DNA of 27,336 bases from a virus. Shown in pieces: positions 1-27,336 of this stretch. The notes under the pieces were generated by a model. It worked only from the letters and a program-made list of their open reading frames with translations. It did not search any database and was not told the DNA's origin. The DNA is taken from positions 1 to 27,336 of the IMG/VR virus record IMGVR_UViG_3300042402_002170. One strand, 5' to 3'. The position numbers and the translations under genes were made by a program. Numbering within the stretch: position 1 is the first letter of the stretch; each line of letters starts with the position of its first letter.

Positions 1-63
1 GACTCGAACCTCCATGATGCCTTGCTCCCAAAGCAAGTGACTTAGCCATTAGTCCATTACCCT
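1..63 (-). tRNA. tRNA-Pro (anticodon UGG), 3' end cut by window edge
   Basis: Read on the minus strand, this has a D-arm with GACT/AGTC stem, an anticodon stem CTTGC/GCAAG around the 7-base loop TTTGGGA (anticodon TGG, proline), and a T-arm starting GGAGG-TTCGAGT. The 5' acceptor strand is near base 63, about AGGGTAA. The T-stem and acceptor 3' strand run off the window, so acceptor pairing cannot be checked. The variable region is about 7 bases, slightly longer than the usual 4-5. Phage tRNAs commonly supplement host codon supply. The gene lies just downstream of a minus-strand terminator, so it probably has its own promoter or belongs to a tRNA cluster extending left. Confidence 0.82.
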
Positions 64-71
64 ATATGTAT

Positions 72-110
72 AAAACAAAAAACCCCGAGATTTTTAAGTC
101 CCGAGGTTTT
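72..110 (-). terminator. Rho-independent terminator (minus strand)
   Basis: Bases 79-90 and 99-110 form a 12-bp stem in minus-strand RNA. Two positions that are C/A mismatches on the plus strand become G-U wobbles on the minus strand, and a U-rich tail follows (plus-strand A run 77-82). This fixes the orientation: it ends transcripts from the 31-aa ORF and/or the dioxygenase gene. Confidence 0.75.
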
Positions 111-133
111 CTAATATTTTAAGTTAAACTAAA

Positions 134-229
134 TTAACCAACATCAGTATCTTCGAGACTATTAGACATAGGTTGCTCATTCCAATTTTGTTGGTTCATA
201 GGCGACGTTGTATGTGTAAATTGTCTCAT
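134..229 (-). CDS. 31-aa hypothetical mini-protein
   Basis: A short ORF runs from ATG at 229 to TAA at 134. The peptide starts MRQFTHTTSPMNQQNW and ends in an acidic tail, EDTDVG. It is polar and Gln/Asn/Thr-rich, with no membrane segment or signal peptide and no recognisable family. Support is positional: it fills the gap between the dioxygenase stop (309) and the terminator at 72-110, its start has the A-rich leader seen at the other starts, and a TATTTATT element lies about 40 bases upstream (270-277). No codon statistics were computed, so it may be chance. Confidence 0.35.
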   Translation of the reverse strand: MRQFTHTTSPMNQQNWNEQPMSNSLEDTDVG

Positions 230-269
230 TGAATTTTGTTTTATTTTTTTTTCTTTTTACAAAGATATC

Positions 270-277
270 AATAAATA
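270..277 (-). promoter_or_regulatory. TATTTATT element upstream of the 31-aa ORF
   Basis: On the minus strand this reads TATTTATT, one base from the TATTTATA element found upstream of several genes here. It lies in the 79-base gap between the dioxygenase stop and the mini-ORF start. Short AT-rich words occur by chance in such DNA, so the call rests on position. Confidence 0.25.
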
Positions 278-308
278 TCTATATAATCAATAAAAAGTTT
301 ATATATTT

Positions 309-1088
309 TTATTTCCAGTGTTTATCTCTCAATTCGTACATATCAATCGGTTCACGTTTCATGTGCGTTCCTTGATTGTAATAAGCACCTTTCTTCAAGA
401 ATCCACCCAAGAAGTTTCTTCTCATTCTGTTTGAATTGTTTGGTTCTGAACCGTGTACACAATGTGAGTGTAATAATACACATTGACCCTTTTTCAAGGT
501 ACCTTCCACTTTACGGAAATCATGTCCTTCTGGCATAATACAAGGTTTACCACGTTCATTTCTCCAAAACGATGGGTTAGTTTTTGCTCTTTCCTCGTCA
601 ATTTCAATTGGTAATGTTGGTAATCTATGTGAACCTTCATAGTTCCAAACCGCACCGTTACCTGCGTCATGGTTATCTAAAGCTAATGCCGTATTGATAA
701 TCTCATTGTGTTTACAACCCGTGTAGAACGCATTTTGATGTTGATCTCGACCTAATTGCCCCGGTGGTTTAAAGTATGCCCAACTTTGCATACCTACAAT
801 CTCACCTTCCATTAAGAATTCACAAGCCTCAATCAATTTAGGGTGAGCATATAATTTTGCAAGTTTATCTGATAATTTGTGTGGATACGCAAATGGATCC
901 CATTCACCCCATTCCTTACCATCTGCCGTTGTTGTTCCCATTCTTTCTTGACGTAAACGTTCAAGCTCATCATTGATTTCATCACACTCTTCTTCCGTTA
1001 AGAGTTCCAATGTAGTAAATCCGCGATATCTCCAATCGAAGGTCATTTGTTGAATTTCTAAATCAGTAAGATGTTTAAAATTTGCCAT
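309..1088 (-). CDS. Phytanoyl-CoA dioxygenase (PhyH)-family Fe(II)/2-oxoglutarate oxygenase
   Basis: A 259-aa cytosolic protein with the PhyH layout: a helical N-terminal half, the region FKPPGQLGRDQHQN (107-119) where the family has its proximal iron ligands, the 'ALDNHDAGNGAVWNYEGSHR'-type core (about 136-155), and the distal iron and 2-oxoglutarate region with H212 (VHGS) and R221. PhyH enzymes hydroxylate small molecules or protein side chains using Fe(II), O2 and 2OG. The substrate here cannot be told. Oddity: the H-x-D motif reads H117-Q118-N119, so the expected Asp is Asn; D115 is two residues before H117. The gene stands alone on the minus strand, divergent from the envelope block. 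Length is normal for the family (about 250-300 aa). Fold call is strong; activity is uncertain. Confidence 0.85.
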   Translation of the reverse strand: MANFKHLTDLEIQQMTFDWRYRGFTTLELLTEEECDEINDELERLRQERMGTTTADGKEWGEWDPFAYPHKLSDKLAKLYAHPKLIEACEFLMEGEIVGMQSWAYFKPPGQLGRDQHQNAFYTGCKHNEIINTALALDNHDAGNGAVWNYEGSHRLPTLPIEIDEERAKTNPSFWRNERGKPCIMPEGHDFRKVEGTLKKGQCVLLHSHCVHGSEPNNSNRMRRNFLGGFLKKGAYYNQGTHMKREPIDMYELRDKHWK

Positions 1089-1187
1089 AATATTTTATTT
1101 AATAACATAATATAAGATATTTTTTTATTAAAACAAATTATTTGCCAAAAAATAACAGATGATTTCAATCAGTCACTCAAACCCGAG

Positions 1188-1195
1188 TATTTATA
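1188..1195 (+). promoter_or_regulatory. TATTTATA element upstream of the envelope operon
   Basis: An exact TATTTATA lies in the 189-base gap between the divergent dioxygenase gene and the first gene of the plus-strand block, 82 bases before its ATG. The same word precedes genes at 9946, 11144, 23112 and 27178. If it acts like a -10 element, transcription would start near the 24-bp repeat at 1201. The rest of the gap (1089-1187) shows no clear element. Confidence 0.4.
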
Positions 1196-1200
1196 GTTAA

Positions 1201-1224
1201 GACAAAAAATAAATGTACCTCTCT
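1201..1224 (+). repeat. 24-bp direct repeat, left copy
   Basis: These 24 bases begin GACAAAAAATAAATG, end TACCTCTCT, and recur exactly at 14507-14530 in the same orientation. The copies bracket the whole plus-strand envelope block. A chance 24-base match within 27 kb is very unlikely. The copy contains an ATG opening a five-codon frame (MYLST). It may be a conserved transcript leader or a recombination boundary. Confidence 0.9.
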
Positions 1225-1242
1225 ACTTGATTTCCTCTCTTT

Positions 1243-1277
1243 AAAAAATCCTGTGGAGATATGTTAAAACAGGATTT
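1243..1277 (-). terminator. Stem-loop abutting the 1278 start; terminator-like on minus strand
   Basis: Bases 1246-1254 and 1269-1277 form a perfect 9-bp stem (AAATCCTGT / ACAGGATTT) with a 14-base loop. On the minus strand a run of six U follows, the form of a Rho-independent terminator that would stop antisense transcripts before the dioxygenase gene. On the plus strand the stem ends exactly one base before the ATG at 1278, and its loop contains GGAG and an out-of-frame ATG (1261), so it could also affect translation of the first gene. Confidence 0.55.
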
Positions 1278-1925
1278 ATGCAAAAAATTAGAGCAATTAG
1301 TGTTTCACTAAAAGAAAAATTCGCACTTGGGATAATGTACCTATTAGTAGGTTTAGTTATTAGTGCCGTATTATTTCAAATATCGATGGTGTATCTTGAA
1401 CTATCGGGAAATAAGGAGGCTGTGCGTTCAGTAGTCAATTGGTTTAATACCAAATTTGACGGTAGATATAAAAATGATCCGGCAAGTATTTGGTATACCG
1501 CTGAAGACCATATTTGGGTTGAAAGCGTAACCAATGAGGTTAAAATAGGTAAATTGGCGGGTAATAGAAACTTGGCTTTTGGTGTTAAAAATACATTAGA
1601 AGAGTTTTTACAAGAGAAGGATTATGAGTTAAGTCCTTCGGCACCGTACAAATTACATGTTCAAATCGTCTATTTAGATGTTCTTACCACAAAAAAGAAT
1701 GTATCCGTTTTTCATAAAAACGAAGAAGAAGTTGTGATAAGAATGAAAGGTATTCTTTACAAAGACGGTAAAAAAGAAAAAGAAATAATTGTGGAAGAGA
1801 GTTCTTCCGAGATATCCATGTCAACCTTGATCGTTGACGAAGGAGGTCAATTTAACCAAACGTCACTTAGTAACGCCCTAAAAAAATCGGCGGATAAATT
1901 AATAACTAAATTATTCAGTAAATAA
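1278..1925 (+). CDS. Membrane-anchored protein: N-terminal TM module fused to a CsgG-like C-terminal region
   Basis: 215 aa. A basic N-terminus leads into one hydrophobic segment (about 15-41), then the motif FDGRYKNDPASIWY, then a soluble alpha/beta region (about 85-215) ending in FNQTSLSNALKKSADKLITK. The TM plus KNDPxxIWY part matches the separate 71-aa ORF at 9946. The C-terminal part resembles the end of the CsgG-like protein at 10167 (FNQSTISIATKKALDVAVVN). The gene is therefore a fusion of two parts that are separate genes 9 kb downstream. It is first in the plus-strand block, followed after 2 bases by a secreted protein. CsgG-family proteins form outer-membrane secretion channels; a tethered fragment might be an accessory or periplasmic partner. 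The domain relation is read by eye; function is inferred. Confidence 0.7.
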   Translation: MQKIRAISVSLKEKFALGIMYLLVGLVISAVLFQISMVYLELSGNKEAVRSVVNWFNTKFDGRYKNDPASIWYTAEDHIWVESVTNEVKIGKLAGNRNLAFGVKNTLEEFLQEKDYELSPSAPYKLHVQIVYLDVLTTKKNVSVFHKNEEEVVIRMKGILYKDGKKEKEIIVEESSSEISMSTLIVDEGGQFNQTSLSNALKKSADKLITKLFSK

Positions 1926-1927
1926 GT

Positions 1928-3586
1928 ATGAAAAAAGTATTAACATTAATTGGGGTATTTTTATTGGTATCCCTTTCGTCATTTAGTCAATTAACGGTAA
2001 ACCAATCTGTAACCCCAACAACAGGATTAAAAGTTGGCGATACGATTTCGGTAAAGTATACCGTTGCTAAAGGTACAACAACACCTCGTTATTTTTGGTT
2101 AAGATACCAATTTAATAATAAAGCATTGGCATATGTGTCAACTACATTCTCACAAGGTACGTCGGTACAAACATATTTCACAAGTTGGACTGGTTTTAGA
2201 TTTACTGCGAGTACGGCAAATAATATAACCGCAACAAGTCTATATGCTCAATATTTGGCGTCTCCTTGGGCTTACGCAGCTAATGCCGATTGGAACGTTG
2301 GCCAATTAACTGTGCAAAGAACTGACGCTTCGATTGACGGTGATATTGCAACTCAAAAATACGTAATTAAAGATTTAGGAGTATATGACGACATTCATAA
2401 ATTGGATTTATCTTATTCAATAAACGCATCAAGTGCCAATATTTCACCAATAACAACCACAACGGGTTTGATGTCATTATCTAATGTTACAGGTAACACA
2501 TCTCAATTTAAAGTAAGAGTATTATTCCCGACTGGATATGATATCACCTCTCATAGTGTTTCATTATTACCAATAGGTTCTAATGGTGACGTTGACTGGA
2601 CAAGACAAGCAATTGCAACTAAAGTATTAGATGCAAGTGGTGAAGCAACATTTACAACCGAAGTTAAAGTTGGTGATAGCGTGGGTGTGTTCATCAATGC
2701 CGCATCTCAAAAAACGTTTATGAACAATATTGTTACGGTATCCGATGCGTATAGAGCATTTTTAGGTATATCACAAGTGGATATTTCAGGAAACCCAACA
2801 TTTTTTACTAGACCCGTTTTTGATAAAAAAATTGGTTTAATTACTAAAGGAAAAACAACATTTAGTGAAAGTGATTCATATAATTTATTTGCCCATATAA
2901 TGGGTGTGGATGTATCAAGTACCGCAACTATCCCATCAAACGCGGCACCTGTAAATCAAACCGTTAATTTTAAATGGTACAATGGTTTATTAAATCAAAG
3001 TTGGTTAGATGGAACATCAACGTATAAAGTAAAGGTAACGTCATCAAATCAAACGGTAAATTCTGTGTTTGCTTGGGGAGGGGATTTGGATTGGTCACAT
3101 TCGTCACATCCTGATACAATTGCAAGTAGAATTTCTTCGGGTGTTTCATCAAATTCAATTAACGATAATGTAACTATAAAAACAATGTCGGCAAGTTCAA
3201 TGTCATATACACCATCAATTGAAAATGCAAGATTGGGATTAACATCAACAATTGTTAATGGTAAAGTTGTGTTAACCGGAACGTTAACAAAAGAAGGATT
3301 GGCGGGTTTAGAAGTAATCTTACAATATGACAAAAATAAATTGACTTTTGATGATATTGCTTTTGATGCCGGACCAAGTGTAACTAACTTTTCAACAAAT
3401 GGCGATGGTAGATTAACATTTGGATCAATGGATCAAACTAGAACCGCAAGAATTAAGGTTGGTACGCCATATAAACTAACATTTATACCAAAAGAAACAA
3501 TTTCTAATACTGCCGGCTTATTCTACACAGTGTTAGCAGACGCGGTTGATGGAAACGGAAAGAAAATTAATTTGATAGTAGAATAA
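1928..3586 (+). CDS. Large secreted protein with dockerin-like and cohesin-like C-terminal regions
   Basis: 552 aa with a clear signal peptide (MKK, hydrophobic stretch, SSFSQ near 17-21), so exported. The rest is Thr/Ser/Asn-rich and predicted beta-rich. Three landmarks recur in the same order in the next gene: VTVSDAYRAF (269-278) followed by a SESDSYNLFAHIMG segment, which looks like the two helices of a dockerin-type unit; WGGDLDWSHS (383-392); and a final beta-sandwich (about 435-552) with LEVILQYDKNKLTF, as in cohesin-like domains. Here the Ca-binding loop is degenerate compared with the neighbour. It starts 2 bases after the preceding stop and ends 3 bases before the next start. Likely a cell-surface or virion-associated adhesin-like protein; no enzymatic motif was seen. 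Confidence 0.75.
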   Translation: MKKVLTLIGVFLLVSLSSFSQLTVNQSVTPTTGLKVGDTISVKYTVAKGTTTPRYFWLRYQFNNKALAYVSTTFSQGTSVQTYFTSWTGFRFTASTANNITATSLYAQYLASPWAYAANADWNVGQLTVQRTDASIDGDIATQKYVIKDLGVYDDIHKLDLSYSINASSANISPITTTTGLMSLSNVTGNTSQFKVRVLFPTGYDITSHSVSLLPIGSNGDVDWTRQAIATKVLDASGEATFTTEVKVGDSVGVFINAASQKTFMNNIVTVSDAYRAFLGISQVDISGNPTFFTRPVFDKKIGLITKGKTTFSESDSYNLFAHIMGVDVSSTATIPSNAAPVNQTVNFKWYNGLLNQSWLDGTSTYKVKVTSSNQTVNSVFAWGGDLDWSHSSHPDTIASRISSGVSSNSINDNVTIKTMSASSMSYTPSIENARLGLTSTIVNGKVVLTGTLTKEGLAGLEVILQYDKNKLTFDDIAFDAGPSVTNFSTNGDGRLTFGSMDQTRTARIKVGTPYKLTFIPKETISNTAGLFYTVLADAVDGNGKKINLIVE

Positions 3587-3589
3587 TTT

Positions 3590-6199
3590 ATGAAGAAACT
3601 ATTAGTAGTATTATTTTTATTTATTTCATTTTTAGGGTTTGGTCAGTCGGTTTCGGCACCAGACCCTAAGTCATTTATAGTAAATACTACAGGACAAGAT
3701 GCGAGTGGATTTGAATTGACTGGATTCAGTTCAACCGCAACTTTACTCGCTTCAATAAGTTTAGTTAACCCACCATCGGGTACAACATTCTATCTTAATA
3801 CAACAACAGGTCTAACCGCAGCAAGTGGTTTTACTTTAAGTGGCAATAAATCTCGTTTGGTTGTAACTGGAACAATGGTAAGTATTAATACTGCATTGGC
3901 GTCTCTAAAAATAAATACTGGAACTATAATTGGTGATATTAATATTTCGGTGGCTGCGACTGTTAATCAAGTAGGATATTTCTACAATGGTGTAAACGGA
4001 CACTTTTATAGACCAATATCAAATGGTACAACATACACCGGAGCAAGAGCCGCATCATTATTAACAACATTCAAAGGACAGACGGGATATTTGGTAACAA
4101 TAACATCAGCATCGGAAAATGCTTTTATATTTTCTAACGTACCACAATCTAACATATGGTTTGCCGCAACGGATGAAGTGAAGGACGGTACTTGGGTAAT
4201 TGATGCGGGGCCTGAAAAGGGGACGGTAATGAAAACCCAAAATGGACAAACTAATGGAAATATAGCAGGTGTATATAATAACTGGGCACAAGGTGAACCA
4301 AATGGTGTTAATGGTAGTGAAAACTATGCGGTAACAAACTGGAATGGACAACCAACATGGAATGATTTATCAAACAATTGGAGTAATCCATACATAATTG
4401 AGTACGGAACTTGGGCTAACCCAGATGACGCCACATTTACAGAATTTTATACCAATTCGGTAACTCATTCAAATGGAGAAACTATAAAAGCATTATTTGG
4501 ATTTAAGTTTAATACTTCAATAGATAAAACAAAATTTTTAGCACAGGTATTCAAAAGAAATGACACAAACTCAACTTGGTCAGCTGCGGATGGTTATAAA
4601 CCATTAAGTGGATTAGGTAAGGTATATCTTTCAAATCAAATAGACACAGCAAAAGTATTTGTATCTGGTATTCCTTTAAGTGGAGTAAGTGATATGCAAC
4701 AATTTAATCAATCTGATATTGGTAAAATATATAGAATGACTATAACAGGCGCAATTGGCGGAGCAATATGGGGAACCGATATCTATACTAGTGATACACA
4801 TATTCCAACTGCTGCTGTGCACGCTGGTGTTATAACGGTTGGTCAAACAAAAGAAGTTTATATTAAAGTAGTACAGGGATTAAGCGAATATGTCGGTACA
4901 ACTCGTAATGGTGTTACAACATCTGGATATGGTGGTTGGGATTTGAGTTATCAATTTGTATCCGCACCAACATCATATAAAGCAACAATATCTCCTGGTG
5001 GTGTTGAGTGGTCTTATACAAATCCAAATGCAAGTTGGTTAAACGGTAATAGTAGATTATTAATTGACATGAGACAAGTTGGAAGTATAGACCCAACTAA
5101 AATATCAAATGTAAAAATATTAGACGCGTATGATGGACCAGTTACATATACGTCGCATGATAATAATGGTTGGGCGATATACACGGTTCCATCTCCATTA
5201 ACAAAAATAACCGACGGAACTTCGGCGTTTAATCAATATATTAGAAATGTAAACGGTTGGAATACCGATTACGCATTTCAATGTGGTATTGGACTTACCC
5301 AACAAGGTGCGTTCAAACAACATAAAATGGAATTACAGGAATACAATTCAACTGAATTAAAAACTCTTTATAATAGTATTGTAACAGTATCAGATGTTTA
5401 TTTAGCGTTTAAGGAGGTTGCCAATAATGGTTTATTTGGTAATCAAAGTGGAAATGAATTTGTATACGGTATTCAATATAAAAATGCAGATGTTGACGAT
5501 AACGGCGTTTTTAATGAAGCTGATTGTTTTAAATTATTACAAAATTTAACTGGTGTTCAAGATTTAGTTAGTAGCTACACATTAGACAATACAATCAGAT
5601 TAATACCAGATTCAATTTACAATTTAATAGGTAAGTCTACTTGGAGTTCATTTCAAAATTTTGCTGGAAAGACATATAATTTTAGTTTATTAGATAATGT
5701 AATAAGTTATAATTACGATTTGGCTGTTAGTTGGAAAGGAGACGTGAACTTATCCCATTCAGCAACACCTCTATCAAATAATATTACAACGATGACAGTT
5801 AGAACATCAATGAGTACACCAATATCAACTGACATCAATGCATCTATTATGACCGAAGTAATCGGTGACAGTGTTTATGCTTATATCACATTTGATCCAT
5901 TACAACAAAATATTGTGGGAACGCAATTTCAATTAAATTATGACAATTCATTATTGAAGTTTAATAATGTAACTTTTAAAACAAAGGGGTCACCAACAAA
6001 CTACGCAAACGACAAAGGTTCATATATAAATTTAGGTTCTTTAGTTAGTGATGGAACAACGTCATTAGATAAAACAACAGAATATAAAATCTCATTTACG
6101 GCTAAGTCTAAATTAGAAAATATATTTGGGTTAATTTCAATTGGTGCAACTGACGCAGTAAACCAATCTGGAAAACAATTAAAAATAAAATTAAATTAA
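3590..6199 (+). CDS. Secreted C-type lectin-domain protein with dockerin-like and cohesin-like C-terminus
   Basis: 869 aa. A signal peptide (1-19, ending GFGQ) precedes a beta-rich domain (about 28-125). A C-type lectin-like domain follows (about 129-273): GYLVTITSASENAFI, then WFAATDE, NNWAQGEPN with E236-P237-N238, WND (257-259) and IIEYG. EPN plus WND is the classical Ca-dependent sugar-binding pair. Later come VTVSDVYLAF (598-607), an EF-hand/dockerin-type loop DVDDNGVFNEAD (634-645), WKGDVNLSHS (715-724) and a cohesin-like sandwich (about 747-869). The last three landmarks are shared with the preceding gene, so the pair is paralogous and this copy carries the lectin. The most likely role is glycan binding at the cell surface or on virions. 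The lectin call is strong; the biological target is unknown. Confidence 0.85.
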   Translation: MKKLLVVLFLFISFLGFGQSVSAPDPKSFIVNTTGQDASGFELTGFSSTATLLASISLVNPPSGTTFYLNTTTGLTAASGFTLSGNKSRLVVTGTMVSINTALASLKINTGTIIGDINISVAATVNQVGYFYNGVNGHFYRPISNGTTYTGARAASLLTTFKGQTGYLVTITSASENAFIFSNVPQSNIWFAATDEVKDGTWVIDAGPEKGTVMKTQNGQTNGNIAGVYNNWAQGEPNGVNGSENYAVTNWNGQPTWNDLSNNWSNPYIIEYGTWANPDDATFTEFYTNSVTHSNGETIKALFGFKFNTSIDKTKFLAQVFKRNDTNSTWSAADGYKPLSGLGKVYLSNQIDTAKVFVSGIPLSGVSDMQQFNQSDIGKIYRMTITGAIGGAIWGTDIYTSDTHIPTAAVHAGVITVGQTKEVYIKVVQGLSEYVGTTRNGVTTSGYGGWDLSYQFVSAPTSYKATISPGGVEWSYTNPNASWLNGNSRLLIDMRQVGSIDPTKISNVKILDAYDGPVTYTSHDNNGWAIYTVPSPLTKITDGTSAFNQYIRNVNGWNTDYAFQCGIGLTQQGAFKQHKMELQEYNSTELKTLYNSIVTVSDVYLAFKEVANNGLFGNQSGNEFVYGIQYKNADVDDNGVFNEADCFKLLQNLTGVQDLVSSYTLDNTIRLIPDSIYNLIGKSTWSSFQNFAGKTYNFSLLDNVISYNYDLAVSWKGDVNLSHSATPLSNNITTMTVRTSMSTPISTDINASIMTEVIGDSVYAYITFDPLQQNIVGTQFQLNYDNSLLKFNNVTFKTKGSPTNYANDKGSYINLGSLVSDGTTSLDKTTEYKISFTAKSKLENIFGLISIGATDAVNQSGKQLKIKLN

Positions 6200-6211
6200 A
6201 AAACAAAAATT

Positions 6212-6931
6212 ATGGCAGACAGAAACGGAGACGGAGTTGTTTATCATCGCTCAGATTGTGGTGATAACTATGTAAGATGGTATGGGTTCGGTGGAGATGG
6301 TCCTTGTTCATCATGTGATACATGGGGACTTACCAATAAAGCAATAAGATATATTCACGACCATCCTGAAATAAATCATAGACTTGAAGATGTGGTAGGT
6401 AGAGAGTGGGATGAAGAAGTTATGCCGGTACTTATTAATGTCGGAAATCAAATAGAGTCTGGTGTTAAAGAAGGCTATGAAGTAGTAAAAGATGGTGCTG
6501 TGATGGCATATAATTGGGTGGACGAAAACGCATGTAATATAGCAATAACCGCAGCAATCTCTGCCGGTGTTGTTGCAGCATTTACCCCGGCCCAACCAGC
6601 TGGTGCTGCAACGTCAACGACGTTATCGTTTATGGCAACACCTATCCTATATGTTGCAGATATGGCAGCTAAAGTTGCTGTTGTAACTGCAATGAGTGTA
6701 ATTGTAACAGAGGCATTTTTACAAATACCAGGTGTTAGTGATAGTGTTGACCACGAAATATTAAAAAATGTGATTTCAAATTGTTTAGCTAAAAGTTTAG
6801 ATTCGGCACATTTATGGGCAACACCGGCTGGAGTTGGTATTGCAATTGGTGCGGCGGTTGCACCTATTATTGCTGATTTAATATGTAAAAGGACTTGTCC
6901 TGAAGGATTTACTAAAGCGTTTGGTGCATAA
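6212..6931 (+). CDS. Hypothetical protein with Cys-rich N-terminus and long hydrophobic helices
   Basis: 239 aa, not assigned to a family. The N-terminus is polar and Cys/Gly/Trp-rich (C16, and C32-x2-C35 in GGDGPCSSCDTW). An amphipathic region (45-105) precedes long Ala/Val/Ile-rich stretches at about 109-133, 138-168 and 203-223, broken by polar turns. A second Cys pair (C225, C229) sits near the end. There is no signal peptide. Such hydrophobic helical hairpins occur in membrane-inserting or pore-forming proteins, and also in DNA-injection or holin-like proteins. It lies between the lectin gene and an outer-membrane protein whose ATG overlaps its stop (TAATG), so the two are translationally coupled. 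Confidence 0.6.
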   Translation: MADRNGDGVVYHRSDCGDNYVRWYGFGGDGPCSSCDTWGLTNKAIRYIHDHPEINHRLEDVVGREWDEEVMPVLINVGNQIESGVKEGYEVVKDGAVMAYNWVDENACNIAITAAISAGVVAAFTPAQPAGAATSTTLSFMATPILYVADMAAKVAVVTAMSVIVTEAFLQIPGVSDSVDHEILKNVISNCLAKSLDSAHLWATPAGVGIAIGAAVAPIIADLICKRTCPEGFTKAFGA

Positions 6932-7824
6932 TGAAAAAACTAATAACCATATTATCCTTACTTTGTATTGGATTTGTTTCGAAAGCACAAATACAAAAAC
7001 CCGATACGTTACAACTATCACCGAAAGAATTATTTGGGGAAAGTGATGATTGGAATGATGTTGGTATATTACAATCCTATGTTAATTTCTCAAAAGATGT
7101 TCTCTCATCATCAAACCTTTCAGTTGGTGTAATTGGGAGACAAGTATCTACCACGCTCAATTTAGGATACCATAAATCGTCTATGAATGGTCAATGGGGA
7201 CATACATTCGCGGCATCAATAAATCCTATATGGAACTATTATGGTGTGGGTTATGGTCTTAGTAGAAACACAGAAAAAAGAACAACTACGATCCAAACAT
7301 TTTACTCAACTGATTTTGATTTTCAAAAAGATATTACACTATCGTTTATAGATGTGTTTAGAACAAAAAAATATGGGACATTTGGTTATAGTTTAACCGC
7401 ATCAAAATCATTTTGGGGAACTTATCAAGGTGAATGGGAAGGAAAATATACTGTGGATGAAAACGGTGATTTTAAAGATTTAATATATCCACAAATGCCA
7501 ACATCATCCGAACTTACTTATAGAGGTATGGTGATGTACACATATACATTGAAAACAAAGAGAGTAAACGTATCACCACAAATATTTGCAATGAGTGATG
7601 TCTACAAAGTATTCAAAGATGGTACTGAATCGGATTTAGGATATGTAGATGATTTCAATTTGGACTTATATTATGGTACATCTATTGATTGGAAAATAAC
7701 TAAAAGATTTGTGTTGAATGCTAATATTAGATATAACACAACTTGGGATAAATTAAGTGAATCAGTTGGTTATAAAAAGACTAACCCAATAATGTTTATG
7801 ATAGGAACAAACTTTCAATTTTAA
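6931..7824 (+). CDS. Outer-membrane beta-barrel-like protein
   Basis: 297 aa with a signal peptide ending SKAQ (about 16-19). The mature part is rich in alternating aromatic/polar strands and ends in F (TNFQF), the usual C-terminal signature of outer-membrane barrels recognised by the BAM machinery. It shares segments with the C-terminal domain of the 518-aa protein at 12918: KYGTFGYSL, NVSPQIFAM and SIDWKITKRF match KGTFGYNV, TISPQVFTM and SFDYKLSKRF. The two are therefore paralogues. Its start overlaps the previous stop by one base; the next gene follows after 3 bases. A phage-coded barrel could change host permeability or receptor exposure, but that is inference. Confidence 0.72.
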   Translation: MKKLITILSLLCIGFVSKAQIQKPDTLQLSPKELFGESDDWNDVGILQSYVNFSKDVLSSSNLSVGVIGRQVSTTLNLGYHKSSMNGQWGHTFAASINPIWNYYGVGYGLSRNTEKRTTTIQTFYSTDFDFQKDITLSFIDVFRTKKYGTFGYSLTASKSFWGTYQGEWEGKYTVDENGDFKDLIYPQMPTSSELTYRGMVMYTYTLKTKRVNVSPQIFAMSDVYKVFKDGTESDLGYVDDFNLDLYYGTSIDWKITKRFVLNANIRYNTTWDKLSESVGYKKTNPIMFMIGTNFQF

Positions 7825-7827
7825 GAT

Positions 7828-8181
7828 ATGAAATGCATTAAAATTATATTATTGTTTTGTTTTGTTTTCATGTTATCATGTAGAAAAACAATACCTATTG
7901 TAACCGAACAACCGATAAATGTGGAATTTTTCTCTTTATCTGAAAATAAAGTAAAAAATGGCGATGTTATTAACATTAACATAAAAACGGGAGGAGTGTA
8001 CACTTTGACAATGATTGACACAGTACAAAATCAAATTATATCAAGAGAAAGATTTACCGGTAAAGTAGGTTTAAACTCTCTTAAAATATTTACTAATACC
8101 TTGCCGACAAAATACCTAAGTGTCGTATTAAAGGATCAAAACAATAACGAAATAGGTAAAACAAGAATAATTATAAATTAA
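7828..8181 (+). CDS. Lipoprotein with a beta-sandwich resembling a T9SS sorting domain
   Basis: 117 aa. A short signal peptide with lipobox LSC (Cys18) is followed by RK, so the mature protein should be lipid-anchored in the envelope. The rest is one small beta-rich domain: VYTLTMIDTVQNQIISRERF, then GLNSLKIFTNTLPTKYLSVVLKDQNN. The pattern (turn, G-x-N, strand, LP, strand) resembles the type A C-terminal sorting domain of Bacteroidota type IX secretion. The next gene has the same layout, so they are paralogues. It is co-transcribed with the barrel gene upstream. Confidence 0.65.
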   Translation: MKCIKIILLFCFVFMLSCRKTIPIVTEQPINVEFFSLSENKVKNGDVININIKTGGVYTLTMIDTVQNQIISRERFTGKVGLNSLKIFTNTLPTKYLSVVLKDQNNNEIGKTRIIIN

Positions 8182-8193
8182 AAAAGACAAAAC

Positions 8194-8562
8194 ATGAAAA
8201 AAGTATCTCTCGTACTCTTTGGTTTAATCTTGCTTGCTGGGTGTAGAAAAGTTGACGTTCCTTTTCAGCCGCAAGTGATTAGCGACAACCTTAAAATCTC
8301 AAGTTCAGTGGGATTGAAATTAGAAACAGCATTCGTTACAACCGAAGTTGCTATGAACATTAAAAGTGATGTTGCTCAGAAGGTAACTGTCAAAATATTT
8401 GACATATCTAACAGGGTAGTATCAAAATCCACAAATGATGTGAAAGTGGGTGATAACATATTAAGAGTATATACCTCAGCATTACCAAGTTCAGCATATA
8501 GGATTGCTCTTTATGATGCTGCAGATAATATGTTGGCGATCACTGATTTTAATAAAATTTAA
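8194..8562 (+). CDS. Lipoprotein with T9SS-type-A-like domain (paralogue of upstream gene)
   Basis: 122 aa. Signal peptide with lipobox LAGC (Cys17), again followed by RK. The domain VTVKIFDISNRVVSKST, then GDNILRVYTSALPSSAYRIALYD, is close to the type A sorting-domain pattern (iydi-GrvV, G-xN, LpsG-Y). Here it follows an N-terminal lipid anchor rather than a large cargo, which is unusual. A normal sorting domain is removed at the outer membrane, so this more likely reuses the fold as a stand-alone envelope protein, possibly competing for or binding secretion components. Spacing to the upstream gene is 12 bases. Confidence 0.68.
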   Translation: MKKVSLVLFGLILLAGCRKVDVPFQPQVISDNLKISSSVGLKLETAFVTTEVAMNIKSDVAQKVTVKIFDISNRVVSKSTNDVKVGDNILRVYTSALPSSAYRIALYDAADNMLAITDFNKI

Positions 8563-8591
8563 GATAATTATAGTATATAAAACACAAAATT

Positions 8592-8906
8592 ATGGCAGAA
8601 GAACAACAAGAACAATCAACTGGTGGTTCAATTAAGAACATCATTATCGGTTTAGTAAGCACTATCACATTAGGTGTGGGTGGTTGGTTTACAACAAAAT
8701 TAACAGGTGGTGACGAAAAGGAGGCTCCTGCGGCCGCGGCTCCTGTAATTAACATTACAAACTCTAATCAACAACAACAAGCTGCGGGTAAAACTGTAAT
8801 CATCAAACAAGGCGGCGGAGCGGCGCAACCAGCTGCACCAGCACCAAAACCAAAAGAAAAGAAAAAAGATGGTGATGAGTTTAAAGAAGAAGCACCAAAA
8901 TGGTAG
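8592..8906 (+). CDS. Small single-pass membrane protein with Ala/Pro/Lys-rich tail
   Basis: 104 aa. One hydrophobic segment at about 13-33 (SIKNIIIGLVSTITLGVGGW) without a cleavage site, then low-complexity sequence rich in Ala, Gln, Pro and Lys with a short hydrophobic stretch (VINITNSN), ending EAPKW. No family recognised. A single TM and charged, extended tail suit an inner-membrane protein with a periplasmic or cytosolic tether, such as a holin-like or spanin-like component. Its stop overlaps the next mini-gene (ATGGTAG), suggesting coupling. Confidence 0.6.
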   Translation: MAEEQQEQSTGGSIKNIIIGLVSTITLGVGGWFTTKLTGGDEKEAPAAAAPVINITNSNQQQQAAGKTVIIKQGGGAAQPAAPAPKPKEKKKDGDEFKEEAPKW

Positions 8907-9013
8907 TATCTGTAACAGGATACCAAATTGGGACACTAATCTTTACGATTATAATAATTGGGATGGCAATTAAAACATCTCTAGAATTGACAAAAAAAGA
9001 AAAAAATGGCTGA
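8900..9013 (+). CDS. 37-aa single-pass membrane peptide
   Basis: A short frame starts at ATG 8900, overlapping the previous stop, and ends at TGA 9011-9013, overlapping the next start (9006). The peptide begins MVVSVTGYQIGT, has a strongly hydrophobic core (LIFTIIIIGMAI) and a Lys-rich tail (LTKKEKNG). A single TM helix with a positive tail, overlaps on both sides, and a setting among membrane proteins support it as real; length argues for caution. Confidence 0.45.
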   Translation: MVVSVTGYQIGTLIFTIIIIGMAIKTSLELTKKEKNG

Positions 9014-9611
9014 TCAACAACCACCAAGTGGATTTAAAGAATTATTAAGTAGTATGATGAAACGTAGATGGTTCATCACTGCTATCGTATTAGGAGGATT
9101 TATGATAATCATAATGGGAATATTTGGAGCAATTCTAAATAAATCCGCAATTGAGGGTGAATGGAAAGAACTTTTACTTTTATTATTAGGAGCCTTTATT
9201 GGTAGTTATGGTAAAATCATTGATTATTGGTTTAGTGATACTGATAAGGATAAGATGTTAGTTCAAAAAATGGATGAAGAAGACGGTGTATCGTTGAGTA
9301 ATACTAATGATGGGCCAAATAATCCAATTGTACCAATGTCAATAGCACCATTAGTGTTATCTGAATCAACTGAACAAGTAACCGAACAAGTAGTTGAAAC
9401 ACCAAAAGCAAAAGTTGGCGTTGAAATTGATGAAGATGGTGATGGTGTAATGGATGGTTTGGATTTTGACGGTGACGGTAAAATTGACGAATATTTCACA
9501 CACAGACAATGTGAACACGTTTGGGGTGACTTAGACGGAGACGGAACTGAAGAATGTTTGAAGTGTGGTAAAGTTAAGGATGAATACGCAGAAATGCATA
9601 TGGAAGGATAA
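9006..9611 (+). CDS. Holin-like membrane protein with calcium loops inside a zinc-ribbon-like tail
   Basis: 201 aa. Two hydrophobic segments (about 23-45 and 55-68), then GSYGKIIDYWFSDTDKDKML, a signature resembling small phage membrane proteins of holin type. An acidic linker (90-140) leads to three D-x-D-G-D-G loops at 142-150, 153-161 and 175-183. Cys169, His171 and Cys184-x2-Cys187 look like a zinc ribbon, and the third calcium loop sits between its halves. The tail would sense or bind metal on one side of the inner membrane. A role in lysis timing is inferred from topology only; no endolysin gene is seen nearby. Confidence 0.62.
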   Translation: MADQQPPSGFKELLSSMMKRRWFITAIVLGGFMIIIMGIFGAILNKSAIEGEWKELLLLLLGAFIGSYGKIIDYWFSDTDKDKMLVQKMDEEDGVSLSNTNDGPNNPIVPMSIAPLVLSESTEQVTEQVVETPKAKVGVEIDEDGDGVMDGLDFDGDGKIDEYFTHRQCEHVWGDLDGDGTEECLKCGKVKDEYAEMHMEG

Positions 9612-9640
9612 TAATAAACAAAAGACAAAAAATAAAAACT

Positions 9641-9889
9641 ATGAATTTTAAACAATGGGTAATTGAACTCTTCAAAGATGAAAGAGGTTCAATATCGGTA
9701 AAACCGGTAATCGCAATGATAGGTGCGTTATTCCTATGCATAACAATGATATTAAATTCGTTCTCTCACGCGGATTTTGCACCATCTCCTGAACTAGTTA
9801 ACGCAGTAATGTTAATTACAGGTATTGGTATGGGTGCGGATACATTAGATAAGTTTTCACATAAAAAGAAAGACGAATCGGAAGGTTAA
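9641..9889 (+). CDS. Small two-TM phage membrane protein (holin-like)
   Basis: 82 aa. An amphipathic N-terminus (MNFKQWVIELFKDERGS) is followed by two hydrophobic segments (about 22-42 and 52-68) joined by a short polar loop (SHADFAPSPE) and a basic tail (FSHKKKDESEG). Two TMs in under 90 aa with a charged C-terminus is a typical class II holin topology, but that topology is not specific. It is the last gene of the first transcription unit: a strong terminator follows within 5 bases. Confidence 0.6.
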   Translation: MNFKQWVIELFKDERGSISVKPVIAMIGALFLCITMILNSFSHADFAPSPELVNAVMLITGIGMGADTLDKFSHKKKDESEG

Positions 9890-9892
9890 TAT

Positions 9893-9918
9893 AAAGGGAG
9901 TTAAACACTCCCTTTTTT
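9893..9918 (+). terminator. Rho-independent terminator
   Basis: Perfect 9-bp stem AAAGGGAGT (9893-9901) / ACTCCCTTT (9907-9915) with a 5-base loop, ending in six T. It closes the 1278-9889 unit. Confidence 0.9.
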
Positions 9919-9933
9919 GTTTAAAATAGTTTA

Positions 9934-9941
9934 TATTTATA
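9934..9941 (+). promoter_or_regulatory. TATTTATA element before the 9946 gene
   Basis: The word lies 16 bases after a terminator and 4 bases before the ATG at 9946. If it is a -10-like element, the transcript would be nearly leaderless. Confidence 0.4.
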
Positions 9942-9945
9942 TAAT

Positions 9946-10161
9946 ATGATACTATTATTTAAAATAAAAGAGAGCACATTTTACATGTTTTTACAATTAT
10001 GTCTTGTGTGGGTTACGTTTGCTATTTGTTTTCAAATTTTTATGATTACAACAGAATACATAAACCCAGCATTAACAAAAAAAATAGGAAATTACCTCAC
10101 ATGGAAACTCGATGGGGCGTTTAAAAATGACCCTGATAATATATGGTATGAAAAAAAATAA
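9946..10161 (+). CDS. 71-aa membrane peptide with KNDPxxIWY motif
   Basis: One TM segment (about 14-36), then a stretch ending WKLDGAFKNDPDNIWYEKK. It matches the N-terminal 75 residues of the 215-aa protein at 1278 (TM plus FDGRYKNDPASIWY). Alignment extends upstream of Met14, which supports the first ATG over an internal one. It is followed after 5 bases by the CsgG-like gene. Because the same two modules are fused at 1278, the peptide probably works with that protein at the membrane. No known family was recognised. Confidence 0.62.
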   Translation: MILLFKIKESTFYMFLQLCLVWVTFAICFQIFMITTEYINPALTKKIGNYLTWKLDGAFKNDPDNIWYEKK

Positions 10162-10166
10162 ATTAT

Positions 10167-10886
10167 ATGAAAAAATTATTAACATTATTAATCGTTTGTT
10201 TGGTAAGTCTTGTTGCAAATAGTCAAACAATTGGTAAAACTAAGACAGAGGACTTCAAGGCGGACTTTGAAAAGAAAAAAGATATAAGTGCTTACTTGGA
10301 CTACGATGGTCCTCAAATACCCGTTCAAATCCTTAAATGTGGTATTTCAGATGAAATATATGAAATGTACCCTGAATTAAAAGAAAAACGTGTTGGTTTA
10401 GGTGTTGCAAACATCTCAATGGAATACCTTGAAAACTTAAACAGGTTTAAATTTACCGAGGACAAAACGGAAATAAAGAATAGGATGGTTAAACAGTTTC
10501 AAGCGTCTGCGGCAGGTATTTCCGAAAATAAATTAGACGGTCGTGGTAAAATCAATTTAGCAAAGTATTTTGTGACAATTGAGTGTTATGATTATTCAAT
10601 ATCTGAAGATGAAACTATCAATTTAAAAGATGGAATTAAAGATAATATGGTAACGCGTATTGGTTTACAAGTAAGATTTACAGATGCAGAAACGGGTGTA
10701 ATATTTGGTGGATCTGGTTTAGGTGAAGCTAAAACAACAAGAGAACTTACTTTATTATCTGACGCAACCATAGATCCAATTAAATTCAATCAATCAACAA
10801 TCTCAATTGCAACTAAAAAAGCGTTAGATGTTGCAGTTGTTAACATTCTTGATAGAATGATTAAAAAAGGAATTTTCACAAAATAA
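10167..10886 (+). CDS. CsgG-like secreted/outer-membrane protein
   Basis: 239 aa with a signal peptide ending VANSQ (about 16-20). The mature part has the order of the curli-channel CsgG fold: LGVANISMEYLENLNRFKF (locating a target helix and strand), AKYFVTIECYDYSIS, then VTRIGLQVRFTDAETGVIFGG, and a final helix STISIATKKALDVAVVNILDRM. CsgG proteins form nonameric outer-membrane secretion pores for amyloid subunits. No lipobox was seen, unlike Escherichia coli CsgG, so membrane insertion is uncertain. Co-transcribed with the TM peptide upstream; its stop overlaps the FeoA-like start (TAATG). Match is by eye at family level. Confidence 0.6.
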   Translation: MKKLLTLLIVCLVSLVANSQTIGKTKTEDFKADFEKKKDISAYLDYDGPQIPVQILKCGISDEIYEMYPELKEKRVGLGVANISMEYLENLNRFKFTEDKTEIKNRMVKQFQASAAGISENKLDGRGKINLAKYFVTIECYDYSISEDETINLKDGIKDNMVTRIGLQVRFTDAETGVIFGGSGLGEAKTTRELTLLSDATIDPIKFNQSTISIATKKALDVAVVNILDRMIKKGIFTK

Positions 10887-11119
10887 TGAAATATGAAATT
10901 TTAGACGTACCTCAGCCTGAAAATTGTGAAAGGTGTGTCCCATGTCTTAGGATTAGATTAATGGAAATGGGATTAATTACAGGTGAAAAAGTTGAAATTG
11001 AGGACAAAAGATTAGGTCTTTGGATTGTCAATATTCTCTCAGATAATGAAGATACATCATCAAGAGTTGCCCTCAGGCAAGAAGAATTAGATAGAATATG
11101 TTTAAAAGGGGTTTTATAA
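10886..11119 (+). CDS. FeoA-like (SH3-fold) small protein with CxxCxxC motif
   Basis: 77 aa. The segment LRIRLMEMGLITGEKVEIE, followed by VALRQEELDRICL, fits the FeoA domain (RL-x-EMGL-x-x-G, then a final 'iALr-xx-A-x-x-I' strand). FeoA assists the ferrous-iron transporter FeoB in host cells, and the fold also occurs in DtxR-type regulators. Unusual here is Cys14-x2-Cys17-x2-Cys20 just before the domain, which could bind metal or a cluster. The gene overlaps the CsgG-like stop and its own stop lies inside the following terminator. No FeoB is present, so a role on the host Feo system is a guess. Confidence 0.72.
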   Translation: MKYEILDVPQPENCERCVPCLRIRLMEMGLITGEKVEIEDKRLGLWIVNILSDNEDTSSRVALRQEELDRICLKGVL

Positions 11120-11129
11120 CCCCTTTTTT
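11104..11129 (+). terminator. Rho-independent terminator
   Basis: Perfect 10-bp stem AAAAGGGGTT (11104-11113) / AACCCCTTTT (11118-11127) with a 4-base loop and a T run to 11129. It includes the stop codon of the FeoA-like gene and closes the second transcription unit. Confidence 0.9.
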
Positions 11130-11131
11130 AA

Positions 11132-11139
11132 TATTTATA
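11132..11139 (+). promoter_or_regulatory. TATTTATA element before the PspC-like gene
   Basis: Directly after the terminator and 4 bases before the ATG at 11144, the same order as at 9934 and 27165. Confidence 0.4.
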
Positions 11140-11143
11140 TTAT

Positions 11144-11323
11144 ATGAAAAAGTTTAAAAGAATCCACGACGATAAAGTTTTCTTTGGTGTGTGTGGTGGT
11201 TTAGGTCACCGCACAAATATAGATCCGTTAGTTTGGAGAATGTTATTTTTCTTTTTAATATTTTCACCAGTCCCAATAATAACCGGTTATTTATTAACCA
11301 CAATTTTAACTGAAACAACATGA
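11144..11323 (+). CDS. PspC-domain membrane protein (59 aa)
   Basis: MKKFKRIHDDKVFFGVCGGLGHRTNID... is a compact PspC domain: a basic start, the diagnostic GVCGGL (15-20), NIDPLVWRMLF (25-35), then a hydrophobic segment (33-55). PspC is an inner-membrane sensor of the phage-shock response that relays envelope stress in bacteria. Here only the core domain is present. It starts the third plus-strand unit after a terminator and TATTTATA element, and its stop overlaps the start of the next gene (ATGA). A phage copy might mimic or blunt host envelope-stress signalling caused by the exported proteins nearby; that link is inferred. Confidence 0.82.
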   Translation: MKKFKRIHDDKVFFGVCGGLGHRTNIDPLVWRMLFFFLIFSPVPIITGYLLTTILTETT

Positions 11324-12174
11324 AAAAAGTTTTATTAATTGTTGGATTAACATTAGTGTTAACCTTAATCTGTACCATTATGCTTTATTCCCAAGTTAGT
11401 AATTGGAGAAGCAACCCACCTACGCCTCAAAGGTCCACACCATCAACACAACCATCGGCTCCACAAAGAAACGATGTTAGTAATTGGAGAAGTCAACCGC
11501 CATCAAGAGGGTATGATAGACCCATAAGAACAAGACCTGGTTCAAACATAATCGTTAGAGACCCGTGGTTAATGAATAATTTTGGATGGGGATGGAATAG
11601 ATGGGATATGTGGGGAGCACCTGCATTTGGTTGGAACTTTTGGAATCCTGGCTTTTACTTAAACGATTGGGGTTATAGACAACCTGCGAGAGTTTATGTG
11701 TACGATAATGGTAAGAGAGATACTATCAAAGGTAAGAAACCTGTTATCAGTTTTGGTATTCAAAAAACAGGTGGTAATCAAATTGGCGGATTTGTTACTA
11801 TGGGAAACAAAGCATATTTTATAGCTGAATACAATTCAACATTTGAAAGAGACAATTCAACATTCTTTCCTTATGGTAATATAACACAAGTTGATTTTCC
11901 AATGGTAAATGATTTGATAGAGCAAAGAAGTTTCTATGTTGGTATTGGTAAGAGAATTAAAAGAACAGGTATCCACATGATGATTGGTAGTGTGACAGAA
12001 GATGTAAAGTGGAGAGGTAAGGATGATATTGGATATATTACTTTCCCAAAATATAAAGATAGATTCACAACTGTTAAAGTTGGAGCGTTACATGATTTCA
12101 AAAATCTAACAATAAAGTATGATTATGACCCGATAATCCGTAATAGCACTTTTGGTTTAGGTATTAATTTTTAA
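11320..12174 (+). CDS. Secreted Trp-rich protein with barrel-like C-terminus
   Basis: 284 aa. A long hydrophobic signal or anchor (about 3-24) is followed by two copies of VSNWRSxPP (about 26-34 and 53-61) in a Pro/Ser/Gln-rich linker. Next is an extraordinary Trp/Gly/Asn stretch (about 88-119) containing FGWGWNRWDMWGAP and FGWNFWNPGFY. The C-terminal half (about 145-284) is beta-rich and ends GLGINF, an outer-membrane-type final aromatic residue. No family was recognised. The WRS repeats may be a binding or anchoring motif. Its ATG overlaps the PspC-like stop, so the two may be translationally coupled. Confidence 0.68.
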   Translation: MKKVLLIVGLTLVLTLICTIMLYSQVSNWRSNPPTPQRSTPSTQPSAPQRNDVSNWRSQPPSRGYDRPIRTRPGSNIIVRDPWLMNNFGWGWNRWDMWGAPAFGWNFWNPGFYLNDWGYRQPARVYVYDNGKRDTIKGKKPVISFGIQKTGGNQIGGFVTMGNKAYFIAEYNSTFERDNSTFFPYGNITQVDFPMVNDLIEQRSFYVGIGKRIKRTGIHMMIGSVTEDVKWRGKDDIGYITFPKYKDRFTTVKVGALHDFKNLTIKYDYDPIIRNSTFGLGINF

Positions 12175-12178
12175 AATA

Positions 12179-12913
12179 ATGAATTTAAATTTCAAATATA
12201 AAATATGTGAATTAAAGGATTATTTATCCGAATATGAAATGAATTTATTATCGGATAAAATAAAAACTTTTGACGTTGATTTATCCGAAATAAAAAGTAA
12301 TTTGGGGTTTTTAAATTGGTCTAAAGACGTACAAGAAAAAATTAAATATCACGATAACATCAGGTATGAGAATATTGTGTTAAAACAATATATTACATAT
12401 GATGATTTTCAATTTTTAAGTCACATAAATGAACAATATAATTTTTCAACACATGACTATTTTAATTTCTTTTTAACATATAGTAGTGAGACATATAAAA
12501 AAAGAGGCATATATGAACATATTAAAAATGCATATTCTAACATATTAATAGAATTATTTGGTAAAAAAATTAAATTAGAATATGAATCTACCTTAGCTGG
12601 GAATATAAACATATATCCTAAAAATTCATTTATTAAAAAACATCAAGACAACGATCCTGACGGACAACGTTTATTTACGATCTTGTTTTTTTTAAATGAT
12701 GATAGAGTAGAGAGTCAGGGATCTTTATTGAAAATTTTTGATGGAGAAGAGGTGATAACGGTAGTTCCTAATTATAAACATTGTATTATTTTAGAACATC
12801 AAAATCATAATCTTATTCACGAAGTTACTTTAAACTTAGTCGATGATGTAAGATATTCAATTTATTCCCCATTTACAATAAAAGATTATTATCAAAAATT
12901 AGAAGATTTATAA
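12179..12913 (+). CDS. 2OG-Fe(II) oxygenase, prolyl-hydroxylase-like
   Basis: 244 aa. The C-terminal half has the full double-stranded beta-helix signature: H155-Q156-D157 (KKHQDND), LFFLND, a GSLLKIF strand, and the distal H214 with R225 (HEV ... VRYSIYSPF). These supply the iron triad and the 2-oxoglutarate contact. Unlike the PhyH protein at 309, this triad is intact. Such enzymes hydroxylate proline, lysine or asparagine in proteins, or glycans and nucleic acids. It lies between two exported proteins and lacks a signal peptide, so it probably acts in the cytosol, perhaps on a neighbour before export. No substrate evidence. Confidence 0.82.
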   Translation: MNLNFKYKICELKDYLSEYEMNLLSDKIKTFDVDLSEIKSNLGFLNWSKDVQEKIKYHDNIRYENIVLKQYITYDDFQFLSHINEQYNFSTHDYFNFFLTYSSETYKKRGIYEHIKNAYSNILIELFGKKIKLEYESTLAGNINIYPKNSFIKKHQDNDPDGQRLFTILFFLNDDRVESQGSLLKIFDGEEVITVVPNYKHCIILEHQNHNLIHEVTLNLVDDVRYSIYSPFTIKDYYQKLEDL

Positions 12914-12917
12914 ACTA

Positions 12918-14474
12918 ATGAAAAAAATAATAATCTCTCTTGCTATATTTTTAATTTTTAGTGTTAAATCTTTTTCTCAAAGCACTATAACACAAACTTA
13001 TGTTGATCCGTGTGACAATAAGGTTTATGTAGTTACAATTCCATTTGGTCAGGGTAGTACGGTTGCTGTTATTAGAGGTAAATCTAAAATTGTGACATTA
13101 TCCGAAATTAATAGCGGCGCATTTCAATTATGGGTCAATTCTATATTTTCTGAACCTTGTCCTCAAAATGAAACAATAAGATTAGCGCAAGAAGCTGCTG
13201 CAAGAGCCGCCGCCGAAGCCGCCGCAAAAGCTGCTGCTGATGCTGCTGCCGCCGCTGCCGCCAAAGCGGCTTCAGATGCTGCTGCTGCTAGTGCTTCAGC
13301 CGCTGCAAGTAGTAGTGCAAGTTCTGCTGCAAGTTCTGCCGCATCTTCCGCTGCAAGTTCGGCCGCAAGTAGTTCAGCATCTTCAGCTGCAAGTAGTAGT
13401 GCAAGTTCTGCCGCCGCCAGTTCCGCAGCTACCACACCTCCACCTGTAAGTTCTCCTCCACCTGCGAGTAGTTCATCTTCGCCACCACCGGCAAGTAGTT
13501 CATCATCTAGCGGTTCATCATCTAGTGGTTCGTCGTCAAGTGGTTCATCTTCATCAAGTAGTTCATCATCAGAAAGTAAAAGTAGCGGTTCTAGTGAAAC
13601 AAAATCTGAAACAAAATCTGAAACAAAATCTGAAACAAAATCTGAATCTAAAACAGAAGAGAAAAAGACAGAATCTAAAACGGAAGAAAAGAAAGAAGAA
13701 AGTAAAACTGAGGAAAAGAAAGAAGAGAGCAAATCAGAAGAAAAAAAATCTGATGAAAAGAAGGAGGAAAAAAAAGAGGAAAAGAAAAAAGAAGAAAAGA
13801 AAAAACAATTAGAAGTAACAAATCCATTACTATTATCTTCAGATTTAACAACTATGCAAACTATTGATAATAGATATTTAGTCTCAATATCTTTAGGTGT
13901 AAGTAAATCTTCAATGGCTGGCGATGAAAGTTATAGTGGTGGTTTAATGCTTAATAGTGATTTAAGTCAAATTGTTTTGACCGGCGGTTATACAAAAATG
14001 GAAATGACAAAAGACGGTCAGTTAAATGCTATACATTCTTATGGTACTGCATTTGCATATTTATCGGGGAATTATATGAATTTATTAGGTTATACTTGGA
14101 TTAAACCAACACCTAAAAAAGGAACATTTGGATATAATGTCGGTGTAATTAATTTATTTCTTAAAAATGAAAATGGAGGCTTTGATTATAATATGGCATC
14201 TTCAGCAATTGGATTTTGGACTAAACCATATGTATATTCAAAAAAACTTACAATATCACCCCAAGTATTTACAATGTTTGCTCCAATATCTTGGAACAGT
14301 GTAAATGGATCATCAACGGTTAATAGACATATGGGATTCTTATTGGGTTCTTCCTTTGATTATAAATTAAGTAAAAGATTTGGATTTAGTTTTAATTATA
14401 AATTGAGTGGTAATACAAAACCAGGTTCTCCATTCTTAAATAATTTCTTGATAGGTAGTAGAATGGTGTTATAA
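12918..14474 (+). CDS. Exported protein: Ala/Ser/Pro/Glu-Lys low-complexity region plus barrel-like domain
   Basis: 518 aa. Signal peptide (1-20, ending SFSQ), a short globular part with a Cys pair (about 21-85), then about 210 residues of low complexity. This runs Ala-rich (probably helical), Ser/Ala, Pro/Ser and Gly/Ser, then Ser-Glu-Lys-Thr and finally Lys/Glu-rich sequence. A beta-rich C-terminal domain (about 300-518) is a paralogue of the protein at 6931, sharing GTFGYNV, SPQVFTM and DYKLSKRF. The low-complexity part would be a long spacer between the surface and the barrel, or a cell-wall-spanning rod. It is last in the block; a minus-strand terminator and the second 24-bp repeat follow. 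Confidence 0.72.
   Translation: MKKIIISLAIFLIFSVKSFSQSTITQTYVDPCDNKVYVVTIPFGQGSTVAVIRGKSKIVTLSEINSGAFQLWVNSIFSEPCPQNETIRLAQEAAARAAAEAAAKAAADAAAAAAAKAASDAAAASASAAASSSASSAASSAASSAASSAASSSASSAASSSASSAAASSAATTPPPVSSPPPASSSSSPPPASSSSSSGSSSSGSSSSGSSSSSSSSSESKSSGSSETKSETKSETKSETKSESKTEEKKTESKTEEKKEESKTEEKKEESKSEEKKSDEKKEEKKEEKKKEEKKKQLEVTNPLLLSSDLTTMQTIDNRYLVSISLGVSKSSMAGDESYSGGLMLNSDLSQIVLTGGYTKMEMTKDGQLNAIHSYGTAFAYLSGNYMNLLGYTWIKPTPKKGTFGYNVGVINLFLKNENGGFDYNMASSAIGFWTKPYVYSKKLTISPQVFTMFAPISWNSVNGSSTVNRHMGFLLGSSFDYKLSKRFGFSFNYKLSGNTKPGSPFLNNFLIGSRMVL
13596..13643 (+). repeat. Four exact 12-bp tandem repeats inside the 12918 gene
   Basis: GAAACAAAATCT occurs four times without interruption, encoding (Glu-Thr-Lys-Ser)x4 at about residues 227-242. 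Exact nucleotide identity suggests recent slippage expansion in the low-complexity spacer. Confidence 0.9.
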
Positions 14475-14504
14475 AAAAGTCCCCAGAGTAGAAACCCTGA
14501 GGAC
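14473..14504 (-). terminator. Rho-independent terminator (minus strand)
   Basis: Bases 14479-14489 and 14494-14504 pair in minus-strand RNA with two G-U wobbles that are C/A mismatches on the plus strand, followed by six U (plus A run 14473-14478). It ends the minus-strand operon coming from 17997 and overlaps the stop codon of the plus-strand gene at 14474. Confidence 0.75.
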
Positions 14505-14506
14505 GT

Positions 14507-14530
14507 GACAAAAAATAAATGTACCTCTCT
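14507..14530 (+). repeat. 24-bp direct repeat, right copy
   Basis: Exact copy of 1201-1224 in the same orientation, 33 bases after the last gene of the envelope block. Unlike the left copy it has no TATTTATA before it. The surrounding gap (14475-14561) otherwise holds only the terminator. Confidence 0.9.
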
Positions 14531-14561
14531 CCTGATACTTTATAATTCTATTATAATATTT

Positions 14562-14897
14562 TTAAAAAGTCAAGTCTTTATGAAGATTAACCACCTTACT
14601 ACAAGTTTCGTAATCTTCAGTTTCTTCAAAATAAGGTAAAATATCTCTTTTTAATACAATAGTTTCGCTACGATGAAACTCAAACTCGGTATTCCAATCC
14701 GCATCTTTAAATTTGGCAGACATCTTTAATATTAATGATCTTTTTTTAGTATTTTTAAACTCTTCAAAAATCTCGATTATTGATTTGTATATCTCTTCTT
14801 TATTTGGTTCATAAAAGCTTTTCCAGTCTTTGTATATTCCATTGATTATCAATTCTTTAAACGGTTTTTTGTTTCTTTTTTGTGGGTTAGTTTGCAT
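14562..14897 (-). CDS. Hypothetical protein (111 aa)
   Basis: A charged, soluble, mixed alpha/beta protein rich in Lys, Glu and aromatics (KELIINGIYKDWKSFYEPN near 14-32, DWNTEFEFHRSET near 67-79). No signal peptide, TM or motif was recognised. It is the last gene of the minus-strand operon, 65 bases after the receiver-domain gene and just before the terminator at 14504. A functional link to RNA repair rests only on operon position. Confidence 0.6.
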   Translation of the reverse strand: MQTNPQKRNKKPFKELIINGIYKDWKSFYEPNKEEIYKSIIEIFEEFKNTKKRSLILKMSAKFKDADWNTEFEFHRSETIVLKRDILPYFEETEDYETCSKVVNLHKDLTF

Positions 14898-14962
14898 GGT
14901 TTAGAGTTTAGTTTGTAATGGGCTATAAAATTATGTAATTATTTGGAATAAAAAAAATATTT

Positions 14963-15457
14963 TTAATCACTTTCGTGATTTCGATCCCATTTTTCTTTTC
15001 GTGCTTCCGGAGACAGGAAAAACGCTTCGTCTATGGTATGTTCAATTTTTACTCTTACGCATGTCTGATCCAATTTACAATTCATAAGATAGTTATTAAT
15101 ATATCCCATCATATTTCCTGCACCAATTGGATTTGCGGAATGTATATAAACTTGCGGTAAGGGGATATTTTGTGTCATTGACTCACTAATTAAGAATCTA
15201 CAACAATCCATACCAGTCCTTTCGTTTATGTTGTTGTAATCTAACGTATAATTATTTTTTACATTTGTATAATATTCAACCATCGCGCCTTCACCTAGGT
15301 CGTGATCTAAGGATATTACCTCAAATGATGCCAACCCATGAAATTTTATCTGTGTAACAAACTCATCGTAGTTTCTTGCAACAATCCAATCTTCACCTAA
15401 TGGTGTTCTTATATCATCAAGGTATAATCTCAATTTTTTAATTATTTTCATTTTCAA
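14963..15457 (-). CDS. Cyclic-phosphate-processing receiver domain (cREC-like)
   Basis: 164 aa. It has the receiver-like signature of the cREC family: LYLDDIRTPLGEDW (11-24, with D14-D15), SLDHDLGEG (49-57, D51-H52-D53) and VYIHSANPIGAGNM (103-116, H106-S-x-N109). The His and Asn differ from ordinary response regulators, whose receiver domains accept phosphate on Asp. This family was proposed from gene neighbourhoods to process 2',3'-cyclic phosphate ends in RNA repair. Here it shares an operon with a polynucleotide-kinase-like protein and an RNA ligase, which fits. Its start overlaps the SGNH gene by 20 bases. Confidence 0.78.
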   Translation of the reverse strand: MKMKIIKKLRLYLDDIRTPLGEDWIVARNYDEFVTQIKFHGLASFEVISLDHDLGEGAMVEYYTNVKNNYTLDYNNINERTGMDCCRFLISESMTQNIPLPQVYIHSANPIGAGNMMGYINNYLMNCKLDQTCVRVKIEHTIDEAFFLSPEARKEKWDRNHESD

Positions 15458-16259
15458 TGTGTTTTAATATATAATCCGCAATTTGTATGTGTCCTTCCAC
15501 ACATGGATGTAAATCTTTATATGTGTATTCATAGTCCCCATTAAATACCTTAGCGACGTCCCCAACATTTAATTTTTTTTCATTTATAAAATTCATCATA
15601 CAATTAAATTCACCAAATTTGACCATATCATCTTTTAATAATCCGTCAATTGTTTTGGTTAGTAAAATGTTATCTCGATTTACTGACCAAGGTATTATGA
15701 TAAATTTTATTTCAGGATTCAATTCCTTTAAAATTTTAAATCTATTAAAACTTTCTTCCCAAAATACATTTTCATCCAATTTACTTAACCATTCTAATGC
15801 AACCGAAGAAACTTCAAAATCGTTACCTGGATCGCTTACAAATTTTACAATTTCATCTACCGTTGACGGAAATCTATTATCGTTATTAATTCCGTGAATG
15901 TTTTCATCCCACCATCTGATGAAACCCACTTCTAAAAATATATATTTAACATTTTTCATCAGGCCCGAAAATTTTTCAACGTCTCTATTAAGGTACCACA
16001 ACGTATCCATCGCATTACCTCCGATTTGATACTCGTGTTTATCGTGTATATTAAATTCAACTAAACCTAAACTATCTGAGACTATTTTAGAATATCTATA
16101 TTTTCTCCAATATACTTTATCTTCTTCATCTCTTGGTAGTGGTTGTTTAAGACCATTTTCTTTTAACCATTCGTGGTCATTATATTTTGGTCTCATTTCG
16201 AGTTCCAAACCTAAACCCATGGTTATTGATCCTCCGGCAAAAATGGCAATGTTTCTCAT
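15438..16259 (-). CDS. SGNH/GDSL-like hydrolase
   Basis: 273 aa. Block I reads IFAGGSITMG (S11 as likely nucleophile). A later region FLEVGFIRWW stands where block III lies, and near the end KDLHPCVEGH (D249, H251) resembles block V, though the usual D-x-x-H spacing is one shorter. SGNH enzymes cleave esters on lipids, sugars or peptidoglycan. No signal peptide is present, so it acts in the cytosol or is carried another way. It overlaps the RNA ligase by 4 bases and the cREC gene by 20, so it is tightly embedded in the RNA-repair operon, an unusual partner. Confidence 0.68.
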   Translation of the reverse strand: MRNIAIFAGGSITMGLGLELEMRPKYNDHEWLKENGLKQPLPRDEEDKVYWRKYRYSKIVSDSLGLVEFNIHDKHEYQIGGNAMDTLWYLNRDVEKFSGLMKNVKYIFLEVGFIRWWDENIHGINNDNRFPSTVDEIVKFVSDPGNDFEVSSVALEWLSKLDENVFWEESFNRFKILKELNPEIKFIIIPWSVNRDNILLTKTIDGLLKDDMVKFGEFNCMMNFINEKKLNVGDVAKVFNGDYEYTYKDLHPCVEGHIQIADYILKHIENENN

Positions 16260-17323
16260 TCTTCTTTTTTAAATGGTTTTGTGTATTTAGGTTTCATTAT
16301 TCTCCAAATAATATGTTCATATGGTTTTCCGTCCCACATAGCAAATAATATTGGCCTATAAAATGTCTCAACATCGCATTTTTCTAAATGTAATGCAAAA
16401 TCTTTTTTTGTTGGTTCGGGATCAACATCTCCATATTTTCCATATCTAAAATAATCATGTATCTTACCACAATGTTCTCCAATTCTATATTTGGCATATT
16501 CAAAAGAACTCACTTGTTGTTTAACCCACTTGTAAAATTCATCAGGAACTCTATCTAAAAATTCATCCATAGGTTTTCCATCTCTCATTAATTCCCAAAT
16601 ATCTTTGGATGAAAAATTGGTTAATATTTTATGTAATCTTTTATATTCTTCTCCTTTGATTTTCATACGAAAGCCATTCTTAAATTTAATTACATATCCC
16701 TCTCTATCCTTTTGTATTTCTTCTTTAAGTAAATCATATCCTTCTCCCCATGTTTTGTATGTCATAGCAACTTCAAATCCTGAATCTTGTGTCCAAAATA
16801 AACTACTATCAGGTATTTCCATTCCACTTTCAGTATGAAAAGCACCAAGAACAACTAATTTTTCTTCACCTTTGTAATCAACAACAATTCTATTTTCTGG
16901 ATAAATAATTTCAAACAAATATGTATTGTCTTTTCTCCACGCACTGATGTCGTGTCTATCAAGAATTTCTTTTCCTTTAATTGCCTGTGGTGACGTGAAT
17001 GATCCACGAGTTGCCAATATCCATTCATTTTCATAATTAAAAAGAATACCTAATGAACCGTCCATCTTTTCATAGACAACATAAGTTTCGTTTGGTATTT
17101 CTTCTGGTTTATGTTCTTCGTAATTAAAGAATTTCTTAAATGGTCTTGCAACAATAACACCTTTTGAATTGGTTACCAATCCGCGACATTGCAAAGTAAT
17201 ATCGTCCCACAATCTTTCGTATTGAACTTTTGGCGAATAGTTCCATATGATCAAATCTTTTGTAGGATGTGTTTGTTTGTGTAACAAACCATCATTATAA
17301 TATTTTTCTAATATGTCTAACAT
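16256..17323 (-). CDS. RNA ligase, T4 Rnl1-like
   Basis: 355 aa. All nucleotidyl-transferase motifs are visible: motif I YEKMDGS (K86 would be adenylylated), then WILATRGSF, YLFEIIYPENRIVVDY (motif III region), EGYVIKF (motif IV) and FRMKIKG (motif V). The N-terminal CRGLVTNSKG-VVARPFKKFFNYEE part is typical of phage Rnl1. The enzyme joins 5'-phosphate and 3'-OH RNA ends with ATP, for example tRNA cut by host anticodon nucleases. It follows the 80-aa gene by 3 bases and overlaps the SGNH gene start (ATGA). Confidence 0.9.
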   Translation of the reverse strand: MLDILEKYYNDGLLHKQTHPTKDLIIWNYSPKVQYERLWDDITLQCRGLVTNSKGVIVARPFKKFFNYEEHKPEEIPNETYVVYEKMDGSLGILFNYENEWILATRGSFTSPQAIKGKEILDRHDISAWRKDNTYLFEIIYPENRIVVDYKGEEKLVVLGAFHTESGMEIPDSSLFWTQDSGFEVAMTYKTWGEGYDLLKEEIQKDREGYVIKFKNGFRMKIKGEEYKRLHKILTNFSSKDIWELMRDGKPMDEFLDRVPDEFYKWVKQQVSSFEYAKYRIGEHCGKIHDYFRYGKYGDVDPEPTKKDFALHLEKCDVETFYRPILFAMWDGKPYEHIIWRIMKPKYTKPFKKEE

Positions 17324-17326
17324 AAA

Positions 17327-17569
17327 TTAGTTTAGTCTTTTGTGAAATCCAATATTGAAGGTATGTTTGAGCCAATTAAGTGACAAATATAAGCCACATA
17401 TTTTGTTTTTCCAAATAGAGACATGTGCATCTGGATGGCAAGTTTCAAAATAAAAATAAACAAAAGGTAATGGATATAATGACCATTGGTTTCTATGTAG
17501 GTTAGTGTGAAATTTCATCTTTGGTTTTGGATTTGAGGACTCAACAAAAGAAACAATAAATTCACTCAT
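17327..17569 (-). CDS. Hypothetical 80-aa protein in the RNA-repair operon
   Basis: Small and aromatic-, His- and Trp-rich (HTNLHRNQWSLYPLPFVYFYFE around 21-42, then CHPDAHVSIW). No TM, signal or known motif. Its ATG shares one base with the kinase stop (TAATG) and it ends 3 bases before the ligase, so it is tightly coupled to both. It may be a partner or small domain of the repair complex; no family was recognised. Confidence 0.6.
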   Translation of the reverse strand: MSEFIVSFVESSNPKPKMKFHTNLHRNQWSLYPLPFVYFYFETCHPDAHVSIWKNKICGLYLSLNWLKHTFNIGFHKRLN

Positions 17570-17997
17570 TAAAGTTTGATTTGAAATCTATTCTTCATTT
17601 GTTGAAGTTTATCTTCGGGAACTCCGTGAACATTTTCATTCCCGTGTCTATTTTCAACAATTACAGTATGAACTCTGTAATTATATCTTTCCGCCATTTT
17701 AAAATACTCATCCATTTCCCATTCTTGGGTAAACGTATTTGCCACAACTATTTTTGCCTTTTGTTGTCTCATTCTTTCTGAACATCTAAATTGACAATAG
17801 TTATGTGCTTCTTTTATTTTACTTGGATCAAAATTATAATCCCCTTCCTTATCTTCAAAGAAATCATCGGCAGATAAAACCTCGGGGTCATCCGCACTTC
17901 TAAGTTGTAATATGATCTTTGCTAATGTTGATTTACCCGAACCTGGTAAACCTCGTAATAATATTAATTCGCCTTGTGCCTCGTTTACATTATCCAT
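17569..17997 (-). CDS. P-loop polynucleotide-kinase-like protein
   Basis: 142 aa. Walker A is LLRGLPGSGKST (K22). SADDFF (43-48) fits the acceptor-site Asp region. VVANTFTQEWEMDEYFKMAERY followed by NVHGVPEDKLQQMKNRF matches N4BP2-type (AAA_33) 5'-hydroxyl kinases. It would phosphorylate 5'-OH ends of cleaved RNA for the ligase two genes downstream. It lacks the C-terminal phosphatase of T4 Pnk; the cREC protein may supply the 3' step. It is first in the minus operon, only 18 bases after a terminator hairpin, so its promoter is not evident. Confidence 0.85.
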   Translation of the reverse strand: MDNVNEAQGELILLRGLPGSGKSTLAKIILQLRSADDPEVLSADDFFEDKEGDYNFDPSKIKEAHNYCQFRCSERMRQQKAKIVVANTFTQEWEMDEYFKMAERYNYRVHTVIVENRHGNENVHGVPEDKLQQMKNRFQIKL

Positions 17998-18014
17998 ATG
18001 AGAGATTTTGAATT

Positions 18015-18046
18015 AAAAAATTGGGGTCGGCATATAACCAACCCCG
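18015..18046 (-). terminator. Rho-independent terminator (minus strand)
   Basis: In minus-strand RNA, bases 18045-18038 pair with 18030-18023 (8 bp including one G-U), followed by U6 (plus A run 18015-18020). It lies after the lipoprotein gene and 18 bases before the kinase ATG, so leaky read-through here could set expression of the RNA-repair operon. Confidence 0.78.
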
Positions 18047-18051
18047 ATTTC

Positions 18052-18264
18052 TTATTTGATTTCTTCAACTGTGCCGTGTGAACCGTCTTTACCGCTTTCA
18101 TCCACAACACCTCCGCCAGCAGTGCCGCCTTCAACTGGAACTGATGTTGAATCCACTAAAGGAGCAGCTGTTGAGTCAGTTGATTGAGTTGTGGTTGACT
18201 CTGAACCACATGCTGTTAATGCTAACATAGCACCAAAAGCTAAAATAAATGTTACTTTTTTCAT
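18052..18264 (-). CDS. Small Bacteroidota-type lipoprotein (70 aa)
   Basis: Chosen start MKKVTFILAF (ATG at 18264), because an upstream in-frame Met (18282) would add MLYLLY before a perfect signal peptide. The lipobox is LTAC (Cys19), followed by GSESTTT. The mature part is Ser/Thr/Gly/Val/Asp-rich, low complexity (QSTDSTAAPLVDSTSVPVE), with no fold recognised. It resembles small Bacteroidota lipoproteins and would decorate the outer membrane. It is flanked by terminators, so it is monocistronic. Confidence 0.75.
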   Translation of the reverse strand: MKKVTFILAFGAMLALTACGSESTTTQSTDSTAAPLVDSTSVPVEGGTAGGGVVDESGKDGSHGTVEEIK

Positions 18265-18308
18265 ATAAAGTAAATATAACAAAATTTAATTAGAAAACCA
18301 AATCCAAT

Positions 18309-18336
18309 AAAAAACCCCAACGAGATGTCGGGGTTT
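18309..18336 (-). terminator. Rho-independent terminator (minus strand)
   Basis: Stem AAACCCC (18312-18318) / GGGGTTT (18330-18336) with an 11-base loop and a U run in minus RNA (plus A run 18309-18314). It ends the ClpC-like/SGNH unit or the candidate small RNA. Its distance from the lipoprotein ATG leaves room for a promoter at about 18270-18305. Confidence 0.82.
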
Positions 18337-18412
18337 AAGGTCTTTCAGTGGGTTCAACCCCACTTACTTTTGAAAAAACGAAAAGGTAATCGACAAAGAG
18401 AACCTATAGTGA
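18309..18412 (-). ncRNA. Candidate small non-coding RNA
   Basis: This gap between the 18449 stop and the lipoprotein gene has, in minus order, a TATTTATA element (18413-18420), an unstructured stretch, a perfect 6-bp hairpin (18347-18352 / 18359-18364, loop of six) and a terminator (18309-18336). No ATG-started frame was seen inside. The order promoter, hairpin, terminator in about 100 bases is that of a small RNA. It could equally be the 3' tail of the upstream operon. Confidence 0.35.
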
Positions 18413-18420
18413 TATAAATA
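18413..18420 (-). promoter_or_regulatory. TATTTATA element (minus strand)
   Basis: Plus-strand TATAAATA, so TATTTATA reading toward the terminator at 18336. It lies outside any gene, 29 bases after the SGNH stop (18449). Confidence 0.3.
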
Positions 18421-18448
18421 TATATAACTTTATAAAAAAGTAAAGTAT

Positions 18449-19093
18449 TTATAAAAATTTTAGTAAATCTTTTGATAATTCTAAATGTGCCGATTCTCCG
18501 TAGTGAAAATCCTCAACATCACCATTTGTTTCTTCTTTAACTGTTTGATATTTTTTATATGGGATCAGTAAATTATAAAAATTATTTTCAAACTGATCAT
18601 TAAATACTGGTCCTACCCATGTCCAATGTAAAATTTTACAATTTGGTTTTGATTGTTTTATAATTTTGATATAGTCACAAAGTTCGTCATAATAGATTGA
18701 ATTGTTAGATCTATTTAACGTAATATCTTGTAATGATTTGGTTGGAATGTCGATTAATTGTTTCATATGTTCAGCAACCGCTATGATAACGTTATAGAAA
18801 TCATTTCTAATTGATGCAATTCTAAATCTAATTATTTGAGTCCACCCGAATATTATAATATCATCGTCATTAATATTTTCCATACACTTAATAAATGTAT
18901 GGAAAATATCATAATTTGACGATCCACCATGTGAGTTATCTATTAAATTATAATTTAAATTATCACATAGGGTTTCTGAAAAAATTTTAGGGCAGTAACC
19001 TTTGTATGGTACATATGGGTGATCATTTTTTACTCTTTCAAATGGAACAGAAAAAGAGTCACCAAATACCCAAATATTTTTTTGTCTACCCAT
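18449..19093 (-). CDS. SGNH hydrolase-like protein
   Basis: 214 aa. Block I WVFGDSFSVP (D12, S13), a GGSSNYDIF segment like block II, and DFHYGESAHLELS near the end like block V. FGWTQIIRF (near 80) stands for block III but lacks the usual Asn. The phage has another SGNH-like protein at 15438; sequence similarity between them is limited to the motifs. No signal peptide. Its ATG overlaps the ClpC-like stop by one base (TAATG), so both are expected to be co-translated. Confidence 0.7.
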   Translation of the reverse strand: MGRQKNIWVFGDSFSVPFERVKNDHPYVPYKGYCPKIFSETLCDNLNYNLIDNSHGGSSNYDIFHTFIKCMENINDDDIIIFGWTQIIRFRIASIRNDFYNVIIAVAEHMKQLIDIPTKSLQDITLNRSNNSIYYDELCDYIKIIKQSKPNCKILHWTWVGPVFNDQFENNFYNLLIPYKKYQTVKEETNGDVEDFHYGESAHLELSKDLLKFL

Positions 19094-21120
19094 TAAGATA
19101 ATTTTTTACTTACCTTATTAATTGTAAGAATATCATCTTTATATTTAAGAGCGTATTGAACATTCTCCACAATTGTACCTTTTAAAATTTCTTCACTTAA
19201 AAAGTCCTCACAAAGATTTTGTATGATACGCTTTAATGGACGAGCACCATATTCTTCTTGTGAGTTTAGTTCGTAAATTCTATTTATAACCGTTTTATCA
19301 AAATTAATTTTATAATTTTTACTGACTAAACGCTTGTTTAAGTTGTTAATTTCAATACCGATAATTTTCTTAAGTGTTTCATCGTTTAATGAGTTGAATA
19401 AAATAACGTCATCAATACGATTTAAAAACTCAGGATTAAATTGTTGTTTTAACGCTTTTTGAATCATAGTTTTTCTAACTTCATATTGCTGTTCTTCACT
19501 CGACGATGTTTTAAAACCAACGCCGCCACCCAATTCTGAAACACGTTTAGCCCCGACGTTAGAAGTCATAATAATAATCGTATTGGTAAAATTAATTTTT
19601 CTACCAAAAGAATCTGTTAAATGCCCTTCATCTAAAATTTGAAGTAAGATATTAAATACATCTTTATGCGCCTTTTCAATTTCATCAAATAAAACAACAG
19701 AGAATGGGTTATTTTTAATCTTCTCGGTCAATTGGCCGCCTTCATCATAACCAACATATCCTGGAGGAGAACCAATCAATTTAGATACATTATGCTTCTC
19801 CATATATTCACTCATATCAACACGAATAATTTTATCTGGATCACCAAATAAAAGATCCGCAATAGATTTAGCCAAGAATGTTTTACCTACACCTGTTGAT
19901 CCAATAAAAATAAACGAACCAATCGGCTTATTCGCGTCTTTGATACCAACACGATTTCTTCTAATTGATTTAGATATTGTTTTTATCGCTTCGTCTTGAC
20001 CAATTACTTTTGAAGATAGAATATTTTCAAGTTCTAATAGTTTTTTAGTTTCTTTAGTGTCCAATTTAGTGATTGGAACTCCGGTCATGTCACTTACAAT
20101 ATTGTATACATCGTCTAATGAGATAGGTGTCTTGTTGTCTTTTTGTTTTTCAGACCACTTAAGTTTTTCGTCCTCTAATTTAAGTGTGGCTTTTTTTTCT
20201 TCATCGCGAAGTCTTGCCGCTTGCTCGTAATTTTGATTTTTTACAACCAACACTTTCTTTTCTTTGATTTCATCAATTTCCCTTTTCAATTTTTCAATTG
20301 ATTCTGGAATTTTAGATGATACTCTTTTTTCAGAACCTAATTCATCTAATACATCAATTGCCTTATCTGGAAATTGTCTGTCTGTTATATATCTACTTGA
20401 AAGTTTTACAATCGCCTCTAACACACCTTCTTCATATGTTACCTTATGATATTCTTGATATGACGTTGTTAGATTTTTTAAAATTTCTAAAGTTTCAGAT
20501 TCTGTCGGTTCTTGTAAAATAATTTTTTGGAATCTTCTAACTAAAGCTGCGTCTTTTTCAATGTGTTTTTTGAACTCATCAAATGTTGTGGCGCCAATAC
20601 ATTGTAACTCACCTCTGGCAAGTGCTGGTTTTAAAATGTTTGCCGCATCCATCGCACCACTTGCATTACCAGCACCAACCATTGTGTGTAACTCATCAAT
20701 AAAGATAATTACGTTTGGTGCTTCTTGTAATTCATTAATAATTGCTTTTATTCTCTCTTCAAATTGTCCACGATATTTTGTACCGGCAACTAATGAAGTT
20801 AAATCTAAAGACATGATACGTTTGTCTAAAAGATTTGAGGGACAGTCTCCTTTGTGAATCATTAACGCCAATTTTTCAACTAATGCTGATTTGCCGACAC
20901 CAGCCTCACCAACGATGACTGCATTATTTTTCTTTTTGCGAGATAAAATCTGTGCGATTCTTTTTACCTCCTTGTCTCTACCAATAACAGGATCAATTTT
21001 ACCCTCTTCGGCCATCCTAATAAGATCACGAGAGAAATTGTCTAGAATTGGTGTTGTTGACCCTTTTTTAACCTTCTTTGGGTTTGTGGTTGGTCCATCC
21101 TCAAAATAATCTACTGACAT
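19093..21120 (-). CDS. ClpC-like AAA+ unfoldase without N-domain
   Basis: 675 aa. Two AAA+ modules: Walker A1 GEAGVGKS (71-78) with Walker B IIFIDE (138-143), and Walker A2 GSTGVGKT with LFDEIEK, separated by a ClpC-type short middle region with a UVR-like segment (NYEQAARLRDEE). The loop GGGVGF lies where ClpC carries its VGF tripeptide for docking to ClpP, so it may still feed ClpP. Full ClpC is about 810-850 aa. The roughly 150-aa Clp_N adaptor domain is absent; the first 25 residues are a poorly conserved tail. ClpC threads substrate proteins into a protease. A phage copy could redirect host ClpP. Divergent from Hsp20. Confidence 0.9.
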   Translation of the reverse strand: MSVDYFEDGPTTNPKKVKKGSTTPILDNFSRDLIRMAEEGKIDPVIGRDKEVKRIAQILSRKKKNNAVIVGEAGVGKSALVEKLALMIHKGDCPSNLLDKRIMSLDLTSLVAGTKYRGQFEERIKAIINELQEAPNVIIFIDELHTMVGAGNASGAMDAANILKPALARGELQCIGATTFDEFKKHIEKDAALVRRFQKIILQEPTESETLEILKNLTTSYQEYHKVTYEEGVLEAIVKLSSRYITDRQFPDKAIDVLDELGSEKRVSSKIPESIEKLKREIDEIKEKKVLVVKNQNYEQAARLRDEEKKATLKLEDEKLKWSEKQKDNKTPISLDDVYNIVSDMTGVPITKLDTKETKKLLELENILSSKVIGQDEAIKTISKSIRRNRVGIKDANKPIGSFIFIGSTGVGKTFLAKSIADLLFGDPDKIIRVDMSEYMEKHNVSKLIGSPPGYVGYDEGGQLTEKIKNNPFSVVLFDEIEKAHKDVFNILLQILDEGHLTDSFGRKINFTNTIIIMTSNVGAKRVSELGGGVGFKTSSSEEQQYEVRKTMIQKALKQQFNPEFLNRIDDVILFNSLNDETLKKIIGIEINNLNKRLVSKNYKINFDKTVINRIYELNSQEEYGARPLKRIIQNLCEDFLSEEILKGTIVENVQYALKYKDDILTINKVSKKLS

Positions 21121-21144
21121 AAATAATAAGTTTAGTTTACATTA

Positions 21145-21176
21145 CAAACATAACATAAACTATACTAAAAACCAAA
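21145..21176 (-). promoter_or_regulatory. Bacteroidota-type promoter for the ClpC-like gene
   Basis: On the minus strand TTTG (21176-21173) and TATGTTTG (21152-21145) are separated by 20 bases, fitting TTTG / TAnnTTTG of the Bacteroidota primary sigma factor. Transcription would start near 21138, leaving a short leader to ATG 21120. Confidence 0.6.
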
Positions 21177-21200
21177 TAGTCGAATGTAAAAATATTTTTA

Positions 21201-21213
21201 TGACAAGTTGTCA
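21201..21213. promoter_or_regulatory. Palindromic operator, site 1
   Basis: TGACAAGTTGTCA is a perfect palindrome with 6-base arms and one central base. It lies between the divergent ClpC-like and Hsp20 genes, 25 bases upstream of the ClpC promoter's TTTG box. Confidence 0.72.
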
Positions 21214-21231
21214 AATTAAATTAAAAAATCA

Positions 21232-21244
21232 TGACAAGTTGTCT
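21232..21244. promoter_or_regulatory. Palindromic operator, site 2
   Basis: TGACAAGTTGTCT matches site 1 at 12 of 13 positions, 31 bases further on, about three helical turns, so both sites face the same side of the DNA. It is just upstream of the Hsp20 promoter region. Confidence 0.72.
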
Positions 21245-21255
21245 AAATATGTGTG

Positions 21256-21283
21256 TTGGCAAAAAATTTGATTAGTATATACA
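21256..21283 (+). promoter_or_regulatory. Possible Hsp20 promoter
   Basis: TTGGCA (21256-21261) and TATACA (21278-21283) are 16 bases apart, with ATG 21298 shortly after. This is a generic sigma-70 look; the Bacteroidota TAnnTTTG form is not matched, so the call is weak. Confidence 0.3.
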
Positions 21284-21297
21284 AAAAACAACATATT

Positions 21298-21654
21298 ATG
21301 ATTACATTATTTAAAGACCCATTTTTTAGAGGATTTGATACGAAGGGATATCTATCAACTCCTGAAACTAACATCGCAAAAGACGAGTTAGGTTACAAAG
21401 TGTCAATAAGTGTTCCTGGATTGACAAAAGAAGATCTTAAAATCTCAATTAAAGAGGGAACATTAAAGATTTCTTACGAAAAAGAAGAAGGTGACAATGA
21501 AAACTATTTTATTGGTAGCTTTGTTAAATCTTACAACATTCCTGACGATGTAAAAGAAAAAGATATCGAAGGTAAGGTTGAAAACGGTGTTCTAACGCTT
21601 TCATTACCAATTGATAAGAAGAAAACATTGGAGAGGACGATATCTTTAAATTAA
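21298..21654 (+). CDS. Small heat-shock protein (Hsp20/alpha-crystallin)
   Basis: 118 aa. ATG at 21298 (MITLFKDPFFRGFD) is preferred to a GTG at 21253, which would add 15 residues across the promoter region and not resemble Hsp20 N-termini. The alpha-crystallin domain spans about residues 27-112: YKVSISVPGLTKEDLKISI and NGVLTLSLP, ending LERTISLN. Hsp20 holds unfolded proteins for refolding by other chaperones. T4-like phages of cyanobacteria also carry Hsp20. Here it is divergent from a ClpC-like unfoldase across twin operators, suggesting joint stress control. Confidence 0.93.
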   Translation: MITLFKDPFFRGFDTKGYLSTPETNIAKDELGYKVSISVPGLTKEDLKISIKEGTLKISYEKEEGDNENYFIGSFVKSYNIPDDVKEKDIEGKVENGVLTLSLPIDKKKTLERTISLN

Positions 21655-21720
21655 AAACTTTATCAAAAATTTTTTTTTACGAAAATATTTGTGTAGATTT
21701 ATAATATAAAATTATACACC

Positions 21721-21972
21721 ATGTCAGTAAAAAAAGAAAAGATCAACGGAAAAATGATTGAAGTATCAATCACGTCTACAAGTTTAAATAAAGCAACTTA
21801 CGATGCTTTAAAAGAAAACTTAAGGGTATCGTTTGTAAATGGAAGCATTTATGAATACCAAGGAGTTCCATCTAAAACTTTTACACAGTTTAGATTAGCG
21901 AAGTCGCAAGGTAAGTTTTTAAACGCGAGTATCGCAAAAGCTTACAAATACAAAAAAGTTAGAACTATCTAA
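21721..21972 (+). CDS. KTSC-domain protein, copy 1
   Basis: 83 aa, single KTSC domain: EVSITSTSLNKATYDA, LRVSFVNGSIYEYQGVPSKTF, FRLAKSQGKFLNASI, KAYKYKKV. The family is common in phage and bacterial genomes, often attached to nucleic-acid enzymes; biochemical role not established. A terminator follows directly. The next gene is a paralogue. Confidence 0.9.
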   Translation: MSVKKEKINGKMIEVSITSTSLNKATYDALKENLRVSFVNGSIYEYQGVPSKTFTQFRLAKSQGKFLNASIAKAYKYKKVRTI

Positions 21973-21980
21973 TTAAACTT

Positions 21981-22010
21981 AAACCCCTCTAAATGAGGGG
22001 TTTATTTTTT
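21981..22010 (+). terminator. Rho-independent terminator
   Basis: Perfect 9-bp stem AAACCCCTC (21981-21989) / GAGGGGTTT (21995-22003) with T-rich tail to 22010. Confidence 0.9.
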
Positions 22011-22012
22011 GA

Positions 22013-22020
22013 TATTTATT
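22013..22020 (+). promoter_or_regulatory. TATTTATT element before KTSC copy 2
   Basis: Two bases after the terminator and 25 bases before the ATG at 22046; one mismatch to the TATTTATA element found elsewhere. Confidence 0.3.
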
Positions 22021-22045
22021 AACTATAATCTATAAAACATACATT

Positions 22046-22291
22046 ATGGGAATAGTATCAGAAAAAATTGATGGTAAACTTATTACTGTCGTCGTACAAT
22101 CATCCAATCTCAAAGAGTCCACTTACAACACGGAAACCGAAGATTTAACCGTTATATTCAATAACGGAAGTATTTATGAATATAATAAAGTTCCTTGGTC
22201 CAAGTTTACCAAATTTAGGTTAGCTGAATCCCAGGGAAAATACTTTAACGAAAACATAGCTAAAGTACATAAGTACACAAAAAAAGGATGA
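22046..22291 (+). CDS. KTSC-domain protein, copy 2
   Basis: 81 aa, same domain as the gene before it: VVVQSSNLKESTYNT, LTVIFNNGSIYEYNKVPWSKF, FRLAESQGKYFNENI, KVHKYTKK. The copies diverge well beyond a recent duplication. Its stop overlaps the next ATG (ATGA), linking it to the nucleotidyltransferase, whereas copy 1 stands alone between a promoter region and a terminator. Confidence 0.9.
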   Translation: MGIVSEKIDGKLITVVVQSSNLKESTYNTETEDLTVIFNNGSIYEYNKVPWSKFTKFRLAESQGKYFNENIAKVHKYTKKG

Positions 22292-23040
22292 GTCTATTTG
22301 AAGAACTTATTGAGGATAAGAAGAAAGACAAACAAATCGTGAAATCTTTCGAAACAAAAGATACTTTGTCAAATCAAATATTTGATGAGATTAAGGGTCA
22401 TTTTGTTATGCGTGATGAAATTAAAAAAAGACTTCTTGAAATTTCAAATGATTTTATTGAGAGTTTGGGAGTTGAATTTTTTATTCATGATATTGTCCTT
22501 ACAGGGTCTTTAGCAAACTACAACTGGTCCCAATATTCTGATGTGGACTTACATATACTCATTGATTTTGAAGAATCTAAATATGAAATGGATATTTTAA
22601 AGGAGTTTTTTGATGCAAAGAAAAACGTGTGGAATGAAAAACATGATATTAAAATAAAAGGTTATGATGTAGAAGTCTACGTACAGGATGTAAGTGAAGA
22701 GCATATTTCATCTGGTGTTTATTCTATCTTACATAATAAATGGTTGGTTGAACCAAAAAAAGAAACTCCTAACATTGATGATAGAAAGATATTAGAGAAG
22801 GGTGAGGAGTTTGGTAAAAAAATAGACAATTTAATTAGAACTCCCAAAGAAGTGACTATGGATAAACTTGAAGATCTTAGAAAGAAGATAAAAGAGTTTA
22901 GACAGAGTGGGCTTGAATCCGGTGGAGAATACTCATATGAAAACCTAACATTTAAATTACTAAGAAGAAACGGATATATACAAAAACTTTTACAACTAAA
23001 AACTAAACTAAAGGACAGGAAATTGTCTATAACACAATAA
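22288..23040 (+). CDS. Nucleotidyltransferase-fold protein (Pol beta superfamily)
   Basis: 250 aa. The core motif LTGSLANYNWSQYSDVDLHI has G73-S74 and the metal-binding pair D85-x-D87; YDVEVYVQD (126-134) supplies a third acidic residue (probably E129). Such minimal enzymes transfer nucleotides to proteins or RNA, or act as toxins or antibiotic modifiers. The rest is helical and Lys/Glu-rich. The gene overlaps the KTSC gene at its start, so they are probably a unit; target unknown. Confidence 0.82.
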   Translation: MSLFEELIEDKKKDKQIVKSFETKDTLSNQIFDEIKGHFVMRDEIKKRLLEISNDFIESLGVEFFIHDIVLTGSLANYNWSQYSDVDLHILIDFEESKYEMDILKEFFDAKKNVWNEKHDIKIKGYDVEVYVQDVSEEHISSGVYSILHNKWLVEPKKETPNIDDRKILEKGEEFGKKIDNLIRTPKEVTMDKLEDLRKKIKEFRQSGLESGGEYSYENLTFKLLRRNGYIQKLLQLKTKLKDRKLSITQ

Positions 23041-23068
23041 TTATACCTAATTTTTCTATATATCTATG

Positions 23069-23076
23069 TATTTATA
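23069..23076 (+). promoter_or_regulatory. TATTTATA element before the 23112 gene
   Basis: Exact word in the 71-base gap, 35 bases before the ATG. Likely start of the unit 23112-27130. Confidence 0.4.
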
Positions 23077-23111
23077 GGATAAGAATAAGTATATCTTAAC
23101 AATTTTATAAA

Positions 23112-24092
23112 ATGGCAGAGTTAAAACCACTAGGAAGTGAAAAATTAAACGGGGACGATAAATTAAAAAGAATCCTTGAATTAACATACTTCAACAGTAA
23201 TAAAAATAATAGTCGTTCTTCGAGTAAACCCGAATTAGTGAAAGAATCTAAAAACGGGGGTGTATATGGTGTCGTTAAAGAAAAAGACGGTTACTATGTA
23301 AAGAGAGGATTAAATGAATCATCACTCGATTATATCGGTGGTATGTTCATGAAGAACAAGAATAAGTTCTCTTCGTATGCCGAAGCGTTCAAACGACTTG
23401 AATTGTTGAAAGGACAGGAAGAACTACAGGAAGCAACAAAATATGTGTTAAAGCAAAACAAACCTCAACAAGAGGCTCCAATGGCCGAACCATCTATGGA
23501 TTTACCTCCAGCACCAGCACCTGATGCGTCTGGTGATGTTCCTCCTCCATCTCCCGAAGGTGGTAGTGCTCCTATGGACGCCCCAACTGATATGCCACCA
23601 GCTGAAGGTGGTGAAGATGAGGACGCTGGTAAGAGATCATCTTACATGGCTGAAGCTCAAAAATATGCCGGTAAATTAGGACAAGAATTAAGAGATTTAC
23701 ATGACCAAATGGAAAGTGATGATATCAAATACATTTTAAACATGATCATTTCTGCTGTTGATTTAGATAAATTATCAGATGAAGATATAGAAGATATTGC
23801 TAAGAAATTTGAAAGAGAAGAAGAGGGTGGAGTTGGTATGGAAGAACCGACAGGTGAGGAACCCGCACCATCTCCTGAGGAGACACCTTCGGAGATGAAT
23901 GAATACGATTCAATGGCCGCATTAGATGAGTTCGTTAATACTCCAATGGATACGGATGAAATCGATTTATCAAAATATGCAATTAAGGAAGAAGGAATGG
24001 ATGATGAAGAAGTTCAAGAATTGGACTTAGATGAGATGAAAAGTGAAATCAATAATGCAATCGGATCAACATTAAGCAAATATTTTAAATAA
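23112..24092 (+). CDS. Acidic phage protein, probably head-related
   Basis: 326 aa. The N-terminal region (about 1-120) is basic-mixed with GGVYGVVKEKDGYYVKRGLNESSLDYIGG, a conserved-looking phage-type block. A Pro/Ala/Ser/Asp linker (about 125-170) leads to helical acidic segments (KYAGKLGQELRDLHDQMESDD, about 180-205) and a strongly acidic C-terminus. LQEA (about 110) matches the L-x-E/A cleavage pattern of T4-type prohead proteases. No enzyme motif. Position a few genes before the terminase suggests a capsid core, scaffold or internal protein; inferred. Confidence 0.68.
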   Translation: MAELKPLGSEKLNGDDKLKRILELTYFNSNKNNSRSSSKPELVKESKNGGVYGVVKEKDGYYVKRGLNESSLDYIGGMFMKNKNKFSSYAEAFKRLELLKGQEELQEATKYVLKQNKPQQEAPMAEPSMDLPPAPAPDASGDVPPPSPEGGSAPMDAPTDMPPAEGGEDEDAGKRSSYMAEAQKYAGKLGQELRDLHDQMESDDIKYILNMIISAVDLDKLSDEDIEDIAKKFEREEEGGVGMEEPTGEEPAPSPEETPSEMNEYDSMAALDEFVNTPMDTDEIDLSKYAIKEEGMDDEEVQELDLDEMKSEINNAIGSTLSKYFK

Positions 24093-24095
24093 AAA

Positions 24096-24497
24096 ATGCA
24101 TCTAATATATGTCAATGAAATCGGTTCAGATTACAAAGGTCAAAAACAATACGAGTTCGTATTCAGTGAGACCACTGAAATTGATATGGGCGATTGGTTC
24201 GTTATACCTGCTTCGGCTTGTCAACGGTCTAAATCGCCTGACATCGAATATGTTGACGTAGTAGGTTTATTAAAAGATACAGATTTACAATTAGAATTAG
24301 TTCAAGACTCCGATTATTTCGGAGTTATTGATGCTGTGGATGGTGTAGTTTCAATGGCTTGGGAAAAGTTTGACTTTGAGAACACGGAAGAAAGACTGAC
24401 ATTTAAATTTGGTGAACCAATAGAGAATGTAACAAAAAAATTAAAATCAAGAGGGTTTATCCTCTTAAAAGAAGAAATAAAATTCAAGGAATCATGA
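24096..24497 (+). CDS. Hypothetical phage protein (133 aa)
   Basis: Mixed alpha/beta, acidic, with IYVNEIGSDYKGQKQYEFVFSE at the start and a repeated-strand feel (VIPASACQRSKSP, FGEPIENVTKKLKSRGFILL). No motif recognised. It starts 3 bases after the previous stop and overlaps the next gene (ATGA), so it belongs to the pre-terminase operon; likely structural. Confidence 0.65.
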   Translation: MHLIYVNEIGSDYKGQKQYEFVFSETTEIDMGDWFVIPASACQRSKSPDIEYVDVVGLLKDTDLQLELVQDSDYFGVIDAVDGVVSMAWEKFDFENTEERLTFKFGEPIENVTKKLKSRGFILLKEEIKFKES

Positions 24498-25741
24498 AAA
24501 GAACAGAATTAGTAGAGAAATTAATTAAAGAAGGTTTCTCAGAAAAAACATTAGTTAAATTCAATGACAGTCAACTTAAACAATTGGCTTCAAGGATATT
24601 GTCAGAAGAAGATGTTATGATATCTAAAAAAGATCCTCAATTTCAACAAAAAGTTGATGCGAGTAAAAAAGAAAATAAAACCATTGAAACTTATGAAGAA
24701 CTTAAGGGTAATCAAAAGAAATTAGATAAGAATAAAAATGGTAAAATTGATTCTGATGATTTTGCAATCTTAAATAAAGAAAAGAAAGGTGAAGTTAAAG
24801 AAAACGACTATTGTGATAAATGCGATTGTGTAAAATCAAAATGTAAGTGTAAAAAAGAAGATGTGAACGAGGCTGACATGGGTTTAACTGTTAAATCATC
24901 ACCAAAATCTACACCATTATTTGGTGGATCACCTAAGAAATCTACATCACCCAAAAAGAAATCCGTACCAAAGAAAAAAGAAGTTGATGAAACTGAAGAG
25001 GGAGAAGTGGATGAATCTTTACATGGTATTATGATTGGTGCAACTAAAGAAAAATTAAAGAAAGATTTAGGTAGAGAACCTAAAGATCATGAAGTTGAAA
25101 AAGAACTTGGTAAATTCGTGGATAGTTGGAAGAAAGATAATGAATCAAAAGAGAAGAAGGGAAAAAATCCGTATAATCCAGGAAAACCACCTAGTCCCGA
25201 TTTTAATGGTTATAATAAGAAAAAAGAAAAGAAAAAAGAAGACGTAGATGAGTTATTACGTTTTTATGACGATGACGGAAACTCCATAAAAAACAAAAAG
25301 GGTGAACAGGATTCTGTATCTACAAAAGATAAGAACTTTAAGAAAAAAACCAAAAGTAAAAAATGCTCAGATTGTGATAAAGATATTAAGGATTGTAAAT
25401 GTGACCATTCACATATGGATGAATCTAAGCAAGTAAAAAATTGGGTTAAAGGTTTGGTGGAAAACAAAAAATTTCATAGTTTTACTTCTAAAAACGAAAT
25501 TATGGAACTTATTAAAACTAAAATTAACGAATCTGATGTAATGGTTCAACATGGACCTAAAGTAAATAAAGGTCACAATGGTATCCCTGAGTTTATGTCA
25601 TATGATGCAATTGTGGGTGCTGAACCAACAACTAAACCAAAACCAACAACAAAACCCGGAACAAAGCCAGGTGAAAAACCAAAAACACCATATAACCCAG
25701 GTAAAAGACCTAATCCTAAGCCGAAAGCGTCTTTCGAGTAA
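24494..25741 (+). CDS. Lys/Glu-rich phage protein with Cys clusters and an EF-hand-like loop
   Basis: 415 aa. N-terminal amphipathic part ELVEKLIKEGFSEKTLVKF and LASRILSEEDVMI; a canonical EF-hand-type loop D78-K-N-K-N-G-K-I-D-S-D-D89; a first Cys cluster C107-x2-C110-x-C112-x4-C117-x-C119 and a second similar one (CSDC ... CKC); then disordered Lys/Pro-rich tracts, with NPYNPGKPPSP and TPYNPGKRPNP as a repeated phrase. INESDVMVQ near 345 echoes SEEDVMI near 37. No known family. High charge and disorder fit a DNA-associated internal head protein. Confidence 0.65.
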   Translation: MKRTELVEKLIKEGFSEKTLVKFNDSQLKQLASRILSEEDVMISKKDPQFQQKVDASKKENKTIETYEELKGNQKKLDKNKNGKIDSDDFAILNKEKKGEVKENDYCDKCDCVKSKCKCKKEDVNEADMGLTVKSSPKSTPLFGGSPKKSTSPKKKSVPKKKEVDETEEGEVDESLHGIMIGATKEKLKKDLGREPKDHEVEKELGKFVDSWKKDNESKEKKGKNPYNPGKPPSPDFNGYNKKKEKKKEDVDELLRFYDDDGNSIKNKKGEQDSVSTKDKNFKKKTKSKKCSDCDKDIKDCKCDHSHMDESKQVKNWVKGLVENKKFHSFTSKNEIMELIKTKINESDVMVQHGPKVNKGHNGIPEFMSYDAIVGAEPTTKPKPTTKPGTKPGEKPKTPYNPGKRPNPKPKASFE

Positions 25742-25756
25742 AAAATTTTTAAACAA

Positions 25757-27130
25757 ATGAAATTTTCTAAGAAAAAATTGTTATCTTTAATTGAATCAAA
25801 TGTTAATGAAATGGCAATGGATTATGATACCCCTGATAGACCACATAGTGACATTACGGGTAAATTAGCGAGCGGAGATACACCTTTACAAAAAGTACCT
25901 CTACCTAAAACAGGTAGGGAGGAGGGACAACCTTCACAAAATTTCCAAGAATTATTGGCATCTGAAAGATATAGACAAGTTGTGTCTAAAGTTAGACAAT
26001 ACACGGGTCAAAATGCACCAATGAATGCAGACAGAGGAATTGGTCCATTAACTCAAATGATGATGAGTGCTCACAATAGAATTGTTCAAACCGAAAGAGC
26101 ACACAGAGAACAGTTAGAACAATTGGCGATCGAGTTAGTTATGAAAGAAATGGGTATTCCCGAAGGTTCATTTCAATGGGATGTTAAAATAGTTGGTGTT
26201 GGTGAAATTAATACAGATAATTTTAATAGAGAACAACAAGGAGAACCCCAAATGCCTCAAGTTAATATTGAAGTTGAGGAAGATTTGATGACAGATTTAG
26301 AACAACTAAATCTTGAAAAGGCTAAAAGAAGATTAATGAATGCAATGATACAAGGTGCGTCCAAAAAAGGTCATTATATGTATCATTTAGTTCCTGAAAA
26401 AATAGAAGAAATTACAGGTTCACAAACCTTATTAAATGATTATGGTATATTAATGTCTGTAAATGATAGTTTATATTGGCAATTAGGTGATGAAATGATG
26501 CAAATGATGATGGGTTCACCGTCAGGACATGGAGGTAATGAAGAAGTGGATACACAAACTGATCCACCAACAATTAAAGTAAGAGCGGTAAATTTTCCAA
26601 TATGTGTACACGAATGTATTAAGGGTGTTATGGAAATATTTGCGGTACACGGTCAACCAGAAGATGAAGAGTTAAATCAATTGGTTTCTGATAGTGAAGA
26701 TACATTAGAAAAAGAAATGTGGGATTTGCGTTTAGGACCATCAATATGGGATAGGATTAGACAACAAATGCCCGAAGATATTTTAACTGACGAAAGTAAA
26801 GTTGAGATACAAAATTATTTATTAATGGCAATTTTTCAATTACCAGCAAAAAAATTCTTGGTATTATGTAAAGAAGTGATTTCCGGTAGTGATAACGGAA
26901 AAAGATTATTGAGTGAATTAACTGACAATGTCATTAAAAAACTTAATGATGAAGAAATTGATAACTTATTTAATAGTGATTTAGATGAATTAACGGACGG
27001 AACTGACAATGATGATTTAAAAGATTTTATATCAGGTATTCCTGGTATTTCATTGTCTAACGATGATGATGAGGGGGATGACGATGATGATCTTTTTAGA
27101 GAGTTAGGTTTAGATAGACCTACGAAATAA
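25757..27130 (+). CDS. Phage structural-type protein (457 aa)
   Basis: Basic amphipathic start KFSKKKLLSLIESNVNEMAMD, then a soluble helical body with WDVKIVGVGEINTDNF (about 135-150), VNFPICVHECIKGVMEIFAVHG and LLMAIFQLPAKKFLVLCKEVISG, and an extreme acidic tail (NDDDEGDDDDDLFRELG). No enzyme motif. It lies directly before the terminase, separated by a strong terminator, which suits a portal-, scaffold- or head-associated protein; the fold was not recognised. The acidic tail could mimic DNA or neutralise basic neighbours such as the preceding Lys-rich protein. Confidence 0.7.
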   Translation: MKFSKKKLLSLIESNVNEMAMDYDTPDRPHSDITGKLASGDTPLQKVPLPKTGREEGQPSQNFQELLASERYRQVVSKVRQYTGQNAPMNADRGIGPLTQMMMSAHNRIVQTERAHREQLEQLAIELVMKEMGIPEGSFQWDVKIVGVGEINTDNFNREQQGEPQMPQVNIEVEEDLMTDLEQLNLEKAKRRLMNAMIQGASKKGHYMYHLVPEKIEEITGSQTLLNDYGILMSVNDSLYWQLGDEMMQMMMGSPSGHGGNEEVDTQTDPPTIKVRAVNFPICVHECIKGVMEIFAVHGQPEDEELNQLVSDSEDTLEKEMWDLRLGPSIWDRIRQQMPEDILTDESKVEIQNYLLMAIFQLPAKKFLVLCKEVISGSDNGKRLLSELTDNVIKKLNDEEIDNLFNSDLDELTDGTDNDDLKDFISGIPGISLSNDDDEGDDDDDLFRELGLDRPTK

Positions 27131-27133
27131 TAC

Positions 27134-27163
27134 AAAGGTGGTTTACTTAAACCACCTTTTTTT
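27134..27163 (+). terminator. Rho-independent terminator
   Basis: Perfect 11-bp stem AAAGGTGGTTT (27134-27144) / AAACCACCTTT (27149-27159), loop ACTT, T run to 27163. Confidence 0.92.
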
Positions 27164-27164
27164 G

Positions 27165-27172
27165 TATTTATA
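27165..27172 (+). promoter_or_regulatory. TATTTATA element before the terminase gene
   Basis: Directly follows the terminator and ends 5 bases before the ATG at 27178, the same order as at 9934 and 11132. Confidence 0.45.
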
Positions 27173-27177
27173 CATAT

Positions 27178-27336
27178 ATGAATTCAAGAATTGAACAGTT
27201 AAAGGAGTTAGCTAAGATAATGAAGGATACTCCTTATGCTCTAAGAACTTATCTACAAACATTCGATAATACACAAAAGAAGTATGTTCCGATGGATTTA
27301 TTTGAAGATCAAATCCAATTAATAAAGGACTACGAA
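27178..27336 (+). CDS. Terminase large subunit, T4-like, N-terminal fragment
   Basis: The 53 codons in the window begin MNSRIEQLKELAKIMKD and contain PYALRTYLQTFDNTQKKYVP and DLFEDQIQLIKDYE, the pattern typical of the N-terminus of T4-type large terminases just before the ATPase domain (in T4 gp17, the region leading to the adenine-binding Q motif). The Walker motifs and nuclease domain lie beyond the window edge. This protein would power DNA packaging into the prohead. It anchors the whole window as phage. Confidence 0.8.
   Translation, partial: MNSRIEQLKELAKIMKDTPYALRTYLQTFDNTQKKYVPMDLFEDQIQLIKDYE

Follow-up and report, generated by a model that had tools for sequence, protein, structure and literature searches.

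A short RNA encoded by the phage itself probably controls a 13-kb block of envelope genes in an uncultured phage, by pairing with the 5′ end of the block mRNA. An exact 24-bp direct repeat is found at both ends of this block. The left copy is predicted to form the start of the block mRNA, whereas the right copy, read on the minus strand, looks like part of a predicted RNA of 65–70 nt that is complementary to the block leader. This antisense RNA would regulate the block, and probably repress it. The antisense pairing is well supported by comparison of related genomes; that the RNA is made, acts in trans and represses, and when it would do so, is what we infer.

According to the proposed mechanism, the predicted antisense RNA of about 65–70 nt would arise from the 3′ UTR of a minus-strand operon ending in the gene g18, and its target would be the 24 nt with which the block mRNA begins when transcribed from a TATTTATA promoter. 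Base pairing, beginning at nucleotide +1, would cover the A-rich 5′ leader together with a CU-rich motif. Translation of the envelope block would be regulated by this masking, with repression or delay the most likely effect. Shine–Dalgarno pairing is not used by Flavobacterium ribosomes, and initiation is tuned by mRNA structure and A-rich upstream sequence (PMC6847099). With the A-rich 5′ end or a leaderless start codon masked, initiation should therefore fall, and repression or delay, the likeliest outcome, can be expected with some confidence if the antisense reading is right. More broadly, a conserved trans-acting antisense RNA lodged in the 3′ UTR of one operon may set the expression or timing of a whole convergent operon in large Bacteroidota phages, an operon encoding a CsgG-fold protein, barrels, a lectin, lipoproteins and holin-like proteins, by means of a lineage-private, co-evolved code; we regard this wider view as evenly poised.

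The repeat pair and the envelope gene block

The window, that is the whole stretch of DNA analysed, is a complete viral record of 27,336 bases and is itself a fragment, and for this reason the wider genome was studied through relatives. Its relevant features are:

1188–1195, plus strand: TATTTATA, predicted phage (late-type) promoter of the block; an octamer enriched in the related contig G017 and found at every left copy
1201–1224, plus strand: left repeat copy GACAAAAAATAAATGTACCTCTCT, exact 24-mer; predicted first 24 nt of the block mRNA and antisense target
1246–1277, plus strand: leader hairpin AAAUCCUGU-loop-ACAGGAUUU followed by AUG; abuts the start codon
1278–14474, plus strand: envelope gene block of 17 genes for signal-peptide, lipoprotein and membrane proteins; kept as a block in relatives
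14473–14540, minus strand: predicted antisense RNA element, with stem-loop 1 (GUAUC-AGGAGAGA-GGUAC), a U-rich antisense stretch and a terminator hairpin with U6
14507–14530, plus strand: right repeat copy GACAAAAAATAAATGTACCTCTCT, exact 24-mer; serves as template for the antisense stretch and is conserved next to the g18 stop in relatives
14562–14897, minus strand: g18, encoding a 111-aa protein; its 3′ UTR holds the antisense element, and 48 family loci were found

Both copies of the repeat lie on the plus strand, and the match can be extended to 1227 and 14533 with 26 of 27 bases identical. No further site for its 18-base core was found in the window at up to three mismatches, and two core sites occurred in none of 100 dinucleotide shuffles of the window (mean 0.04), far beyond chance. 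An earlier note on this DNA had described these repeats and their offsets, and the offsets agree with our own measurement: 77 bases separate the start of the left copy from the ATG at 1278, and the right copy lies 33 bases past the stop ending at 14474. The observation was thus real, but the TATTTATA promoter at the left end and the minus-strand terminator at the right end had been overlooked.

The gene arrangement given by the earlier note also holds, since all 17 genes of 1278–14474 are on the plus strand and the flanking genes at 309–1088 (left) and 14562–14897 (right) are on the minus strand. The block is indeed rich in exported or membrane products: signal peptides, lipoboxes and membrane segments were judged by eye from the translations, and 8 proteins have a signal peptide or lipobox and 6 more have membrane segments. 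The lectin, FeoA and PspC genes that had been proposed could be named by domain (LCCL and C-type lectin domains in gene 3590, a FeoA domain in gene 10886, a PspC domain in gene 11144), and the CsgG-like gene 10167 by predicted fold. The modelled product of the latter (10167–10886; model pLDDT 66) has a CsgG fold (Foldseek E 5e-6), and that of gene 1278 (1278–1925; pLDDT 73) has a membrane helix followed by an LptE/CsgG-like fold (E about 1e-6 to 1e-5); a sequence search of solved structures (PDB) returned no match for either gene. Judging from these models, the two proteins may possibly form a phage-made outer-membrane export pore. Gene 12918 (12918–14474) encodes a barrel protein with low-complexity repeats, Ala/Ser-rich and then Lys/Glu-rich, at 13269–13810; about 220 of its residues align with relatives and are presumably the barrel end. 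Some small membrane proteins of the block read as holin-like, and no name was obtained for the small membrane proteins from PHROGs or Pfam. Gene 12179 retrieved two relatives only when used as a search query, and genes 9006 and 14562 had no match in the annotated phage collection. A role of the block in envelope remodelling or lysis timing is plausible.

Several other genes were noted in passing. Two 2-oxoglutarate/phytanoyl-CoA dioxygenase-like proteins are encoded, one just left of the block (309–1088) and one inside it (12179–12913). The block of G017 includes a class 3 lipase (L152:12227–12970; Pfam Lipase_3, E 3e-28), which the window block lacks. Tandem small KTSC-domain genes (21721–21972 and 22046–22291) are kept in relatives, and a partial tRNA gene (Rfam tRNA, 31.3 bits) is cut by the contig end at 1–63 on the minus strand.

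Conservation of the pair in related phages

Relatives were gathered with the first block gene as query, giving 73 loci, and with a g18 alignment as query, giving 48 loci. The related phage contigs reach 335 kb, and among annotated phages that have part of the block the closest is Flavobacterium phage vB_FspM_immuto, which suggests Bacteroidota hosts. Contigs that include both ends have both copies in the same orientation, 9.8–17.3 kb apart; repeats and block belong together, as had been suggested. Sixteen other viral contigs contain the exact 24-mer, 15 as the right copy in the interval between the last block gene and g18 and one as the left copy, while the 335-kb contig G017 holds two good copies and no more. 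Dispersed copies at unrelated sites, or a block conserved apart from the repeats, were the outcomes that the earlier note had set against its reading; neither occurred, the 24-mer not being dispersed and the block being conserved together with the repeats.

The antisense element directly follows the stop codon at most of the 48 g18 loci, and is absent in two sub-groups (L206–L211 with L213, and L216–L224). Foreign genes lie between the block and the right copy in G020 and its relative G047, where the right copy remains with g18 and the terminator. G034 and G048 have a reduced or different block, whose first leader weakly resembles the right copy. Twelve block contigs were searched for g18, which was missing from ten, a weak absence as the contigs are fragments; likewise, none of the leaders readable in these ten fragments has the TATTTATA-plus-motif arrangement, an absence of equally little weight.

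The left copy as predicted mRNA 5′ end

Upstream of tandem genes in G017, no sense octamer is more enriched than TATTTATA (27 sense vs 2 antisense), and the ATG most often lies 11–14 nt after its first T (L162–L178), giving near-leaderless mRNAs. This dominant sense promoter motif of G017 is the reverse complement of the T4 late promoter TATAAATA. The ATG of the block, 95 nt downstream, is an exception to this spacing. It is the left copy that begins 13 nt after the first T of TATTTATA in the window, and the sequence common to both copies begins 11–13 nt after the first T of TATTTAT in 12 of 12 genomes. Because this distance from the promoter matches the ATG spacing of the leaderless genes of G017, the mRNA is predicted to begin at the left copy. 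The first gene reads as leaderless in G010 and G044, where the complementarity covers the start codon and first codons.

A start-proximal stem of 7–10 pairs is found in 14 leaders of differing sequence, with a mean score of 19.5 vs 4.6 in shuffles (0/60), and in about half of the leaders a hairpin loop exposes the CU-rich motif. Two other candidate features were rejected. An upstream ORF in the repeat (ATGTACCTCTCTACTTGA) loses its ATG (ACG, AAG or ATA) in about half of the lineages. A leader pseudoknot between the 5′ motif and the start-proximal hairpin loop is attractive in single leaders, but permuting the loops gave p about 0.5 for the loop alone and 0.015 with the arm included, and it is not claimed.

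The right copy as predicted antisense element

Along the g18 strand, the stop codon is followed by stem-loop 1, with a GA-rich loop, and the U-rich antisense stretch, then after 0–4 nt by a terminator stem and U-tract. This terminator, with a stem of 11–15 bp, lies 0–4 nt past the right copy in 27 of the 28 g18 3′ UTRs parsed; the remaining element (L187) was mis-parsed by the script, and its layout fits by eye. The element of the window folds with a z-score of −4.8, and the energy of stem-loop 1 was bettered in none of 150 shuffles. After composition correction stem-loop 1 has z −8.4 vs −7.4 on the other strand, so that its strand asymmetry, considered as a proof of strand, vanishes. Strand assignment rests on the terminator U-tract, because stem-loop 1 is nearly as unusual on the opposite strand. 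As in small RNAs derived from 3′ UTRs, the element is placed between the g18 stop and the terminator; no clear promoter of its own was recognised by eye, and a 3′-UTR origin is assumed. Rfam gave no match above the gathering score at 1201–1280 or 14470–14560.

Elsewhere in the window, a conserved unit on the minus strand (18283–18420), upstream of gene 18052–18282, has its own TATTTATA promoter and an intrinsic terminator. About 100 nt are strongly conserved (GGTTCTCTTTGTCGATTACC ... GTGGGGTTGAACCCAC ... AAACCCCGACATCTCGTTGGGGTTTTTT), similar units occur at 7 related loci, and Rfam has no match for it. This unit has the appearance of another small RNA gene of the phage.

Co-variation of the two copies

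The duplex predicted between the antisense RNA and the block leader of the window has an energy of about −41 kcal/mol, and the block leader is the strongest non-self target of this RNA in the window (−41.7 vs −27.5 kcal/mol). Likewise, in the 335 kb of G017 no site other than the antisense locus itself pairs better than the block leader (−37.9 kcal/mol vs −29.2 for the next). The stretch shared by the two copies differs between lineages, being GACAAAAAATAAATGTACCTCTCT in the window, GACAAAAAACAATAAATG.A.CTCTCGAT in G021, GGCAAGAA.AAACTAAATGTATCTCTA in G020 and GGACAAAATAAATAAATGTAT in G023, and the left copy of each genome fits its own right copy best. The energy of the cognate duplexes was reached by none of 200,000 permutations of 12 genomes, by 1 of 200,000 with 9 genomes (leaving out G005 and those with a reduced block), and with p about 5e-5 for 8 genomes, in a test that is not tree-aware and treats related genomes as exchangeable, although close relatives share copies by descent. 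Co-variation persists when the first 9 or 12 bases are dropped and also when the first 16 are taken on their own, and is seen in the A-rich and CU parts separately. Imperfect cognate pairs are found in G010, G042 and G044, and the reduced-block pairs of G034 and G048 are weak, at about −15 kcal/mol.

A prediction could be made from the leader of phage G029, which has AAAAG where its relatives have AAATG. The g18 3′ UTR of this phage, fetched after the prediction, has CTTTT vs CATTT in relatives and provides a 25-nt perfect complement followed by a terminator; at sequence level, this matching change confirms what the leader had predicted. Co-variation would also result from gene conversion between the copies; that this happens often is made less likely by the differences between left and right copies in most genomes. 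Extended complementarity with co-variation is thus found here, as is, by prediction, a small terminated stem-loop RNA, both features of phage antisense RNAs.

The first part of the repeat (GACAAAAA) also resembles ordinary A-rich gene starts in these phages. The start region of the internal gene 9641 (GACAAAAAATAAAAACTATG; 9620–9640, plus strand) is identical to the repeat in its first 13 nt; it could be a second, weaker antisense target, or the A-rich part could be a generic start context.

Alternative explanations

Pairing might have the opposite effect, the antisense RNA activating or stabilising the block mRNA through 5′-end protection or remodelling of the leader hairpin. This variant of the best explanation, with which it is compatible, seems rather unlikely to us. 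It is true that 5′ duplexes can stabilise mRNAs and that pairing could affect the conserved hairpin abutting the start codon, but pairing over a leaderless start codon, as in G010 and G044, should block initiation, and the leader pseudoknot that would favour remodelling is unsupported by permutation (p about 0.5 for the loop alone).

Alternatively, both copies could be sites, in DNA (an operator) or RNA, for a single phage regulatory protein, the left one overlapping the transcription start of the block; the chance of this is slight. Co-varying copies would be expected here too, the left copy is at +1, where repressors bind, and the right copy contains the inverted repeat GTATC-N8-GGTAC. However, what the copies of one genome have in common is the loop and the A-rich stretches; the inverted-repeat arms that enclose the CU motif are not shared (window, G010, G044 and G021): the arms are AAAAGGA/TCCTTTT in the left copy of G010 and GGAAGG/CCCTTC (left) and GTAYC/GATAC (right) in G044, and the left copy of the window has no second arm. 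The A-rich stretch co-varies as well (e.g. AATAAAT, CAATAAAT, CTAAAT, AATAAAAG), there are only two good sites in 335 kb, and a protein site gives no reason for the g18-strand terminator found 0–4 nt downstream in 27 of 28 cases. Since the arms differ, the whole shared stretch co-varies and the right copy is tied to a terminator, base pairing fits better than a fixed protein site. A protein may assist the RNA pairing, or there may be another kind of site.

Direct repeats at both ends of a block with variable gene content had led the earlier note to suggest a past insertion, or a route to loss of the block by recombination. Target duplication or direct-repeat excision of such a cassette is very improbable, since no empty site, solo copy or 24-mer outside the block context was seen among the 16 contigs with the exact 24-mer, and the pair is retained in divergent genomes at distances of 9.8–17.3 kb. 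The copies co-vary instead of diverging independently, and each has distinct conserved flanks (promoter and leader hairpin on the left, antisense stem and terminator on the right). Moreover, the right copy follows g18 and not the block end in G020 and G047. The PHROGs and Pfam matches of the window proteins searched include no integrase or transposase, and a mobile cassette or site-specific recombination unit, with neither empty or dispersed copies nor a recombinase gene found, was rejected as unlikely. Finally, that both copies are promoter elements of one class, with an antisense transcript over g18 starting from the right copy, hardly deserves credence: the left copy adjoins a promoter, but TATTTATA lies upstream of and outside it and is absent at the right copy, and the repeat motif was not found at other transcription units of the 335-kb genome.

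Significance and comparison with known systems

Antisense regulation of the block by the RNA of the g18 3′ UTR, the reading preferred here, would make of an odd direct repeat a regulator whose action on an envelope operon can be tested. The best-known phage antisense RNAs belong to a small number of temperate phages; the one proposed here is predicted from sequence alone in large freshwater phages that are uncultured, and is backed by co-evolution in about eight lineages and by one confirmed prediction. The separation of target and antisense loci provides a natural series of matching and non-matching RNA pairs, and repeats shared between predicted mRNA 5′ ends and terminator-adjacent 3′ UTRs offer a route to others.

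Plasmid copy-control antisense RNAs (CopA/CopT, RNAI/RNAII, ColIb-P9 Inc RNA) similarly involve complementary hairpins with matching loops that co-vary between relatives. These RNAs are encoded exactly opposite their targets, whereas target and antisense are here two separate loci that must co-evolve. Bacterial small RNAs derived from 3′ UTRs likewise come from an mRNA 3′ end and use its terminator; they usually act with Hfq or ProQ through short seeds, in contrast to the 20–25 contiguous paired bases of the best pairs here. The open-access literature yielded no description of an antisense RNA located in a convergent operon 3′ UTR and directed at the 5′ end of a 13-kb operon, nor of any antisense RNA in this phage group.

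Among phage RNAs, PAK_P4as15 of Pseudomonas phage PAK_P4 is an endolysin-associated antisense RNA with a suggested role in lysis delay, absent in the relative PAK_P3 (PMC12197685). It too is tied to an envelope-affecting gene, but was described in one phage, and no conserved pair of separate target and antisense loci was described there. Known phage antisense RNAs also include lambda OOP (on cII), P22 sar (on ant), P1/P7 c4 (on ant) and lambda aQ (PMC12197685). Like the RNA predicted here, they are short, phage-encoded and complementary to a phage mRNA, and c4 also presents its complementary sequence in loops. Unlike it, they control lysogeny, immunity or late-activator genes of temperate phages. 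The RNA proposed here comes from a large Bacteroidota phage, where its locus is separated by 13 kb from the target and forms part of the 3′ UTR of a convergent operon; an entire envelope operon would be under its control, with complementarity beginning at mRNA +1. The kind of regulator is therefore a known one (OOP, sar, c4), whereas the architecture and the phage group appear to be new.
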